Assembly (NCBI GenBank): GCA_017935565.1
Contig: JAGBHK010000045.1
Location: 1 to 64,000 of the forward strand
Source: Lachnospiraceae bacterium
Lineage (GTDB): Bacteria; Bacillota; Clostridia; Lachnospirales; Lachnospiraceae
Direction: 5' to 3'
DNA length: 64,000 bases
In this document: positions 1 through 64,000 of the stretch, one piece after another
Layout: each line of letters begins with the position of its first letter
How positions within the stretch are numbered: the first letter of the stretch is position 1
Made by a program: the position numbers and the translations under genes
The notes under the pieces: model-generated
The model's database searches: none
What the model was told of the DNA's origin: nothing
Seen by the model: the letters and a program-made list of their open reading frames with translations, nothing else

Positions 1-85
1 ACTACAAAAAACTGGAAGAATATATGTAGGTAGAACATCATTTTTTATAAAAAATCGCGAAAAAGTTCAGATTTACCAACTTTTT

Positions 86-124
86 CAAAGAAAAATGGTG
101 CCAGGACTCGCATCCTGACACCAC
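86..124 (-). terminator. Rho-independent terminator of the cobalamin operon
   Basis: Read on the minus strand, an 11-bp stem with one mismatch (96-106 with 113-123, 6-nt loop) is followed by a run of five U. It lies just past the ECF gene. A second, perfect 10-bp hairpin at 140-164 (loop AAAAA on the plus strand) sits between gene and terminator but has no U-tract; it may slow 3' decay. Upstream of position 86 only the tail of a neighbouring region is visible. Confidence 0.75.
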
Positions 125-168
125 TTTGTCTACAGTCTGAAGCCTGCATAAAAAATGCAGGCTTAAAA

Positions 169-684
169 TTATTCTTTGACAACTCTATCCATTTTTCTAA
201 GTACAGTCACAATTGGTACAATAAGCATTCCGCAGAAGAAGTTGCTTATACCATGTATTATATCAAATGGAATTCCTGCAACAATCCAGGCAATGGTTGT
301 TTTGAAGTCAAATCCAAACATTAGAGCCTGTGCAGGAGCATAAAGAGTTCCGTACAAAAAACCATGTAAAGAGCATACTATCATATACACTAGAGGTGCC
401 CATTTTTTAGGTAACTTTTTTGGGAGAAGCATTGTAATGCCCCAAAGAATTGTCCAAATATATAGGTAAGGCATCCACCACATTGAAAAACCCGCAAATA
501 GGCCATTTAACAATACATAAATATATATTGGATAAAGGGCTTTTTTTCTGTATACAATTGTAAAAGCAATGGTGAATACTCCTAAAAGATGAATGTTTGG
601 AAACATTTCCATAATCATCTTTGAGGCATACATAAGTGTGCCTAACATTGCAAATAGAGTTAATTCTTTGGTTGTAAGTTTCAT
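169..684 (-). CDS. ECF transporter S component, probably for cobalamin or a corrinoid
   Basis: Encodes 171 residues, almost all hydrophobic, with about five or six membrane helices (roughly 7-23, 34-60, 68-85, 95-115, 130-165). Size and topology fit the substrate-binding S subunit of energy-coupling-factor importers, which share EcfA/EcfA'/EcfT encoded elsewhere. It is the last gene of an operon behind a cobalamin riboswitch, and its ATG overlaps the stop of the DUF4430 gene (TAATG), implying translational coupling. The substrate assignment rests on the riboswitch and the neighbour, not on residues I can identify. No ATPase or EcfT gene is in this window. An S component for a B12 precursor is the main alternative. 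Confidence 0.75.
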   Translation of the reverse strand: MKLTTKELTLFAMLGTLMYASKMIMEMFPNIHLLGVFTIAFTIVYRKKALYPIYIYVLLNGLFAGFSMWWMPYLYIWTILWGITMLLPKKLPKKWAPLVYMIVCSLHGFLYGTLYAPAQALMFGFDFKTTIAWIVAGIPFDIIHGISNFFCGMLIVPIVTVLRKMDRVVKE

Positions 685-1145
685 TATTTTTCTACCTTAA
701 AAGTATATGTTTTTCCTTCTTCAATATCTGTTGCATCAACACCTGTCATAGCATATTCACCATCAATATAGAACGCCCAGTATGTTTTATCCTTGTCATA
801 ATCAGCGGTAATGCCATTGACTTTTTTTACATAAAGACCATAGTCTCCTTCTTCACCTTCGAGCAAATCAAGTTTGATTAATGCATCGCCAACTGTCTTT
901 TCGTCTGTGTGAATTTCGAAAACAGATTCATTTCCGTCTTTATCCACAACTTTAAATGTGAACTCGGTGTCTCCTTTACCGAGGACATTGTCTTTCGAAG
1001 CATCGATTTTTGTCTCCTCTGTTGTGTCCTCTTTTGAATCTGTGTCTTTGTCTTTACATCCTGTTACGCAAAATGCCATAGTCACAATAAGCATTGCGAT
1101 AAGAAGTAGAGATTTTAATGTGTTAGTTCTTGATTTCATTTGCAT
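684..1145 (-). CDS. DUF4430 lipoprotein, candidate surface cobalamin binder
   Basis: The product has a lipoprotein signal (hydrophobic stretch then lipobox V-T-G-C, Cys at about residue 30), a D/E/K/T-rich spacer, and a C-terminal domain of about 95 residues with the DUF4430 pattern YWAFYIDGEYAMTGVDA. In animals DUF4430 is the C-terminal domain of transcobalamin and intrinsic factor, so a role in capturing corrinoids fits the riboswitch operon; this is inference. ATG codons at 1157, 1145 and 1139 are in frame. 1145 or 1139 is preferred because AAAGGA lies directly upstream, while the 1157 ATG overlaps the previous stop without its own SD. Anchored outside the membrane next to the ECF S component. 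Confidence 0.72.
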   Translation of the reverse strand: MQMKSRTNTLKSLLLIAMLIVTMAFCVTGCKDKDTDSKEDTTEETKIDASKDNVLGKGDTEFTFKVVDKDGNESVFEIHTDEKTVGDALIKLDLLEGEEGDYGLYVKKVNGITADYDKDKTYWAFYIDGEYAMTGVDATDIEEGKTYTFKVEK

Positions 1146-1156
1146 GTTTCCTTTCA

Positions 1157-1387
1157 TTATAAAAGTTTAATTATTTTTTCATAGTTCTCTGCTTTATGAG
1201 GAAATGTACAATCCTCGCAGACCTTAATATTTTTGTTGTTAGAAAGTATATATGAAGGGTTACCAGGACATTTTTCCATATGATACAATGGGCAATAACA
1301 AAATAAACAGTTAATATGTTCCTCATCCTTGTGACACGGATAATATTTGCAATTGGTGTTTTCAAAGTATTTGTATGAGTTTTCCAT
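1157..1387 (-). CDS. Cysteine-rich small metal-binding domain protein
   Basis: 76 residues with eight cysteines spread over three clusters (C13/C18, C27/C30/C32 then C40, and a C-x-x-C near residue 57). This pattern fits the cysteine-rich small domain family (PF04071-like), often found beside or fused to cobalamin-biosynthesis proteins. The start at 1387 is chosen over a longer frame opening at 1447 because AGGAAGG lies 5 nt upstream and because the longer frame would run through the riboswitch terminator. First gene after the riboswitch. No enzymatic motif is visible; a metal-binding or chaperone role in corrinoid handling is only a guess. Confidence 0.7.
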   Translation of the reverse strand: MENSYKYFENTNCKYYPCHKDEEHINCLFCYCPLYHMEKCPGNPSYILSNNKNIKVCEDCTFPHKAENYEKIIKLL

Positions 1388-1400
1388 AGCGCCTTCCTTT

Positions 1401-1438
1401 CGTAAAACAAAAATATCCTTTACCACATGGCAAAGGAT
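1401..1438 (-). terminator. Riboswitch expression-platform terminator
   Basis: On the minus strand a 9-bp stem (1429-1437 with 1416-1424, loop ATGT, one G-U pair) is followed by a U-rich run (TATTTTTGTTTT). It sits between the cobalamin aptamer and the first start codon, so it most likely forms when B12 is bound and shuts the operon off. A second stem-loop at about 1451-1483 (CCTATGA paired with TCATAGG) lies between aptamer and terminator and may be the alternative structure. Confidence 0.72.
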
Positions 1439-1531
1439 AACACACAAATATGCCTATGAACCTTTATCGCTCATAGGTATTTTATGTACTACCAGTTACT
1501 CGTGGCATTAAAGCTTACGCTTTATGTACTA

Positions 1532-1715
1532 TAATCAGGCAGGTCTCCCGGCTTAAAGATCATCACATTTGCCGCCTTCCCAGTTTCCCAGTGGCAAAAA
1601 TGTAGTTTCTACATTTGGCATTTGCTCCCTAATTACGGTGACGAGTTCGTACAGGATTTGCACCTGTTTCCCTTTTCACCAGAACCAACAAAATGTTCTT
1701 CTGACACCTGATTAT
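1532..1715 (-). promoter_or_regulatory. Cobalamin (adenosylcobalamin-class) riboswitch
   Basis: The minus strand carries the B12-box region (AAACAGGTGCAAATCCTGTACG-like core), the conserved GCCACTGG element, then GGGAAGGCGGC and the closing GCCGGGAGACCTGCCTGA, in the order and spacing of the cobalamin riboswitch aptamer. It precedes the three-gene operon 1387-169 and is followed by an intrinsic terminator, the usual transcriptional OFF arrangement in Firmicutes. Confidence 0.95.
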
Positions 1716-1722
1716 TTATGGA

Positions 1723-1742
1723 TTGATATGTAAACATATCAA
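1723..1742. promoter_or_regulatory. Perfect palindrome in the riboswitch leader, possible operator
   Basis: TTGATATGT and ACATATCAA flank an AA centre, a 9+9-bp inverted repeat. It lies between the predicted transcription start (about 1750) and the aptamer, where a repressor could block transcription, or it may simply form a 5' hairpin protecting the mRNA. No U-tract follows on either strand. Confidence 0.45.
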
Positions 1743-1756
1743 ATTGTCCGAAAACG

Positions 1757-1785
1757 ATAATAACACAAAGAAGATAATAAATCAA
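1757..1785 (-). promoter_or_regulatory. Promoter of the cobalamin operon
   Basis: Minus-strand TTGATT (-35, 1780-1785) and TATTAT (-10, 1757-1762) are separated by exactly 17 bp, placing the start near 1750, about 35 nt before the aptamer. Confidence 0.55.
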
Positions 1786-1863
1786 GAAAAAGAGATTTTT
1801 AGTGTATTATAATCAAAAGATATAGTATAATATCAATTATTAATACGAAATTAGGATGGTAAG

Positions 1864-2157
1864 ATGAAAAAACAAAGAATTGTGCTTACGTTGAATGTAA
1901 GACTGATACCCAATCCAGGTGATGGTATAGTGCAAGCGTTATCTGATGTTTGTGGTAAAAAAGTTAGCACGGTTAAAAATATTTTGGATGCAGTTTGTGT
2001 AACATTAACCATAGCGATAGGTATGATTTTTGCAGGGAAGTTAATAGGTGTAGGCATAGGAACAATTTTAGCCGTGATTTTTGTTGGAAGAGTAGTGGCA
2101 GTAGGTAATCATTATTTTAAGGATAAGATATTAAAAAGCAGTGGATTGGAGGTATAG
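1864..2157 (+). CDS. YczE/YitT-like membrane protein, apparently N-terminally shortened
   Basis: 97 residues matching the C-terminal half of YczE-like (DUF6198) membrane proteins: a 'VRLIPNPGDGIVQALSD' loop, 'GKKVSTVKNILDA', then two membrane helices (about 41-60 and 63-82). Full family members are around 200 residues with an additional N-terminal helical repeat that is missing here. GGATGG 5 nt upstream and two TATAAT-like boxes (1808-1813, 1826-1831) suggest it is still expressed, so it may be a half-size protein or a remnant with a new start. The following esterase gene starts 2 nt after its stop, so the two are probably cotranscribed. Confidence 0.6.
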   Translation: MKKQRIVLTLNVRLIPNPGDGIVQALSDVCGKKVSTVKNILDAVCVTLTIAIGMIFAGKLIGVGIGTILAVIFVGRVVAVGNHYFKDKILKSSGLEV

Positions 2158-2158
2158 T

Positions 2159-3574
2159 GTGAGATTTGACAAAGACAATTATCAGATTGAAAACATAACT
2201 ATCGGGGAGAAAAGCATAGATATTAGGGCGTTTCGTAATATTATTTATGTTGACAAACCTGTATGTGAGGAGTTTCAGAGGATGAATATTTTTGCTCCGG
2301 AAAAGTATTATAGCGGTGAGAAAATAAATGGCTACAGTATAAAGACAGCACCTATATTTATGCCGAATATGGTAGGAGGATATATGCCTGGCATAGTTGG
2401 TGAACCTGCCGGAATGCCATGGGAGAGAAAGGATGTACCTAATACTTTTTTTAGAGCATTACAGCATGGATATGTGGTTGTGATACCGGCTATTCGTGGT
2501 CGTGTGTTGAAAAACGAGACAGGTGAATATATTGGAAAGGCTCCGGCGTGTGTTGTTGATTACAAGGCGGCAGTCAGATATCTGCGTTATTTTGCAAAAG
2601 ATATACCAGGTGATGTTGAAAAGATAATTACAAATGGGACAAGTGCTGGTGGAGCGTTATCTTCGCTTATGGGCGCAACTGGAAATAATCCGGACTATGA
2701 GATTTACCTTGAAGAGATAGGAGCAGCAAAGGAAAGAGATGATATTTTTGCCGCATCATGTTATTGTCCGATTATTAATTTAGAGAACGCCGATGTGGCT
2801 TATGAATGGCAGTTCTTGGGTGTGAATGATTATCATAGAATGCATATGAATATGGATGAGGGTGGAAGACCTCAGTTTACGCCTATTGATGGTGAAATGT
2901 CTAGTGAGCAGATAAAGGTGTCTAAGGATTTGGCAAGTTTATTTCCTTGCTATGTGAATAGTTTAAATTTGAAGGATGAAGCAGGCAATAGCTTGACGCT
3001 TTCACCTGATGGAAATGGAACATTCAAGGATTATATGAAAAAAATAGTGTTAGATTCAGTAAGACATGCGATGGAGACGGGAATTGATGTTTTAGATAAG
3101 AAGTGGCTTTCTTTTGTGGATGGCACAGTTGTTGATATGGATTGGTATGAGTATGCAAAAGATATAACAAGAATGAAGACTGCACCAGCATTTGATGCAT
3201 TGACAATGGATAGTCCGGAAAATGATTTGTTTGGAAATAGCGATGTTAATATGAGACATTTTACAGAGTATGGCCTCGCAAATAGTAAGGTTGTAGGAGA
3301 AAAGGCGGAAGATGAAGTTATAAAACTTATGAATCCTATGAGTTATATTGAAAAGGAAAATGCTATAAAAGCAAAATATTGGCGCATTCGTCATGGAGAA
3401 TGTGATAGGGATACGTCTCTTGCTATATCAGCAATTCTCTCTCTTAAACTTAAAGAAAATGGATGTGAGGTTGATTACCATTCGCCATGGAGCATACCAC
3501 ATGCAGGAGATTATGATTTGGATGAATTGTTTGAGTGGATAGATGGATTGTGTAAAAATGATATGAAAAAGTAG
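2159..3574 (+). CDS. Tannase-like alpha/beta hydrolase
   Basis: About 471 residues. A nucleophile elbow G-T-S-A-G-G (Ser about 162) with flanking 'GEPAGMPWERKDVPNTFFRAL' and 'IRGRVLKNETGEYIGKAPA' segments matches the subtype-B tannase/feruloyl-esterase type of alpha/beta hydrolase. Acid and base candidates are the Asp in 'GECDRDTSLA' and the His in 'IPHAGDYD' near the C-terminus. No signal peptide, so cytoplasmic. The GTG at 2159 is chosen because GGAGG lies 6 nt upstream; a longer frame from 2141 would overlap the previous gene. Family members cleave gallate or other phenolic esters; the substrate here is not readable. Confidence 0.75.
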   Translation: MRFDKDNYQIENITIGEKSIDIRAFRNIIYVDKPVCEEFQRMNIFAPEKYYSGEKINGYSIKTAPIFMPNMVGGYMPGIVGEPAGMPWERKDVPNTFFRALQHGYVVVIPAIRGRVLKNETGEYIGKAPACVVDYKAAVRYLRYFAKDIPGDVEKIITNGTSAGGALSSLMGATGNNPDYEIYLEEIGAAKERDDIFAASCYCPIINLENADVAYEWQFLGVNDYHRMHMNMDEGGRPQFTPIDGEMSSEQIKVSKDLASLFPCYVNSLNLKDEAGNSLTLSPDGNGTFKDYMKKIVLDSVRHAMETGIDVLDKKWLSFVDGTVVDMDWYEYAKDITRMKTAPAFDALTMDSPENDLFGNSDVNMRHFTEYGLANSKVVGEKAEDEVIKLMNPMSYIEKENAIKAKYWRIRHGECDRDTSLAISAILSLKLKENGCEVDYHSPWSIPHAGDYDLDELFEWIDGLCKNDMKK

Positions 3575-3643
3575 TGGAAAAAAATTGAATTTATTGTATA
3601 CTAGTTATTGTATTATTTTTGATAATAGAAATGACATAAAGAT

Positions 3644-4858
3644 ATGTTTAAGATTAATGATAATTATTTAAAATTACCAGGTAGTTATTTGTTCTCTACA
3701 ATTGGTAAGAAAGTAGCAGCTTTTACAGCAGCAAATCCAGATAAGAAGATTATTCGTCTTGGTATCGGCGACGTTACATTGCCATTGGCGCCAAAGATTA
3801 TTGAAACAATGCATGATGCAGTTGATGAGATGGGAAATGCAGCAACATTTAAGGGCTATGCTCCAGATCTTGGCTACGAGTTCTTAAGACAAGCAATTGT
3901 TGACAATGATTTTAAGGCAAGAGGTGCTGATATCTCTATCGACGAAGTGTTTATAAGCGATGGTGCAAAGAGTGATTCAGGTAATATAGGTGATATTTTT
4001 GCACAGGATAATAAGATTGCAGTTTGTGACCCTGTATACCCTGTATACGTTGACACAAATGCAATGTCAGGCAGAACAGGTGTGTATGATGAATTGACAC
4101 AGAAGTGGAGCAATGTTATCTATATGCCTTGTACAGCAGATAACAATTTTGCACCTGAGATTCCAACAGAAACACCGGATATCATTTATCTTTGTTTCCC
4201 AAATAACCCAACAGGTTCTACAATTAACAAGGCAGAACTTCAGAAGTGGGTTGATTATGCATTAAAGGTTGGCGCAGTTATCATTTATGACGCTGCTTAT
4301 GAAGCATATATTAGCGAAGAAGATGTACCACACACAATTTATGAATGTAATGGTGCTAAGGCTTGTGCTATTGAACTTAGAAGTTTTTCTAAAAATGCAG
4401 GTTTCACAGGTACACGTTTAGGCTATGCAGTAGTTCCTAAGGAACTTAAGTGTGGTGATGTTTCACTTAACAGTCTCTGGGCTAGAAGACATGGAACAAA
4501 GTTCAACGGTGCTCCATACATAATCCAGAAGGCTGGTGCTGCTGTTTATACAGAAGAAGGCAAGAAGCAGACAAAGGAAATGGTTGCATACTATATGAAT
4601 AATGCAAAGCTTATCAGAGAAGGTTTGGCATCTGCCGGTTACACAGTATCAGGTGGTGTTAATGCGCCATATATTTGGTTAAAGACTCCAGATAATATGA
4701 CATCATGGGAATTCTTTGATTACTTACTCGAAAAGGTTAATATCGTAGGTACACCAGGTTCAGGCTTTGGACCAAGCGGTGAAGGATACTTTAGACTTAC
4801 AGCTTTCGGTTCTTATGAGAATACATTGGAAGCTATTGAAAGAATTAAAACTCTTTAA
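3644..4858 (+). CDS. dapL: LL-diaminopimelate aminotransferase
   Basis: 404 residues, the usual DapL length. Converts tetrahydrodipicolinate plus glutamate directly to LL-2,6-diaminopimelate for lysine and peptidoglycan. Family hallmarks: N-terminal '[11 protein letters not shown]', 'RLGIGDVT', '[10 protein letters not shown]', and the PLP lysine in [12 protein letters not shown] (Lys250). The start fits the conserved N-terminus although no good SD precedes it. Single-gene unit followed by its own hairpin. DapL replaces the succinylase or acetylase routes in many Clostridia. Confidence 0.96.
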
Positions 4859-4865
4859 GAGAATG

Positions 4866-4898
4866 ACAGCTGCAGTGATATTTGCTGCAGCTGTTTCA
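4866..4898 (+). terminator. Terminator after dapL
   Basis: A 10-bp GC-rich perfect stem (4866-4875 with 4885-4894, 9-nt loop) follows the dapL stop; the U-tract is short (TTTC), so termination may be partial. Confidence 0.6.
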
Positions 4899-4944
4899 TA
4901 TAATATAGTCACTTGAAGGCTAGAAAATAGAAAGGAAAAGAAAT

Positions 4945-5421
4945 ATGAAACCAGAAGAAATTACAAAAAATGTATTTGATATGATTGGCAAGCAGTGGAT
5001 GCTTGTATCAGCGACTAAAGATGGTAAAACTAATGCAATGACAGCTTCATGGGGTGGTCTTGGTGTTATGTGGGGCAAAAATGTTGCATTTGTATTTATA
5101 AGAGAGAGTCGCTATACTAAAGAATTTGTTGATGCGTCTGATAAGATGATTTTAAGTTTCTTTAGCGAAGATTACAGAAAGATGCTTGGATATATGGGAA
5201 CTGTTTCTGGTAGAACTGAAGATAAGATTGAAAAAGCGGGACTTACATTAACAGAAAATAATACATTTGAGCAAGCAAAGCTCACAATGGTGTGTAAAAA
5301 ACTTTTTGCGTCTGAAATGAAAGCAGAAGACTTTGTATCTAATGAAGAATTAGATAAATGGTACAAAGATGGCGATATGCACACAATGTATGTTGTAGAA
5401 ATAGAAGATGTATTGATGTAA
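4945..5421 (+). CDS. Flavin reductase-family protein
   Basis: 158 residues with the FMN-binding split-barrel signature: 'ATKDGKTNAMTASWGGLGVMW' and 'VFIRESRYTKEFVDAS' in the first half. Proteins of this family bind FMN and reduce flavin, or act as electron-transfer flavoproteins. AAAGGAAAAG precedes the ATG. Monocistronic, ending in a bidirectional terminator. The electron donor and physiological partner cannot be told from the sequence. Confidence 0.82.
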   Translation: MKPEEITKNVFDMIGKQWMLVSATKDGKTNAMTASWGGLGVMWGKNVAFVFIRESRYTKEFVDASDKMILSFFSEDYRKMLGYMGTVSGRTEDKIEKAGLTLTENNTFEQAKLTMVCKKLFASEMKAEDFVSNEELDKWYKDGDMHTMYVVEIEDVLM

Positions 5422-5428
5422 TAATAAA

Positions 5429-5470
5429 AAGCAGTGGGATTTGTAAAAATCTCACTGCTTAATTTTAATT
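5429..5470. terminator. Bidirectional terminator between convergent genes
   Basis: A 12-bp stem with one G-U pair (5429-5440 with 5449-5460) has T-rich runs on both sides: AATTTTAATTTT for the plus strand and TTTTTATTATT for the minus strand. It serves the flavin reductase and the 766-residue minus-strand gene. Confidence 0.85.
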
Positions 5471-7765
5471 TTCATAAAACGCTTTAGTATCAAGGACTTC
5501 TTGCGGTACTGCAATTCCTTTGTTTTGATAATAAGAAACTCTTGCTTGGTATTCTTTGATTTTTTTGAGTCTTGTAACATTGAATTTCTTCATTGCCTCC
5601 TCAAAAATAGGTTGAGCCATCTGTTTGTCGCGATATACCTTTGACATTGGGCAATAAGTAGCGAGCATACGTCTTGAAAACTTATTCAATCGCATAGCGC
5701 CAGTAGCTTCATACTTTAGCCATATTGTATAATCGTAGACGAAGAAGTCTCGCATATTATTTCTGCATTTAGTAAGCTGAGTTTTTATTGCATCTTTTTT
5801 ATCAGCTGTTAATTCCTTGTTCTTTCTATAGAACTGAATATAATCAATAAATTCAGATGTAAGTGAAGGTACCTGAATATTATTCCATGCAACGCCTTGC
5901 ATTGTTTTACAAAGTTCCCATCTAAAACGGCCTAGCATTGTAAGTATCGTTTCTTCTAAATTGCCATTAAATAGCGCTGGGAGAAAAAATCGTCCACTGC
6001 TATTGCTGCGTTTGCCAGAAATATCCTGCCACATAATACCATTAATACCGACAACTGGGAAAAGTACAATTGTAGGGAATATTTCTTTTTGAATAACTTC
6101 CTTTTCAATTTTCTTTTCAGGATTACTGTACATAATTTCACGATAGAAAACAGAATAATCATATTCGCGCCATACATTTATAGCGTCTACAATAGCTTCT
6201 GATGTAAGTACAAGGTTTTCAATGGCTTTATCAAATGCCTCCATATGTAACATTGGATAGAAGGATAAAAGATTACCATTTAATAATCTAGTGTTATACT
6301 TTAACATATTATTAATTTCGTAATGGACTTTTTCAACATTATCCTCTAAAAGACGTTTTTCTTCGGTTTGACTTAAAGCCTCATTTTTCTTGCGTTCGCG
6401 AATATGGTCCACATAATCCTGGTCAAATTCATTCTTGGAAGGAACATCTAAACCGTTATAAATGCGAAGTAACCAATCGCTCATTCTGTAAATGGACCAT
6501 CCCTCAACATTGTTAAGCTCTGCAATGTTCAAAAGTTCCTGTATCTGCATATCAGTTACAAGTCTTTCGTCTAATAAACCATAATCTAAGAATAGTTTCA
6601 CAATTATATTTGCAGTATTAGTAGTAGCATATTTCATAAATACTGCTTCGTATAATTCAAAATATTTTTCTGTAAAACCTTTTCTAAAAGATCTTACTTC
6701 ATTTTCTTTTGAATACTTGTCCGGTGTATTAATAAATGTGTGTACGAAAACATTTAACATATCGTATTGTTCTTTAGTATATCCTGCATAGTTACATAAT
6801 TGTAATAATATGTCATTCATATCACAATCAGCAAATTCAACTTCCTGTTCAATATCGTCAACATTTGCTACCGCTTTTTGAACTTCAATTTCTTCTGTTT
6901 GGTGTTCTGTAACCATGAAGTAGAAGTTTACACGATTATAGTCAATGTCTAAATCATAGTCTAGTTTATTTTTAACTTCGGCATCAATCGAAAGAATTGC
7001 ATTTTTCATATATGTAAGCAATTCAGTAAGGTCGTCATCGTTATAGTCTTTTGCCAATTTTGATACAATTGAAAATAGACATGAATCATCAGGGCTAGTG
7101 TATAATTGAATTAATGTTTTTAAATAATAAAACATATCGTCGTAAGCTACATAAACCCTATTTATAATATCAATTTGCAATTTTAAATATTTATTTCCAG
7201 AACTATCTAATAAAGCTTGTTCCCTTTCAATGTCATTAGAAAGAGACCTTAATACTAATAAATTCTTGCCAAAAGGCTGGTTTTGCAAGTTGTATGTATC
7301 GGTATTTTTAGGTACAGAAAAACTAGTAGGGGTGATACCTACTTTGTCACAAAGTTTTAAATATGTATCATGTGACTTTTGAATACAATTATACAACTTA
7401 AGGATAATATCATATAGAGATGTATACATATCATATAAGCCACGGCATAAACAACATATAGGCTGTGTTACAGTTTTATGAAGTTCTGAATTGATGCTTA
7501 AAAATTGAACAATGTCTAATGCTGATGTTGCTGGGATGATAAGTATATTACTGTTCTCCATAGCGGTATAATCATATGAATAAAATCCACTATACAAATC
7601 ATCATGACATATAAAATTACCTTCGTTTATAACAACTGTTTTAGTTCCATTATCCTTGATGACACTACCGCTACTAATATAGGCTATATATTCAACTTCA
7701 TCGCCTGCTTCAAACAATAGTGTTTCATCAGAATATACATTATATTTTCCAGATAAAAATTCCAT
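5465..7765 (-). CDS. Large protein with a CRP-like N-terminal sensor domain, function unknown
   Basis: 766 residues, soluble, no signal peptide or membrane segment. Residues 1-110 resemble a cyclic-nucleotide-binding/cupin fold as in CRP ('LLFEAGDEVEYIAYISSGSV', 'VVINEGNFICHDDL'), but no helix-turn-helix follows. The rest is mostly helical, with a distinctive late segment 'PTIVLFPVVGINGIMWQDIS' (about 570-590) and 'RRMLATYCPMSKVYRD' near the C-terminus. Similar large CRP-like-plus-helical proteins occur in Lachnospiraceae without an assigned role. Transcribed alone and divergently from gatCAB, with a TATAAT at about 7800 (minus) and only a weak SD. Could be a cytoplasmic second-messenger effector. 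Confidence 0.7.
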   Translation of the reverse strand: MEFLSGKYNVYSDETLLFEAGDEVEYIAYISSGSVIKDNGTKTVVINEGNFICHDDLYSGFYSYDYTAMENSNILIIPATSALDIVQFLSINSELHKTVTQPICCLCRGLYDMYTSLYDIILKLYNCIQKSHDTYLKLCDKVGITPTSFSVPKNTDTYNLQNQPFGKNLLVLRSLSNDIEREQALLDSSGNKYLKLQIDIINRVYVAYDDMFYYLKTLIQLYTSPDDSCLFSIVSKLAKDYNDDDLTELLTYMKNAILSIDAEVKNKLDYDLDIDYNRVNFYFMVTEHQTEEIEVQKAVANVDDIEQEVEFADCDMNDILLQLCNYAGYTKEQYDMLNVFVHTFINTPDKYSKENEVRSFRKGFTEKYFELYEAVFMKYATTNTANIIVKLFLDYGLLDERLVTDMQIQELLNIAELNNVEGWSIYRMSDWLLRIYNGLDVPSKNEFDQDYVDHIRERKKNEALSQTEEKRLLEDNVEKVHYEINNMLKYNTRLLNGNLLSFYPMLHMEAFDKAIENLVLTSEAIVDAINVWREYDYSVFYREIMYSNPEKKIEKEVIQKEIFPTIVLFPVVGINGIMWQDISGKRSNSSGRFFLPALFNGNLEETILTMLGRFRWELCKTMQGVAWNNIQVPSLTSEFIDYIQFYRKNKELTADKKDAIKTQLTKCRNNMRDFFVYDYTIWLKYEATGAMRLNKFSRRMLATYCPMSKVYRDKQMAQPIFEEAMKKFNVTRLKKIKEYQARVSYYQNKGIAVPQEVLDTKAFYEN

Positions 7766-7892
7766 AATCGTTCACCACTTCACGTTTCGTTAATTATAAT
7801 TTATATTTTACCTTAAAAATTCAATAATTACAATGAAAAATTGTAAAATATGTTGTATAATTGTAGAAAATGTCTTGGTGAGGTAAGAAAGA

Positions 7893-8090
7893 ATGGAAAA
7901 AATGTTAGCTTACATTAAGCAAATATCAAAAGTTGAGACAGAGGGGGTTCTTCCATTGACACAGTTGTATACAAACAGTGAAAACGTGTGTAATAATGAT
8001 GAAAAATTAGATTGGCAGTTTAAAACAAAACTATTGGAAAATGCACCTGAAAGTGATAAGGATTATGTGATTGTTCCAAAGACAGTATAA
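7893..8090 (+). CDS. gatC: GatC subunit, short form
   Basis: 65 residues. It aligns with the C-terminal two thirds of GatC: 'LAYIKQISKVETEGVLPL' followed by 'ND', 'LLENAPE' and the terminal 'YVIVPKTV'. Usual GatC is about 95 residues; the first helix (around 30 residues) is absent. An in-frame TAA at 7884 excludes a longer start, and GAGG sits 8 nt upstream of this ATG. GatC tethers GatA and GatB in the Glu/Asp-tRNA amidotransferase that makes Gln-tRNA and Asn-tRNA. Promoter-like TATAAT at 7856-7861. Confidence 0.85.
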   Translation: MEKMLAYIKQISKVETEGVLPLTQLYTNSENVCNNDEKLDWQFKTKLLENAPESDKDYVIVPKTV

Positions 8091-8101
8091 TGGAGAAAAT
8101 T

Positions 8102-9532
8102 ATGAATAGAAGAACAGTATTAGAAACAGTAAAAGACATAAAATCTGGAAAAATAAGAATAAAAGATCTTATACAAGAATGTATAGAAAATATAGAAAAA
8201 AAGGATAATACATACAATGCATTTATTTCTTTGAATAAGGAAAATGCCATTGATAGAGCGGAAAAGTTACAAGCAAGGCTTGATGCGGGGGAAGATATAG
8301 GAATTCTTGGAGGTATTCCAGTAGCGATTAAAGATAATATTTTGGTTGAAGGTCTTAAAACTACTTGTGGTTCTAAGATGCTTGAGAACTATATGGCCCC
8401 ATATTCTGCAACTGTTATAAATAAGTTAGAGGAGAACGGAGCAATTATTATAGGCAAAACCAATATGGATGAGTTTGCTATGGGAAGTACAACAAAAACC
8501 TCATATTATGGCGAAACAAAGAATCCTGTAAATATTGAATATATACCTGGTGGCTCGTCGGGTGGAAGCGCAACTGCTATAGGTACAGATATGTGTATGG
8601 TCAGTCTTGGGAGTGATACGGGTGGTTCGGTGAGACAACCAGCGGCGTTTTGTGGATTGGTTGGATTGAAACCAACTTATGGTATGGTTTCTCGTTATGG
8701 ATTGGTGGCATATGCATCATCATTTGACCAAATTGGTCCTATGGGGAAAACAGTTGAAGATGTCGCATTAACATTACAAGTTATTATGGGCTGTGATTCA
8801 AAGGATTCTACATCTCAATTTAATTTGGAAAAAGATTATTTGTCAACATTATCTAAAGGTGTAAAGGGACTTAAAGTAGGTATTCCAAGAGAGTTTTTTA
8901 CTGAAGATTTAGAAGATAGTATTAAAGAAAGTGTTATAAATGCGGCAAAGGTACTTGAAGATAATGGGGCTATTGTTGAAGAAATTAATGTGGGTAATAC
9001 AGAATATGCTGTTATGGCCTATTATATAATTGCGTGTGCCCAAGCTAGTTCAAATCTTGCAAGATTTGATGGAGTTAAGTATGGTTATAGAAGTATGAAC
9101 TATGAAAGTCTTGGGGAAATGTATGATAATACGTGGAAGGAAGGCTTTGGTGAAGAAGTTAGGAAGAGAATTTCATTGGGAGAATATGTGCTTAGTAGTG
9201 GATTTTACGAAGAACATTACCTTAAAGCCTTAAAAGTAAGGCGGTTAATTTGGGAAGAATATGAAAAACATTTCGAAAAATATGATTTGATTTTATCGCC
9301 AGTAACAAAGGTTAGTGGGATTAAATTAAGCGATGATGTTGACAGTGTAAAATTATATATGGATGATTTATATACTGTTTCTGCAAATTTATGCGGATAC
9401 CCAGCAATATCTGTTCCATTTGGAAAAAATGAGTGTGGATTACCTATAGGTGTGCAGATTATGGGTAAGAGTTTTTCGGAAGAAACAATACTTAGAGCTG
9501 CATTTTTACTTGAGCAAAGGAATGGTGATTAG
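8102..9532 (+). CDS. gatA: Asp/Glu-tRNA amidotransferase subunit A
   Basis: 476 residues. Amidase-signature enzyme that releases ammonia from glutamine and passes it to GatB. The Ser-cisSer-Lys triad is visible: Lys77 in V-A-I-K-D-N, Ser152 in the G-G-S-S-G-G-S-A motif, and Ser176 in G-S-D-T-G-G-S-V. An ATG at 8090 overlaps the gatC stop, but the ATG at 8102 has GGAG 6 nt upstream and better matches the family N-terminus. Middle gene of gatCAB. Confidence 0.97.
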   Translation: MNRRTVLETVKDIKSGKIRIKDLIQECIENIEKKDNTYNAFISLNKENAIDRAEKLQARLDAGEDIGILGGIPVAIKDNILVEGLKTTCGSKMLENYMAPYSATVINKLEENGAIIIGKTNMDEFAMGSTTKTSYYGETKNPVNIEYIPGGSSGGSATAIGTDMCMVSLGSDTGGSVRQPAAFCGLVGLKPTYGMVSRYGLVAYASSFDQIGPMGKTVEDVALTLQVIMGCDSKDSTSQFNLEKDYLSTLSKGVKGLKVGIPREFFTEDLEDSIKESVINAAKVLEDNGAIVEEINVGNTEYAVMAYYIIACAQASSNLARFDGVKYGYRSMNYESLGEMYDNTWKEGFGEEVRKRISLGEYVLSSGFYEEHYLKALKVRRLIWEEYEKHFEKYDLILSPVTKVSGIKLSDDVDSVKLYMDDLYTVSANLCGYPAISVPFGKNECGLPIGVQIMGKSFSEETILRAAFLLEQRNGD

Positions 9533-10977
9533 TGCGTATGAACGAATATAAAATGGATATAGGTTTAGAAATACATATTGAGTTGTCCACAGATACAAAA
9601 ATATTTTGCAAATGTAGTACGCAGTTTGGCTGTGAGCCTAATGTTAATACATGTCCTGTTTGTACGGGAATGCCAGGAGCACTTCCTGTGCTTAATAAAC
9701 AGGCAGTAAGATATGCAGCAGCTGTGGGAGATGCGCTTAATTGTAAGATTAATACAATCAGTAAATTTGATAGAAAAAATTATTATTATCCTGATAATCC
9801 TCAAAATTATCAAATTACTCAATTCTATACTCCTATATGCGAGAATGGTTATTTGGAAATAGATACAATTGATGGAAAAAAGAACATTGGAATTAGAGAA
9901 ATACATATGGAGGAAGATGCTGGAAAATTATTACATAATGATTTAAAGAATGTTTCATTTATTGATTACAATAGAGCTGGTGTGCCGTTGATTGAAATTG
10001 TAACTATGCCAGATTTTTCAAATGGAGATGAAGTGACCTGTTTTTTGGAAAAATTAAGGCTCATTATCCAGTATTTACAAGTATCTGATTGTAAATTAAA
10101 TGAGGGTTCTATGCGTGTAGATGTAAATTTATCTGTCCGTAAAAAGGAATGTGAAGAACTAGGCACGAGAACGGAAATGAAAAATTTAAATTCATTTAGA
10201 GCCATAAAAAGGGCTATAGACAATGAAGCATCAAGACAGATTGAGGTTTTGAAAAATGGTGGAATAATTGATATGGAAACTAGACGATGGGATGATTTGA
10301 AAGAGGAATCTTTTGTTATGCGTTCCAAGGAAGAAGCGAAGGACTATAGATATTTTCCTGAACCGGATTTGCCAATGGTATATGTTGACGATGCAATGCT
10401 TAAGGACATTGAATTATCAAAACCGCAATTTAGACATGAAAAAAATGATTATTATATCAATGAATTGAAGATTCCGGAATATGATGCTAAACTAATAACA
10501 TTGGATTATGATATGACAGTTTTGTTTGAAGAGACGGTGAAGATATGTGATAAACCGAAAAATATTAGTAATTGGCTTATAGGCGAAGCGAATCGCATTT
10601 TGAAAGAAAAAGAATGGGATGCTTGTGATATAAAAATGTCACCTAAAAATTTTGCGATGTTTGTAAATATGGTTTCTGAAGGAATAATCAATAGCAATGT
10701 TGCAAAAGTAGTTTTTGAAAAAATGTTTTTAGAAGATATTAATCCAGAAAAATATGTAGAGGAAAATGGTCTTAAGCAAAACAGTGATGGGGAAATGATA
10801 AAGAAAATTGTTCAGGATGTTATAAATGATAATGAACAATCGGTAAGGGATTATAAAGCTGGAAAAGATAAGGCAATAGGGTATTTAGTTGGACAAGTTA
10901 TGAAAAAGGCTGCAGGAAAAGCGAATCCAAAACTTGTCAATGAATTGTTATTGGAAGAATTAAGAAAGGATATGTAG
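9532..10977 (+). CDS. gatB: Asp/Glu-tRNA amidotransferase subunit B
   Basis: 481 residues. GatB kinase/transamidase that activates the misacylated tRNA and receives ammonia from GatA. Signatures: 'GLEIHIELSTDTKIFC', zinc-type cysteines C-x-C (CKC) and C-P-V-C-T-G-M-P-G-A-L-P, 'RKNYYYPDNPQNYQITQ', and the C-terminal YqeY-like tail ending 'AAGKANPKLVNELL'. The GTG at 9532 overlaps the gatA stop and has AAAGGA about 10 nt upstream; the ATG at 9538 is the alternative. Confidence 0.97.
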   Translation: MRMNEYKMDIGLEIHIELSTDTKIFCKCSTQFGCEPNVNTCPVCTGMPGALPVLNKQAVRYAAAVGDALNCKINTISKFDRKNYYYPDNPQNYQITQFYTPICENGYLEIDTIDGKKNIGIREIHMEEDAGKLLHNDLKNVSFIDYNRAGVPLIEIVTMPDFSNGDEVTCFLEKLRLIIQYLQVSDCKLNEGSMRVDVNLSVRKKECEELGTRTEMKNLNSFRAIKRAIDNEASRQIEVLKNGGIIDMETRRWDDLKEESFVMRSKEEAKDYRYFPEPDLPMVYVDDAMLKDIELSKPQFRHEKNDYYINELKIPEYDAKLITLDYDMTVLFEETVKICDKPKNISNWLIGEANRILKEKEWDACDIKMSPKNFAMFVNMVSEGIINSNVAKVVFEKMFLEDINPEKYVEENGLKQNSDGEMIKKIVQDVINDNEQSVRDYKAGKDKAIGYLVGQVMKKAAGKANPKLVNELLLEELRKDM

Positions 10978-10996
10978 TTTACATAGGGTGCGCAAG

Positions 10997-13042
10997 ATGA
11001 AAAAATATTTAAGATACGTGTTCTTCCCAGTGGTATTTATATATTTTGAATTTATGTTTAAAATTTTTACTGGAAGAAATATAAATGGAGATACTATTTA
11101 TCCAATAATGTCAGCTATTACACTTGGAGGGATTGTAGCTGTTGCAACTTCGTTCCTTCCAAAAGTATGGAATAGAGTAATAGGCTATGTGTTAATTACA
11201 TTTGCCACGATTTTATTTTGTACGCATATTGTTTATTATGATATTTTCAAAACAGCATTTACATTTGCTTTAGTATTTGGTGGTGCAGAAGCTGGAAATG
11301 CAGTTACACAGTTTGCTGGAAATACAGTAACTGCTTTGATAGATAATATATTGCCAATTTTGTTATGCATTTTACCAATACCTGCAACAATTATTTTAGA
11401 TTGGAAGATGTCTTTATTTGAAAAGTTGAAAGTGAAAACTAATTTAATTGCGGTAGCAACTGTAGTTGTGGTACACGGAATAAGTTTAGTTATAGTGTCT
11501 TTTAGTGGCGGTAAAGGCTATACTGCGAAAGTTTTATATTATGAGCAATTTGTAAGGGACATTGGATTTGAGAGATTGGGTGTTATTACATCCACAAAAA
11601 TAGATATTAAAGAATTAATTTTTGGTGTTGAGGAAGTAATGACAGAAATTGAGGGTGTACAGGAAATGCCAACATTGCCACCATTAGCAAATAAGGATGA
11701 AGAGACGAGTACGCCAGGTGAAGGTGAAACTTCTAGCGAGGATGAAACGGTGGATAACACACCAGTAGAGCCTCCGGTTGTATATGAGCCAAATGTGTTG
11801 CCAATTGATTTTGACGCATTTACGGCTGGAGAAGATGGCAAATATATTGAATGGCTTAATGAGTTTTATTCAGCAAGTACTCCGACAATGAAAAATGAGT
11901 ATACAGGGATGTTTGAGGGATACAATCTTATCCTAATTACTGCAGAATCATTTTCACCATGGGCGGTTAGTGAGAAGTATACACCAACTTTGTATAAACT
12001 TGTAAATGAAGGCTTTGTATTTGAAAACTTTTACACAAATGCATACAATAACACAACAATGGGTGAATGGACTGTTTGTACAGGACTTATGCCAAATGGT
12101 ATGGGTGGTGTAAGTTTTAATAAAACAGTAGAGGGCGACAATAAGTATATGGGTATGTGTATGGGTAATATATTGGGCGATTTAGGATATTCAACTAGAG
12201 CATATCACAACCATACATATGATTATTACAATAGAGATGAAACACATCCAAACATGGGTTATGATACTTACAAGGGTGTCGGAAATGGATTGAATATACA
12301 AAAGGTATGGTCAGGTTCTGACCTAGAAATGATGCAGGCAACTGTTGATGAATATATTAATGATGAGCAATTCCATACATATTATATGACTGTAAGTGGA
12401 CATTTGAATTATACATGGATTGGAAATACTATGGCAAAGAAAAACAAAGATTTAGTTGCCGATATGGATGCTTCAGAGTCAATTAAAGCATATGTTGCAT
12501 GTAACATTGAATTAGACAAGGCGCTTGAATATCTTATCCAAAGATTGGAAGAAAAGGGTATAGCCGATAAAACGGTAATTGCAATGGCTTGTGACCATTA
12601 TCCATATGCTCTTGAAGAAGAATTGTCTGCACAAATTGGTGCTGAAAACAAGGAGTTTTATGGATTGTATGAGAATAATCTTGTGATTTGGAGCGGTTCA
12701 ATGAAAGAGCCTATTCATGTGGATAAGGTGTGTGCAAGTGTTGATATAATTCCTACGTTATGCAATCTTATGGGAATAGAATATGATTCAAGATTGTATT
12801 CGGGAAGAGATATTTTATCGGATACACCGGGACTTGCAATTTTTTCAGATATGGGATTCGCAACAGATTATTGCATTTATAATGCAACAACAGGAAATAT
12901 TAAATCAACTACAGATTATGAAATTACAACAGATAGTGAGTACTTTGTTGCAGTTGAATCATTGGTGAAAAATATTTGGGATGCATCTGGAAGAATTATA
13001 GCATCCGATTATTACGCAAAATTAAAGAAATATTTAAAATAA
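10997..13042 (+). CDS. LTA-synthase-like sulfatase-fold membrane enzyme
   Basis: 681 residues: about five membrane helices (to residue 190), a Pro/Glu/Thr-rich linker (about 225-262), then an extracellular alkaline-phosphatase/sulfatase domain. Metal and nucleophile candidates are Glu316 in 'LITAESFSPWA', Thr about 352 in 'NNTTMGEWT' and Asp-His in 'ACDHYPYA' (about 532). The architecture is that of LtaS, which polymerises glycerol phosphate from phosphatidylglycerol; related enzymes add phosphoethanolamine or phosphoglycerol to glycans. The ATG at 10997 is chosen for AGGG 8 nt upstream. It starts 19 nt after gatB and is probably cotranscribed, though unrelated in function. Confidence 0.82.
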   Translation: MKKYLRYVFFPVVFIYFEFMFKIFTGRNINGDTIYPIMSAITLGGIVAVATSFLPKVWNRVIGYVLITFATILFCTHIVYYDIFKTAFTFALVFGGAEAGNAVTQFAGNTVTALIDNILPILLCILPIPATIILDWKMSLFEKLKVKTNLIAVATVVVVHGISLVIVSFSGGKGYTAKVLYYEQFVRDIGFERLGVITSTKIDIKELIFGVEEVMTEIEGVQEMPTLPPLANKDEETSTPGEGETSSEDETVDNTPVEPPVVYEPNVLPIDFDAFTAGEDGKYIEWLNEFYSASTPTMKNEYTGMFEGYNLILITAESFSPWAVSEKYTPTLYKLVNEGFVFENFYTNAYNNTTMGEWTVCTGLMPNGMGGVSFNKTVEGDNKYMGMCMGNILGDLGYSTRAYHNHTYDYYNRDETHPNMGYDTYKGVGNGLNIQKVWSGSDLEMMQATVDEYINDEQFHTYYMTVSGHLNYTWIGNTMAKKNKDLVADMDASESIKAYVACNIELDKALEYLIQRLEEKGIADKTVIAMACDHYPYALEEELSAQIGAENKEFYGLYENNLVIWSGSMKEPIHVDKVCASVDIIPTLCNLMGIEYDSRLYSGRDILSDTPGLAIFSDMGFATDYCIYNATTGNIKSTTDYEITTDSEYFVAVESLVKNIWDASGRIIASDYYAKLKKYLK

Positions 13043-13050
13043 CACAAAAA

Positions 13051-13078
13051 TAGGGCATATCGTAATCGATATGCCCTA
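13051..13078. terminator. Terminator between convergent genes
   Basis: Perfect 12-bp stem with a TAAT loop (13051-13062 with 13067-13078). On the minus strand TTTTTGTG follows, so it best serves the PilZ gene; it also closes the LTA-synthase-like gene. Confidence 0.82.
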
Positions 13079-13088
13079 AAAATTTAGT

Positions 13089-13436
13089 TTATTCTGCTTC
13101 CCAATCAGGTTTGAAATCTTCAAAAATAAAATCAAGAATAGGTGCCAAGCCAATGAAAGCCGCGCCGTAATACATAGAATCATCCCTCTTTTCTGAACGA
13201 ACAATCTGTACAACTGTGTAAAGAGAAGAATCATTAGTACCTAAATTAATCTTAGCGTTGAAATAGTATCCTGTAGGGAGTACCGCATTTGATTCGAAAC
13301 CAATACCTGTTTTAGATATATTAGTTACTGTAATAGGTGCATCAATATTGTCAATAAGAACATTATTCTGCTGGAAAAGATTAGAAATGTTCAATTCAAT
13401 ATGTACATCTAAACGTTTGCTTTTTCTTTTTTCCAA
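13089..13436 (-). CDS. PilZ-domain c-di-GMP-binding protein
   Basis: 115 residues made of a single PilZ domain. Both ligand motifs are present: R-x-x-x-R (Arg4, Arg8) at the N-terminus and N-I-S-K-T-G (D/N-x-S-x-x-G) at about 39-44. Stand-alone PilZ proteins relay c-di-GMP levels to motility or surface-polysaccharide machinery. The start codon appears to be TTG, with GGAGG about 9 nt upstream and no ATG nearby. It has its own good promoter (13483-13511). Confidence 0.85.
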   Translation of the reverse strand: MEKRKSKRLDVHIELNISNLFQQNNVLIDNIDAPITVTNISKTGIGFESNAVLPTGYYFNAKINLGTNDSSLYTVVQIVRSEKRDDSMYYGAAFIGLAPILDFIFEDFKPDWEAE

Positions 13437-13482
13437 TGTAAAAGCCCTCCTATATATTTTTTACGAAATTAATTCTAATTAC

Positions 13483-13511
13483 ATTATACAATTAAAAGTA
13501 GAAATTTTCAA
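13483..13511 (-). promoter_or_regulatory. Promoter of the PilZ gene
   Basis: Minus-strand TTGAAA (13506-13511), 17-bp spacer, TATAAT (13483-13488); near-consensus sigma-A promoter with a leader of about 35 nt. Confidence 0.75.
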
Positions 13512-13534
13512 TTCGAAATTACAATATTTTACCA

Positions 13535-13564
13535 TTGAGCGAAGATTGGCAATTATGTTATAAT
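13535..13564 (+). promoter_or_regulatory. Promoter of the OPT transporter gene
   Basis: TTGAGC (13535-13540), 18-bp spacer and TATAAT (13559-13564) preceded by an extended -10 TG. Because the promoter covers the start of a longer open frame, it supports the downstream ATG at 13604. Confidence 0.7.
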
Positions 13565-13603
13565 CACGTAGATTTTGCTAGAAGAGAAAGGAAAGAAGAA
13601 AAG

Positions 13604-15487
13604 ATGAATAAAGAATTAAGTGTGCTTTCGATTGTTGTGGGGGTGCTTCTTTCAGTTGTTTTTGGGGCAGCAAATGCTTATCTAGGACTTAGAGTTGGTA
13701 TGACTGTATCGGCATCAATTCCTGCGGCAGTTATTGGTATGGGCGTTATTAAGGGGATTTTTAGAAAAAATTCTGTATTAGAGTCAAATATGATTCAGAC
13801 AATAGGCTCTGCGGGTGAATCATTGGCAGCAGGTGCAATATTTACGATGCCTGCACTTTTTATGTGGGCTGATGAAGGAATAATGGATAAACCAAATCTT
13901 TTTGAAATTACGCTTATTGCATTGTTTGGTGGTTTGCTTGGTATATTGTTTATGGTGCCTCTTAGAAATGCATTAATTGTAAAAGAGCATGGAATTTTAC
14001 CATATCCGGAAGGAACAGCTTGTGCCAAAGTAATGCTTGCAGGTGAAAAAGGTGGTAGTGGTGCAGGCAAAGTATTTCTTGGTATGGGAATTGCAGCAAT
14101 GATAAAATTTGTGGTTGATGGACTTAAAGTTGTAAGTGGAGTAATTGTTTTCCCAATAAAGAAATTAAAAACAGCATTCAGTGTTGAAGTGTATCCAGCA
14201 CTTGTATCTGTAGGGTATATTTGTGGACCAAAGATTTCGTCTTATATGCTTTCAGGTGGTGTTCTTAGTTGGTTTGTGTTTATACCACTTATTGGAATTT
14301 TTGGTGCTGAGGCAAAACTGTTTCCTGCAGAAAATTTGACTGTAGCTGAAGTTTATGCGACAGGTGGAGCGGATGCAATATGGGCAAACTATATTAAGTA
14401 TATTGGTGCAGGTGCGGTTGCGGCAGGTGGTATTATAAGCCTTATAAAAACATTACCACTTATTTTTAAGACTTTTGCCGATGCTATGAAAGGATTAAAG
14501 GCGACCGCAGATGAAAAAAATAGTGAATGCAGAACTGAAAAGGAATTACCATTTTTGGTTGTACTTGGTTTGATATTTATTATTGCAATATTGATTTGGT
14601 TAGTTCCAGTGATTCCTGTTAATTTTGTAGGTGCCATACTTATTGTGATTTTTGGTTTCTTTTTCGCAACCGTATCATCAAGAATGGTTGGATTAGTTGG
14701 AAGTAGTAATAATCCGGTTTCAGGTATGGCTATTGCAACATTGCTTATATCAACAATTCTCCTTAAAGCAACAGGCCAAAGTTCTAGTGCAGTTATGGCT
14801 GGTGCAATCGCAATAGGTTCAATAATATGTATTGTTGCAGCAATTGCTGGCGATACTTCACAGGATTTAAAGAGTGGATATATTTTGGGGGCAACACCAA
14901 GGAAACAACAGATTGGTGAAATTATTGGTGTTTTTGCGGCAGCGTTGGCGATAGGTGGAGTACTATATCTACTTAGTGCAACTGGATATGGTGAAAAAGA
15001 ATTACCTGCATCTCAAGCTAGTCTTATGAAGACTATTGTAGAAGGTGTTGTAGGTGGAGAACTTCCATGGGGATTAGTATTTGTTGGTGTGTTTTCAGCT
15101 ATATTCATTGAAATATTAGGTATATCAATTTTGCCAGTTGCCATAGGTATGTATTTGCCACTTGAATTGTCTACAACTATTATGATTGGTGGTATTATTA
15201 GATGGTTTGTCGAAAAGAAGAAATATGCTAATAAAGAATTGAAAGAAACTGCTGTAAATAATGGCGTTTTATGTTGTTCTGGTATGATTGCAGGCGAGGG
15301 ACTTGTTGGAATATTAATGGCAGTGTTTGTTGTTGTTAAGATTGGAGGAAAATCTATATCAGAAATATTAGCATCTGTTGGCTCTAAATTAAGTTTTGGT
15401 ATGGTTGGAGGAGCTGTTGTAATTGCATTAATTGTGGTTACAATATTTGCATTTGTATTTAGTAAGGATAAGAATGATGAAGAATAA
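13604..15487 (+). CDS. OPT-family oligopeptide transporter
   Basis: 627 residues with about fourteen to sixteen membrane helices. Features of OPT (oligopeptide/YSL-type) transporters include 'GVLLSVVFGAANAYLGLRVGMTV' at the N-terminus, 'PYPEGTACAKVM' (about 130), 'GSSNNPVSGMA' (about 366) and 'GDTSQDLKSGYILGATP' (about 420). It probably imports peptides or metal-chelate complexes. AAAGGA and AAGAAAAG precede the chosen ATG. A PqqD-like gene overlaps its 3' end, so the two are translationally coupled. Confidence 0.92.
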   Translation: MNKELSVLSIVVGVLLSVVFGAANAYLGLRVGMTVSASIPAAVIGMGVIKGIFRKNSVLESNMIQTIGSAGESLAAGAIFTMPALFMWADEGIMDKPNLFEITLIALFGGLLGILFMVPLRNALIVKEHGILPYPEGTACAKVMLAGEKGGSGAGKVFLGMGIAAMIKFVVDGLKVVSGVIVFPIKKLKTAFSVEVYPALVSVGYICGPKISSYMLSGGVLSWFVFIPLIGIFGAEAKLFPAENLTVAEVYATGGADAIWANYIKYIGAGAVAAGGIISLIKTLPLIFKTFADAMKGLKATADEKNSECRTEKELPFLVVLGLIFIIAILIWLVPVIPVNFVGAILIVIFGFFFATVSSRMVGLVGSSNNPVSGMAIATLLISTILLKATGQSSSAVMAGAIAIGSIICIVAAIAGDTSQDLKSGYILGATPRKQQIGEIIGVFAAALAIGGVLYLLSATGYGEKELPASQASLMKTIVEGVVGGELPWGLVFVGVFSAIFIEILGISILPVAIGMYLPLELSTTIMIGGIIRWFVEKKKYANKELKETAVNNGVLCCSGMIAGEGLVGILMAVFVVVKIGGKSISEILASVGSKLSFGMVGGAVVIALIVVTIFAFVFSKDKNDEE

Positions 15488-15824
15488 AGAATTAAACTAT
15501 CTTGATTATGTACCACGAAAGAATGAACTCAATTTCTATTATACGAACGATAGTGGTAAAGGTGTTATAAAAGTTGTTAATATGGGGTTTTACAATAGAT
15601 TGGCTCAAATGTTTTTTAGAAAACCCAAGTATAGTTTTATTGAATTAGAAGAGTATGGAACGTTTATTTGGGATTTTATCGACGGAAATAATACTATATA
15701 CGATATTGCATTAAAGGTTAAAGAAAAGTTTGGTGAGGAGGCTGAACCTTTATTTGAAAGAATAAGTCAATATTTTAGTATTATGGCGGATAATAAATTA
15801 ATATTTTTGAAAACTAAAAAATAA
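15477..15824 (+). CDS. PqqD-like small protein
   Basis: About 115 residues. The central part ('FIELEEYGTFIWDFIDGNNTIYDIALKVKEKFGE', in the range 50-90) fits the PqqD/RRE winged-helix fold used to bind precursor peptides, or the related fold in free-standing proteins. The start overlaps the OPT gene by 11 nt, with AGGAT about 8 nt upstream (ATG at 15474 or 15477). No radical-SAM partner or precursor peptide is adjacent, so a modification role is unproven; linkage to the OPT transporter is the only context. Confidence 0.7.
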   Translation: MKNKELNYLDYVPRKNELNFYYTNDSGKGVIKVVNMGFYNRLAQMFFRKPKYSFIELEEYGTFIWDFIDGNNTIYDIALKVKEKFGEEAEPLFERISQYFSIMADNKLIFLKTKK

Positions 15825-15853
15825 TTGCGTGAAGCAGTGTCATGTATTATAAT
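15825..15853 (+). promoter_or_regulatory. purC promoter
   Basis: TTGCGT (15825-15830), 17-bp spacer, TATAAT (15848-15853). It lies directly after the PqqD stop and about 60 nt before the purC start. Confidence 0.65.
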
Positions 15854-15914
15854 GATATTGCTTCTTTCGATTGTGAATGGAAGGATAAATAATTATAAAG
15901 GATGGGAGATAAAT

Positions 15915-16622
15915 ATGAAGAAAACAGAATTGCTTTATGAAGGAAAAGCAAAAAAGGTATTTAGTACCGAGGAAAAAGAAATTTTAATTGTAAGCTATAA
16001 GGATGATGCAACAGCCTTTAATGGTGAAAAGAAGGGAACGATTGAAGGCAAGGGTGTTGTGAATAACCGAATGGCAAATCATGTATTTAAATTGTTGGAA
16101 AAAAATGGAATTCCAACGCATTTAATTGAAGAATTAAGTGACAGAGAAACAGCAGTGAAAAAAGTAAATATTATCCCGTTGGAAGTTATTGTTCGAAATA
16201 TTGCTGCAGGAAGTTTTTCAAAAAAGTTGGGAATTGCAGAAGGTACAAAATTATTAGAACCAACATTGGAATTTAGTTATAAAAATGATGCCTTAGGAGA
16301 CCCTTTGATTAACGATTATTATGCCATTGCTATTGGACTTGCTACAAGAGAAGAAATACAAACGATTACAGAATATGCATTTAAAATTAATGATATTATA
16401 AAAGAGTACTTCTTAAAAGCAAATATGGAATTGGTTGATTTTAAGATTGAGTTTGGAAGATTAGAGGACAAAACGATTATTTTAGCGGATGAAATTTCAC
16501 CAGATACATGTAGATTATGGGATGTAAATACTCATGAAAAACTCGATAAAGACCGATTTAGAAGAGACCTTGGCAATGTAGTGGAAGCATACAATGAGGT
16601 GTTTAATAGATTGGGATTGTAG
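15915..16622 (+). CDS. purC: SAICAR synthetase (phosphoribosylaminoimidazole-succinocarboxamide synthase)
   Basis: 235 residues, typical bacterial PurC length. Condenses CAIR with aspartate using ATP in purine synthesis. Family motifs: '[13 protein letters not shown]', '[14 protein letters not shown]' near the N-terminus, '[14 protein letters not shown]' (about 90), '[12 protein letters not shown]' (about 193) and '[10 protein letters not shown]'. The ATG at 15915 follows GGGAGATAA; a longer frame from 15825 would start inside the promoter. Purine genes here are scattered (purA is at 23922), with no purine cluster. Confidence 0.97.
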
Positions 16623-16641
16623 AAAGAAAATAAATCAGAAA

Positions 16642-16674
16642 ATGCTCGGTAAGATGTATAATCTAACCGAGCAT
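16642..16674. terminator. Bidirectional terminator after purC and the sensor kinase
   Basis: 9-bp stem (16642-16650 with 16666-16674) with a further AGAT/ATCT pairing inside the loop. U-rich sequence follows on both strands (AAATTTAT on plus, TTTTCTGATTTA on minus). Confidence 0.7.
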
Positions 16675-16678
16675 AAAT

Positions 16679-18082
16679 TTATAGAGGGTTATTATTATAT
16701 GTATGGCTATGTTTAAAATCAAATGAAATAGAAACACATTTTGTATATTCGGAGTTGTTTATGTTTTCGTCAATGGAAAAACTGGCACTATATTTTCTTA
16801 GAAGTTCAAAAGTTGTCATAAGCCCTATGCCAGTACCTCCCTCTTTTTTGTGGGTGGTGGTTCTTTTTTTTCCTATCTTTTTAAGGACATCTTTAGAAAA
16901 GTATTCGCCATTATCATAAACTGAAAAATTGCATTTTTCATAGAATGCATTTATTATAATCATTATATTTTTATCGTAATCATTATTTCTTGTTGCAATT
17001 ATTGCATTTTCAATTAAGTCAGCTAAGAGAGTGCAATAGTCATCATCGGAGATTCCTAAATTAGAAATATTTGAAATATCACCAAATAATGCATATTGAA
17101 ATGTAATCCCGTTGTCTATTGATTTTTTGTACATATAATTTATTATTGAATTTACTACAATATTATCCGTAGTTGCAATTAATAAATAATCTCGTTCATA
17201 GTATTTAAGTGCATTTTTGCGTTCTGAAAAAATTGTATCGAGTTTTGATATAAGGGCTGAAGCTTTTTCAGTAGAATAATCTAAAAGAATATCTTTTACT
17301 GTACATTCTAAGGCCGGTATAAGTTTATTGTCATTATGTATGATTTTTTCTAAAGCATTATTCGTAGTTTCTAACTCGACTTGTTTTTCTTTTATGGTCG
17401 ATAATTCATTTTTTAAAGAAGTTATTTTTAAATTATTCATGTGTACATTATATTTGTTATAGACTTCTTTTTCTGTCGAAATAAAAAATAATATACCTAT
17501 TAATAATATGAAAACAATAACTATTATAGCTAATACAATAGAATGAATATGGGAAAATCTAAAGTAAGTATATATGAATATGATTCCTAAAGAAAGAACA
17601 GTACTTATATATGAATATTCTTTGTTTTTTAATTGTAATAAACAGCTCCTTATATGTTTGTTTTTAAATGATAATACAGACAAAAATATAGAAATAATAC
17701 CAACGCAAATATAGGAAATAATATTGAATGTGTGGCTGAAGTGAGAGACATTTCCAACGATGAAAACAAAGGGCAATGATATAATCATCGAAATATAGTC
17801 TATCACAAAAACCATTGCTATTGAAAAAAGTGTAATAGGAATAATTTCTGTTAATTCTGATTTATAAATGAAAAATTGATATATTATTATCATAATGAAA
17901 AAGCAATATATATCTAGTCCTGGTGTAAGAAAATTGGAATAAGATGAGATTATGCTTATTATGATTGAATAAAGAAAGTCAAGAAATATCAACTTTTTTG
18001 AGGGCGATATTTCTTTGATTTTTTTACATATAAGTAAACTGCATAAAGCTAAAAAGGTAAATCTAATAATTTTAATAAGCAT
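16679..18082 (-). CDS. GHKL-type membrane sensor histidine kinase
   Basis: 467 residues. Residues 1-205 form six or seven membrane helices without a sizeable extracellular domain, as in AgrC-type peptide receptors. A coiled segment (about 210-245) leads to 'IIHNDNKLIPALE' with the likely phospho-His (about 247). The ATPase part has the N-box 'LLADLIENAIIAT', a D-N-G box ('VYDNGEYF') and a glycine-rich 'EGGTGIGLMTTFELLRKY' lid. GGAG lies upstream of the ATG. It follows the Spo0A-C-type regulator in the same direction, with 149 bp between them that contain a small ORF on the other strand. The membrane design suggests a peptide or lipid ligand. Confidence 0.85.
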   Translation of the reverse strand: MLIKIIRFTFLALCSLLICKKIKEISPSKKLIFLDFLYSIIISIISSYSNFLTPGLDIYCFFIMIIIYQFFIYKSELTEIIPITLFSIAMVFVIDYISMIISLPFVFIVGNVSHFSHTFNIISYICVGIISIFLSVLSFKNKHIRSCLLQLKNKEYSYISTVLSLGIIFIYTYFRFSHIHSIVLAIIVIVFILLIGILFFISTEKEVYNKYNVHMNNLKITSLKNELSTIKEKQVELETTNNALEKIIHNDNKLIPALECTVKDILLDYSTEKASALISKLDTIFSERKNALKYYERDYLLIATTDNIVVNSIINYMYKKSIDNGITFQYALFGDISNISNLGISDDDYCTLLADLIENAIIATRNNDYDKNIMIIINAFYEKCNFSVYDNGEYFSKDVLKKIGKKRTTTHKKEGGTGIGLMTTFELLRKYSASFSIDENINNSEYTKCVSISFDFKHSHTYNNNPL

Positions 18083-18190
18083 ATTTTTTTCTCCAAAAAT
18101 CTATAAATATCGCCAAATTAATCCTATAAGTAATTCGTATAAAAAATATACCTCTTTTTTTAGACTAAATGAAAAAGGAGGTGAATTTTT

Positions 18191-18235
18191 ATGTCCGGAT
18201 TCTTAGATTGGATATTTGGTTATTTATTTTTTTAA
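18191..18235 (+). CDS. Candidate 14-residue peptide ORF (unannotated micro-ORF)
   Basis: Reads MSGFLDWIFGYLFF then TAA. Its Shine-Dalgarno (AAAGGAGGTGA, 18174-18184) matches the 16S anti-SD over ten bases, and the ATG is 6 nt downstream, a far stronger site than those of the flanking genes. It lies on the plus strand in the 149-bp gap between the minus-strand response regulator and kinase genes, overlapping the regulator's stop. The peptide is short, aromatic and hydrophobic with one Asp, a shape seen in small signalling or membrane-active peptides. TATAAG (18125) and TATAAA (18139) are possible -10 elements. No homologue is recognised; it could be a chance site. Confidence 0.5.
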   Translation: MSGFLDWIFGYLFF

Positions 18236-19035
18236 CCATTAATTAATTCGTTAATGAGAGCATAATGTTCGTTTTTTAGTCTCTCAGCATAATAATATAT
18301 AAAGGTGCGTGGTGCGGGATAATCTTTTCCTTGATACAAATTGTATGGAAATTCAATTTGTGCCTGAATAGAGTTTTTTTTGCTCCACGCAGCTATTAAA
18401 GCATTTCGCATTGATTGTTCAAGAGAGGAAGTTGTTTGATTATATTTGTTGCTAAGATGACTAAACATCTGAGTTTCATTATTGCTGGTTATAATATAGT
18501 AAATTGCTTCACATAGATATCCATACCCTTTCGAAGAAATACGAATACCTACAGCATCTAAATTATCCATTATGTATTTTTTTATAGTGGACTCGAGTTT
18601 GCTTTTATCCACGTAGCTGTTTACAATTTGATTTCGGCATAGAAGAATACTATCCTTAATCATATTTATATGATTCAATACAGATGATTCATTGTATCCT
18701 GTTTGATGTTTGAAAAATATTAAACCAGCTCCATTTTTATGAGCAAAATCGTATGTTGTTTTATTCGAAGTATTAGTTGTAATAATTGCATATGGTTTTT
18801 TGTTATCGCTTAATTTGTTTATTTTTTCTAAAAGTTCTAAACCGCTGCCAACGCCGTAATTAAGCTCTAAATCTATAATTATAACATCAGGGTTATTTGT
18901 TAATACATAATCATAGGCAATGGCGGCATTGTTCGTAATACCTGTTATTGTGAGACTTTCAAAATTATTTGCAACGTTGTTAAAACGTTCGCAAGCATAT
19001 TTATCGTCTTCAACAATGTATATATTTATGTTCAT
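18232..19035 (-). CDS. Response regulator with Spo0A-type DNA-binding domain
   Basis: 267 residues. Residues 1-125 are a receiver domain: acidic pair in 'IYIVEDDKYA', phospho-Asp in 'DVIIIDLELNYG' (about 55), Thr in 'AIITTNTSN' and a switch Lys in 'IFFKHQTG'. Residues 150-267 resemble the Spo0A C-terminal domain ('DAVGIRISSKGYGYLCEAIYYI', 'HLSNKYNQTTSSLEQSMRNALIAAW'). It is not Spo0A itself: it sits with a dedicated kinase and its linker and tail differ. GGAGG lies 13 nt from the ATG. It has its own promoter (19071-19099), with direct repeats just upstream that could be its binding sites. Confidence 0.83.
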   Translation of the reverse strand: MNINIYIVEDDKYACERFNNVANNFESLTITGITNNAAIAYDYVLTNNPDVIIIDLELNYGVGSGLELLEKINKLSDNKKPYAIITTNTSNKTTYDFAHKNGAGLIFFKHQTGYNESSVLNHINMIKDSILLCRNQIVNSYVDKSKLESTIKKYIMDNLDAVGIRISSKGYGYLCEAIYYIITSNNETQMFSHLSNKYNQTTSSLEQSMRNALIAAWSKKNSIQAQIEFPYNLYQGKDYPAPRTFIYYYAERLKNEHYALINELING

Positions 19036-19070
19036 TAAATCAATAATTCCTCCGTGAAAAATATAAGATA

Positions 19071-19099
19071 ATTATAACTATTTTATATTCAATATGCAA
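19071..19099 (-). promoter_or_regulatory. Promoter of the response regulator and kinase genes
   Basis: Minus-strand TTGCAT (19094-19099), 17-bp spacer, TATAAT (19071-19076), giving a leader of about 30 nt before the regulator start. Confidence 0.7.
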
Positions 19100-19109
19100 T
19101 AAAAAAATT

Positions 19110-19157
19110 AAACACTCTAAAAAACTACAATTTATTAAAAAAAACATTCTAAAAAAC
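19110..19157. repeat. Paired direct repeats in the divergent control region
   Basis: Two 16-bp copies of AAACAYTCTAAAAAAC (19110-19125 and 19142-19157; one C/T difference) start 32 bp apart, about three helical turns, so they face the same side of the DNA. They lie between the two divergent promoters, immediately beyond the regulator's -35 and upstream of the secreted protein's -10. This is the layout of tandem activator sites; the adjacent Spo0A-C regulator is the natural candidate. Confidence 0.7.
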
Positions 19158-19182
19158 AAAAGTAAAGAAATAGATGTTTCTA

Positions 19183-19188
19183 TATAAT
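19183..19188 (+). promoter_or_regulatory. -10 element of the secreted-protein gene, without a clear -35
   Basis: TATAAT at 19183-19188. The position 17 bp upstream reads AAGTAA rather than a -35 hexamer, and the second direct repeat ends 25 bp before the -10. This suggests a promoter that needs an activator. Confidence 0.5.
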
Positions 19189-19192
19189 AGTT

Positions 19193-19696
19193 ATGGTAGA
19201 CTTTGGCAGTGTGTAACATAAGAGGAGGTTTTGTATGATAAAGAAATTAGTAGCAACAATAGTTATGGTGGCCTTTATTTTTTGCGTAGCGATTGTGGGA
19301 TATGCAAGCTCAAATTATAAAGAAATTGATGGTTTTTATCATTACCATATTCAAAGTGGTTATAAAAGTACGATGTATGAATCTTTTGTATCAACTCAAG
19401 ATGAAGTGTTATTAGACTTGGATGTTAATTCGGTTATTAGCACAGGTGCAGTAGAGATAGGAATGGTATATACGAATCCGAGTGGAGTATTTGATTGGGA
19501 TGATGTGGTGTGCTGCACAGAAAATGTAAATAACAGCGCTACAGATGTGGAAGGATTACATTCGTTTGATATAGGAGCTTATAGATATACCGCATATATG
19601 GAAGGAAAAAATGGTGTTCATTTTATAATGAATAATGGTGTGGTTTACTATAGGTAATAATTAAAATAAGTAATACGAATTGCAAAAGTCTACCAT
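19193..19696. repeat. 12-bp inverted repeats flanking the secreted-protein gene
   Basis: ATGGTAGACTTT at 19193-19204 and its exact reverse complement at 19685-19696 bracket the gene. The left copy follows the gene's -10 and so would be near the mRNA 5' end; the right copy lies in the spacer of the next promoter. Possible long-range RNA pairing, or remnant ends of a small mobile cassette. Confidence 0.55.
19235..19657 (+). CDS. Small secreted protein of unknown function
   Basis: 140 residues with a clear signal peptide: lysines at 3-4, a hydrophobic core from 5 to 22, probable cleavage after 'GYA-S' (about 25). The mature part (about 115 residues) is rich in Tyr, Asp, Val and Gly, looks beta-rich, has a C-C pair ('VVCCTENV', about 88) and ends 'NNGVVYYR'. 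AAGAGGAGG precedes the ATG. It is placed between a two-component system and a four-gene ABC operon, as for bacteriocin-like or signalling proteins with dedicated immunity/export, but I recognise no family. No terminator is visible before the next promoter. Confidence 0.7.
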   Translation: MIKKLVATIVMVAFIFCVAIVGYASSNYKEIDGFYHYHIQSGYKSTMYESFVSTQDEVLLDLDVNSVISTGAVEIGMVYTNPSGVFDWDDVVCCTENVNNSATDVEGLHSFDIGAYRYTAYMEGKNGVHFIMNNGVVYYR

Positions 19697-19708
19697 TAGT
19701 TATATAAT
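19680..19708 (+). promoter_or_regulatory. Promoter of the split ABC operon
   Basis: TTGCAA (19680-19685), 17-bp spacer, TATAAT (19703-19708). The spacer contains the right-hand 12-bp inverted repeat. Confidence 0.7.
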
Positions 19709-19748
19709 AAATCATTATAGTAAATCGTGATATGAAAGGGTGAATTAG

Positions 19749-20966
19749 GTGAAAATTTGGGATATAATTAAATGTGGGATACAGGATTTAAAGGCTCATA
19801 AAAATAAAAATAGGATATCGTTTATGCTTATTTTTTTAGCTATTGTTGTTTTTGTAGGGGTAAATTCTACTATGGACAGCATTAGACGTGGTGGGTATGA
19901 TGTGGTTAATGGAACAAATACAAGAAAACTTCTTTATGAGAATTATGCTCAGACTGAGGAGGAAGAACTTAGTTATATTATAGATAAATTTGGTGATGAT
20001 AAAAGAGTCAAGAATATATATTTAAGTTGGTCTTCTTATGCAACAATGACAGGAACGCAAGATTTAATAGGTGTTCCGACAAAGAGTATTCGATTACATA
20101 CATTTCATACTGAAATTCTAGATTATGGTTATAAGGGTGAAAAGAAACAACTGGAATATGATGAAGTTATTTTACCAAGATATATATATGATGCAGGGGT
20201 GTATACAGAGTATACATATGCAGATACTAACGGACTTATTGGTAAAAAAATAACTATTATTGTTGGCAAGGAAAAAAAAGAATATAATTTAAAAGTCATA
20301 GGAAACTATGATAATGCTGCTTATGCGAATGGTGGTGACATAGTATATGTAAACGGAAAATTTGCAAAAGAATGTAGGAAAGAAAATAATAATCAATCTC
20401 AAGGAAAAGTTTCTATTATATTGGAATATGGATATGATGCAGCTAAGATAAGAGATGAATTTCATAAAATTGTATATGAGGAAAGTGACATGACTGCTTC
20501 TGTTACTCAAGCTAATACTATTTCCGAAGAAAATATAGGGTTTTATAATTATGCAATAACTGTAGGAAATTTGGTATCTCTTATGTTACTATTTGTGGCA
20601 GTTGTAAACATAATGATATCTTCAATAACTGAAGTTGCACATAGAAAGTGGGAATTTGCATTGAAGATGTCTATGGGATATAGAAAAAAACATCTTATTG
20701 CTATATTTATGGTTGAAAAAGTGGTTAATGCACTTCAGGCTTTAATAGTGTCAGTGATTGTTTTGGGAGTATATAGTACGGTTCTTACTTATTATTACAA
20801 AAATTTAGAAATATATTGGAAACGAGGATATGTAATAAGTATAAGCGCAGAAAAAGTGATGATTGCAATGATTTTATCAGTGCTGGCTGCATTGACTGGA
20901 GTACTTGTTTCTAGAATAATAATAAAAAATATTAAAATATCAAAAGTTTTAAAATCGAAAGGTTAG
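19749..20966 (+). CDS. FtsX/MacB-type ABC transporter permease
   Basis: 405 residues. Topology: one helix near residues 23-40, a large extracellular domain (about 45-270), then three helices (about 275-297, 325-350, 372-393), the MacB/FtsX arrangement. The segment 'MLLFVAVVNIMISSITEVAHRKWEFALKMSMGYRKKHLIAIF' is the family's coupling region. The GTG start has AAAGGGTGA upstream. First of four closely spaced genes (gaps of 12 and 13 nt, then an overlap) that end in the ATPase. MacB-like systems drive extracytoplasmic work, export or immunity rather than import. Confidence 0.82.
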   Translation: MKIWDIIKCGIQDLKAHKNKNRISFMLIFLAIVVFVGVNSTMDSIRRGGYDVVNGTNTRKLLYENYAQTEEEELSYIIDKFGDDKRVKNIYLSWSSYATMTGTQDLIGVPTKSIRLHTFHTEILDYGYKGEKKQLEYDEVILPRYIYDAGVYTEYTYADTNGLIGKKITIIVGKEKKEYNLKVIGNYDNAAYANGGDIVYVNGKFAKECRKENNNQSQGKVSIILEYGYDAAKIRDEFHKIVYEESDMTASVTQANTISEENIGFYNYAITVGNLVSLMLLFVAVVNIMISSITEVAHRKWEFALKMSMGYRKKHLIAIFMVEKVVNALQALIVSVIVLGVYSTVLTYYYKNLEIYWKRGYVISISAEKVMIAMILSVLAALTGVLVSRIIIKNIKISKVLKSKG

Positions 20967-20978
20967 AGGAGTGATTCG

Positions 20979-21929
20979 ATGGAAAACCTTAAAAGAATAT
21001 TAGATAAAATATTTAATGTAAGAAATTTTCTTATCTTGGTATTTTTTGTTGGAGCAATTTCTATGATTGTTATTAAACAAAAAAGTAATGCTATTCAAGA
21101 GGTAAGTGATAATAGAATTAAAAATTTTACAATGGATAGCTACGCAGAGGGGAATGCAATAAAAGTTTCGAAGGCTTTGAATGAATGTGAAATAAAAGAA
21201 GAAAGTATTACTGCTGTCGTAATTGGGGGAACTGTAGAAAACGAAGGTATTGCACGATATTATTTTACAGATAAAGAAATAATAAAAAGAATTTACAATG
21301 AGTTGCAAAGTATGCAAATTTATAAAATGAGTGACACAGCAGATGACTTTGTTGAATCGGAAAATACTTGGGATATTCAATTGTATTTGAATGAGTATAA
21401 ATATGCATTTAGGTTTTGTGGTAACGCGACAGATGATGAGGAATATGATAGAACTACTGTGATGGCAGTAGATAAGGAGGCTTTTTTTTCTAAATCGAAA
21501 TATTTTCATCAAGATTTGTGGAAGATATTCGGTAGTGAATATCAATTGATTTATAATAGTAATATTAATAAATTGATTGTAGATATAATTGATGAATATC
21601 AAAAGAAGATAACTATTAATGAGATTATAAGTTTGTATGATGATGAAACGATTGATTATGCTACTTTGTTTACACATACCCATAGTCCAAATGAGCAGAT
21701 AGAAGTGCCTTTGTTTGAGGAACATCCAGATTTTACGGTGCCTGTAAACATATTTAGATTTCCTATAGAGAATGTCGACGCATATGTTTATTTGGAATTA
21801 CAGTATTCTGAATCAATGAACAACAAATCACAAATCAAACTGATTGAAATTTCCTTACGTAATGAGTCAGGAGAAAAAATCGACCTTTTAAATACATGCG
21901 AAGAAGATATAAGGAATTTTTGCAACTAG
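20979..21929 (+). CDS. Membrane-anchored extracytoplasmic protein in the ABC operon
   Basis: 316 residues: a short cytoplasmic start, one membrane helix (about 16-34) and a long, acidic, soluble extracytoplasmic region with no recognised domain. GAGGAG precedes the ATG. Its position between two FtsX-type permeases makes an accessory or immunity role in that transporter likely, but this is inference. Not similar to any neighbour. Confidence 0.65.
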   Translation: MENLKRILDKIFNVRNFLILVFFVGAISMIVIKQKSNAIQEVSDNRIKNFTMDSYAEGNAIKVSKALNECEIKEESITAVVIGGTVENEGIARYYFTDKEIIKRIYNELQSMQIYKMSDTADDFVESENTWDIQLYLNEYKYAFRFCGNATDDEEYDRTTVMAVDKEAFFSKSKYFHQDLWKIFGSEYQLIYNSNINKLIVDIIDEYQKKITINEIISLYDDETIDYATLFTHTHSPNEQIEVPLFEEHPDFTVPVNIFRFPIENVDAYVYLELQYSESMNNKSQIKLIEISLRNESGEKIDLLNTCEEDIRNFCN

Positions 21930-21942
21930 GAGTGAGAAATTG

Positions 21943-22560
21943 ATGCAGTATATTATAAATAAAAAGCGAGAAATAACTATTAGCGTATTAAGCTTATTGT
22001 TTTGGATTATTAATTTGATATTTGCTGAAATGTCGATAAATATGTTATTAAAAGTTCTAACAGCAAAACGAACGGATTGGTTTGATAATATGAAAAAAGT
22101 ACAAATAACGGAAGATGCTTTTCTTATTAAGCAGACAGAATTAGTTATGGAAACAATAATAATAGTTATGTTTGTGATTTTTTTCTTTAGTTCGTTGACA
22201 ATAATATTGGTTAGAAATTTACAACTTAAGCATAATTTAAGTGAAATTGGAATGTTTAGAGTACTAGGATATAATAAGAACAGATTATTGGGAATCTGTA
22301 TGATTGATGTAATAACAGATATGGTGATTGCTTTGCCAGTTTCAGTGGTATTGTCCACTGTTATATGGAATAAGTTGTCGAAAGATGAAATGCTCTCATT
22401 TATGTTGACTATGATTAATGATACAATTTGGATGGATATATTATCTTATGTTTTATGTGCAATAACTATGATGTTGGTGGCAATTATACATACCAAGTTT
22501 TTTTTGGAACGCAGTTTAAAAAAAGGTGTTCGCTATATGTTAGGAGAAGGAGTGGCATAA
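21943..22560 (+). CDS. Half-size FtsX-like permease
   Basis: About 205 residues with one helix near the N-terminus (about 13-35), only about 35 residues outside, then three helices (about 65-88, 115-140, 160-182). The segment 'HNLSEIGMFRVLGYNKNRLLGICMIDV' is the FtsX coupling motif. A normal permease of this type carries a large external domain between helices one and two, which is lacking. It could pair with the full-size permease at 19749 as an asymmetric heterodimer. AGGAG precedes the start; a TTG one codon earlier is possible. The stop overlaps the ATPase start. Confidence 0.72.
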   Translation: MQYIINKKREITISVLSLLFWIINLIFAEMSINMLLKVLTAKRTDWFDNMKKVQITEDAFLIKQTELVMETIIIVMFVIFFFSSLTIILVRNLQLKHNLSEIGMFRVLGYNKNRLLGICMIDVITDMVIALPVSVVLSTVIWNKLSKDEMLSFMLTMINDTIWMDILSYVLCAITMMLVAIIHTKFFLERSLKKGVRYMLGEGVA

Positions 22561-23222
22561 TGATAGTTTTAAAATTAACTGATATTGGAAAAAATTATAA
22601 AAATACAGGAGACGTATTGAAAGGTGTGAATTTGGAATTGGAGTCAGGTAAAATGTATGGAATTATGGGACCATCTGGCTCGGGAAAATCCACCTTGCTA
22701 AATATTATAGGAACATTGGAAAAGGCCAGTTATGGTACTATAGAAATACTTGGAAACAAACTTGAAGGGTATGGTGAAAAGGAACTTTGTGATTTGCGTG
22801 CAAAGAATATTGGTTACATATTTCAAAACTTTTATTTAAATCCGTATTTGGATGCAGTTGAAAATGTGATGGTACCTATGAAGATTAATCATGAGATTGA
22901 ACCGAAAGAACGAAGAAAAAAAGCGGAATGTTTATTAAAAAAATTCGGTCTAGAAGAAAGAATGAAACATTTAAAGTCACAGATGTCAGGCGGAGAACAA
23001 CAAAGAGTTGCTATTGCAAGAGCATTAGCAAATGATCCGGATATAATTCTTGCAGATGAACCTACAGGGAACTTAGACGAAGATAATGAAATTATTATAT
23101 TCAAGACGTTGAAAGAATTAGCGGAAAGTGGGAAGGTCGTTGTTGTAGTTTCGCATAATGAAATCGTTAAGGAATATGCAGATGAAGTTATAGAAATAAT
23201 AAAAGGTAGGATAAAGGCGTAA
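22560..23222 (+). CDS. MacB/LolD-type ABC transporter ATPase
   Basis: 220 residues. Walker A G-P-S-G-S-G-K-S-T at about 39-47, Q-loop 'IFQNFYLNPYLDAVENV', signature '[15 protein letters not shown]', Walker B 'IILADEPTGNLD', H-loop 'VVVVSHN'. The ATG at 22560 overlaps the preceding TAA, with AAGGAG upstream; a longer frame from 22428 is the overlapping gene read in another frame. Energises the two FtsX-type permeases of the operon. Closest in type to the LolD/MacB/BceA group. Confidence 0.93.
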   Translation: MIVLKLTDIGKNYKNTGDVLKGVNLELESGKMYGIMGPSGSGKSTLLNIIGTLEKASYGTIEILGNKLEGYGEKELCDLRAKNIGYIFQNFYLNPYLDAVENVMVPMKINHEIEPKERRKKAECLLKKFGLEERMKHLKSQMSGGEQQRVAIARALANDPDIILADEPTGNLDEDNEIIIFKTLKELAESGKVVVVVSHNEIVKEYADEVIEIIKGRIKA

Positions 23223-23225
23223 AGA

Positions 23226-23270
23226 AATAGAGGTTTTGTTTTAGAATGCTAAGAACGAAACCTCTATTGT
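23226..23270. terminator. Terminator after the ABC operon
   Basis: 11-bp stem (23226-23236 with 23258-23268) around a 21-nt loop, followed by TGTATTAT on plus and TTCTTTA on minus, so it can serve both convergent genes. Confidence 0.65.
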
Positions 23271-23290
23271 ATTATAAGGATTATAAAAAT

Positions 23291-23713
23291 TTATATCTCT
23301 GTATGCTTTTGAATAATTTTTATAATATCTTCTAATGAGTTACATTTCATACCAAAAGTCGAAATACCAAATTCAATAAAGACATTAACTAGCATATAAA
23401 CTAGATGTCTTATGTGATGTTGAGGTATGTGACTAGAATTTTTAAAAAATAAAGTTGTTATTACGCCTGCTAAATCGAGTGTTTGAGATAATATGTAGCC
23501 GTCTACAATAAATAAAAGTAATACATCATCATAATCATCAAAACTATATACGCCCTTCGAATAATCTCTAATTAGTCTGCTAACTAAAATCTTGTCGTCC
23601 TCTGTTAAAGGTATATTTTTAAAATGAAATTCCGAAGATGGATAATTTAGAATATAGTCCTCTAATTGTTTTTCGGCTTGTATCAGCGATATGTCGGATT
23701 TAAAAAAGTTCAT
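23291..23713 (-). CDS. Hypothetical cytoplasmic protein
   Basis: 140 residues, no signal peptide. Mostly helical by composition, with a hydrophobic His-rich stretch 'HIPQHHIRHLVYMLVNVFIEFG' (about 95-116). No family is recognised. GGAGG lies 5 nt upstream of the ATG, and a stable stem-loop sits in its leader (23729-23755). It is a single gene between the ABC operon and purA. Confidence 0.65.
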   Translation of the reverse strand: MNFFKSDISLIQAEKQLEDYILNYPSSEFHFKNIPLTEDDKILVSRLIRDYSKGVYSFDDYDDVLLLFIVDGYILSQTLDLAGVITTLFFKNSSHIPQHHIRHLVYMLVNVFIEFGISTFGMKCNSLEDIIKIIQKHTEI

Positions 23714-23728
23714 ACAAACCTCCGTTCC

Positions 23729-23755
23729 GAAGAGAGCCGCCCGAAAGCTCTCTTC
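23729..23755 (-). promoter_or_regulatory. Leader hairpin upstream of the 140-residue hypothetical gene
   Basis: On the minus strand a perfect 9-bp stem GAAGAGAGC / GCTCTCTTC with a 9-nt loop ends about 10 nt before the Shine-Dalgarno. No U-tract follows, so it is not an intrinsic terminator; it may affect translation or mRNA stability. Confidence 0.45.
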
Positions 23756-23850
23756 TTGGATACATTGTTTTTGGTTACAATTGCAATTTACACGTTATCT
23801 ATATCTTTATTATACATCAAAAAAAATAAAATGCAAATAAAAACATTTTC

Positions 23851-23879
23851 TTTACTTCTAGTGTTGCCTATGGTACACT
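23851..23879 (+). promoter_or_regulatory. purA promoter
   Basis: TTTACT (23851-23856), 17-bp spacer, TACACT (23874-23879), about 35 nt before the purA start. Moderate match to the sigma-A consensus. Confidence 0.45.
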
Positions 23880-23921
23880 TCTACGGTAATGAGATATAAA
23901 ATGTAATAGGAGGAATATTCA

Positions 23922-25196
23922 ATGGTAAAAGCTGTAGTTGGAGCCAACTGGGGTGACGAAGGTAAAGGTAAAATCGTTGATATGCTTGGCGAAAAAGCTG
24001 ACATTATCGTAAGATTTCAAGGAGGAAGTAATGCGGGGCATACTATTAAGAATAGTTATGGTAAATTTGCATTGCATATACTTCCATCAGGAGTGTTCTA
24101 TGATCATACTACAAGTATTATTGGTAATGGTGTTGCTTTAAACATACCTGATTTGATTAAAGAAATTAATGATATCGTATCAAAAGGCGTACCAATGCCA
24201 AAGATTTTAGTGTCAGATAGGGCGCAGATTGTTATGCCATACCATCAGCTTTTTGACGCATGTGAAGAAGAAAGACTTGGCGGAAAGGCTTTTGGCTCAA
24301 CAAAGTCAGGAATTGCTCCTTTTTATTCAGATAAATATTCAAAGATTGGATTTCAGGTTTCGGAACTTTTTGATGAAGAAGTTCTTGTTGAAAAGGTTGA
24401 AAGAGTATGTGAATTAAAGAATATTCTCTTACAGCACTTATATCACAAGGCTCCTATCGATAAGAATGAGTTGTTAGAAACATTGCATAACTATAGAGAT
24501 ATGATTGCTCCATATGTTGCGGATACAGCGGTAATTATTCGTGAAGCATTGGAAGCAGATAAAACAGTTCTTCTTGAAGGACAGCTCGGTACACTAAAAG
24601 ATACAGATTTTGGTATCTATCCTATGGTTACATCATCATCTACGCTTGCAGGATACGGTGCGGTAGGTGCAGGAATACCTCCATACGAGATTAAAGATAT
24701 TATTGCTGTTTGTAAGGCGTATTCAAGTGCAGTAGGTGCTGGTGCATTTGTAAGTGAAATTTTTGGTGAAGAAGCAGACGAACTTAGAAAACGTGGTGGT
24801 GACGGCGGCGAGTTCGGTGCAACAACAGGTCGTCCAAGAAGAATGGGATGGTTTGATTGTGTTGCTTCTAGATATGGCGTTAAGATGCAAGGTGCCACAG
24901 AGGTTGCACTTACAGTTATTGATGTACTTGGATATCTTGATGAACTTCCGGTATGTGTTGGCTATGAAATTGATGGCGTAGTTACAAAAGAATTCCCTAA
25001 TACTACAAAACTTGCAAAGGCTAAACCAGTATACGAAGTTCTTCCGGGATGGAAGGAAGATGTAAGCGAAATTAGAGAATATGACAAACTTCCAGAAAAT
25101 TGTAGAAAATACATTGAGTTCATTGAAAAGGAAATAGGTGTTAAGATTACAATGGTTTCAAATGGACCAAGAAGAGAGGATATTATATATCGATAA
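23922..25196 (+). CDS. purA: Adenylosuccinate synthetase
   Basis: 424 residues. GTP-dependent joining of IMP and aspartate, first step from IMP to AMP. Motifs: N-terminal P-loop-like 'GANWGDEGKGKIVD', 'RFQGGSNAGHTI' with the catalytic His, 'STKSGIAPFYSDKYSK', 'LLEGQLGTLKD' and the late 'TTGRPRRMGWFDCVASRYG'. TAGGAGGAATA gives a strong SD. Monocistronic, ending at a 15-bp hairpin. Confidence 0.97.
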   Translation: MVKAVVGANWGDEGKGKIVDMLGEKADIIVRFQGGSNAGHTIKNSYGKFALHILPSGVFYDHTTSIIGNGVALNIPDLIKEINDIVSKGVPMPKILVSDRAQIVMPYHQLFDACEEERLGGKAFGSTKSGIAPFYSDKYSKIGFQVSELFDEEVLVEKVERVCELKNILLQHLYHKAPIDKNELLETLHNYRDMIAPYVADTAVIIREALEADKTVLLEGQLGTLKDTDFGIYPMVTSSSTLAGYGAVGAGIPPYEIKDIIAVCKAYSSAVGAGAFVSEIFGEEADELRKRGGDGGEFGATTGRPRRMGWFDCVASRYGVKMQGATEVALTVIDVLGYLDELPVCVGYEIDGVVTKEFPNTTKLAKAKPVYEVLPGWKEDVSEIREYDKLPENCRKYIEFIEKEIGVKITMVSNGPRREDIIYR

Positions 25197-25227
25197 AAGA
25201 TTGTTCTTTTGTAAAAATTATGATTAC

Positions 25228-25265
25228 AAAGGCTTTTGTTACAGCGGTAACAGAAGCCTTTAGTT
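25228..25265 (+). terminator. Terminator after purA
   Basis: 15-bp stem with one G-U pair (25228-25242 with 25247-25261) and a 4-nt loop. The following U-run is short, so some read-through into deoC is possible. Confidence 0.65.
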
Positions 25266-25299
25266 GCAAAAAAGTAATATAGTTATATGGAGGTAAAAT

Positions 25300-25938
25300 A
25301 TGTTGAATAGTAAATTGTTTGACCACACTATTTTAAAACCAGATGCTTCAAAAGAAGCTGTAGAAAAAATTTGTAAAGAAGCTTTACAGTACGATTTTGC
25401 ATCTGTATGTGTGAATCAGTACAGAACAAAAATGGTTGCAGATATGCTTAAGGGTTCGGATGTAAAGGTGTGTACAGTAGTAGGATTTCCTTTAGGAGCA
25501 GTGTCTACAGAAGTAAAAGTTTTTGAAACTAAAGCAGCCATAAACGATGGTGCAACAGAGATTGATATGGTTATCAATGTTGGCGCTATTAAGGATGGCG
25601 ATTATGAATATGTTGAAAATGACATTAGAAAAGTCAAAGAAGCATGTGGAGACATTACATTAAAGGTTATTATTGAAACTTGTCTTTTGACAGATGAACA
25701 AAAAGAAAAAGCCTGCGAACTTTCGATGAAGGCTAATGCAGACTTTGTTAAAACATCAACTGGTTTTTCAACAGGTGGAGCTACAAAAGAAGATGTTGCT
25801 CTTATGAGAAAAACAGTGGGTGCTGTATGTAAAGTTAAGGCTTCTGGTGGCATCAGAGATGCGGCAACAGCAAAACTTATGGTTGACGCAGGTGCCGATA
25901 GACTCGGTACGAGCGCAACGGTAAATATTATTTTGTAG
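25300..25938 (+). CDS. deoC: Deoxyribose-phosphate aldolase
   Basis: 212 residues, class I aldolase. Cleaves 2-deoxyribose 5-phosphate to glyceraldehyde 3-phosphate and acetaldehyde in deoxynucleoside catabolism. The Schiff-base lysine is Lys151 in 'DFVKTSTGF' and the second catalytic lysine is Lys180 in 'KVKASGGIR'; '[11 protein letters not shown]' opens the protein. TGGAGG precedes the ATG. Not linked to other deo genes here. The stop lies 11 bp inside a convergent membrane-protein gene. Confidence 0.96.
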
Positions 25939-26173
25939 AATCATCACTTTCGGCAATTTGTTTTGCTTTCTTTTCAGCATAAGACTTTAAAAAGTCTGCA
26001 GTTGCAAAGAAAACAAATAACATAATTGGAAATAGTACAGAAGTAATGAGTGATGCAATAAACAAGGTATTACTTGCCTCGCTACCAATAATCGCTGCAA
26101 CTAATGTTATTATATATAATGCTACTAAAATAATTATCGTAATAATTGCTAAAATACGTTTTATGTTTTTCAT
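25928..26173 (-). CDS. Small two-helix membrane protein
   Basis: 81 residues: a Lys/Arg-rich start, helices at about 8-29 and 38-62, and a charged C-terminal tail ('[19 protein letters not shown]'). No family recognised. AAAGGG precedes the ATG and a good promoter lies upstream (26204-26232). Its 3' end overlaps deoC by 11 bp in convergent orientation, with no terminator between them. Confidence 0.7.
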
Positions 26174-26203
26174 ATGTTTGTCCCTTTCTAAATATATAAT
26201 TGT

Positions 26204-26232
26204 ATGATAACATAAAAAATAACACTAGTCAA
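26204..26232 (-). promoter_or_regulatory. Promoter of the small membrane protein gene
   Basis: Minus-strand TTGACT (26227-26232), 17-bp spacer, TATCAT (26204-26209) with an extended -10 TG. Confidence 0.7.
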
Positions 26233-26308
26233 TGACGATAAAATGTGATATAATTATGTATTGATTGACAAAATTTGACACAATGAATTATCGGAATGGA
26301 GGATAATG

Positions 26309-26836
26309 ATGGAAAATCAGAATGAAAAAGAATACACATTGCTTGAGACATGGAGAGGTTTAGCTTATGCTTCTCAGAAAACTCAGAGAGAAAGCGACAT
26401 GTTTTGGGCTAATTACTTTAATTTAGAAAAAGGAATTTATGAGCAGATTTTAGCTACACCTGATACAGTTGTTACAGGTACAGTTAAAGAACTCGCATCA
26501 AAATATAATGTTGAATTACTTATTATGGTTGGTTTCCTTGATGGTATTAATGATTCATTAAAGAATCCTAATCCTATTGAAGAGATGACAGAAGATACAG
26601 AAGTAAATTTAGGATATGATATCGAACTTCTTTACAAGAATATGGTTGAAGCTAAAGCTGAATGGTTATACACATTAGATGCTTGGAATTCACTTATTCC
26701 TGATGAAAATAGAAGAAAAGAACTTTACAAAGAACAGAAGAGTTCACATACAGTTGTAAAGGATAAGAAGATTGGTAGAAATGAACCATGTCCATGTGGT
26801 TCAGGTAAGAAGTACAAATTCTGCTGTGGTAAGTAG
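26309..26836 (+). CDS. SEC-C motif protein
   Basis: 175 residues. The last 22 residues are a SEC-C zinc motif like the SecA C-terminus ('[19 protein letters not shown]', ligands C-x-C and C-C). The first 135 residues are helical, acidic and unassigned ('[23 protein letters not shown]'). Two adjacent ATGs are possible; 26309 has GGAGG 6 nt upstream. The motif in SecA binds zinc and contacts SecB or ribosomes; in stand-alone proteins the role is unclear. Confidence 0.75.
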
Positions 26837-26861
26837 AAAAAAAGATAGGGTGTTTTGATTA

Positions 26862-27989
26862 ATGCAATATAGAAACTTCGGTAAAACAGGTATTAGCATT
26901 TCATCATTAGGAATTGGGACTAAGAGACTTCCTACAACTATTGATGGTAACGGCAGAATATCTGTTGATAAAGATAAATCAACTGAAATTATTAGAAAAG
27001 CTATAGATAGTGGTATCAATTACATAGATTCAGCATATTCGTACTATGATGGCGAGGCTGAAAAAATGCTTGGTAGCGCTCTTATGAATGGTTATAGAGA
27101 AAAGGTATATATTGCTACAAAATGTCCACTTTGGCTTATAAAAAGTCCAGAGGATTTTGATAGGATTCTAGATGAACAGTTAGAACGACTTCAGGTGGAT
27201 TATATAGATTTTTATATGTTCCATTCGATGAATTCGATTAATTGGAATGATGTTGTGTTGACGTATCGTCTATTAGATAAGATGGATGAAGCGAAGAAAT
27301 CTGGTAAAATAAGATTTGTTGGATTTTCATATCATGACAATTATGACATGTTTGAAACTGCTCTTAGGATATATGATTGGGATTTTTGTCAGATTCAGAT
27401 GAATTATCTTAATTATGATAAAGAAGCTACATTTGAAGGTATGCAATTGGCCTATTCAAAGGGGATAGGGATAGTTGTTATGGAAGTGTTGGCTGAAGGT
27501 AAATTAGCTAATCCACCTGTTAATGTGGCGAATACATTATGGGATATGAAATCCGCGGTTGAGTGGGCTTACGACTACGTATGGGATAAGGTGGCTGTAA
27601 GCGTCGCTTTGACGGGAGTTAACAATTTAGAACACCTACAGGAAAATATTATATATGCTAATAGGTCTTATACGGGGATGTTATTCCCGAAAGAAGAGGC
27701 TATGTTCTTAACGGCAAAAGAGATTTATGATACAATACCGTTGGTTAATTGTAATAAATGTTCATATTGTATGCCATGCCCTAGAGGAATAAATATTCCA
27801 AGAGTTTTTGATGCATACAATCAGCTGGCGATTAAAGGAAAAGAGGAAGCTCTAAAACTTTATTCGACTAATAAAATTAAAGCAAATCAGTGCAGTGGGT
27901 GTAAGACTTGTGAGAAAGCCTGTCCTAACAGAGTAAAAATAAGTGAACAGATGAAGCAGATTGATAAGATTTTTTCTGAAATTGTTTAG
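26862..27989 (+). CDS. Aldo/keto reductase with C-terminal ferredoxin-like domain
   Basis: 375 residues. Residues 1-270 are an aldo/keto reductase barrel: 'GKTGISISSLGIGTKRLP', catalytic Asp-x-x-x-Tyr in 'YIDSAYSYYDGE', Lys in 'IATKCPL', and His in 'FYMFHSMN'. Residues 290-375 carry a four-Cys set C-x-x-C-x-x-C-x-x-x-C-P ('CNKCSYCMPCPRG') and C-x-x-C-x-x-C-x-x-x-C-P ('CSGCKTCEKACPN'), enough for two 4Fe-4S clusters. Such fusions are common in strict anaerobes; substrate unknown. Confidence 0.9.
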   Translation: MQYRNFGKTGISISSLGIGTKRLPTTIDGNGRISVDKDKSTEIIRKAIDSGINYIDSAYSYYDGEAEKMLGSALMNGYREKVYIATKCPLWLIKSPEDFDRILDEQLERLQVDYIDFYMFHSMNSINWNDVVLTYRLLDKMDEAKKSGKIRFVGFSYHDNYDMFETALRIYDWDFCQIQMNYLNYDKEATFEGMQLAYSKGIGIVVMEVLAEGKLANPPVNVANTLWDMKSAVEWAYDYVWDKVAVSVALTGVNNLEHLQENIIYANRSYTGMLFPKEEAMFLTAKEIYDTIPLVNCNKCSYCMPCPRGINIPRVFDAYNQLAIKGKEEALKLYSTNKIKANQCSGCKTCEKACPNRVKISEQMKQIDKIFSEIV

Positions 27990-28011
27990 TTTTTAAGGAA
28001 AGGTTATTGGA

Positions 28012-28923
28012 ATGAAAAAGAAGTTATTATTTATTTACAACGCAAAATCAGGTAAAGCTAAGATGAGAACTTATCTTGCCGATGTTATAGACACCTTTGT
28101 AAAAGAAGGTTATAGAGTAGAAGCGTATCCAACACAGTCAATGGGTGACGCCAGACGTAAAGTTAACGAGCTGGGAAAGAAATACGATCTTATCGTTTGT
28201 AGTGGTGGTGATGGAACGCTGAATGAAGTTATTTCAGGTGTTATGGACATTGACAAGGACCCGATAATTGGTTATATTCCATCAGGTTCTACTAATGATT
28301 TTGCTGCGAGCATTAAACTGCCAAAAGAAATTACGAACAGTATGAAAGTTGCTGTTAAGGGTACACCTATTAGTGTTGACGTAGGCAGTTTTAATGAGTC
28401 AAGAAACTTCATATACATTGCGGCATTTGGTATATTTACATCAGTATCGTATCAAACATCGCAGACATTGAAAAATGCCCTTGGTCATACAGCATATGTT
28501 ATTGAGGGTGTGAAAAATATTGGTGAGATTACAAAATCATATCATATGAAATTCCGCTTTGATGGTAAAGTGATTGAGGATAATTTTATTTATGGTATGA
28601 TAACTAATACTAAATCAGTTGGTGGTTTTGCTAATATTACAGGAAATAATGTTGTACTTAATGATGGTCTTTTCGAGGTAACATTGGTTAAGGAAGTAAA
28701 GAACGCTGTTTCATTGGAAAGTGTATTAGAAGCAATGATTAATACTAAGAAAAAGAGCGAATATGTATATCGCTTTAAGACTTCATCATTGACTATAAGT
28801 TCAAAAGAACCTGTAGCTTGGGTACTTGATGGTGAAAGTGGTGGTTCTCACAAACGAGTTAAGATAAACAATCACAAAAAAGCTGTCAAGATTATGTCAG
28901 GTTTAAAGAAAAAGAAAGCATAA
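28012..28923 (+). CDS. Diacylglycerol kinase-family lipid kinase
   Basis: 303 residues with the DAGK catalytic domain: 'LFIYNAKSGKAKM' at the start, the nucleotide loop G-G-D-G-T-L-N-E-V (about 64-72) and 'GYIPSGSTNDFAASI'. Related to YegS/BmrU/DgkB, which phosphorylate diacylglycerol or similar lipids. AAGGAAAGG precedes the ATG. The gene is 22 nt after the aldo/keto reductase and 46 nt before rpoD, so a run of cotranscribed genes is likely. Confidence 0.88.
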   Translation: MKKKLLFIYNAKSGKAKMRTYLADVIDTFVKEGYRVEAYPTQSMGDARRKVNELGKKYDLIVCSGGDGTLNEVISGVMDIDKDPIIGYIPSGSTNDFAASIKLPKEITNSMKVAVKGTPISVDVGSFNESRNFIYIAAFGIFTSVSYQTSQTLKNALGHTAYVIEGVKNIGEITKSYHMKFRFDGKVIEDNFIYGMITNTKSVGGFANITGNNVVLNDGLFEVTLVKEVKNAVSLESVLEAMINTKKKSEYVYRFKTSSLTISSKEPVAWVLDGESGGSHKRVKINNHKKAVKIMSGLKKKKA

Positions 28924-28969
28924 GGGTAAAGTTGGGTAGTTACACAAGGGAAAAAGGAAGGATATCTTT

Positions 28970-30085
28970 ATGAACGAAGAAAAATTTTTGGAATGTCTTA
29001 AACAACTTGTTGAATTAGGTAACCAGAAAAAAGGTGTACTTGAAGTATCAGATGTTGATAGTTTCTTTAAAGGGTACGAGATGACAACTGAACAGATGGA
29101 AGCAGTTTATCAGTATCTTGAAGATAATAAGATTGATGTTTTGACAATTTTAGCAGATGATTCTATTGACGAAGATTTGTTGTTAGAGCCAACAGAAGAA
29201 GATTTTGAATTGGAAGAAAATATAGATTTAGATGCTATTGACTTACTTGAAGGTATAGGAACAGAAGACCCGGTTAGAATGTACTTAAAAGAAATTGGTA
29301 CTGTACCTCTTTTGACAGCGGAAGAAGAGTTGAAACTTGCAAAAAGAAAAGCGGAAGGAGATGTTGCTGCAAAGGAACGTCTTATCGAAGCTAACTTACG
29401 TTTGGTTGTAAGTATTGCAAAAAGATACACAGGTAGAGGAATGAGTTTCCTTGATTTAGTTCAGGAAGGAAATTTGGGTCTTATAAAAGGCGTAGAAAAG
29501 TTTGATTCTGAAAAGGGATTTAAACTTAGTACTTATGCTACATGGTGGATTAGACAGTCAGTTACAAGAGCATTGGCTGACCAGGCTAGAACTATTCGTG
29601 TACCTGTTCATATGGTTGAAACTATTAATAGAATGTCAAAGATGCAAAGAAAGCTTACTCTTGATTTAGGTTATGAACCTACAACAAAAGAATTGGCAGA
29701 TGCTCTTGGAATGACAGAGGAAAAGGTTTTGGAAATTATGCAGATTGCAAGAGAACCAGCTTCGCTTGAGACTCCTATTGGTGAGGAGGATGATTCAAAC
29801 TTAGGTGATTTTGTTGCAGATAATAATACAGTTACACCTGAGCAAAATATTGAGTCTGTAATGCTTAGAGAGCATATTGACATATTACTTGAAGATTTAA
29901 AAGACAGAGAAAAACAGGTAATTATATTAAGATTTGGTTTAGAAGACGGTCATCCAAGAACATTGGAAGAAGTAGGAAAAGAATTCAATGTAACACGTGA
30001 GCGTATTAGACAGATTGAGGCAAAAGCTTTGCGTAAATTAAGAAACCCTGTTAGAAGTAAAAAAATCAAAGACTTTTTGATTTAA
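28970..30085 (+). CDS. rpoD: Primary sigma factor RpoD/SigA
   Basis: 371 residues, the short Gram-positive type. Order: an acidic region 1.1-like N-terminus, region 1.2 '[11 protein letters not shown]' (about 103), region 2 '[28 protein letters not shown]' with 2.4 '[13 protein letters not shown]' for -10 recognition, region 3, and region 4 ending '[29 protein letters not shown]' for -35 binding. AAGGAAGG precedes the ATG. dnaG, its usual neighbour, is absent; upstream is a lipid kinase gene. Confidence 0.97.
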
Positions 30086-30096
30086 GAATAAGATAC

Positions 30097-30131
30097 AAAG
30101 GCTGGTGCAAACAATTGCAGCAGCCTTTTGT
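30097..30131 (+). terminator. rpoD terminator
   Basis: 8-bp stem (30097-30104 with 30121-30128) extended by TGC/GCA across a G-G mismatch, then TTTTG. Confidence 0.7.
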
Positions 30132-30156
30132 GGCATTGTGAATAGAATGGAGATTA

Positions 30157-30290
30157 GTGTGAAAAATCACACTGATGTGCTGATTTTTCACACGGCTTTT
30201 TGTGCCGAAGCGTCACAAAGAAGCCTTGATGCGACAACAGAAATCGCATACGCGAATTTCTGTTGCGCGATTCCTACGCTACGCTTCGGA
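30157..30290. other. Structured GC-rich intergenic island
   Basis: Three nested or serial palindromes: a perfect 13-bp stem (30157-30169 with 30181-30193), a 9-bp outer stem (30205-30213 with 30281-30289), and inside it a 10-bp stem in the CAACAGAAAT/ATTTCTGTTG region (about 30234-30263) extended by GCG/CGC with a bulged A. Base composition is clearly higher in GC than the surroundings. It lies between the rpoD terminator and the aminopeptidase RBS, so it forms that gene's leader. No aptamer class is recognised. Similar islands occur at 39052-39135 and 50173-50219. Confidence 0.6.
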
Positions 30291-30302
30291 ATGGAGAATA
30301 GT

Positions 30303-32075
30303 ATGATATTAGACAAAATTAGACAGATAATGAAAGAAAAAAATGCGGCAGCTTATGTTGTTTTAAGTGATGATTATCATAATTCAGAATATGTAAATGA
30401 TTTTTTTAAGTTTAGAGCATATATATCTGGTTTTACAGGTTCCGCTGGAACTTTGGTGATTACAAAGGATAAAGCGGGGTTGTGGACTGATGGAAGATAT
30501 TTTATACAGGCAGATAAGCAGCTTATGGGAACTGGTATTGATTTGTACAAAATGGGAACGGAAGGAACTGAAACTGTAGAAGAGTTTTTGTTAAATAATT
30601 TATCATCTTCTGATAAGGTTTTTGTTGATGGTAGAACATTAAGTTACAAAGCAGGTATTAATCTCGTAGAAAAACTTGATAGTAAGGGTATTAGTCTCGT
30701 TTATGATGTGGACTTTTCCAATGATGTTTGGGAAAATAGACCTAGTATGCCATGCGAAAAAGCATATGATTTAGATGTTAAATATGCTGGCGAAACAAGA
30801 GAAAGTAAAATTGAAAGACTTAGAAAATCAATAATGGAAAATAATTGTACATCAATGGTTTGTTCTGCGTTAGACGATATTTGTTGGCTATTAAATATTC
30901 GCGGAAATGATGTAAAGTATAATCCTGTTGTTATGTCATATTTAATTGTAACTTTAGATAAGGTTTTTCTCTATGTTTCTAAAGAGGCCATTGATAATGA
31001 ATTAATCTCACAACTTGGTGGTATTACAGTTAAAGAATATAATGATTTTTATGAGGATATTAAGACGTTTAGAAACATTGATTCAAATGGTACGGTATTG
31101 GTAGATGATTCGAAAACGAACTATACTATAGGTAAAACATTGGCAGATATAGTCAATGTTAAAATAGAACCTAGTCCGATTACTAAAATGAAGGCAATTA
31201 AAAATCCAATCGAAATGGAAAACATTAGAAAGGCTCATATTTTTGATGGTATTGCAGTTTCACGTTTTATGTATTATGTAAAAAGTAAAGGGGAAACCAT
31301 TTTAGAAGATGAGTATGAATTAGGTGAACTTATTGCAAAATACAGGGCAATGAATGAAGGATATATGGGCGAAAGTTTTGAACCTATTGTTGCCAGTGGA
31401 CCAAATGGTGCAATGTGCCACTATGAGGCAAAAAAAGGTGAATGTAGTCCGGTTTTAAAAGATACATTTCTTTTGTTTGATACAGGCGGTCAGTATTTAC
31501 TTGGAACAACAGATATTACTAGAACAATAATTGTTGGAACTGCTACTGAAGAAATGAAGAAACATTATACTGCAGTTTTGAAAGGCAATTTAAATCTTGG
31601 AAGTATTAAATTTCCAAAGAATGTTAGGGGCATTAATTTGGATGTTTTGGCAAGAATGGCTCTTTGGGAAATGGGACTTGATTATAATCATGGGACAGGT
31701 CATGGCGTAGGCTATTTCTTAAATGTTCATGAAGGACCAAACAGTATTCGTTTTAGAGGCAATGACAATGTGATTTTTGAAGAAGGTATGTTAACTTCAA
31801 ATGAACCAGGCTATTACGAAGAAGGTAATTACGGAATACGTCTTGAAAATCTTATTATGTGCAAAGAAACTGAAAAGACAGAATATGGACAGTTCATGGA
31901 ATTTGAAACTTATACAATGGTGCCTTTTGATTTGGATGCTATTGATGTAGAAATGCTTAGTGAAAAAGAAAAGAAATTGTTAAATGATTATCACCAAAAT
32001 GTTTATGAGACTATTAGTGCATACTTAAATGATGAGGAAAAGCAGTGGCTTAGGGAGGCTTGTAGAAAAATATGA
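30303..32075 (+). CDS. Xaa-Pro aminopeptidase (M24B, long form)
   Basis: 590 residues, cytoplasmic. Two creatinase-like N-terminal domains (1-300) precede a pita-bread M24 domain. Metal ligands are visible: Asp in 'LFDTGGQYLLGTTDITRT' (two Asp), His in 'HGTGHGVGYFLNVHEGP', Glu in 'MLTSNEPGYYEEGNYGIRLEN' (two Glu). It removes N-terminal residues before proline. The ATG at 30303 has GGAG 6 nt upstream; longer frames run back through the structured island. The stop overlaps the next ATG (ATGA), coupling it to a polysaccharide lyase. Confidence 0.93.
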   Translation: MILDKIRQIMKEKNAAAYVVLSDDYHNSEYVNDFFKFRAYISGFTGSAGTLVITKDKAGLWTDGRYFIQADKQLMGTGIDLYKMGTEGTETVEEFLLNNLSSSDKVFVDGRTLSYKAGINLVEKLDSKGISLVYDVDFSNDVWENRPSMPCEKAYDLDVKYAGETRESKIERLRKSIMENNCTSMVCSALDDICWLLNIRGNDVKYNPVVMSYLIVTLDKVFLYVSKEAIDNELISQLGGITVKEYNDFYEDIKTFRNIDSNGTVLVDDSKTNYTIGKTLADIVNVKIEPSPITKMKAIKNPIEMENIRKAHIFDGIAVSRFMYYVKSKGETILEDEYELGELIAKYRAMNEGYMGESFEPIVASGPNGAMCHYEAKKGECSPVLKDTFLLFDTGGQYLLGTTDITRTIIVGTATEEMKKHYTAVLKGNLNLGSIKFPKNVRGINLDVLARMALWEMGLDYNHGTGHGVGYFLNVHEGPNSIRFRGNDNVIFEEGMLTSNEPGYYEEGNYGIRLENLIMCKETEKTEYGQFMEFETYTMVPFDLDAIDVEMLSEKEKKLLNDYHQNVYETISAYLNDEEKQWLREACRKI

Positions 32076-34843
32076 TAATTAATTTTAGTAACAATGAGTT
32101 AATTGATAAAGAAAATGTTGAAATATTAGGAGAAAATAGTTATAAGATTTTTGTTGGAAAGTCAGGAGAATATAACTTAAGAGTTGCTGCGGGCGACGAA
32201 AATGATGATGGAGATGTGAATTTGCACGTGGAAATCAATGGCGAAAAACAGGAACCATTGTGGATTTATGATAGAAGTATTTGCGAAAAGGTCTATAAGG
32301 TTAACTGTGAGGATGAATATATATACATTTCATTTTCGGGAAAGTATGTATGTGTCCAGCGAATTGATATTGGTGAAAAAATAACAGAAGTTCCAACGTT
32401 GCATGGTGCGTCTGATGTGAAAATGATTTTTGGTAAGGCATATGCTTACGTAGAATTAGTATGGCACACTGAAAGTGAAAAATGTATGATAACGAAGCAT
32501 TTTCCAGGAACAGAAATTCCGCCAAAGGAGTTAAAAGCACATGGGACAGGATATATTGACGAGGATGCAGTATTAGGAGAAACTTATGAGTATCAGATAA
32601 GAGTGGTTGACCCACTGAAATTTGATGGAGAACGCTCTGAAAGAATAACTATATCTGTAGAAGACAAGACAAAACCAGTATTTGAGGTTGAGGATCTTAT
32701 CATTGAAAATCAGGAAAATGATAAGATTTCGTTGTCGTTTTTATATAACGAAAACCATGTGTACTATAGAATTTATAAGAAACCAAGTCTTGGAAATGCT
32801 AGATTATTAGATATTATTGAGATTAGAAAAGGTCAACCAATTATTAAAGAAAATCCTGAAATAGTTGGAAGTAGTAGAGTGGCAAATGAAGTATGTGTTG
32901 AAGATGGAAAAATTGTATTTACAGATAATAATGTATATACAGACGTTGAATTTACATATTATGTGGAAGCAATTTGCTTAGGAGGTGTCTCAAAAAAAAA
33001 CTCTGTTATGTCAACCATAACAGCGCCCTTGAGAAAGAGAATAATGGAAAAACTTGATAGAGGAGCCATTGCTGTTAGAGTAAAAGAGGGTGTTTTTGTA
33101 AGTTTCAGATTGTGCGCTGATGAGTATGAAAAAGGCGCTGCATTTAATTTGTATTACAATGGCCGAAAACTAAATGAAGAACTTATTACTGGTGCTACAA
33201 ATTATCTTGTAAAAGAAAGAATACCAGTAGATGACAAAATATGTGTAAAGATGGTTATAGATGGTGTTGAGGAAAAAGAGGGATATTATGCATCTGTATG
33301 GGCTGATAATTATTTAGATATTAAAATTGATAAGCCTAAAAATTTCACAGCACCTGATGGAAAAACATACGAATACACCGCCAATGATGCATCTGTAGCA
33401 GATTTGGATGGCGATGGTGAATATGAAATTGTATTAAAGTGGGATTGTAACGGAAAGGACAATGCTCATAAGGGATTTCCGGGACCCGTATATATTGATG
33501 GATATAAACTTAATGGCACTAAATTATTTAGAATAAACCTTGGAAATAATATACGTGGCGGAGCTCATTATACTCAGTTTATGGTGTATGATTTTGATTG
33601 TGATGGTAAAGCTGAAATTATTATGAAGACAGCGGACGGTACTGTGGACGGACTAGGAAATGTTATCGGAGATTGTAGTAAAGATTACAGAAATAAAGAT
33701 GGTTATATTATTGAGGGACCAGAATATTTGTCTTTGTTTAGAGGTATTGATGGTGCTGTTCTAGATACGGTTGAATATGACCCGGTTCGAGGAAATGTTG
33801 CAGAATGGGGTGACTCTTGGGGCAATAGAGTTGATAGGTTTTTAGCTTGTGTTGCGTATCTTGATGGTGTGCATCCAAGTGCTATTATGTGTCGCGGATA
33901 TTATGATAGAGGCAGACCTACAAATCTTGTTGCATATGATGTTACCGCAGATAAAAAATTGAAGAAAAAGTGGAAGTTTAGAGCGGATAAGGATAATAAT
34001 ATTAATTATACTAATCAGGGCTTTCATAATCTTGCCGTTGCAGATGTTGACGGAGATGGTTGCGATGAAATTGTATATGGTGCCTGTGTTATAGACCACG
34101 ATGGAACACCATTATATAGCACTGGTTTAGGTCATGGTGATGCTATGCATTTGGGGAGATTCACACCGGATTCTAAAGGCTTTGATTATTTTGGTATCCA
34201 CGAAGATAGTGATTGCCCTTATGGCATTGAGGCTAGAAATGCTGGAACTGGTGAAATTACCTTTGGTGAATTTACGGGAAGAGATACAACAAGAGGTATT
34301 ACGGCTAAAATTGACCCTAGGTATAAAGGAAATCAAATGTGGGCATATGTAGGCGGTTTGTATAATTATGCAGATGGTTCTGTTATTTCAAAAGTTCCAC
34401 CGAAGTCAGCCAATTTTGCGATTTGGTGGGATGGAGATTTGCTTCGAGAATTGCTGGACCATGATTGGTTTGGTTATGAAACGAATGTTGGAATTCCTAA
34501 AATATATAAATGGGATTATGAAAATGAGAAACTGGATATTGTAATGTGTACAGAAGGTGTATTGTCAAATAATGGAACAAAAGGAAATCCATGTCTTCAG
34601 GCAAGCATATTTGGAGATTGGAGAGAGGACGTAATATTTAGAGGAAAAGATAGTACTTTTCTTAGAATTTATACCACAACAGATTTGACGAAGCATAGAT
34701 TTTATACATTTATGCATGACTATGTCTATAGATTGGGTATAGCTTGGCAAAATACGGCATATAACCAACCTCCTCACACAAGTTTCTATATTGGACCAGA
34801 TATGAGGGAAATACCATTTGCTAACATTCAAGTTTTGTGTTAG
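32072..34843 (+). CDS. Rhamnogalacturonan lyase (PL11-like)
   Basis: 923 residues. The C-terminal 600 residues match PL11 rhamnogalacturonan lyases: 'DGKTYEYTANDASVADLDGDGEYEIVLKWD', 'SHKGFPGPVYIDGYKL'-type segment, 'HYTQFMVYDFDCDGKAEIIMKTADGT', and repeated calcium-binding D-x-D-x-D-G loops of an FG-GAP-like propeller. The first 330 residues include fibronectin-like beta domains. There is no signal peptide or anchor, so it may act in the cytoplasm on imported oligomers. Cleaves the Rha-GalUA backbone of pectin. It overlaps the aminopeptidase stop, with GGGAGG 13 nt upstream. Confidence 0.88.
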   Translation: MIINFSNNELIDKENVEILGENSYKIFVGKSGEYNLRVAAGDENDDGDVNLHVEINGEKQEPLWIYDRSICEKVYKVNCEDEYIYISFSGKYVCVQRIDIGEKITEVPTLHGASDVKMIFGKAYAYVELVWHTESEKCMITKHFPGTEIPPKELKAHGTGYIDEDAVLGETYEYQIRVVDPLKFDGERSERITISVEDKTKPVFEVEDLIIENQENDKISLSFLYNENHVYYRIYKKPSLGNARLLDIIEIRKGQPIIKENPEIVGSSRVANEVCVEDGKIVFTDNNVYTDVEFTYYVEAICLGGVSKKNSVMSTITAPLRKRIMEKLDRGAIAVRVKEGVFVSFRLCADEYEKGAAFNLYYNGRKLNEELITGATNYLVKERIPVDDKICVKMVIDGVEEKEGYYASVWADNYLDIKIDKPKNFTAPDGKTYEYTANDASVADLDGDGEYEIVLKWDCNGKDNAHKGFPGPVYIDGYKLNGTKLFRINLGNNIRGGAHYTQFMVYDFDCDGKAEIIMKTADGTVDGLGNVIGDCSKDYRNKDGYIIEGPEYLSLFRGIDGAVLDTVEYDPVRGNVAEWGDSWGNRVDRFLACVAYLDGVHPSAIMCRGYYDRGRPTNLVAYDVTADKKLKKKWKFRADKDNNINYTNQGFHNLAVADVDGDGCDEIVYGACVIDHDGTPLYSTGLGHGDAMHLGRFTPDSKGFDYFGIHEDSDCPYGIEARNAGTGEITFGEFTGRDTTRGITAKIDPRYKGNQMWAYVGGLYNYADGSVISKVPPKSANFAIWWDGDLLRELLDHDWFGYETNVGIPKIYKWDYENEKLDIVMCTEGVLSNNGTKGNPCLQASIFGDWREDVIFRGKDSTFLRIYTTTDLTKHRFYTFMHDYVYRLGIAWQNTAYNQPPHTSFYIGPDMREIPFANIQVLC

Positions 34844-34891
34844 AATATAAAAGGTATGTGAGTTGAATCATATAGAGATGGAGGAACATAA

Positions 34892-35641
34892 ATGTCAGAT
34901 AATAAAGAGTATACAACTACTAATGATAATATAGATAATGAAACTGTTAATGTGGCAAATGAGGAGAATGATATCGAGTTTATCGATTATGATATTGATA
35001 AGGTAAAAGCAGATAATAGTAATGACAAACTTGATTTTGATAAACCGCTAAAAAAAGTTGATGTCAAGGCGGAAATTTTAAGTTATGTTAAGATGATTGT
35101 AATTGCTGTAGTGGCAGCTTTTGTTATTAATTCGTTTATTATAATAAATGCTACAGTTCCTAGTGGCTCTATGGAGAATACCATTATGACTGGTGATAGG
35201 CTCATAGGTTTGAGATTATCATATTTGTTTAGTGATCCTGAAAGAGGAGATATTGTTGTGTTTAAGTATCCTTTGGATGAGTCTAAAAATTATGTTAAGA
35301 GAATCATTGGTTTGCCAGGTGAAACAGTTGAGATTAATGCTGGTAAGATAAAAATTACGGATACTGAAACTGGAGAGGTTATCGTTGAAGAACTCGAAGA
35401 AGAATATCTTAAGGATGAATGGGTTCATAAGAATGATGGAATTAAGTTTGAAGTGCCAAAGGACAGATATCTTATGATGGGTGATAATAGAAATAGTTCA
35501 TCGGATTCGAGAGATTGGCAGTTTATTGTTAAATCAAATCCTGATTTGTATGAGGATGAGAACATAATATATGTACACAAGGATAAGATTCTTGGTAAAG
35601 TATATTTCTCATATTGGAAAGATTTTGAATGGTTAAATTAA
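34892..35641 (+). CDS. lepB: Signal peptidase I
   Basis: 249 residues. An unusually long acidic N-terminal tail (about 65 residues, many D/E/N) precedes one membrane helix (about 68-88) and the catalytic domain. The serine is Ser93 in V-P-S-G-S-M and the general-base lysine is Lys136 in 'NYVKRIIGLPGE'; the box 'LMMGDNRNSSSDSRDW' is conserved. Type I leader peptidase, cleaves Sec signal peptides outside the membrane. GGAGG precedes the ATG. Its 3' end overlaps a convergent acetyltransferase gene by 9 bp. Confidence 0.95.
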   Translation: MSDNKEYTTTNDNIDNETVNVANEENDIEFIDYDIDKVKADNSNDKLDFDKPLKKVDVKAEILSYVKMIVIAVVAAFVINSFIIINATVPSGSMENTIMTGDRLIGLRLSYLFSDPERGDIVVFKYPLDESKNYVKRIIGLPGETVEINAGKIKITDTETGEVIVEELEEEYLKDEWVHKNDGIKFEVPKDRYLMMGDNRNSSSDSRDWQFIVKSNPDLYEDENIIYVHKDKILGKVYFSYWKDFEWLN

Positions 35642-36394
35642 TTTCCAATAATCTATTTTTTGAATAATGTTAAATCCATGGTGCGAATATAGCGCGTAAG
35701 CTGCTGTGTTCGCACTATTTACGTGTAATAAAATATCAGTATAATGATTTTCTTTTAGAAAGTTAAGGGTTGTGAGTAAAGTTTCACGTCCGAAACCTAA
35801 ACCTCTCATAGATGAATTTATTTCTACACCATATATTAGTGCGTAGTCGCCTGATAGTTCAACATTGCATACACCAATGTTTTGACCTTTGTAGAAGGAT
35901 TTTATTAATAAACCATTTTCAGTTTCGCTAATAATATGCGATGACCTAATATTATTTAGGGAAATGGAATAATCTAAATCAAATTTCATAAGACATTCAC
36001 TATGATTGTATTTTATGTTTTCAATAGCAAATGTTTCAAAATTTGTAATTTCACCAGAATTCCACAAAAGGTATCTATTGTTTATTTCAAATTTATTTAA
36101 TTCTTCACATACATATGTATACATAAATGAAAAATAATCCCGAGATTTATGTTTTTTACAATCGCACACATGAAAATATAATTCACAAGATGCTGAATCA
36201 GGTAAAAATATTGAAAGAACGGAAACAAGACTGTTATTTTCATAAAGAAAATACAGCCAAGTAAAATCTTCAAAATAATTGTCATCATAATCCAAAAAAC
36301 TTATACCATTGTTAAAAGTGGTAGAAGATATAAATTTATATGCTTTTTGTATTGTTTTATCATCCGCTTCACAAAAACTTTCAATTCTAAACAT
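35633..36394 (-). CDS. GNAT-family N-acetyltransferase
   Basis: 253 residues. The C-terminal 100 residues carry the GNAT fold, with the acetyl-CoA loop in 'GVEINSSMRGLGFGRETLLTTLNFL' (R-x-x-G-x-G) and the late 'ANTAAYALYSHHGFNIIQKIDYW'. The N-terminal half may be a second, degenerate GNAT lobe. AAGGAG lies upstream of the ATG at 36394; a longer frame begins at 36445 without an SD. Substrate unknown. Confidence 0.82.
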   Translation of the reverse strand: MFRIESFCEADDKTIQKAYKFISSTTFNNGISFLDYDDNYFEDFTWLYFLYENNSLVSVLSIFLPDSASCELYFHVCDCKKHKSRDYFSFMYTYVCEELNKFEINNRYLLWNSGEITNFETFAIENIKYNHSECLMKFDLDYSISLNNIRSSHIISETENGLLIKSFYKGQNIGVCNVELSGDYALIYGVEINSSMRGLGFGRETLLTTLNFLKENHYTDILLHVNSANTAAYALYSHHGFNIIQKIDYWKLI

Positions 36395-36551
36395 TGTAAA
36401 TCTCCTTTTCTTTTTTATTATAAATATATGTCTATTGATTGTCAAAATAAAATTGGAAAAACATAGTGTCGAATTAAAGGGATAAAACTGTTGAAAAAAA
36501 ATGCATTTTGTTGTAAAGTAGTAATATCATTTTAATAATGGAGGTGCGAAT

Positions 36552-36980
36552 ATGAATAACAATATGATTCTATGGCTTTGTCTTTTTCTGTTCTTTTTGA
36601 TAGCAGAAGCTGCTACAGTTGCGTTGACAAGTATTTGGTTTGCTGCAGGCGCATTGTTAGCCTTGATTGTATCGTTCTTTAAGTTGGGTATTCTTGTTGA
36701 AATAGTAGTTTTCGCTATTTCTGGAATTCTATTTACAATTTTTACGAAACCGATATTATCAAAACACTTGCTTAAAACTAGAGAAAAGACCAATTATGAA
36801 AGCGTAATTGGAGAAAAAGCAAAAGTAACAGAGACCATAAACAATGTAGAAAATAAGGGGACTGTTGTAATAAACGGGCTCGAATGGTCTGCAAAAAGTG
36901 AAAATGGCGTTGAATATGCTGTTGGTGATATTGTGCAGGTTGTTAAGGTCGAAGGAGTTAAAGTAATAGTAAAAAAATAA
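36552..36980 (+). CDS. NfeD-like membrane protein
   Basis: 142 residues: two or three membrane helices in the first 70 residues ('LCLFLFFLIAEAATVALTSIW' is typical), then a C-terminal OB-fold of about 65 residues ('GEKAKVTETINNVENKGTVVING'). Short NfeD proteins pair with SPFH/stomatin proteins, and one follows 19 nt downstream. GGAGG precedes the ATG. Probably part of a membrane-microdomain complex. Confidence 0.88.
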   Translation: MNNNMILWLCLFLFFLIAEAATVALTSIWFAAGALLALIVSFFKLGILVEIVVFAISGILFTIFTKPILSKHLLKTREKTNYESVIGEKAKVTETINNVENKGTVVINGLEWSAKSENGVEYAVGDIVQVVKVEGVKVIVKK

Positions 36981-36999
36981 GAAAGAGGTATTAGAAAAA

Positions 37000-37920
37000 A
37001 TGGAATTTGTATTTATTATCTTATTGATAGTGATTTTTTGCATTATCGTATCATGTATCAAGATTGTGCCACAGGCAGAGGCATTTGTAGTTGAACGTTT
37101 AGGTGGATATCAGGCAACATGGGGCGTTGGTGTTCATTTGAAGTTACCACTTATTGACAAAGTTGCAAGAAGAGTTATTTTGAAGGAACAGGTTGTTGAT
37201 TTTGCTCCACAGCCAGTTATTACAAAGGATAATGTTACAATGAGAATTGACACAGTTGTGTTCTTCCAGATTACAGATCCAAAGCTTTTTGCTTATGGTG
37301 TTGAAAATCCAATTATGGCTATTGAAAACCTTACAGCAACAACTCTTAGAAATATTATTGGTGATTTGGAACTTGATGAAACACTTACATCAAGAGAAGT
37401 TATTAACACAAAGATGAGAGCATCTCTCGATATTGCTACAGACCCTTGGGGAATTAAGGTTAACAGAGTTGAACTTAAGAACATTATTCCACCAGCAGCT
37501 ATTCAGGATGCGATGGAAAAGCAGATGAAGGCTGAACGTGAAAGAAGAGAGGCTATCCTTATTGCAGAAGGTGAAAAGAAATCTACAATCCTTGTTGCAG
37601 AAGGTAAGAAAGAATCAGCTATTCTTGATGCTGAAGCTGAAAAGCAGGCAGCTATTCTTAGAGCAGAAGCTAAGAGAGAAGCTATGATTAAGGAAGCAGA
37701 AGGTCAGGCTGAAGCAATTCTTGCTATTCAGAAAGCTAATGCAGATGGTATTAGATTCATTAAAGAAGCAGGTGCAGATGAAGCAGTTATCAAGTTAAAG
37801 AGTCTTGAAGCATTTGCTAAAGCAGCAGACGGTAAGGCTACAAAGATTATTATCCCTTCAGAGATTCAGGGAGTTGCAGGACTTGTACAGTCAGTAACAG
37901 AAATTGCTAAAAACGAATAG
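37000..37920 (+). CDS. SPFH/Band 7 protein (stomatin/QmcA-like)
   Basis: 306 residues: one N-terminal membrane helix (about 2-20), the SPFH domain ('IVPQAEAFVVERLGGYQATWGVGVH', about 24-180) and a long Ala/Glu-rich coiled coil (about 180-260) that drives oligomerisation. Forms ring or cage assemblies in the membrane with NfeD partners. AAAGAGGT precedes the ATG. Codon use is notably more biased than in neighbours, suggesting high expression. A strong terminator closes the two-gene operon. Confidence 0.93.
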   Translation: MEFVFIILLIVIFCIIVSCIKIVPQAEAFVVERLGGYQATWGVGVHLKLPLIDKVARRVILKEQVVDFAPQPVITKDNVTMRIDTVVFFQITDPKLFAYGVENPIMAIENLTATTLRNIIGDLELDETLTSREVINTKMRASLDIATDPWGIKVNRVELKNIIPPAAIQDAMEKQMKAERERREAILIAEGEKKSTILVAEGKKESAILDAEAEKQAAILRAEAKREAMIKEAEGQAEAILAIQKANADGIRFIKEAGADEAVIKLKSLEAFAKAADGKATKIIIPSEIQGVAGLVQSVTEIAKNE

Positions 37921-37934
37921 TGTAATACATAGTT

Positions 37935-37970
37935 AAAAGGTGTTGCCACAATTGTGGCAACACCTTTTTT
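37935..37970 (+). terminator. Strong terminator after the NfeD-SPFH operon
   Basis: Perfect 15-bp stem (37935-37949 with 37954-37968), AATT loop, six-plus U. The A-run on the plus strand before the stem also gives a U-tract for the convergent minus-strand gene. Confidence 0.92.
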
Positions 37971-37982
37971 AGGGGGTACATA

Positions 37983-38762
37983 TTAATTTATGATATCTTC
38001 CATATTTTTTAAAACTTTCTCTAAAGAATCAACGGATGCTTTGATTGAATTGTTGATTGTACCAGAATTTCCAGCTAAATCACCAACTTTAGAGGCAACA
38101 ATGGCAAAACCTCTACCGGCATCACCGGCTCTGGCAGCTTCAATAGAAGCATTAAGAGCAAGAATCTTTTGGTTATTTTCTATTTTGTTTAAACTTGCGC
38201 ATTTATCATTAATATCTTCGATACAAGCAATAGCTTTATCTAATTGAGATGTAAAGTTTGATAAGGCTGAAGTATCTTTTGATTTTGAATACTCAAAATT
38301 TACAAGCATATTTACAATGTCACCTAATAATTTGGCAGAAGCACGAATGCTTTCTTCTGATTTGATTGGAATCTGTCTCAATGCTTCTACATATTCATCC
38401 GGGTCTACATCAAAAGTTAATGCGAGTTCTCTAAACTTTTCTTCATCTGGTTCGCAAGGTAATACTTGACCACCGATGATCTTTCCTAAATAGTTATCAC
38501 CAACCATTATATCTACACTAAAGTCCATAAGTCCTGCGTGACAAAAATAGGTGCCAGTACATTCATTATCGCATTTAACACATCTTTTCAGACCTTCGGC
38601 AGAACCTCTGGTATATTTCATACAGAAATCTGTAAAGCCTATTTCACTTGTAATGTAGTTGCCTTCATTATCAACAGCAATAGTAGCCATACCTGTTGCG
38701 AGAGACCAATCTTTCATAAGATTGTCTAGTAACTTTAAATCAAAAAAATCTCTAATATGCAT
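37983..38762 (-). CDS. PocR-domain soluble chemoreceptor-like protein
   Basis: 259 residues, no membrane helix. Residues 5-165 are a PocR sensory domain with its cysteine set ('CVKCDNEC', 'YFCHAGLMDF') and 'LGKIIGGQVLP'. Residues 170-259 are a short receptor signalling hairpin with the MCP tip 'LALNASIEAARAGDAGRGFAIVASKVGDLAGNS'. PocR domains bind small organic ligands such as diols or hydrocarbon derivatives. GGAGG precedes the chosen ATG; a longer frame from 38792 lacks an SD. The MCP part is shorter than usual. Confidence 0.85.
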   Translation of the reverse strand: MHIRDFFDLKLLDNLMKDWSLATGMATIAVDNEGNYITSEIGFTDFCMKYTRGSAEGLKRCVKCDNECTGTYFCHAGLMDFSVDIMVGDNYLGKIIGGQVLPCEPDEEKFRELALTFDVDPDEYVEALRQIPIKSEESIRASAKLLGDIVNMLVNFEYSKSKDTSALSNFTSQLDKAIACIEDINDKCASLNKIENNQKILALNASIEAARAGDAGRGFAIVASKVGDLAGNSGTINNSIKASVDSLEKVLKNMEDIIN

Positions 38763-38865
38763 ATTTTCCTCCATTCTGAAGCATAACTTCAATACACGAT
38801 CATATTTTAATATATTATATCATATAATATATTAAAAAGATAGAAATAAAAAAATAAAAAAAGGG

Positions 38866-38894
38866 TTGACACTATTCGGTATTTATGATATTAT
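38866..38894 (+). promoter_or_regulatory. tRNA-Gly promoter
   Basis: TTGACA (38866-38871), 17-bp spacer, TATTAT (38889-38894): near-consensus, 23 bp before the tRNA. Confidence 0.85.
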
Positions 38895-38917
38895 ACCTAA
38901 GCGTTGAAAAAACATAT

Positions 38918-38989
<72 letters not shown>

Positions 38990-38997
38990 TGAATAAG

Positions 38998-39026
38998 AAA
39001 TCCTGTCCTTTGGACAGGATTTTTTA
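38998..39026 (+). terminator. tRNA-Gly terminator
   Basis: 11-bp stem (38998-39008 with 39012-39022) with a TTT loop and a run of six T. Confidence 0.9.
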
Positions 39027-39048
39027 TTCGAGTACAAGATTGTATAGA

Positions 39049-39086
39049 GAAGAAATCGCCCGGGTCAATCAGTGCTTGCACTGATT
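39049..39086 (+). repeat. Direct repeat, copy 1 (38 bp)
   Basis: Identical over 38 bp to 39198-39235. Similarity continues more loosely for about 25 bp upstream, back to the preceding terminator U-tract, so the unit is probably a duplicated block of about 60 bp at a 149-bp offset. Confidence 0.85.
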
Positions 39087-39135
39087 GACAGCTGCAAGCG
39101 AAGCGGCAGCTTGTTCGACTCCCCGTCTCGATTTC
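39052..39135 (+). other. Branched RNA-like element, possibly a disrupted tRNA
   Basis: GAAATCG (39052-39058) pairs with CGATTTC (39129-39135), as in a 7-bp acceptor stem, and CGGG pairs with CCCG just inside. The interior holds a 10-bp hairpin with CTTG loop (TCAATCAGTG/CACTGATTGA) and a second hairpin AGCTGC/GGCAGCT. The stretch GTTCGACTCCCCGTCTCG recalls a tRNA T-arm 3' side, but no valid T-stem or anticodon arm can be drawn. It may be a tRNA pseudogene invaded by a palindrome, or a distinct structured RNA. Confidence 0.4.
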
Positions 39136-39147
39136 AGGATAAACACC

Positions 39148-39174
39148 CTCATCCATTTAGGATGAGTTTTTTTG
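39148..39174 (+). terminator. Terminator after repeat copy 1
   Basis: 7-bp stem CTCATCC/GGATGAG (39148-39154 with 39160-39166) followed by seven T. Confidence 0.75.
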
Positions 39175-39197
39175 TTTCAAGTGGAAGACGGTACAGT

Positions 39198-39235
39198 GAA
39201 GAAATCGCCCGGGTCAATCAGTGCTTGCACTGATT
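39198..39235 (+). repeat. Direct repeat, copy 2 (38 bp)
   Basis: Second copy of the 38-bp repeat. It lacks the rest of the branched element: after the CTTG-loop hairpin the sequence runs straight into a T-tract. Confidence 0.85.
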
Positions 39236-39240
39236 TTTTT
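39216..39240 (+). terminator. Terminator formed by repeat copy 2
   Basis: AATCAGTG (39216-39223), CTTG loop, CACTGATT (39228-39235) and a run of eight T. The palindrome of the repeat has become an intrinsic terminator just upstream of the ABC operon. Confidence 0.75.
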
Positions 39241-39295
39241 CCTGTGTTATATTTAAATTTAAAGTATTATAATGACAAAAGAAAGGAGTTCTTTT

Positions 39296-39997
39296 ATGGG
39301 ATATGTTCAGTTTAAAAACATATGTAAAACATATGATTCGGGAGATGTTAAGGTTGAAGCATTGAAAGATGTTTCTTTTGAGATAGAAAAAGGTGAGATA
39401 TGTGTTATAGTAGGCCAGTCGGGAGCAGGTAAGACTACATTGTTAAATGTTTTAGGTGGAATGGATAATGCTACTTCTGGAGAAATTATGCTTGATGGAA
39501 AGAATATAAGCAATTTAAATAGAAGACAAATGGAGAATTACAGAAGACATGATATAGGCTTCGTATTTCAATTTTATAATTTGATACCAAATCTTACAGC
39601 TCTTGAAAATGTAGAGATTGCATCTCAACTTTCGAAAGATCCATTGGATTCAGAACAAATCTTAAAAGAAGTTGGTTTGGAAAATAGAATGAGTAATTTT
39701 CCTGCGCAGTTGTCAGGAGGAGAACAGCAGAGGGTATCTATAGCAAGAGCATTGGCGAAGAATCCTAAATTGTTGCTTTGTGATGAACCGACAGGAGCAC
39801 TCGATTATGAAACAGGAAAGGCAGTGCTTAAATTATTGCAGGATTGTAGCAGAGAAAAAGGAATGACTGTGTTGATTATTACACATAATTCAGCTCTTAC
39901 TGCAATGGCGGATAGAGTTATTAAGGTGAAAAATGGCCAGATTTCATCTGTTAAGAAGAATGAAAATATTGTGCCTGTAGAAAATATTGAATGGTAG
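39296..39997 (+). CDS. MacB-type ABC transporter ATPase
   Basis: 233 residues. Walker A '[13 protein letters not shown]' (about 37-49), Q-loop '[17 protein letters not shown]', signature '[16 protein letters not shown]', Walker B '[12 protein letters not shown]', H-loop 'LIITHN'. The ATG at 39296 has AAAGGAG 9 nt upstream; a frame opening 24 bp earlier lacks an SD and overlaps the probable -10 (TATAAT 39268-39273). It energises the FtsX-type permease that follows 6 nt later. Confidence 0.93.
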
Positions 39998-40003
39998 AGA
40001 AAT

Positions 40004-42394
40004 ATGAATAAAACATTTTTAAAAACAACTATTAGAACAATTAAAAATAGTTTAGGAAGATACCTGGCAATTCTTTGTATAATTGCGCTGGGAGTGGGCT
40101 TTTTCTCAGGGTTAAAAGTTTGCAGAAATGCTATGGTAGCGACAGGAGAAGACTATATTGATGAAAATATATTATTTGATTTGAAATTATTGTCATACAT
40201 GGGATTTACTGATGAGAATATTGAAGAAATAGAAAAACTTGAGTATATAGATTACGCTGAAGGCGCCGTATACGAAGATTTTATTTATGTAAATGAAGAA
40301 AATGAAAGATCTATTTTTAGAGCACATTCCATAACAAATAATATAAATTTGTTGAGTTTAAAGGCTGGTAGAATGGCTGAAAAATCAAATGAATGTGTGG
40401 TTGATGCAAGATATTTTGACGAGGATGATATAGGAAAGTACATTGAAATATCTGATGTGAATAGTGATGAAACGAAGAACGCATTTAAATCAGATAAGTA
40501 TGAGATTGTTGGTGTGGCAAATTCACCTGTCTATTTGAATCAGGAAAGAGGAACTACTAATGTTGGTAATGGCCAGTTATCTGCATTTGTATATATTTTG
40601 TTGGATGGTTTTGAATATTTAGCATATGAAGAAGTTTACACATATTCAGAAAATTCATATGAGATATATAGTGAGGAGTATGACGATTATTTAGAAGAAT
40701 TAAAAGAGGATATATCAGGTGAATTTGATAATCTTGCATATGTCTCAACTAGAAATGAAAATGTAGGCTACTTAAGTTTTGACAATGATTCAGCTATTGT
40801 AGATGGTATTGCTAAGGTGTTTCCAGTGTTCTTTTTTATGATTGCAGCATTAGTTTGTTCTACGACTATGACGCGAATGATTGATGATGAAAGAACTCAG
40901 ATTGGTTCATTTAGAGCATTGGGTTATAGTAGTGGTGTAATTATGAGTAAATATGTCATTTATTCAGGTACAGCAGCTATTGTCGGATGTATAATAGGTT
41001 ATTTTGCAGGTATAAAAGTCTTTCCAGCAGTAATTTGGGCTGCATATGGAATGATGTATGGATTTGCTGAAATTGAGTTTTATTTTGATGTAACATTACT
41101 AGTTATTTCAATAATAGTATCATTAGCATGTTCGGTAGGAACAACTTATTTTGCTTGTAAAAGTAAATTATTCTGTACACCTGCTGAACTTATTAGACCA
41201 GCAACACCACCTGCAGGGAAGAGAGTATTTCTTGAGTATGTTGGATTCATGTGGAAAAAATTGAAATTTTTGCACAAGGTAACTATAAGAAATATATTTA
41301 GATTTAAGAAAAGAATGTTTATGATGATTATAGGTATCGCAGGGTGTACAGTTCTTGTCTTAGCTGGATTTGGATTAGATGATTCTATATCAAATCTTGC
41401 AAATTTTCAGTATGATGAAATTGAAACCTATGATTTACGAATGACTTTTGCAGATGAAGTTACTGAAGATAAGATTAAAGAAATAAAAAAAATATCTGAT
41501 GAAAAAATAACTGCGACAGGCGTATCATATAATACGACCTTAGAATATATATCAGAGGACGGATTGACAAGAGGGGTCAATCTGGTTGTCAGTGAAGGCT
41601 ATGAATTAAGTGAGTTCGCAGATTTTCATATGGATGGAGAGGACGTTGAATATCCAAGATATGCATATGAAGTTATAATAAGTGATAAACTCGCTGATAT
41701 TGCAGATGTTGAAGTTGGTGATTCAATTACATTTAAGACCTCTGACAATGATGATGTGGTGCTTGAAGTATCGGGTATATATGAAAATTATGTATGGCAT
41801 TATGCATATATTAAAGCTTCTACTTACGAAGAGGTTTTTAAAAAGGAATATGTACCAAATACATTGTATGCAAATATTGAAGATGGGGCTGACCCATATG
41901 ATGTTTATACAAAGATTGATGAAACACCTGGAATATTAAATACAAATATTGTCAGTGTAATGAGAGAACGAGTTGAAGATATGATGGAAATGTTAAATGC
42001 CGTAATTGTACTGGTTATTGTGTGTGCGGGCGCATTGGCATTTATTGTATTATTCAATTTAAGTAATATTAACATTACTGAAAGACAAAGAGAGATTGCA
42101 ACAATTAAGGTGCTTGGATTCTATAAAAGTGAAACTGGAGCTTACGTGTTTAGAGAAAATTTAATATTGACATTTATTGGTATATTAGTGGGACTTCCAG
42201 TTGGAACTGTATTTTTAGATTTTGTTTTGGCACAGATAAATGTTGATATGGTTTCTATAAAACCTATTATTACGGCGAAAAGCATTATTTTTACAGTGTT
42301 GACAGTGTTGGTGTTTTTTGAAGTGGTTGATTTAGTAATGCGTAAGAAAATCGAAAAGATTAATATGGCTGAATCATTGAAATCGGTTGAATAG
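40004..42394 (+). CDS. Full-length FtsX-type ABC permease
   Basis: 796 residues with the double-FtsX architecture: a helix at about 20-38, an external domain (40-255), three helices (about 270-390), a second single helix (about 435-455), a second external domain and three terminal helices (about 660-780). Coupling segments are 'DDERTQIGSFRALGYSSG' and 'TERQREIATIKVLGFY'. It works with the preceding ATPase as a MacB/YknYZ-like exporter. Substrate not evident; no adhesin or lipoprotein partner is adjacent. Confidence 0.9.
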   Translation: MNKTFLKTTIRTIKNSLGRYLAILCIIALGVGFFSGLKVCRNAMVATGEDYIDENILFDLKLLSYMGFTDENIEEIEKLEYIDYAEGAVYEDFIYVNEENERSIFRAHSITNNINLLSLKAGRMAEKSNECVVDARYFDEDDIGKYIEISDVNSDETKNAFKSDKYEIVGVANSPVYLNQERGTTNVGNGQLSAFVYILLDGFEYLAYEEVYTYSENSYEIYSEEYDDYLEELKEDISGEFDNLAYVSTRNENVGYLSFDNDSAIVDGIAKVFPVFFFMIAALVCSTTMTRMIDDERTQIGSFRALGYSSGVIMSKYVIYSGTAAIVGCIIGYFAGIKVFPAVIWAAYGMMYGFAEIEFYFDVTLLVISIIVSLACSVGTTYFACKSKLFCTPAELIRPATPPAGKRVFLEYVGFMWKKLKFLHKVTIRNIFRFKKRMFMMIIGIAGCTVLVLAGFGLDDSISNLANFQYDEIETYDLRMTFADEVTEDKIKEIKKISDEKITATGVSYNTTLEYISEDGLTRGVNLVVSEGYELSEFADFHMDGEDVEYPRYAYEVIISDKLADIADVEVGDSITFKTSDNDDVVLEVSGIYENYVWHYAYIKASTYEEVFKKEYVPNTLYANIEDGADPYDVYTKIDETPGILNTNIVSVMRERVEDMMEMLNAVIVLVIVCAGALAFIVLFNLSNINITERQREIATIKVLGFYKSETGAYVFRENLILTFIGILVGLPVGTVFLDFVLAQINVDMVSIKPIITAKSIIFTVLTVLVFFEVVDLVMRKKIEKINMAESLKSVE

Positions 42395-42397
42395 TCA

Positions 42398-42426
42398 TTG
42401 CAAAAAAGTACTAAAAATGGTAAAAT
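42398..42426 (+). promoter_or_regulatory. putP promoter
   Basis: TTGCAA (42398-42403), 17-bp spacer, TAAAAT (42421-42426), about 47 nt before the putP start. Confidence 0.6.
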
Positions 42427-42472
42427 ATTATCTTAAAATGCAAATGAAAGTAATGGAAAGGAACACAAGATT

Positions 42473-43999
42473 ATGAGTTCGACAGTGGGAATAGTGTTAA
42501 CTATTGTAATTTATATGGCAATAGTATTGTTTATTGGATTTAAATTCAGTAAGAGAAATAAAAACACAGATGATTTTTATTTAGGAGGCCGAAAGTTAGG
42601 ACCGTATGTCACAGCGATGAGCGCAGAAGCTTCAGATATGAGTAGTTGGTTGCTTATGGGACTTCCAGGGGTGGCTTATCTTACAGGACTTGCAGAGGCT
42701 GCGTGGACAGCTATTGGTCTTGCAATAGGAACATATATTAACTGGTTAGTTGTAGCTAAAAGACTTAGAAATTATACGTATGAATGTAACAATTCAAGTA
42801 CATTACCAGCTTTTTTTTCAAACAGATTTAGAGATAATAGAAGAATTTTATCGGTGGTTGCAGCACTTGTTATTATAGTGTTTTTTGTACCATACACAGC
42901 ATCGGGATTTGCTGCTTGTGGTAAATTGTTTGGAATGTTGTTTAATATTGATTATTTCTTTGCAATGTTTATTAGTGCAATAGTTATTGTGTTATATACA
43001 ACTCTTGGAGGATTCCTTGCGGCGAGTACAACAGATTTTATGCAAAGCATTGTTATGACTATTGCAATTGGCGTTGTTATGGTATACGGAATTGTTCAAG
43101 CTGGAGGTGTATTCGCAGTAATTGAAAATGCAAAAGGTATTGCAGGATATTTTTCATTATCAGAGATACATAATGTAAAAACAGGTGGAGCTGACAATTA
43201 TAGTATGCTTAAAATAGCCTCACTTCTTGCCTGGGGGCTTGGTTATTTTGGTATGCCACATATTCTTCTTAGATTTATGGCTATTGATGACGTAAAAAAA
43301 CTTAAGATTTCAAGAAGAGTAGCTTCAATTTGGGTTGTTATATCTATGGCAGTAGCTGTGTTTATTGGTGTTATTGGAAATGCGATGACAGCTAATGGTA
43401 CACTTGAAGATTTAAAAGATTCAGAAACTATTATTATTGCGATAGCAAAGATTATTAGTGAGAATGGCTTTTTTGCAGCGATTGTTGCTGGTGTGATATT
43501 AGCAGGTATTTTAGCTTCAACAATGTCAACAGCGGATTCACAACTTTTAGCTGCGTCATCTAGTGTTTCACAGAACATTGTTAAAGAAGTTATGTTTAAG
43601 AATTTGTCAGAAAAAGCTAATATGAATATTGCAAGATTTACACTTCTTGTGATTGCGATAATTGGTGTGGTTATTGCACGAAATCCAGATAGTTCAGTAT
43701 TTGACATTGTTTCATTTGCATGGGCTGGTTTTGGTGCCGCATTTGGTCCAGTAGTGCTTTGTGCATTATTCTGGAAACGTTCAAATTGGCAGGGAGCACT
43801 TGCGGGTATGATAGCAGGCGGTGCAACAGTGTTTATATGGAAATTTGTTGTTAAGCCAATTGGAGGAATTTGGGGAATTTATGAATTGTTACCAGCATTT
43901 GTTGTGGCATTAATTACTATAATAGTAGTTAGCCTTTTGACAAAGGAACCATCGAAGGAAATTACAGAAGAGTTTGAAAAAGTAGCAGCTATGAAATAA
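42473..43999 (+). CDS. putP: Sodium/proline symporter (SSS family)
   Basis: 508 residues with about 13 membrane helices. Signatures of PutP: 'DDFYLGGRKLGPYVTAMSAEASDMSSWLLMGLPG' near the N-terminus with the Asp and Ser used for Na+/proline, 'YTTLGGFLAASTTDF' (about 177) and 'ILASTMSTADSQLLAASS' (about 345). Imports proline with sodium. AAAGGA precedes the ATG. Single-gene unit by promoter evidence, with no terminator seen before the cardiolipin synthase gene. Confidence 0.93.
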   Translation: MSSTVGIVLTIVIYMAIVLFIGFKFSKRNKNTDDFYLGGRKLGPYVTAMSAEASDMSSWLLMGLPGVAYLTGLAEAAWTAIGLAIGTYINWLVVAKRLRNYTYECNNSSTLPAFFSNRFRDNRRILSVVAALVIIVFFVPYTASGFAACGKLFGMLFNIDYFFAMFISAIVIVLYTTLGGFLAASTTDFMQSIVMTIAIGVVMVYGIVQAGGVFAVIENAKGIAGYFSLSEIHNVKTGGADNYSMLKIASLLAWGLGYFGMPHILLRFMAIDDVKKLKISRRVASIWVVISMAVAVFIGVIGNAMTANGTLEDLKDSETIIIAIAKIISENGFFAAIVAGVILAGILASTMSTADSQLLAASSSVSQNIVKEVMFKNLSEKANMNIARFTLLVIAIIGVVIARNPDSSVFDIVSFAWAGFGAAFGPVVLCALFWKRSNWQGALAGMIAGGATVFIWKFVVKPIGGIWGIYELLPAFVVALITIIVVSLLTKEPSKEITEEFEKVAAMK

Positions 44000-44049
44000 A
44001 AGTTGTTAAAATCATGGGTATAGTTAATTAGAAATAGGAAGAGAGAATT

Positions 44050-45579
44050 ATGAAGAAGATATTGAGTAAGATATTCACAAGAACAGTTATTACATTGACT
44101 TTAGTAGGGTTACAGTTTTTTATTATAGCTCTACAGTTAACAAGGCTTGGGACTTACTATGCTCAAATTTCAATAATTCTCTCTCTTTTTAGTTTTATAG
44201 TGGTATGCGTGCTTATTTGTAAAAATATGAATCCTGCGTCAAAAATGGCATGGATTGTGCCAATTTTGATGTTTCCTATGTTTGGAGGCGTTTTTTATTT
44301 ACTATATGGACGTGCTTATTATTCGAAAGAATTTAAAATTAGGTATGCTAAGGCTGAATATGCTGTAAGAAACGCTTTAGGAAAAGAAAATTCTGCATAT
44401 TGTAAACTTAAAAAAGAAAACGAAGAAATTGCAAACCATTCATATTATATGGAAAAGGTATCAAGAACACCAATATTTACCAATACTAAAGCAGAATATT
44501 ATGGTATGGGAGAAGAATTTTTTGAGAGTTTGATATGTCAGTTAAAGAAAGCAGAAAGATTTATTTTCATTGAATTTTTTATAATTGAAGAAGGTCATAT
44601 GTGGAATTCGGTGCTGGATATATTAAAACAGAAGGTTGATGATGGGGTTGAAGTAAGACCTTTATATGATGATGTCGGTTGTATAGATAGAATGTCATAT
44701 AAATACAATGTATCACTGAATGAAATGGGAATAAAAACATTAGTTTTTAATCGAGTATTTCCTGTGTTTTCAACATTATTTAATTATCGTGATCACAGAA
44801 AGATAGTTGTTATTGATGGTAAGGTGGGACTTACTGGTGGAATTAATTTAGCGGATGAGTATATTAATAAAGCCAAGGATAAACCTTATTGGAAAGATGC
44901 TGCGGTAATGATTGAAGGTGAGGCAGTATGGTCTCTTACAGCCATGTTTTTACAAATGTGGAACAGTACAAAGCATACTGAAAACACTTATAAAAAATAC
45001 AAATATAATTTTGAACAGGAAATATACAATGATGGATATATTCAGCCATATAAAGACGAACCATTGGATAAGGAACTTGTAGGTGAATATGTTTATATGA
45101 ACATAATCAATAACGCAAAAAAATATGTGTATTTTTATACACCATATTTAATCATTGATTATGAACTTAGAACTGCGCTTGTTATGGCAGCTAAAAGAGG
45201 GGTTGATGTGAGATTAGTATTACCAGGTGTTCCTGATAAAAAGCTTGTTTACGCATTGACTCAATCATATTATCCTGATTTGATTTCAAATGGAGTGAAG
45301 ATATACCAGTATAAAAAAGGCTTTATTCATTCAAAATGTTGTTTGTCAGATGATGAAGTAGCGACGGTTGGAACAATCAATTTAGATTATAGAAGCTTAT
45401 ATCACCATTTTGAAAATGGTATTTATTTTTACAAATCATCGGTGTGTAGTCAGTTGAAAGAGGATATGGAAAAAACTTTTGAAGAAAGCGAATTCATTAC
45501 GATGGAATGGTGTAAGGACAAGGTTTTGAGATATAGATTGTTTTGGCCAATATTAAAATTATTATCGCCGATGGTGTAG
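44050..45579 (+). CDS. cls: Cardiolipin synthase
   Basis: 509 residues: two N-terminal membrane helices (about 12-32 and 38-56; 'PASKMAWIVPILMFPMFGGVFYLLYG' is typical), then two phospholipase-D domains, each with an HKD motif: 'YRDHRKIVVIDGKVGLTGGIN' (about 237-257) and 'FIHSKCCLSDDEVATVGTINLDYRS' (about 430-455). Joins two phosphatidylglycerols into cardiolipin at the membrane. AGGAAGAG precedes the ATG. Confidence 0.95.
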   Translation: MKKILSKIFTRTVITLTLVGLQFFIIALQLTRLGTYYAQISIILSLFSFIVVCVLICKNMNPASKMAWIVPILMFPMFGGVFYLLYGRAYYSKEFKIRYAKAEYAVRNALGKENSAYCKLKKENEEIANHSYYMEKVSRTPIFTNTKAEYYGMGEEFFESLICQLKKAERFIFIEFFIIEEGHMWNSVLDILKQKVDDGVEVRPLYDDVGCIDRMSYKYNVSLNEMGIKTLVFNRVFPVFSTLFNYRDHRKIVVIDGKVGLTGGINLADEYINKAKDKPYWKDAAVMIEGEAVWSLTAMFLQMWNSTKHTENTYKKYKYNFEQEIYNDGYIQPYKDEPLDKELVGEYVYMNIINNAKKYVYFYTPYLIIDYELRTALVMAAKRGVDVRLVLPGVPDKKLVYALTQSYYPDLISNGVKIYQYKKGFIHSKCCLSDDEVATVGTINLDYRSLYHHFENGIYFYKSSVCSQLKEDMEKTFEESEFITMEWCKDKVLRYRLFWPILKLLSPMV

Positions 45580-45596
45580 GTATTTTTAATTTACTA

Positions 45597-45625
45597 TTGT
45601 AAAATGTTAGTAAATAGTGTAAAAT
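45597..45625 (+). promoter_or_regulatory. Promoter of the NatAB-like operon
   Basis: TTGTAA (45597-45602), 17-bp spacer, TAAAAT (45620-45625). The two nearby TTTACTATT/AGTAAATA blocks form an imperfect inverted repeat across the promoter. Confidence 0.55.
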
Positions 45626-45665
45626 TTGTTTTGGTAATCAAAGAAATACGGAGGTAAATATTAAA

Positions 45666-46604
45666 ATGTCATTAGAAGTAAAAAATTTAGTGAAAAAGTA
45701 CGGTGAAAAGACAGTTGTTAATGACTTGAGCTTTTCAATCAAAGAACCAGGGGTTTATGCGCTTCTTGGTACAAATGGTGCAGGTAAAACAACAACGCTT
45801 AGAATGATACTCGGAATGCTTGCAAATGATGGCGGAGAAGTATTATGGAATGGTAAAAAGTTGGATCCAACAAGTGTTAACGTAGGTTATCTTGCAGAAG
45901 AAAGAGGTTTATATCCTAAGTTTACACTTATGGACCAGTTATTATATTTTGCTAGTCTTAAGAATGTTCCAAAGAAGACTGCAAAAGAAAGAATTAAGTA
46001 CTGGGCTGAAAAACTTGAAGTGGAAGAATACTTATATCCAAAGCCAGTAGTTAAGGGAAAGAAAGCAAAAGAACATACTGCAGACCAGTTATCAAAGGGT
46101 AATCAGCAAAAAATTCAGCTTATGGCTGCATTGATTTCTGACCCAGAACTTATTGTTCTTGATGAGCCACTTAGTGGTCTTGACCCAGTAAATACTGATT
46201 TATTTAAAGGTATTATCAGAGAACTTATTGCATCAAAGAAATATCTTATTATGTCAAGTCATCAGATGCCTACAATCGAGGAGTTTTGTAAGGATATTAC
46301 TATATTAAAGAGGGGTAATATTGTACTTCAGGGTGATTTGAATGAAATTAAAAAGTCATATGGTAGAGTGAATTTAATAGTAAAATGTGAAGAAGACATT
46401 GAAGATGTTATTACTTCAATGAATATGGAAGTTGTAAATAAGACTCCTGATGGATATCACATTAAAGTTACTGGTGAAGAAATGAGTGGGGCATTTTTAA
46501 AGAAATTGCTTGAAAATGGCAAAACAGTAATTAAATTTGAACTTAGAGAGCCATCGCTCCATGAAATATTTGTAGAAAAGGCAGGGGAACCAGATGAAGA
46601 ATAG
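45666..46604 (+). CDS. ABC transporter ATPase, NatA-like
   Basis: 312 residues. Walker A 'LLGTNGAGKTTTLRM' (about 36-50), signature 'LSKGNQQKIQLMAALI', Walker B 'LIVLDEPLSGLDPV', H-loop 'LIMSSHQMP', then a C-terminal extension ('VKCEEDIEDVITSMNMEV') usual in drug or Na+ efflux ATPases with DUF4162-type tails. GGAGG precedes the ATG. The stop overlaps the next start by 11 bp. Probable exporter with the two permeases that follow. Confidence 0.92.
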   Translation: MSLEVKNLVKKYGEKTVVNDLSFSIKEPGVYALLGTNGAGKTTTLRMILGMLANDGGEVLWNGKKLDPTSVNVGYLAEERGLYPKFTLMDQLLYFASLKNVPKKTAKERIKYWAEKLEVEEYLYPKPVVKGKKAKEHTADQLSKGNQQKIQLMAALISDPELIVLDEPLSGLDPVNTDLFKGIIRELIASKKYLIMSSHQMPTIEEFCKDITILKRGNIVLQGDLNEIKKSYGRVNLIVKCEEDIEDVITSMNMEVVNKTPDGYHIKVTGEEMSGAFLKKLLENGKTVIKFELREPSLHEIFVEKAGEPDEE

Positions 46605-47955
46605 TGGATTTATGAAAGTGTTTAAGTTCTCATATGAACAAGCATTGAAGTCCAAATCCACAAAAATTCTTATGATTATATTAATCGTTGTGGCTTTGGT
46701 GTTTCTTCCTGCAAAAACACTTATCACAAATGGTTTTGGTGATGAAGAGGAAGAAATTGTTCAAATAGAATCAGTATACGTAAAAACAGATAATGAGAAC
46801 TTATATAATAGTATAACTGAGGTTGTTTTAGACAATCTTGAGACTAAGGCAGAGTTTGTAAGGACATCTGACGAAGAATACGATAGCGTAATTGAAAAAC
46901 TTGAAAGTGAAGATTCAAATGAATTGTATCTTGATGTAAAGTTTGATGAGGATGAAACTTCACAGAATTTTGGATTATCCTATAAGATTGTATATGGCAA
47001 TGGCGAAAAAGCAAAGGAAATGGCTTCAAGTTTAGAATCAGTGCTTGCTGAATGTAGCAAGGATATTGTTATTTCTTATTATGGCATTTCAAAGGAAGTA
47101 GCAGAAACTTTAGTTCCAACCGAATTTGAAACAGCAGTATTTGACTTGGACGGAAATGAAGTTATTGATGATAGTGGATTAAATGATGCAGAATATTGGT
47201 TTACATATGGCGTTATTATGGTGCTTATCATAATGGTTTCATTTATTGGTTCGATGGCTGCTGATGGAATCGTTGCAGAAAAAGCTAATAGAGTTATTGA
47301 ATATATTATGATTACTTTAAAACCTATGGATTTAATTTTAGGTAAAGTATTATCAGGTATGGCTACTTTGTTTACAATGCTTGGTTCAGTGCTTGTTGCA
47401 TTTATTGCATCAACATTTATTAATAAAGCGATAGACCCTAATGCGGAAAATGTTATCCAGATGGTAAAAGGCTTTGTTGAAGATGGAACATTGAAAGGCG
47501 CTAATATTGTTAATGTACTTTTAGTTATTTTAATTATTTTTGCAGGTAGTTATTTCTATGCAATATTAGGTGCGTTATCTGGTGGTATGGTTAGTAAAGT
47601 CGAAGAAATGGCTGAAGGATTAAAAATATATATGATTGTATTTTTAATTGGTGCATATGCGGCAATGTTTATGGCAATGTCAGCAAATACAGCAGGTAGT
47701 GGCTGGGGAGCAATATCGTACTTGGTGTATATGTTGCCTATGTCATCTATGTTTATTATTCCATCATATTTGTTAATTGGTAAGGTTAGTGCCCTTATTG
47801 CATTGGCAGCGTTAATTGTTGTTGCACTTTGTGGAATATTACTTACGATGCTTGCAGCAAAAATATTTGGACAAATGTTATACCACAATGGTTCCCCATT
47901 GAAACTTAAAGATATTGTATCGATGACAAAGGAGGGGAAGAAAAATGAAAAATAG
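46594..47955 (+). CDS. ABC-2 type permease, NatB-like (first copy)
   Basis: 453 residues: a helix at about 20-40, a large acidic external loop (about 45-200), then five or six helices to the C-terminus ('YWFTYGVIMVLIIMVSFIGSMAADGIVAEKANRVIEYIM' marks the start of the second block). This is the ABC-2/NatB pattern. The start overlaps the ATPase and its own stop overlaps the next permease, so the three are coupled. Likely forms a heterodimer with the 437-residue permease. Confidence 0.88.
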   Translation: MKNSGFMKVFKFSYEQALKSKSTKILMIILIVVALVFLPAKTLITNGFGDEEEEIVQIESVYVKTDNENLYNSITEVVLDNLETKAEFVRTSDEEYDSVIEKLESEDSNELYLDVKFDEDETSQNFGLSYKIVYGNGEKAKEMASSLESVLAECSKDIVISYYGISKEVAETLVPTEFETAVFDLDGNEVIDDSGLNDAEYWFTYGVIMVLIIMVSFIGSMAADGIVAEKANRVIEYIMITLKPMDLILGKVLSGMATLFTMLGSVLVAFIASTFINKAIDPNAENVIQMVKGFVEDGTLKGANIVNVLLVILIIFAGSYFYAILGALSGGMVSKVEEMAEGLKIYMIVFLIGAYAAMFMAMSANTAGSGWGAISYLVYMLPMSSMFIIPSYLLIGKVSALIALAALIVVALCGILLTMLAAKIFGQMLYHNGSPLKLKDIVSMTKEGKKNEK

Positions 47956-49258
47956 AGGTGGATTATTTGATGGCTGGAAGCAGGTCTTCAAGTTTACAGC
48001 CAATCAAAATATGAAAGGCACTGGATTTAAGGTGTCTACAATAGGTATTGCTTTATTAATGTTTGCTCTACTTATAGCTATTAATTGTATAATGGCTAAT
48101 TCACAGTTAAAAGAGAGTAAAAAAGATAAAGATGCGGTTATGGACCTTGAAGATACAACCATTGAAGCGATTTACTATTCATCTAAGGATGAACAAAGCA
48201 AGGAAGTAATCGAAAGCGTAATTGAAAGTATAAAAGATGGCGTTGATATTGAATTCGTTGTAAATGAAAATGAAGATAAGGTTTTAAATTCTAAAGGAGA
48301 CCTGGTAATGGTTTCTTATATGGACGAAAATGTTTTGAAGTTGGAATTTAATATTGGCGAGGAATCTTTAGTTGATGAAGATGATGTAAAAACATTTGCA
48401 GTTCAATTTGCGGCAATTATAGACAATATGAGATATTCAATGGCAGGGCTTAGTCAGGTTCAAATTGCAATGGTTAATGCTAGTGAATATGTATATACAC
48501 AGGTTGTTGACGTAGATAAGGTGAATGAAGAAGTTGACGAAGGGCTTATGATTGCTCAGATGGTAGTTCCGATGATTTATACAATGGTATTCTATTTTAT
48601 GGTACTTATGTATGCACAGTCTATTCAGAAACTTATTGTTACTGAAAAAACATCAAAACTCATGGAAACACTTTTAACATCCGTAAAACCATATGCTGTT
48701 ATTATGGGTAAAGTTTTAGCTATGGCGGTAATTGGTATCGGCCAGACGCTTTTATGGGTATTAGGTGGTGTTCTTGGATATATAGTGGGTGACAAGGTTG
48801 CATTGCAGATATATCCTGAATACGAAAACTACATTGGAATGGTTATTGACCTTATGCAGACAGATTCAGAGATTGCATTTGCACCAGTTGGCATTATTTT
48901 AGCTATTATTGCTATGGTATTAGGCTATTTTGTATATTGTCTTCTTGGCGGATTATCTGGTGCAGTTGTTAATAAGATTGAAGATATGTCTGGAGCCCAG
49001 ATGTTCTTTATGATTCCTACAATGATAGGTTTCTTTGCAGCTTATTTAGGACCATTGATGGTTGAGAGCGATGCAATTAATACTGTATTTAGATTAGTCC
49101 CAATTATTTCACCATTTATGTTACCAGCAGAATTAATAATTGGAAAAGCACTTATGTGGGAAGGTTTATGTTCTATTGGAATATTGCTTGCAACATGTTT
49201 TGGCCTTGTATTTTTTATTGGAAAAATCTATAAGAACAGAGTATTCAATAGAGGATAA
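47945..49258 (+). CDS. ABC-2 type permease, NatB-like (second copy)
   Basis: 437 residues with the same layout as its neighbour: a helix at about 30-50, an external acidic domain (about 55-190), then six helices with 'MVVPMIYTMVFYFMVLMYAQSIQKLIVTEKTSKLMETLLTSVKP'-type coupling sequence. AAGGAGGGGAAG precedes the ATG inside the previous gene. The pair of permeases plus NatA-like ATPase suggests an asymmetric efflux pump for sodium or drugs; substrate unproven. Confidence 0.88.
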   Translation: MKNRGGLFDGWKQVFKFTANQNMKGTGFKVSTIGIALLMFALLIAINCIMANSQLKESKKDKDAVMDLEDTTIEAIYYSSKDEQSKEVIESVIESIKDGVDIEFVVNENEDKVLNSKGDLVMVSYMDENVLKLEFNIGEESLVDEDDVKTFAVQFAAIIDNMRYSMAGLSQVQIAMVNASEYVYTQVVDVDKVNEEVDEGLMIAQMVVPMIYTMVFYFMVLMYAQSIQKLIVTEKTSKLMETLLTSVKPYAVIMGKVLAMAVIGIGQTLLWVLGGVLGYIVGDKVALQIYPEYENYIGMVIDLMQTDSEIAFAPVGIILAIIAMVLGYFVYCLLGGLSGAVVNKIEDMSGAQMFFMIPTMIGFFAAYLGPLMVESDAINTVFRLVPIISPFMLPAELIIGKALMWEGLCSIGILLATCFGLVFFIGKIYKNRVFNRG

Positions 49259-49316
49259 ATTTCTGGTAAAAAAATGGTAAAAAAAGTTAATACAGGTATT
49301 GTATTTTTGACTTAAA

Positions 49317-49325
49317 TGTTATAAT
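49317..49325 (+). promoter_or_regulatory. Extended -10 promoter of the FliD-like gene
   Basis: TGTTATAAT forms an extended -10; no clear -35 or sigma-28 element is visible. It lies about 49 nt before the start codon. Confidence 0.5.
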
Positions 49326-49373
49326 ATAAAATTGAAAGATAGTTCACACATTTTAATGAATGGAGATGATTAA

Positions 49374-50117
49374 ATGGCATTTTTCTTCGGAGGAGTGACT
49401 ACAGACTCTGTTGGAACTTTATTTTCATCATTAGGTTCAAAAAACTCGACAACAAGTATGTTGAGTGATTATTATAGCATTAAGAATGGCAGTTATAAAA
49501 AATTATTAACAGCATATTATGCTATGGATGATGATAAGTCAGATAAGACAGCTTCTACTGATAAGTCTGATACGCTTTCAAAATTGTTGAATAAGAACAA
49601 GAGTACATCAACAGCTAAAGATTCATCGGAAGTTTTAGTTGGTATTGAGGAAGCGGCTAACGGATTAAAAGAAGCGGCGAATACATTACTTGATAAAAAG
49701 AAAACAGATTCTGTATACAATACAGACAATTTATATAATAACGTAAAAGCATTTGTAGACAGTTACAATGGGGTAATTGATGCTGCAAAAGATACCAATA
49801 CGAATTCGATTTCTAAGAATTTGGACAGTATGATTAACCAAACCAATGTAAATAAAAAGATGTTAGCTAACATCGGTATTGAGATTGGCGAGGACAACAA
49901 GCTTTCAGTTAACAAAGATAAGTTAGCAAGCGCTGATGTAGAAACAGTAAAATCTATGTTAGGTTCAGTTGGTTCATATGGTTATCGAGTATCAGCCAGT
50001 GCCTCAATGATTAACTTTAATGCACAATACGAGGCTTCTAGAGCGAATACATATACTGCAAACGGTACTTATTCAAATAATTATAGTACTGGCGGTTTGT
50101 ATGATACATTGTTCTAA
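49374..50117 (+). CDS. FliD-like flagellar cap/filament-related protein (tentative)
   Basis: 247 residues, no signal peptide. The stretch from about 128 to 200 ('NNVKAFVDSYNGVIDAAKDTN', 'NKKMLANIGIEIGEDNKLSVNKDKL', 'VKSMLGSVGSYG') resembles the C-terminal part of the flagellar cap protein FliD. The N-terminus ('LFSSLGSKNSTTSMLSDYYSIKNGSYKKLLTAYY') and a Ser/Thr/Asp/Lys-rich middle do not. Real FliD is far longer. A Tyr/Asn/Ser-rich tail ends 'GLYDTLF'. GGAGATGA precedes the ATG. It is alone between an ABC operon and a response regulator, with no flagellar genes in view. Confidence 0.55.
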   Translation: MAFFFGGVTTDSVGTLFSSLGSKNSTTSMLSDYYSIKNGSYKKLLTAYYAMDDDKSDKTASTDKSDTLSKLLNKNKSTSTAKDSSEVLVGIEEAANGLKEAANTLLDKKKTDSVYNTDNLYNNVKAFVDSYNGVIDAAKDTNTNSISKNLDSMINQTNVNKKMLANIGIEIGEDNKLSVNKDKLASADVETVKSMLGSVGSYGYRVSASASMINFNAQYEASRANTYTANGTYSNNYSTGGLYDTLF

Positions 50118-50126
50118 ATGAAATTG

Positions 50127-50159
50127 AAGGGTTTTGGATTTTGGTTCAAAACCCTTTTT
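50127..50159 (+). terminator. Terminator after the FliD-like gene
   Basis: 10-bp stem (50127-50136 with 50147-50156) and a U-run of five. Confidence 0.85.
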
Positions 50160-50172
50160 AATATATAAGAAA

Positions 50173-50219
50173 GAATTTCGCTTGCGAAATTCTCGCGCCG
50201 AGCGCGGTCGCATTTGCGA
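50173..50219. other. GC-rich palindromic island
   Basis: Three small palindromes in a row: GAATTTCG-CTTG-CGAAATTC (50173-50192), CGCG-CCGAG-CGCG (50194-50206) and TCGCA-TT-TGCGA (50208-50219). The block is GC-rich in AT-rich surroundings, lies in the leader of the response regulator gene and is followed by more GC-rich sequence to about 50240. Comparable to the islands at 30157-30290 and 39052-39135. Confidence 0.55.
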
Positions 50220-50277
50220 CATATTTCCATTCGCGCTTTGTTCCTTGGGTATAAATAATAAGAAAGAGGTAAAAACA

Positions 50278-50952
50278 ATGATTTTAATTTTAGATGATGA
50301 CAAGATGGTTTCAGAAGTTGAGTGTTATGCACTTATGAATGCAGGTTATGAGGTGGTAAATGTTGAGGATGAAAAAGACTTATTCGTTCATATTGAGCGA
50401 AAAGTACCACAACTTATAATTTTAGATGTAAATGTAAAAGATAAAAAAGGATTTGACATATTAAAGAAGATTAGAGATAATAAAAAAACAAGTTTGACAC
50501 CAGTTATGTTTGTTTCATCGGAGGATAATGAATTTCAACGAGTAAAAGGTCTTGATGCTGGGGCTGATGAGTTTATGACTAAGCCTTTTGGCATTTTAGA
50601 GTTTTTATCAAGGGTGAACGCATTGTTAAGAAGGTTAAATAATATTGCAAAACTTAATGCGTCGGTGTTAACATATGATAAAATAAACATAAATGAAAAT
50701 AGCAGAGAAGTTTTTGTTGATGGAAAGATATGTCCATTAACATATAAGGAATATGAATTACTTAAGTATATGATAACAAATAAAGGAATAGTGTTGTCTA
50801 GAGAAAAAATGGTCGAAAATGTCTGGGGGTTTGACTTTCAAGGAGAGTCAAGAACTGTTGATATGCATATAAAAAGTTTAAGATGCAAGCTAGGTGAATT
50901 TGGATCATATATAAAAACTGTGAGAAATGTTGGATATAAGCTTTGCTCTTAA
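50278..50952 (+). CDS. OmpR/PhoB-family response regulator (orphan)
   Basis: 224 residues. Receiver domain: 'ILILDDDKMVS', phospho-Asp in 'LIILDVNVKDKKGFD' (about 51), 'FVSSEDNE', Lys in 'ADEFMTKPFG'. The winged-helix domain (about 128-224) shows 'PLTYKEYELLKYMITNKGIVLSREKMVENVWGF' and 'RTVDMHIKSLRCKLG...IKTVRNVGYKL'. The ATG at 50278 has AAAGAGG upstream; a longer frame from 50134 crosses a terminator. No histidine kinase is adjacent; hflX starts 20 nt downstream. Confidence 0.92.
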   Translation: MILILDDDKMVSEVECYALMNAGYEVVNVEDEKDLFVHIERKVPQLIILDVNVKDKKGFDILKKIRDNKKTSLTPVMFVSSEDNEFQRVKGLDAGADEFMTKPFGILEFLSRVNALLRRLNNIAKLNASVLTYDKININENSREVFVDGKICPLTYKEYELLKYMITNKGIVLSREKMVENVWGFDFQGESRTVDMHIKSLRCKLGEFGSYIKTVRNVGYKLCS

Positions 50953-50972
50953 CATTTGAAACGGAGAAAAAA

Positions 50973-52220
50973 ATGGAAAAATTATACGATATGAAAGAAG
51001 AACCTGAAAAGTTAATATTGGTTGGCGTTTGTACAGGGGACGAGGAAGAAACATATGAATCCTTGGACGAATTGGAAGAACTTGTGGAAACTGCAGGTGG
51101 AATTACATTGGCAAAGGTTGTTCAAAACCGAGAGAAAATACACAATGTCACATATGTTGGTAAGGGCAAAATGGATGAAATTAGAGAACTTGCCGAAAAT
51201 ATGGAAGCAATAGGTATTGTGTGTGATGATGAATTATCGCCTGTACAAATTAAAAATTTAGAGGATGCATTAAATGTTAAGATAATGGATAGAACACTTG
51301 TTATCTTAGATATATTTGCAAAACGTGCAAAGACGTCAGAAGGTAAAATACAGGTCGAATTAGCACAACTTAAGTATCGTTCATCTAGACTTGTAGGTCT
51401 TAGAAGTTCATTGTCAAGACTTGGTGGTGGTATTGGTACTAGAGGTCCAGGTGAAAAGAAACTTGAGATTGACAGACGTCTTATTAATGATAGAATTGCC
51501 GCACTTAGGAAAGAAGTAAATGAATTGGAATCACAAAGAGATTTTGCAAGAAATCAAAGAAGTAAGAATCCTATATTTACAATCGCTATAGTGGGATATA
51601 CAAATGCAGGAAAGTCGACATTATTAAATACTCTTACAGATGCAAATGTTTTATCTGAAGACAAGTTATTTGCAACGCTTGACCCAGTTACAAGAAGCTA
51701 CAAATTAGACAGTGGCCAAGAAGTTTTATTTACAGATACAGTTGGATTTATTCGTAAATTGCCACATAATCTTATCGATGCATTTAAATCAACATTGGAA
51801 GAAGCAAAATATGCGGATGTTATTTTACATGTGGCAGACTCATCAAATCCTCATTTAGATACACACATAGATATTGTATATAAAACATTAAAGGATTTAG
51901 GAGCAGTAGATAAGCCTGTTATTACATTGTTTAATAAAATGGATAAATTTACTGGGGACAAATCTGTTTTAAAAGATGAGAAAGCAGATTATGTGATTTA
52001 TGGTTCTGTTCGTAATGAGGAAGGTTTAGATGAACTAGAAGATGCTATTGAAGATGTTATTAATAAGCAGAATGTCTATGTGGAAAAGGTTATTAGTTAT
52101 GCTGACGCTGGTAAAATTCAGTTGATAAGAAAATATGGGCAGCTGTTAAGCGAGGAATATGTGGCTGAAGGAATCGAAATTAAGGCATATGTACCAAATG
52201 AGATTTTCGGCAGAATATAA
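50973..52220 (+). CDS. hflX: GTPase HflX
   Basis: 415 residues. An N-terminal HflX domain ('YVGKGKMDEI', 'VCDDELSPVQIKNLEDAL') and the glycine-rich 'GGGIGTRGPGEKKLE' lead to a GTPase domain: G1 'GYTNAGKST' (about 207), G3 'DTVGF', G4 'NKMD'. Ribosome-splitting factor that rescues stalled 70S under stress. The ATG at 50973 is preceded by CGGAGAAAAA. Likely cotranscribed with the response regulator. Confidence 0.95.
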   Translation: MEKLYDMKEEPEKLILVGVCTGDEEETYESLDELEELVETAGGITLAKVVQNREKIHNVTYVGKGKMDEIRELAENMEAIGIVCDDELSPVQIKNLEDALNVKIMDRTLVILDIFAKRAKTSEGKIQVELAQLKYRSSRLVGLRSSLSRLGGGIGTRGPGEKKLEIDRRLINDRIAALRKEVNELESQRDFARNQRSKNPIFTIAIVGYTNAGKSTLLNTLTDANVLSEDKLFATLDPVTRSYKLDSGQEVLFTDTVGFIRKLPHNLIDAFKSTLEEAKYADVILHVADSSNPHLDTHIDIVYKTLKDLGAVDKPVITLFNKMDKFTGDKSVLKDEKADYVIYGSVRNEEGLDELEDAIEDVINKQNVYVEKVISYADAGKIQLIRKYGQLLSEEYVAEGIEIKAYVPNEIFGRI

Positions 52221-52245
52221 GGGCTTGCGCAATGTTGCGATATTG

Positions 52246-52272
52246 AAACCGAGATTATATCTCGGTTTTTTT
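52246..52272 (+). terminator. hflX terminator
   Basis: Perfect 10-bp stem (52246-52255 with 52259-52268), 3-nt loop, seven T. Confidence 0.9.
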
Positions 52273-52353
52273 GTGCAATTTGCACAAAAAATAAGTGTGC
52301 AATTTATGTAAAAGATTGGTAAAAAATGTGTGAATATTGTGTGAAAATTGCAC
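52272..52353. promoter_or_regulatory. Candidate operator array upstream of the exopolysaccharide operon
   Basis: The motif TGTGCAATTT occurs at 52272-52281 and 52296-52305, and its reverse complement AAATTGCAC at 52345-52353, directly abutting the -35 at 52354. The first copy also pairs with TGCACAA at 52281-52287 as a palindrome. Three copies in 82 bp upstream of one promoter suggest a transcription-factor site. Confidence 0.55.
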
Positions 52354-52382
52354 TTGTTATACAAAAATACTTTTGATATCAT
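52354..52382 (+). promoter_or_regulatory. Promoter of the exopolysaccharide operon
   Basis: TTGTTA (52354-52359), 17-bp spacer, TATCAT (52377-52382) with an extended -10 TG. The leader is about 70 nt. Confidence 0.65.
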
Positions 52383-52389
52383 AAAAAAC

Positions 52390-52426
52390 GTTCCAATTAA
52401 TAATTGTAGTCAAAACGTGTTCCAAT
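52390..52426 (+). repeat. Direct repeat in the exopolysaccharide leader
   Basis: GTTCCAAT at 52390-52397 and again at 52419-52426, 29 bp apart, each within an AACG-rich context, both just downstream of the transcription start. Possible repressor or RNA-binding site. Confidence 0.4.
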
Positions 52427-52456
52427 AAGAACTGGATGACTAAAGAGAGGATAAAC

Positions 52457-53902
52457 ATGGTTTTTTCAAGTATTACATTTTTATTTTATTTTTTACCGAT
52501 TACATTAATCGGATATTTTATTTTGTCATTTTCAAGAAGATTGCAAAATATATGGTTACTTATTGTAAGTTTAATATTCTATGCATGGGGCGAGCCAGTA
52601 TATGTCATTATTATGATAGGTTCAATATTTGTAAACTGGTTGATGGCATTGATTATACAAGTATGTAAGAAAAAAGAAAAACTAAGAAAAACATTTTTGA
52701 TAATAACGGTAATAGCTAATCTAGGAACATTGGGAGTATTTAAATATACAAATTTTATTATCGAAATAATTAATGGTATTGCAGGCAAAGATTTGATAAC
52801 TCAGACAAATATAGCATTGCCTATAGGAATTTCCTTTTTTACATTCCAGGCTATGTCATATGTAATTGATGTATATAAAGAAAAAGCAGTAGCGCAGAAA
52901 AATTTATTGAACATAGGTTTATACATATCATTTTTCCCTCAGTTAGTTGCGGGTCCTATTGTTAAATATACTACAATAGAAGAACAAATAACTAAGAGAA
53001 AAGTAAACTTCGACGGATTAGCAGATGGCGTTTGTCGTTTTGTAGAAGGTTTATTAAAGAAAATATTGTTAGCGAATAATTTAGCTATTGTAGCGGACCA
53101 TATTTTTGAGTTGACAAGTTATGGTAGCACGGTTGTTGCAGTTCCGGTAATGCTTGCATGGTTAGGTACATTCGCATTTACATTACAGTTATATTACGAC
53201 TTTAGTGCTTACTCGGATATGGCGATAGGTTTAGGGCGAATGTTTGGATTTACATTACCTGAAAACTTTAGATTCCCATTTGTAAGTAAATCGATAAAAG
53301 AGTTTATGGCAAGATGGCATATGACACTTTCGGCATGGTTTACACAATATGTGTATAAACCTTTAGGTGGTGCAAAAGGAGAAAATCAAGATAAAATGGT
53401 AAGAAACCTCTTCATCGTGTGGTTGCTTACAGGTATATGGCATGGTGCTTCATGGAATTTCATATGGTGGGGAATGTTCTTCTTTATATTTATATTATTA
53501 GAGAATATATTGAGATTTGACCAGATTGAAGGGCATAATATTTTAAAGCATGTATATGTTATTTTTATTGTTATGATTGCGATGGTAATATTTAAATGTG
53601 AAAATACAGCTCAGTTGATTTTATATATGAAAGATATGTTTGGATTAGGTCATAATGGTTTTTATAGTCCGACGGTGGTGATGTTTATAAAAGAGTATGG
53701 TATCGTTTTTATTGCGGCTATATTATGTGCGTTACCATTAAGAGATTTCTTTGAAAGTAAACTGGAGAATTGTAGAAATGGTAAAGTGATTAAGGGCATA
53801 TATCATATATGTTATATTGTGGGCATGTTTGCTCTAATTGTTTTTTCAGTAGCAGTGTTGGCAAAGGGTGGATATAATCCATTCATCTATTTTAACTTTT
53901 AA
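52457..53902 (+). CDS. MBOAT-family O-acyltransferase (AlgI/DltB-like)
   Basis: 481 residues with about eleven membrane helices. MBOAT signatures: 'LPIGISFFTFQAMSYVIDVYK' (about 122-142), 'SDMAIGLGRMFGFTLPENF', 'FMARWHMTLSAWFTQYVYKPLGG' and the catalytic His in 'LTGIWHGASWNFIWWG' (about 325-340). Moves acyl groups across the membrane onto a surface polymer. GAGAGGA precedes the ATG at 52457; an ATG at 52436 lacks an SD. First gene of an operon that runs to 62195 with gaps mostly under 35 nt. Confidence 0.94.
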   Translation: MVFSSITFLFYFLPITLIGYFILSFSRRLQNIWLLIVSLIFYAWGEPVYVIIMIGSIFVNWLMALIIQVCKKKEKLRKTFLIITVIANLGTLGVFKYTNFIIEIINGIAGKDLITQTNIALPIGISFFTFQAMSYVIDVYKEKAVAQKNLLNIGLYISFFPQLVAGPIVKYTTIEEQITKRKVNFDGLADGVCRFVEGLLKKILLANNLAIVADHIFELTSYGSTVVAVPVMLAWLGTFAFTLQLYYDFSAYSDMAIGLGRMFGFTLPENFRFPFVSKSIKEFMARWHMTLSAWFTQYVYKPLGGAKGENQDKMVRNLFIVWLLTGIWHGASWNFIWWGMFFFIFILLENILRFDQIEGHNILKHVYVIFIVMIAMVIFKCENTAQLILYMKDMFGLGHNGFYSPTVVMFIKEYGIVFIAAILCALPLRDFFESKLENCRNGKVIKGIYHICYIVGMFALIVFSVAVLAKGGYNPFIYFNF

Positions 53903-53916
53903 TAGGAGAGTGAAAG

Positions 53917-55176
53917 ATGAAAACGAAGATATACAAAAAAATATTTGCAATCCTTTTCCTTGTAGTGCTAATAGGATTTTCAGCAATTAATTTTAAGTCT
54001 GAAATAGGAACTGTTATATATTTTGTGAAAAACATAGATAAACCTGATAATATGAAAGAGTTAGGTAATATTACAGCGCAAGTTGATGTAGTGTTGACAG
54101 AAAACATTGTTGGAAAATATGGTTGGTACGAATTCTATGGTTGGGTACATAAATCCCTCGGAAAAAATGAAGAAAATAATTTTATGTACGTAAAAGATAA
54201 GGATGATATATTGTACTCGGGAAATTTTTGGAATACATCACAAACATCGCCATTAAATATTGCGATGAGAATCAGAAAATTGCAGGATGCAGTTGCTGAC
54301 AAGGGTACTAAGGTTGTATGTATCATGTATCCAACCAAGTACAATGAAGAATGGTCCAATGGATATTATGGTATTCCATACAATGATTTAAATGAATATG
54401 GTGATGATGTGTTATCATTTTTGCGCCATTACAATATTGATTACATTGATTTTAGGGATGTGTTTATAGAAAATAATATGACGGCAAAAGATATTTTCTT
54501 TAGAACGGACCATCATTGGACAATTCCAACAGCATTTTTTGCTACAGGAGTGGTTTTAGAGCATTTGGAAACAGAATATAATGATTATCTAGATCCGGAT
54601 GGATATTGGAGAGATTTGGATAATTATATAGTTGAAGAATATGAAGATGTATATTTAGGTTCGCAAGGCCGTGAAACAGGCATTGTATACGCAGGTGGGT
54701 TAGATGATTTTACACTAATTTATCCAAAAGAAAAAATAAATTATTCATATACTTATGTGTATTCATCAAATGACACGGTATATACGAGAAAAGGTGATAC
54801 TTTAAAAACATTAGTTGATAAATCAATGTTAGAAACTGAAAATATTTATGAGTCCGATGTATACGAAAGTTATATGAATTGTGTATGCAGACGTGATGAA
54901 ATAATAAATGAAAATTTAGAGACAGGAAAGAAAATTTTCTTTATTAGAGATTCATATTCATCGCCACTAGCAACCTTTATGGCTCCGATGTGTAAAGAAA
55001 TTGATATGAAATGGTCTGTTAGAGTATCAGGGAATGAAATTGAAGAGGCTGTATTGAACGATACATATGATTATATTTTTGTAGCGTTAGCGATAGATAA
55101 TTTTACTGATACTGGAGTTCCGTTCTTTGCAGATGAGGTAAATGAAGAACTTGAAGATTTATTGGTAGTACCATAA
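53917..55176 (+). CDS. AlgJ/AlgX/DltD-like SGNH protein (DHHW family)
   Basis: 419 residues: one N-terminal membrane helix (about 7-26), then an extracytoplasmic domain. The D-H-H-W signature ('FFRTDHHWTIPTAFF', about 188-202) and the late Ser in 'KIFFIRDSYSSP' (about 345) match the alginate O-acetylation proteins AlgJ/AlgX. It should finish the acyl transfer started by the MBOAT protein 15 nt upstream, outside the membrane. GGAGAG precedes the ATG. Confidence 0.88.
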   Translation: MKTKIYKKIFAILFLVVLIGFSAINFKSEIGTVIYFVKNIDKPDNMKELGNITAQVDVVLTENIVGKYGWYEFYGWVHKSLGKNEENNFMYVKDKDDILYSGNFWNTSQTSPLNIAMRIRKLQDAVADKGTKVVCIMYPTKYNEEWSNGYYGIPYNDLNEYGDDVLSFLRHYNIDYIDFRDVFIENNMTAKDIFFRTDHHWTIPTAFFATGVVLEHLETEYNDYLDPDGYWRDLDNYIVEEYEDVYLGSQGRETGIVYAGGLDDFTLIYPKEKINYSYTYVYSSNDTVYTRKGDTLKTLVDKSMLETENIYESDVYESYMNCVCRRDEIINENLETGKKIFFIRDSYSSPLATFMAPMCKEIDMKWSVRVSGNEIEEAVLNDTYDYIFVALAIDNFTDTGVPFFADEVNEELEDLLVVP

Positions 55177-55187
55177 AGGAGGTAGAA

Positions 55188-55886
55188 ATGGCAGCTAATC
55201 TTGATGTAAGTAGAGAAGAAAAAAAGTATGTTCTAACCTATATGGAAGCTGAAAAACTTTATTTAAAATTGAAACAGATTTTACCTGGAGATGAAGTTAA
55301 TGGATACAATTCCTATATGGTACGATCACTTTATTTTGATTCATATTATAATGATGATTATTTTGACAAAGTGGCAGGCATTAAAGACAGAAAAAAGATA
55401 CGTGTGAGAATATATGATGTTTCAGCCGAAAAAGCAAAATTAGAAGTAAAACAAAAAGAAGGAAATATGCAACGTAAACGTTCTATTTCCATAACAAGAA
55501 AAGAAGCAGAAATGCTTTGCAAGGGAGATTATGAGTTCTTGTTAAACAAGGATGATAAACTTGCAGAAGATATTTATTATATAATGCATAAAGAAACATA
55601 TAGACCAAAATGCATTGTAGAATATAAAAGACGAGCTTTTGCAGTTCCTACCAATAATATTCGAATAACATTTGATAGCGAGATTGCAGTTTCAGAAGGT
55701 AATTTGAATATTTTTGATAATTCAAAAGCTATGTTAGTTCCAATTGAAAGCAGAAATAAAGTTATTTTGGAAGTAAAGTATAACAATTTCTTGCTTAGTT
55801 ATATAAAGGATGCATTGCAATTGTGTGATGCACCGCAAGAATCATATAGTAAATATACAACAGGAAGATATTGGGGCTTGTCATAA
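55188..55886 (+). CDS. VTC-domain polyphosphate polymerase-like protein
   Basis: 232 residues forming a CYTH/VTC tunnel fold: 'REEKKYVLTYMEAEKLYLKL', 'YMVRSLYFDSYYNDDYFDKV', basic strands 'KKIRVRIYD' and 'KLEVKQKEGNMQRKRS', 'YKRRAFAVPTNNIRITFD', and 'VILEVKYNNFL'. Basic and acidic tunnel residues of VTC4 appear conserved, so it may handle triphosphate or polyphosphate. AAAGGAGG precedes the ATG. It is followed by DUF4956 and CotH genes, a trio often seen together in bacteria; its task in polysaccharide synthesis is not known. Confidence 0.85.
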   Translation: MAANLDVSREEKKYVLTYMEAEKLYLKLKQILPGDEVNGYNSYMVRSLYFDSYYNDDYFDKVAGIKDRKKIRVRIYDVSAEKAKLEVKQKEGNMQRKRSISITRKEAEMLCKGDYEFLLNKDDKLAEDIYYIMHKETYRPKCIVEYKRRAFAVPTNNIRITFDSEIAVSEGNLNIFDNSKAMLVPIESRNKVILEVKYNNFLLSYIKDALQLCDAPQESYSKYTTGRYWGLS

Positions 55887-55917
55887 GGAAGCCCGCAAAT
55901 ATAAGGAGGAAAAACAA

Positions 55918-56601
55918 ATGAAAGAAGAATTATATAAGTATATTGTTAGTCAGAGTGGAGCATTATCAGTAAAAGAAATAATTGTTTGCTTTATGGCAGC
56001 GGTAGTAATTGGAGCAATTATTTTTGTTTCATACCGTTTTTCGCATACAGCAAGTGTGTATAGTGCAAAATTTAATGTATCATTAATTATGCTTGTATTA
56101 GTAACAACATTGGTTATGAGTGTAATTGGAAATAATGTTGCATTATCATTAGGTATGGTTGGTGCTCTTTCAATCGTTCGTTTCCGTACAGCCATTAAAG
56201 ATCCACGTGATACTGCATACATTTTCTGGTGTGTTGCAGCTGGTATTTGTTGCGGAATTGGTGATTATATGATAGCTGGAATTGGTACAGGTGTAATCTT
56301 TATCGTTATGCTTTTATTTGGAAATATACGTAATAATGACCGTTACTTGTTAATCGTAAGAGGTAATGGAGAAGTAGAAAATGTTGAAAGTACAATTGAT
56401 AAATACTTCAATAACAAAGCATTTTTCCGTGTATGTAATGAAGATAGAAATATGACAGAATATATTTATGAAGTATCTTACAATTGTTTGCAGAAGGCTA
56501 AAAAGAATGCTGGTGATAAGAATATTAAATCAGTATTATTTGAGATTGATGGAGTTGAAGCAGTTAATTTAGTATGTCAAAATGATGAAATTACAAGGTA
56601 G
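55918..56601 (+). CDS. DUF4956 membrane protein
   Basis: 227 residues: helices at about 22-42, 50-80, 102-120 and 122-142, then a soluble C-terminal domain of about 85 residues. 'ALSLGMVGALSIVRFRTAIKDPRDTAYIFWCVAAGI' is the family hallmark. AGGAGGAAAAA precedes the ATG; a longer frame from 55810 lies inside the VTC gene. DUF4956 proteins usually accompany VTC-type polymerases and CotH proteins, as here. Confidence 0.88.
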   Translation: MKEELYKYIVSQSGALSVKEIIVCFMAAVVIGAIIFVSYRFSHTASVYSAKFNVSLIMLVLVTTLVMSVIGNNVALSLGMVGALSIVRFRTAIKDPRDTAYIFWCVAAGICCGIGDYMIAGIGTGVIFIVMLLFGNIRNNDRYLLIVRGNGEVENVESTIDKYFNNKAFFRVCNEDRNMTEYIYEVSYNCLQKAKKNAGDKNIKSVLFEIDGVEAVNLVCQNDEITR

Positions 56602-56610
56602 TGTGTTTAT

Positions 56611-58221
56611 ATGAAAAATAAGCTAACAATTATTATAGCCGTTGTGGCTATTTTGACGGTGTTCTGCATTGTTTTTTCTAAGATGGGAACTGAGGTTTCT
56701 ACGTCTGTAAGGACATATCAACATGAAGAAAATAAACATGTAGATACGACGGTTGGAATTACTGAAATTCCTGAAGATGGGATTGTAGATAATACGTTTG
56801 AAACGCATCTTCCATTGGTTGTTCTTGAAGCAGATATGGATTCTATTATTGATATATATACTGTGTCTGAAGGTGACAAGCCAAGAGATTATGCTGATCC
56901 AAATGTTACTAATCCATGGGTTGACATGAAAATTTCAATTTATGATAGTGATACAGGAGTAAATAAGGTAACAGATGAACCAGCATTATACAGTGATGGA
57001 TTGATAAAACTTAGAGGTTTCAGTTCTAGAAGATATGAAAAAAGACAGTATGGTATTAAACTTTTAGATGAAACTGGAGCAGAAAGAGAAGAATCAATAC
57101 TTGGTATGGAAGCTGATGAAGATTGGGTGCTCGGTGCAAATACATTGGATGCAACATATCTTCGTAATTATGTAGCATATAATATTGGTGGACAAATATT
57201 CCCATATACACCAGAAACAAGGTTTTGTGAAGTACTTGTAAAAAATGGTGATAATTATGAATATTTGGGATTGTTTTTGTTTTCAGAAACAGTTAAGCAG
57301 TCAGCGGGTAGAGTAGACATTGCTGACTTTGATGAAAATGAAAATCGTTTAAGTTATATTATTTGTCGAGATAGAAAGGATTTGACTAAGACAACACTTT
57401 CTACTTGGGCATCGGAATCTCAGATTTGTTATGGATGGTTTTCCTTTAAGTATCCAAAGGAAGAGTTGTTGACTGATCCTGTTGTAAGTAAAATCGAAGA
57501 CCAGATATCTGAAATTGAAAAAGTTTTATATTCAGATGATTATGAAACATTTTTAATATATCCAGAGTACATAAATGTTGATTCGTTTGTTGATTATTTT
57601 GTTGTAAATGAATTCTTTGGTAACTATGATGCTGGTGATAACTCCACATATTATTATCAGGATTCATCTCATGATTTCTCAATGGGACCATTGTGGGATT
57701 ATGATGGTTGTTGGGATAATTATGTTGCTGAAGTTTCCAATGAAGACTGTTTAGTATATCCAGAACAGCCATGGTTTGAAAAACTAGTTCAAGACCCAAG
57801 TTTTAATGCATTGGTAGTCGAGAGATATAAGGAACTTAGAAGAACGATTTTTTCTACAGAATATGTTGAGGAAGTAATCGACGAAACAGCGGCATATTTG
57901 GGGAATGCTGTTTTGAGGGAGAGAAGCAGATGGAGAGCTACATATGAAGAACAGCATTTGCTTGATGTTGTTGAAGATGGTAGAGGATATATAATTGACC
58001 GTAACAGAGATACTTATGAAGAAGAAATTATTCGTGTAAAAGACATAATGAGAGCACATGCTGAATGGATGGACGAATATATGGATGATTATCTTGCGAA
58101 TTATGTAGTGGAAAGAGAAGCTGGCTACGATGTGGAAGCTAAATCAGTAGCAGCGGTGATTTTTGTTGTAACATTTTTTATTGTTATAGTATTGGTTAAT
58201 CGAAAGATTAATGGCTTGTAG
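56611..58221 (+). CDS. CotH-family kinase-like protein, membrane-anchored
   Basis: 536 residues: an N-terminal helix (about 4-24), an extracytoplasmic CotH domain and a C-terminal helix (about 510-530). Hallmarks: 'LRGFSSRRYEKRQYGIKLLD', 'WVLGANTLDATYLRNYVAYNI' with the ATP-binding region, 'FVDYFVVNEFFGNYDAGDNSTYYY' and the metal-binding 'GPLWDYDGCWDN'. CotH of Bacillus spores is an atypical protein kinase; others may modify surface glycans or proteins. Weak AAGG upstream. Overlaps the start region of the next gene. Confidence 0.88.
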   Translation: MKNKLTIIIAVVAILTVFCIVFSKMGTEVSTSVRTYQHEENKHVDTTVGITEIPEDGIVDNTFETHLPLVVLEADMDSIIDIYTVSEGDKPRDYADPNVTNPWVDMKISIYDSDTGVNKVTDEPALYSDGLIKLRGFSSRRYEKRQYGIKLLDETGAEREESILGMEADEDWVLGANTLDATYLRNYVAYNIGGQIFPYTPETRFCEVLVKNGDNYEYLGLFLFSETVKQSAGRVDIADFDENENRLSYIICRDRKDLTKTTLSTWASESQICYGWFSFKYPKEELLTDPVVSKIEDQISEIEKVLYSDDYETFLIYPEYINVDSFVDYFVVNEFFGNYDAGDNSTYYYQDSSHDFSMGPLWDYDGCWDNYVAEVSNEDCLVYPEQPWFEKLVQDPSFNALVVERYKELRRTIFSTEYVEEVIDETAAYLGNAVLRERSRWRATYEEQHLLDVVEDGRGYIIDRNRDTYEEEIIRVKDIMRAHAEWMDEYMDDYLANYVVEREAGYDVEAKSVAAVIFVVTFFIVIVLVNRKINGL

Positions 58222-58237
58222 GAACAAGGAGACAAAA

Positions 58238-60529
58238 ATGGGAAAACATAAGATTAAAAAAATATCATTTTCAAAGAGCCTGGCAATGATAACTGTAATA
58301 GGACTTCTCCTTTATATTGGTTGGAGATTAATTTTTACAGTACCAGATCATGAAAAATATGGTTGGGTTGCGTCAATTGCTGGTATATGCTTATTGATTG
58401 CTGAAACTATTTCAGTTATTGAAGCTTTGATTCAATGTTGGCAATTAAGTAGACAATATGAGCCGCCTATGCCGGTTATTCCTGAAGAATGGTATCCGGA
58501 TGTTGATGTTATGATAGCAACTCACAATGAAGAAGAGGATTTGCTGTTTAAGACGGTAAATGCGTGTACTAGAATGAAATATCCCGATAAATCAAAGGTT
58601 CATATTCATATATGTGATGATACAAATCGTCCAGAAATTAAAATGCTTGCACAAAAATTTGGTGTAAATTATTTTGGATTAAGCGATAATAAATTGGCTA
58701 AAGCTGGAAATTTAAATAATGCTATAGCAAAGACGAGCGCGCCATTGATTGTAACATTTGATGCGGACATGATTCCAAATAGTGAGTTTTTACTTGAAAC
58801 TGTACCGTACTTCTTTTTACCGAAAATGAAGCAGGATGAAAACGGTGATTGGATTCCTAAAAAAGAATTTGAGATTGATGAAGATGAGAAGATTGGTTTT
58901 ATCCAAACACCTCAGACATTCTATAATCCGGATTTGTTTCAATATAATTTATATTCTGAAAAACAGATACCTAATGAACAGGATTACTTTTTCCGTCAGG
59001 TTAATATTGGACGTAATCGTTCAAATGCACCTATTTATGCGGGTTCCAATACTGTTATTTCAAGAGAAGCGTTGGAATTAGTTGGTGGTATTCGTACAGG
59101 TACTATTACAGAAGATTTTGAAACAGGCTTGATGATTCAAGCAGAAGGTTATAAATGTTATGCTGTTGATAAATTATTAGCAAAAGGTATGGCGCCAATT
59201 ACAATTAAGAGTTTAATAAAACAGAGAGAACGTTGGGGTAGAGGTTGTATTTATTCCCTCAGAAGAGTGCATATTCTTTTAAATCCAAAGTTCGATTTTA
59301 AACTTAAATGGGCGTATTTCTCATGTAGATTATACTGGGGAAGTTTTACAAGAAGACTTATTTATATTATGGCACCAATATTCTTTGCGGTGTTTAGCAT
59401 TCCTGTAGTAACTACTGGCTTGGGTGGAGTTTTATGTGTATGGTTGCCATCGTATATACTGTATGCAATTACATTGAAAAAGATTTCTGGCGATATACGA
59501 AATACTAGATGGAGTAATATTATTGATACAGCTATTTTCCCATATATGTTATTACCTTTATGGGCAGAAAGTTTGTTTATTCGTAAAAAAGATTTTCATG
59601 TTACGAATAAGTCAAGAGTGCAATCTGAAAGTGGTGTTTACTTAGCGTTACCGCATATAGTACTTTTTGTATTATCAGTTATTTCGATAATTGTAATGAT
59701 AAAAGATTTGATAATGTATAGTGCTTTTGGTTCAATTGTTGTTATTTATTGGCTTTTGATTAATTCATCAAGTCTTCTTATGTCAATATTCTTTATGCTT
59801 GGAAGAAAGAGTGAGAGAATGACAGAACGTTTTCAGGTTAGTCTTCCTATAGAGGTTAGAAATGGCGAAAATGTTTATGATGGTACTATGGTAGATATTT
59901 CTGAAAATGGATTAGCATTTATATTAGATTCAGCAGTATACTTCCCATATAATGAGGAGGACCGTATTGAATGTAGTATTAAGTATAATGAGTATTTTGC
60001 TACGGTTTTAGGAAAAATTGTTACTGTAAAGAAAGAATCTAATAGAGGCTATTGGAAATATTGTTTGTCAGTAAATGAAATGGATGAAGAAACAAAGAAA
60101 GAGTATTTTCAGATTATTTATGACAGAGTTCATACGCTTCCAAAAAAACTTAGTTTAAATTCAAGTTATTTTGGTGATATTGCAAAAAATGTAGCAAGAA
60201 GAACAGAAACAGGTGAAGCTTCTCGTAGACATACGGCAAGAATTGTAGTAAATGAAAAGTTTGAAACAGAGAGTGGTCAAACCGTAATAGTTGAAAACTT
60301 TAATTTTGAATTTGTTCGTTTATCGGCTCTTGAAGGGGAAGAATTGCCAGATAGATTAACTTTATTTAGTGGTACAGATTATGAAATGAAATGTGAAGTT
60401 CATTACAAGGAAACTAGAATTTTTGCAATTAATAATTGGAAGGAACTTGTGGAAAATATAGAGTTTCTTAAAATTGTTGATAAGTGGAACAGAGGTTCAA
60501 GGCGAAATAGAACAAGAGGTGAAAAGTAA
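58238..60529 (+). CDS. Processive GT2 glycosyltransferase with C-terminal PilZ domain (cellulose-synthase-like)
   Basis: 763 residues. Two helices (about 13-60), a cytosolic GT-A domain, four or more helices (about 360-510), then PilZ. Catalytic motifs: Asp in 'HICDDTNRPE' (about 125), D-x-D in 'TFDADM' (about 175), T-E-D (about 291) and Q-R-E-R-W (about 329-333). PilZ motifs R-M-T-E-R (about 526) and D-I-S-E-N-G (about 553) predict c-di-GMP activation as in BcsA. It should polymerise a beta-linked glucan and extrude it. A region of about 140 residues after PilZ is unassigned. The ATG at 58238 has AAGGAG upstream. Confidence 0.92.
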   Translation: MGKHKIKKISFSKSLAMITVIGLLLYIGWRLIFTVPDHEKYGWVASIAGICLLIAETISVIEALIQCWQLSRQYEPPMPVIPEEWYPDVDVMIATHNEEEDLLFKTVNACTRMKYPDKSKVHIHICDDTNRPEIKMLAQKFGVNYFGLSDNKLAKAGNLNNAIAKTSAPLIVTFDADMIPNSEFLLETVPYFFLPKMKQDENGDWIPKKEFEIDEDEKIGFIQTPQTFYNPDLFQYNLYSEKQIPNEQDYFFRQVNIGRNRSNAPIYAGSNTVISREALELVGGIRTGTITEDFETGLMIQAEGYKCYAVDKLLAKGMAPITIKSLIKQRERWGRGCIYSLRRVHILLNPKFDFKLKWAYFSCRLYWGSFTRRLIYIMAPIFFAVFSIPVVTTGLGGVLCVWLPSYILYAITLKKISGDIRNTRWSNIIDTAIFPYMLLPLWAESLFIRKKDFHVTNKSRVQSESGVYLALPHIVLFVLSVISIIVMIKDLIMYSAFGSIVVIYWLLINSSSLLMSIFFMLGRKSERMTERFQVSLPIEVRNGENVYDGTMVDISENGLAFILDSAVYFPYNEEDRIECSIKYNEYFATVLGKIVTVKKESNRGYWKYCLSVNEMDEETKKEYFQIIYDRVHTLPKKLSLNSSYFGDIAKNVARRTETGEASRRHTARIVVNEKFETESGQTVIVENFNFEFVRLSALEGEELPDRLTLFSGTDYEMKCEVHYKETRIFAINNWKELVENIEFLKIVDKWNRGSRRNRTRGEK

Positions 60530-60531
60530 TT

Positions 60532-60774
60532 ATGGATATTTTAAATGAGGTAATTGAAATAGTAAAAGATGTTATGGAAACAGATGAAGTAGATGCAGAT
60601 ACATTAATGGAAGATGATTTAGAAATAGCATCGTTGGAATTTTATGAGTTATTAAGTAGACTTGAAAAGAAATTTAGTATTAAGATGCCAGAAAAAGTGT
60701 TAAGCAATGTTGAGACTGTAGATGATATTGCGTATGAAGTTGAAACAATTATGAAGAAAAAAGGTTTACTATAA
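60532..60774 (+). CDS. Acyl carrier protein (DltC-like position)
   Basis: 80 residues, acidic, helical. The phosphopantetheine site is Ser in 'DLEIASLEFYELLSRLEKKF' (about 34); the usual Asp before Ser is Ala here. 'IKMPEKVLSNVETVDDIAYEV' continues the ACP fold. AGAGGTGA inside the previous gene is its SD. It is followed in overlap by an AMP-ligase, so the pair probably activates and carries an acyl or aminoacyl group for the MBOAT protein. Confidence 0.88.
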   Translation: MDILNEVIEIVKDVMETDEVDADTLMEDDLEIASLEFYELLSRLEKKFSIKMPEKVLSNVETVDDIAYEVETIMKKKGLL

Positions 60775-62195
60775 TGACAATATTAAAATTATTAGAAGAG
60801 TATGCAAAATTACATGAAGATAATCCATCAATTGGATATACGGAATCTGGAAGAGAATATATTGCTAGTGCAAGACAATTTTACACGGATGTAAAAAAAG
60901 CAGAGAATTATTTTAGAAAAGGGGCAAATGGGGAAAAGAAAAGAATAGGAATTGTTGGAGAAAATTCTTATTCATATCTGGTGATTTTGTTTGGCATTAT
61001 TTGTTCGGAAAATATTGCAGTTCCTATTAATCAAACATATGCTGATGAAATGTTGTGCCAGTTTTTTAAAAAGACTTGCTTAGCAGAGGCGATATGTGAT
61101 GAAGCATACGCAGATAGCCTTTTGGAGATGGATACTGGTATTAAAATTTACTCCATGGAAGAATGTTTTGCAGAAATTATGAAAGAAGATGAAAAGCCAT
61201 ACATCGATAGTGATGCAAAGTCATCAGATATCATACTTATGTTGTTATCATCAGGAACAAGTGGAGTAAGTAAAGTTGTACAATTAACAAATGAGAATTT
61301 GTCAACATTTCCAATGCGAGTACAAGAATATGATAGAGGCAAAGCAAAAAAGAGTTTATTATTATTGCCATTTTATCATATAAGTGGAATCATTCCTTTG
61401 TTAGAAGATATGATGTTAGGTAATTTAATTTATCTTAGTAATGCTAAATATTTGATAAGAGACTTGGAACAATATGATATTGAAAAATTAATTCTAGTTC
61501 CAGCGATGCTTAAAAAAGTGTTGGGTCAATGTGAAAAAAATGAAGCATTTAAAAATCATTGTTCTAACATTAAAGAGGCATTGTGTTTGGGTGCGCCAAT
61601 GGATGATGCACTAATTGAAAAAATGAAAGCGAATTCCATTGAGCCAAAGACATATTATGGAATGACTGAAACTACAGGAACAGTATCAGGTGAAGGAAAA
61701 TATAAATTTGGTGCCTGTGGAAAAATCTCACCATTCTGCCAAGTGAAGATAGAAGATGGTGAAATTCTTGTAAAAGGACCAAACGTAATGGTAGGATACT
61801 TTAATGATGAGGAAGAAACATCAAAAGTACTTAAAAATGGTTGGATTCATACAGGAGATTTAGGGGAAATAGATGAAGAGGGATATTTATTTGTAAGGGG
61901 AAGAAAAAAGAATATTATTATTCTTTCAAATGGTGAAAATGTATGTCCAGAAGAATTGGAAAACAGACTTTATATGTGCCAATACATTGAAGAGTGTAAG
62001 GTGTTTGGTGATGAGGAAGTCAAAGCTGAAATTTTCTGTGGAAAACATAAAAATATGGACGAAATAAAGCAGAATGTAAAAGATTATGTTAGAAGCATGA
62101 ATCGTACATTACCACCATCTCATAAAATTAAAGATATAGTGTTTAACGATAATCCATTAAAAAAGAATTCAATGGGGAAAATATCAAGAATATAA
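60774..62195 (+). CDS. AMP-forming acyl/aminoacyl ligase (DltA-like position)
   Basis: 473 residues of the ANL superfamily. P-loop 'LLSSGTSGVSKVVQLTNEN' (about 160-178), 'PFYHISGIIPLLE', 'YYGMTETTGTVSGEG' (about 295), 'HTGDLGEIDEEGYLFVRGRKKNIII' (about 360-385) and the terminal Lys in 'NPLKKNSMGKISRI'. The start overlaps the carrier gene stop (TAATG), coupling the two. Expected to load the carrier protein with an acyl group via an adenylate. The pocket is not diagnostic for D-alanine versus acetate or fatty acid. Last gene of the operon. Confidence 0.9.
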   Translation: MTILKLLEEYAKLHEDNPSIGYTESGREYIASARQFYTDVKKAENYFRKGANGEKKRIGIVGENSYSYLVILFGIICSENIAVPINQTYADEMLCQFFKKTCLAEAICDEAYADSLLEMDTGIKIYSMEECFAEIMKEDEKPYIDSDAKSSDIILMLLSSGTSGVSKVVQLTNENLSTFPMRVQEYDRGKAKKSLLLLPFYHISGIIPLLEDMMLGNLIYLSNAKYLIRDLEQYDIEKLILVPAMLKKVLGQCEKNEAFKNHCSNIKEALCLGAPMDDALIEKMKANSIEPKTYYGMTETTGTVSGEGKYKFGACGKISPFCQVKIEDGEILVKGPNVMVGYFNDEEETSKVLKNGWIHTGDLGEIDEEGYLFVRGRKKNIIILSNGENVCPEELENRLYMCQYIEECKVFGDEEVKAEIFCGKHKNMDEIKQNVKDYVRSMNRTLPPSHKIKDIVFNDNPLKKNSMGKISRI

Positions 62196-62224
62196 TTGAC
62201 ATTCTTTTTGTTTTCACATAAAAT
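62196..62224 (+). promoter_or_regulatory. Promoter of the riboswitch-GH16 unit
   Basis: TTGACA (62196-62201), 17-bp spacer, TAAAAT (62219-62224), beginning right after the ligase stop. A second -10-like TATAAT overlaps at 62224-62229. Confidence 0.7.
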
Positions 62225-62254
62225 ATAATTAGGTATTGTGTGAAAAATTTAAAC

Positions 62255-62345
62255 GAAAAGGCAAACTTATCGAAAGGTAGGGACGCAAAGCCAAGGGTCT
62301 TAAGTGTATACTATGACAGCCGGTTATCGAAAGCAATTATTATCG
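62255..62345 (+). promoter_or_regulatory. Cyclic di-GMP-I riboswitch (GEMM-I)
   Basis: Contains the GEMM-I signature elements in order: AAAAGGCAAAC, the GAAA tetraloop stem (TTATC-GAAA-GGTA), GGGACGCAAAGCCA, a GGGTCTTAAG loop and TATGACAGCCGGTTAT. The conserved tetraloop and its receptor are recognisable. It is followed by an intrinsic terminator and a secreted GH16 gene, so it should control that gene transcriptionally in response to c-di-GMP. Confidence 0.93.
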
Positions 62346-62353
62346 TGACTTAT

Positions 62354-62383
62354 AGACCTTGATTTATTATCAAGGTCTTTTTG
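62354..62383 (+). terminator. Terminator of the c-di-GMP riboswitch
   Basis: 10-bp stem (62354-62363 with 62369-62378), 5-nt loop, run of five or more U, about 75 nt before the GH16 start. Expression-platform position. Confidence 0.88.
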
Positions 62384-62456
62384 CTTTAATAGCCTAAGTA
62401 TTGTGCTTTGGTCTTTATTTGTCGTCATTTGCCTTTTCATAAGGATGGAGGGTTTT

Positions 62457-64000
62457 ATGAGACAAAAAGTATTAAGAAAGGCAGTTGCAGGGTTGCTAAC
62501 ATTTAGTATGTTACCATTGCAATTGTTTGCAAGCGGTGGTAATGTTATTGCAGCTGAAACAGAAAGTGTTGATTCTTCAAAATGGAAACTTGTTTGGTCG
62601 GATGAGTTTGATGGTGATTCATTAGATGAGAGTAAATGGATGTATAGATTAGGCTCTACATATAATGATGAGCAACAGTATTATAAGAAAGATAATGTTT
62701 CTGTAAGTGATGGAACGTTAAAAATAACAGCGAAGAGTGAAGAAACTAATGGTTATCCATACACCTCGGGAAGAATAAGTACTGGTGGTAATGGGACTGC
62801 TTTGTTTGCAACGAAATACGGACGAATTGAAGCAAAAATTAAATTGCCTAAGGGCACTGGGTTGTGGCCTGCATTTTGGATGATGCCAAAGGATAATGTG
62901 TACGGAAGTTGGCCATTGTCTGGAGAAATAGACATTATGGAAGCAAGAGGTCGTTTAACAGGTGAAGTTAACGGTGGAATTCATTTTGGACAATCAGGTT
63001 CGAACAAGAATAGTTTAAGTGACACGTATACTTTTGCAGATGGAAGTGATATAACAGATTATCATGTATATGCTATTGAATGGAGTGAAAATGAAATTGT
63101 ATGGTTTGTAGATGATAATGAGTTTTACAGAACAAGTAACTGGTATACTATGAATGATGAGGGTGTTGTAGCAGAATATCCCGCTCCTTTTGACCAAGAA
63201 TTTTATATCATTCTTAATCTTGCGGTTGGTGGAACTTATGATAACTATAAAGAACCATCAGAAAGCGAATTGCCAGCAACCATGGAGGTTGATTATGTAA
63301 GAGTATACCATGATGTCGATGGTTACAATGAAGAAAATATTACAATGCCTAAAGGAACTAGAGATGATGAAGCTATGGCAGCAACACCAGTTTTTGAGAA
63401 CGGTAATCTGCTGTCTGATATTAATTTTGAAACAATAAATGAAAGTATTTTATATGCTAATAATACTGATATATCCTCTCATAATTGGTATTTGCTAACT
63501 AACAAATATTATTTGGGTGATGCAAATACAACAAAGAGTGTAATTGATGGAAATACATTTTTAAATATACATATACTTGATCCTGGAACGCAAGCTTATT
63601 CAGTTATGCTTGCACAATTACTTCCTTTGGCAAAAGGTTATGTGTATAAAGTAAGTTTCGATGCATATGGTTTGGATTCAGACAAAACAATAAAGGTAAA
63701 AGCATACGGCGAGGAACTTTACAGTAGTTCATATAAAGCTAAGTTGACGAATGAATTGCAACATTTTGAGTTTTCATTTCTTATGGAGAATGAAACCGAT
63801 ATGAATGCTCATTTAGAATTTGATGTGGGACAGTATGAAGGTGATGTTAGTATTGGCAATGTAAGAGTAGAAGTGCTTAATACATACGTTGAGTCGGAAA
63901 AAGCGTTAGAAAATGATGATATGACAGAAGTTGAAGAAGAAACAGAAGAAACAGAAGAAACAGAAGTATCTACAGAAGGTGTTATAGAAGAAACAGAAAC
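62457..64000 (+). CDS. Secreted GH16 beta-glucanase, 3' end outside the window
   Basis: At least 514 residues; runs off the right edge. Signal peptide at 1-32 (basic start, hydrophobic core, cleavage near 'ASGG' or 'IAAE'). GH16 domain at about 40-285: 'WKLVWSDEFDGDSLDESKW', catalytic E-I-D-I-M-E (Glu157 nucleophile, Asp159, Glu162 acid/base) and 'WPAFWMMP', typical of laminarinase/beta-1,3(4)-glucanases. Residues about 310-480 look like a CBM4_9-type beta-sandwich. A Glu/Thr-rich repetitive linker starts near 490. GGAGGG precedes the ATG. Under a c-di-GMP riboswitch and next to a glucan synthase operon. Confidence 0.92.
   Translation, partial: MRQKVLRKAVAGLLTFSMLPLQLFASGGNVIAAETESVDSSKWKLVWSDEFDGDSLDESKWMYRLGSTYNDEQQYYKKDNVSVSDGTLKITAKSEETNGYPYTSGRISTGGNGTALFATKYGRIEAKIKLPKGTGLWPAFWMMPKDNVYGSWPLSGEIDIMEARGRLTGEVNGGIHFGQSGSNKNSLSDTYTFADGSDITDYHVYAIEWSENEIVWFVDDNEFYRTSNWYTMNDEGVVAEYPAPFDQEFYIILNLAVGGTYDNYKEPSESELPATMEVDYVRVYHDVDGYNEENITMPKGTRDDEAMAATPVFENGNLLSDINFETINESILYANNTDISSHNWYLLTNKYYLGDANTTKSVIDGNTFLNIHILDPGTQAYSVMLAQLLPLAKGYVYKVSFDAYGLDSDKTIKVKAYGEELYSSSYKAKLTNELQHFEFSFLMENETDMNAHLEFDVGQYEGDVSIGNVRVEVLNTYVESEKALENDDMTEVEEETEETEETEVSTEGVIEETE

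Follow-up and report, generated by a model that had tools for sequence, protein, structure and literature searches.

A run of eight genes in the 64,000-nucleotide stretch of Lachnospiraceae DNA analysed here (the window) appears, on balance, to be the operon of a c-di-GMP-activated glucan synthase that has its own carrier-fed acylation line. The genes (positions 52457–62195, plus strand) form one tight, co-directional run in the order MBOAT, DHHW/SGNH transferase, VTC, DUF4956, CotH, BcsA-like GT2-PilZ, ACP and AMP-ligase (Table 1). With the DUF4956 start that we chose, downstream of the VTC stop, the intergenic gaps are at most 31 nt; the GT2 and ACP genes are 2 nt apart, and the ACP stop overlaps the ligase start by 1 nt (TAATG). 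Both the tight run and this spacing were counted in favour of the carrier-fed reading. A previous sequence-only reading had placed an MBOAT, an AlgJ/DltD-like SGNH protein, a carrier, an AMP-ligase and a BcsA-like PilZ glycosyltransferase here, and all five are present on the plus strand, with Pfam matches above cut-off. Its left boundary, 52457, is the better start of the MBOAT gene, given the aligned MVFSS residues and the ribosome-binding site gagagga. A later start of the GT2 gene, at 58238, is possible.

Table 1. Positions in the window of the eight operon genes and of the features that follow them
Feature	Position	Strand	Evidence
MBOAT acyltransferase (CcsH/PatA/AlgI-like), fused C-terminal acyl-shuttle motif FIYFNF	52457..53902	+	PF03062 102 bits; aligned His329 and motif
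DHHW/SGNH (AlgX/AlgJ-like) transferase, N-terminal hydrophobic stretch	53917..55176	+	ALGX PF16822 44.5 bits; DHHW residue 198, RDSYS 344
VTC (polyphosphate-polymerase-like), exopolysaccharide accessory module	55188..55886	+	PF09359 136 bits
DUF4956 membrane protein, accessory module	55918..56601	+	PF16316 47.6 bits
CotH kinase-like protein, accessory module	56611..58221	+	PF08757 197 bits
BcsA-like GT2 glucan synthase, C-terminal PilZ	58211..60529	+	CelA TIGR03030 333 bits (cut-off 699); PilZ; BcsA structures
ACP, phosphopantetheine Ser34 in EIASLEF	60532..60774	+	PP-binding PF00550 31.4 bits; TIGR00517 35 bits (cut-off 70); alignment
Predicted AMP-forming ligase for acyl rather than aminoacyl groups, interpreted as an acyl-ACP ligase	60774..62195	+	PF00501 137 bits; NCBIfam; motif alignment; tree
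Promoter-like site TTGACA-17-TAAAAT, directly after ligase stop	62196..62224	+	11/12 consensus matches
c-di-GMP-I riboswitch aptamer, GAAA tetraloop	62250..62331	+	RF01051 75 bits (gathering cut-off 35)
Intrinsic terminator of riboswitch	62354..62378	+	5' arm can pair with aptamer 62294-62300
Secreted GH16 laminarinase-type glucanase, CBM4-like domain	62457..64000, runs past window end	+	PF00722 79 bits; start from ribosome-binding site

The synthase carries the motifs QRERW, FHVTNK (the gating-loop signature), RMTER and DISENG, matches Glyco_trans_2_3 with 70 bits and PilZ (PF07238) with 49.6 bits, and aligns with BcsA structures at E values of 1e-50 to 1e-58. The family models place it neither as a cellulose synthase nor as a mixed-linkage synthase. 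VTC, DUF4956 and CotH, three members of the run that had gone unnamed in the previous reading, form a known exopolysaccharide accessory module: the available text of PMC7112168 describes CotH, polyphosphate polymerase and DUF4956 genes beside Gram-positive pel clusters. The same three families are contiguous there as here, but in the window the module joins a GT2-PilZ glucan synthase and not pelDEADAFG.

That the carrier and ligase are dedicated parts of the operon, as had been proposed, is borne out by linkage kept in a second genus and by trees. The corresponding locus of a genome of another genus (G382) has the order MBOAT-SGNH-VTC-DUF4956-CotH-GT2-GH5-PF00144-ACP-ligase, which we counted in favour of carrier delivery; because it keeps all eight families, the set is more than a chance neighbourhood. 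Identities between the two loci are 40% for the ligase, 50% for the ACP, 52% for the GT2 and 60% for the MBOAT. They form sister rows in the GT2 tree (100/99), the MBOAT tree (98/100) and the ligase tree (SH-aLRT 97, with a warning of long branches meeting), as if their GT2, MBOAT and ligase genes had been inherited together. Since the operon includes both carrier and ligase, we favour the reading that the acyl group arrives on a carrier. Counted against it, the carrier-linked set comes from only two operons of one clade. None of 34 other GT2 loci showed the ACP-ligase pair, although contig ends truncate some of them. Wider searches at 1e-75 returned the window alone among 398 genomes of the phylum, and the window with G153 and G946 among 295 genomes of the order; G382 was in neither draw.

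Relatives of the ligase commonly keep a carrier beside them: at 26 of the 29 loci L079-L107, which include G382, an ACP match lies in the fetched flank, and five of these loci also have an AT3 match, an association that we counted in favour of the carrier-fed reading. The two next nearest ligases are both in one genome (G223). One is in a polysaccharide cluster with an AT3 and an ACP, again a point in favour; the other (L110) adjoins spoIVA with no ACP match beside it, which counts against the carrier-fed reading, as does the occurrence of ACP-ligase pairs with other partners, such as a condensation-domain protein (L117). Scanning genome contigs with the ligase gave three loci of distant ligases (best segments 28–43% identity), in which no GT2 or MBOAT matches were found. 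One distant ligase (L037) adjoins a heparan-glucosaminide-acetyltransferase-like protein.

The MBOAT and its partner have the features of the PatAB class, namely FxYxxF and a catalytic His in the former, and a Ser and DHHW in the latter. The C-terminal FIYFNF fits the FxYxxF shuttle described in the available part of PMC12148441 and was counted towards carrier-fed acylation. However, 15 of the 34 other GT2 loci have an MBOAT and SGNH pair with no ACP-ligase nearby, and their MBOATs share the C-terminus, the catalytic His and the other catalytic motifs of the carrier-linked ones, so that the MBOAT of the window could still use acyl-CoA. The operon might then carry out ordinary O-acetylation as proposed for CcsHI, with acetyl-CoA as donor and the ACP-ligase pair as a hitch-hiker serving membrane lipid or another acyltransferase. 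We consider this unlikely but worth serious attention, and the other partners of related ACP-ligase pairs speak for it. Against it, the ACP and ligase are the last operon genes in two genera, with coupled spacing in the window, and no other acyltransferase family is found among the Pfam matches of the window run or of two further G382 genes.

Substitutions shared by the two carrier-linked MBOATs bear on both sides of this question. The pair has seven class-changing shared departures, the most of 153 pairs among 18 MBOATs (next, four), and four of the seven fall in residues 285–306, beside His288, the first catalytic His (next pair, two), in a scan made after the segment had been seen and hence not blind. 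Their position beside His288 argues against simple use of acetyl-CoA. However, both members descend from one long stem (0.56 in the MBOAT tree), which on its own would produce shared changes, and four strictly conserved columns are changed, compared with zero to four in seven control pairs, one of which is equal; only the class-change count and its clustering are exceptional. The changes do not reproduce what is seen in DltB: that protein, itself a user of a carrier, keeps W, R and D where three of the changes lie (M284, T296 and Q297), and its MRLV has not been gained, KPLG being found instead; this direction favours the acetyl-CoA alternative. A weak MBOAT match (L142, 149 bits, no SGNH match) was left out of the change scans and stands in the MBOAT tree as a long branch. 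The match of the window MBOAT to the DltB equivalog TIGR04091 (146.7 bits) lies below its cut-off of 375.

By its family matches the ligase belongs to the fatty-acyl/MenE type, and Ile203 occupies the position of the Asp found in DltA-type enzymes. Its best NCBIfam matches, both below cut-off, are long-chain-fatty-acid--CoA ligase (191 bits) and MenE (184 bits), and DltA and AA-adenyl models are not among the best 25 of its 95 matches. In the motif alignment Ile203 stands at the column where DltA-like proteins of the same genome carry the Asp of FDxS, whereas the catalytic Lys469 is kept, and in the tree the ligase falls apart from the genus's four DltA-like rows, which form a clade of their own. 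One further row (L112_1), a cut ORF of another cluster whose best match is a DltA-like protein, also lacks the Asp. AA-adenyl is among the best 25 matches of the G382 ligase (101 bits, cut-off 317), a point counted against the carrier-fed reading. An AlphaFold model of the window ligase, made from a three-row alignment, has a mean pLDDT of 54.9. The carrier is likewise, on profile matches, a fatty-acid-type ACP; it matches fatty-acid ACP models, and no DltC model is among its 11 listed matches, while the G382 ACP gives 20 bits against DltC (cut-off 68).

The length of the acyl chain is a separate matter. Gly296 takes the place of the pocket-closing Trp of acetyl-CoA synthetases and makes an acetate-specific ligase less likely. 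Together with the closeness of the ligase to long-chain fatty-acid ligase and MenE models and the fatty-acid-like carrier, this is compatible with a lipid version of carrier delivery, in which a long-chain fatty acid would tether or hydrophobise the glucan, unlike an acetyl-like decoration. We hold that version to be quite improbable: chain length does not follow from the family score, ligases of the MenE, luciferase, 4CL and malonyl/oxalyl kinds match as well, and the MBOAT/SGNH pairs named in the available part of PMC12148441 transfer acetyl or D-Ala.

Activation of an amino acid by the ligase was rejected on motif (Ile203), model and tree evidence, and the earlier suggestion that D-alanine or another amino acid is the acyl group gives way to the fatty-acyl/MenE type of the ligase, the fatty-acid type of the ACP and the presence of a separate Dlt-like operon on contig C22 of the same genome. 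On the same grounds a true Dlt-type system making a D-alanyl or otherwise aminoacylated glucan, which the four activities resemble in outline (dltBDCA) and to which the DltB score of 147 bits might point, is highly improbable.

Carrier-fed acylation could proceed as follows. The ligase would adenylate a carboxylic acid that lacks an alpha-amino group and attach it to the phosphopantetheine arm of the dedicated ACP. At the cytoplasmic face the MBOAT would accept the acyl group from this ACP and hand it on to the tyrosine in the FIYFNF motif at its C-terminus. The serine of the DHHW/SGNH protein would then pick up the group, and this protein would esterify the glucan leaving the PilZ-gated synthase. 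More tentatively, acyl-ACP ligase and ACP may constitute a plug-in activation module that feeds a non-acetyl group to more than one kind of membrane acyltransferase, in this operon the MBOAT and in relatives an AT3 protein. The glucan made at high c-di-GMP might then bear a non-acetyl, non-amino ester (a medium- or long-chain or hydroxy acid) and form an amphiphilic cellulose-like matrix, with the donor face of the MBOAT re-tuned from CoA to carrier in its own way, unlike DltB.

Downstream of the ligase, the promoter-like site ranks first among 71 sites in 12 kb (shuffles give 66). The c-di-GMP-I riboswitch and the GH16 gene from 62457 were likewise absent from the previous reading. The best PDB match of the GH16 protein is laminarinase 3iln (E 9e-48), and its CBM matches entry 1gui (laminarinase 16A, E 9e-6). 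The GH16 domain carries EIDIME, presumably the beta-bulge catalytic motif of laminarinase type. The riboswitch before this GH16-CBM4 glucanase has an OFF-type layout, and c-di-GMP, in turning the synthase on, would probably turn the glucanase off.

The gene set thus appears equipped to produce a biofilm glucan when it is needed and to decorate it with an acyl group brought by a dedicated carrier protein. Should that group be something other than acetyl, bacterial glucans would gain a new chemical form, produced in response to c-di-GMP and encoded next to a glucanase that is likely under riboswitch control. Because the operon pairs a fused-shuttle MBOAT with a dedicated carrier and ligase, the question of the donor is testable on natural pairs of related MBOATs, one accompanied by a carrier gene and the other not.

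Among known systems, ccsZABHI (PMC7710045, available text) likewise has a BcsA-like GT2-PilZ, an MBOAT and a DHHW protein proposed for glucan O-acetylation, features that are all present here. The ccs locus has the GH5 CcsZ and CcsB, whereas the window has VTC-DUF4956-CotH, an ACP and a ligase, and the nearby hydrolase is a GH16; by Pfam no GH5 is encoded in 52457–62195, although G382 has one. The term 'acyl carrier' does not occur in the main text of PMC7710045. By motifs alone, the synthase resembles the (1,3;1,4)-beta-glucan synthase RiGT2/Cgs of Romboutsia ilealis (PMC10374906, available text), sharing Q(Q/R)xRW, the FxVTxK gating loop, RxxxR and the D/NxSxxG PilZ motif; 'MBOAT' is absent from the main text of that paper. 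The Dlt system, dltXABCD (PMC12148441, available text), shares the ligase, carrier, MBOAT, SGNH protein and shuttle tyrosine, and the PF00144 (beta-lactamase-fold) protein of G382 has the fold of the esterase DltE (PMC10241514, available text). However, here ligase and carrier are of the acyl/ACP type, the shuttle motif is part of the MBOAT itself, and a glucan presumably takes the place of the teichoic acid that Dlt modifies. No carrier in such operons was found in the titles and abstract openings searched, a weak result, most subscription papers being outside that scope; as far as found, carrier delivery is described for amino-acid decoration of teichoic acid and not for cellulose-like polymers. 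PatAB, WssHI and AlgIJ (PMC12148441; PMC10302187; available text) likewise have a fused FxYxxF shuttle, a catalytic His and an SGNH partner, and the former paper (2025) describes MBOAT/SGNH pathways other than Dlt as having no carrier, evidently because acyl-CoA is used. Unlike them, the operon described here combines, in two genera, the fused shuttle with a carrier and ligase that would serve the pathway, and it would be an exception to that generalisation.

The coordinates and gene calls of the earlier sequence-only reading proved correct on gene calling and Pfam analysis. Eight co-directional genes encode, in order, a membrane acyltransferase (MBOAT), its DHHW/SGNH partner, VTC, DUF4956, CotH, a BcsA-like glucan synthase (GT2-PilZ), an acyl carrier protein (ACP) and an AMP-ligase; that reading had left out the VTC-DUF4956-CotH trio. 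Intergenic gaps are 31 nt or less, GT2 and ACP lie 2 nt apart, and the ACP stop codon overlaps the ligase start. Upstream, hflX is followed by a hairpin and T-run recognised by eye and absent from the terminator scan's list. The assembly of this genome comprises 45 contigs, at 81% completeness.

Positions of the features in the window and in fetched loci (L-numbers)
Feature	Sequence	Position	Detail
Cobalamin riboswitch	window	1521-1726, - strand	99.9 bits
hflX	window	end at 52220	
Eight-gene run	window	52457-62195	
Promoter-like site	window	62196-62224	right after ligase
c-di-GMP-I aptamer	window	62250-62331	
Terminator	window	62354-62378	
GH16 gene	window	starts 62457	
Repeat protein	L108 (G382)	1-13896	minimum length 4632 aa; domains Flg_new and FctA-like; immediately downstream of operon; possible matrix adhesin
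ACP-ligase module beside AT3	L113	8277-12765	
ACP-ligase module beside AT3	L114	1475-4304	
ACP-ligase module beside AT3	L111	5171-13751	
Ligase-ACP and condensation-domain protein	L117	3008-6147	PF00668, 119 bits
Dlt-like operon	L124 (own genome, contig C22)	7032-12552	
DltA-like ligase	L124		AA-adenyl at 341 bits passes its cut-off; DltA models at 327 and 313 bits fall short of theirs
PLP decarboxylase	L124		Orn/DAP type
DltC-like carrier	L124		30 bits, cut-off 68
MBOAT	L124		frame split in two pieces in this assembly
Further protein	L124		placed as SGNH partner from its location alone, without Pfam match
Third MBOAT set	L123 (own genome, contig C21)	7404-11511	short 425-aa DltA-like AMP-ligase; no carrier match adjoining

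The combination of GT2, MBOAT, ACP and ligase is rare. Besides the window and G382, a family genome of another genus, samples of 200 and 397 genomes of the family gave 34 GT2 loci (19 + 15), weak matches below the E 1e-69 significance in the first sample being left out. Within 9 kb of GT2, MBOAT was found in 16 of the 34, SGNH in 15 and CotH in 10; ACP plus ligase was found in none, several loci (among them L042, L050, L052 and L155) being cut by contig ends and counting as weak absences. In L048, an isolated ACP match lies near a carboxylase-like gene. In a ligase search of 397 family genomes, the best match after the window itself is that of G382 (43%, E 9e-109), where the full operon is present and GT2 is separated from ACP by GH5 and a PF00144 protein. 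A beta-lactamase fold is described for DltE, the esterase of a dlt operon (PMC10241514), and by analogy the PF00144 protein may be an esterase. In each of the three trees (GT2, MBOAT, ligase) the window and G382 proteins pair as sisters, and each tree carries a long-branch flag. A ligase match at 1e-50 occurs in one of the seven genomes of G382's genus, G382 itself; in the window's genus (eight genomes) the best matches outside the window reach 31–39% identity, the top three lying in long open frames of about 1000–1200 aa.

The sequence-only reading had proposed aminoacyl activation, possibly of D-alanine; the models and an alignment indicate that the ligase is not an amino-acid ligase. The top curated models are long-chain fatty-acid--CoA ligase (191 bits) and MenE (184 bits), both below their cut-offs, and neither a DltA nor an AA-adenyl model is among the best 25 of 95 matching families. 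For the G382 ligase, AA-adenyl (101 bits, cut-off 317) ranks behind fatty-acyl and MenE models among the best 25. An Asp binds the amino group in amino-acid ligases, and 4-coumarate ligases have Ile at that position. The Asp is present (FDVS, FDAC) in a DltA-like protein of the same genome and three same-genus kin, which form a separate clade (100); the window ligase has Ile203 there, and G382 also has Ile. A fifth same-genus row, L072, labelled DltA-like from a weak match (58 bits), is placed elsewhere in the tree. The ACP matches fatty-acid ACP models, below cut-offs, and its Ser34 is conserved in all five aligned carriers.

Ligase matches occur in 72 of the 397 genomes searched. Of 29 loci read among the best (L079-L107), 26, G382 included, have an ACP match in the flank, and five an AT3 match. 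Nearest to the window and G382 ligases in the tree are two of another family genome, G223 (97 and 93). Clustered with the first are genes for a polysaccharide flippase, a GT4, a GGDEF protein and an AT3 protein, the last followed directly by an ACP about 6 kb before the ligase; the second adjoins spoIVA, with no ACP match there. ACP-ligase modules lie next to AT3 acyltransferases in three loci of other family genomes, one of them within a polysaccharide gene cluster that includes a GGDEF protein, and next to a condensation-domain protein in L117, whose gene order is similar in L084-L087, L092 and L094-L105 (the neighbour protein was scanned in L117 only). Because the partners vary in this way, the clade looks like one of acyl-ACP ligases serving different transferases.

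The two MBOATs accompanied by ACP and ligase share a long stem in the tree and read EFM(A/T)RWH...WF(T/S)QYVYKPLGG; the other 16 of the 18 aligned mostly read (E/D)FW(R/K)RWH...WF(R/K)(D/E)YVY(F/I)PLGG. In a scan of all 153 pairs, designed after this segment had been seen, the carrier pair had the most class-changing shared departures (seven; next four) and the densest cluster (four in 25 residues; next two). In DltB (6BUG) the corresponding segment is W285-I306, and DltC presumably docks near M302-V305. The MBOAT may have been re-tuned along with its donor, a lead and not a proof. Against it speaks DltB, which retains W285, R297 and D298 as the carrier-free relatives do and whose M302 is matched by K301 in the window MBOAT; so do the long shared stem and the design of the scan with the segment already known.

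GT2 scores 333 bits against the cellulose synthase model (cut-off 699), and its matches to BcsA structures have E-values of 1e-50 to 1e-58. Its sequence contains DAD, TED, QRERW, an FxVTxK gating-loop signature and the two PilZ motifs (motifs as defined in PMC10374906), from which we infer that it would be activated by c-di-GMP; its product would be cellulose or a mixed-linkage glucan, which sequence does not tell apart. Downstream, the GH16 protein has a laminarinase-like domain and a CBM4-like domain, so the operon's glucan possibly contains beta-1,3 links; the enzyme might equally serve food glucans. The riboswitch before it has a predicted OFF layout, in which ligand would block antiterminator formation, because in nascent RNA to 62366 the aptamer bases 62294-62300 are paired to the 5' arm of the terminator (p 0.79–1.0), and enforcing the aptamer leaves the terminator to form (p 0.98). 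The terminator is also preferred (0.98) in free full-length RNA, and switching would therefore be kinetic. Class I switches are not always OFF, Bc1 and Vc1 being reported as ON (PMC11218506), and none of seven related loci scanned has the riboswitch at gathering score. If c-di-GMP alone both activated the synthase and repressed the glucanase, the pairing would be a neat one.

By three tested features, the operon is not a member of the Dlt systems it had been likened to. The same genome carries a separate Dlt-like operon on contig C22, whose decarboxylase points to an amino acid or amine of an unusual kind. The catalytic His is retained in the window MBOAT, whose C-terminal FIYFNF fits the acyl-shuttle motif FxYxxF; in PatA the tyrosine of this motif becomes acylated (PMC12148441). 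The SGNH partner of the window MBOAT has DHHW and the serine in RDSYS, as do 16 of 17 aligned relatives; L041, the sole exception among the 18, has DHYW and Ala for the catalytic Ser. The two resemble the ccsHI pair as described in PMC7710045, to which the window operon adds ACP and ligase. By analogy, the operon would work as a hybrid, with a fused-shuttle MBOAT and DHHW protein acting on a glucan as in ccsHI, and supply by ligase and carrier as in Dlt.
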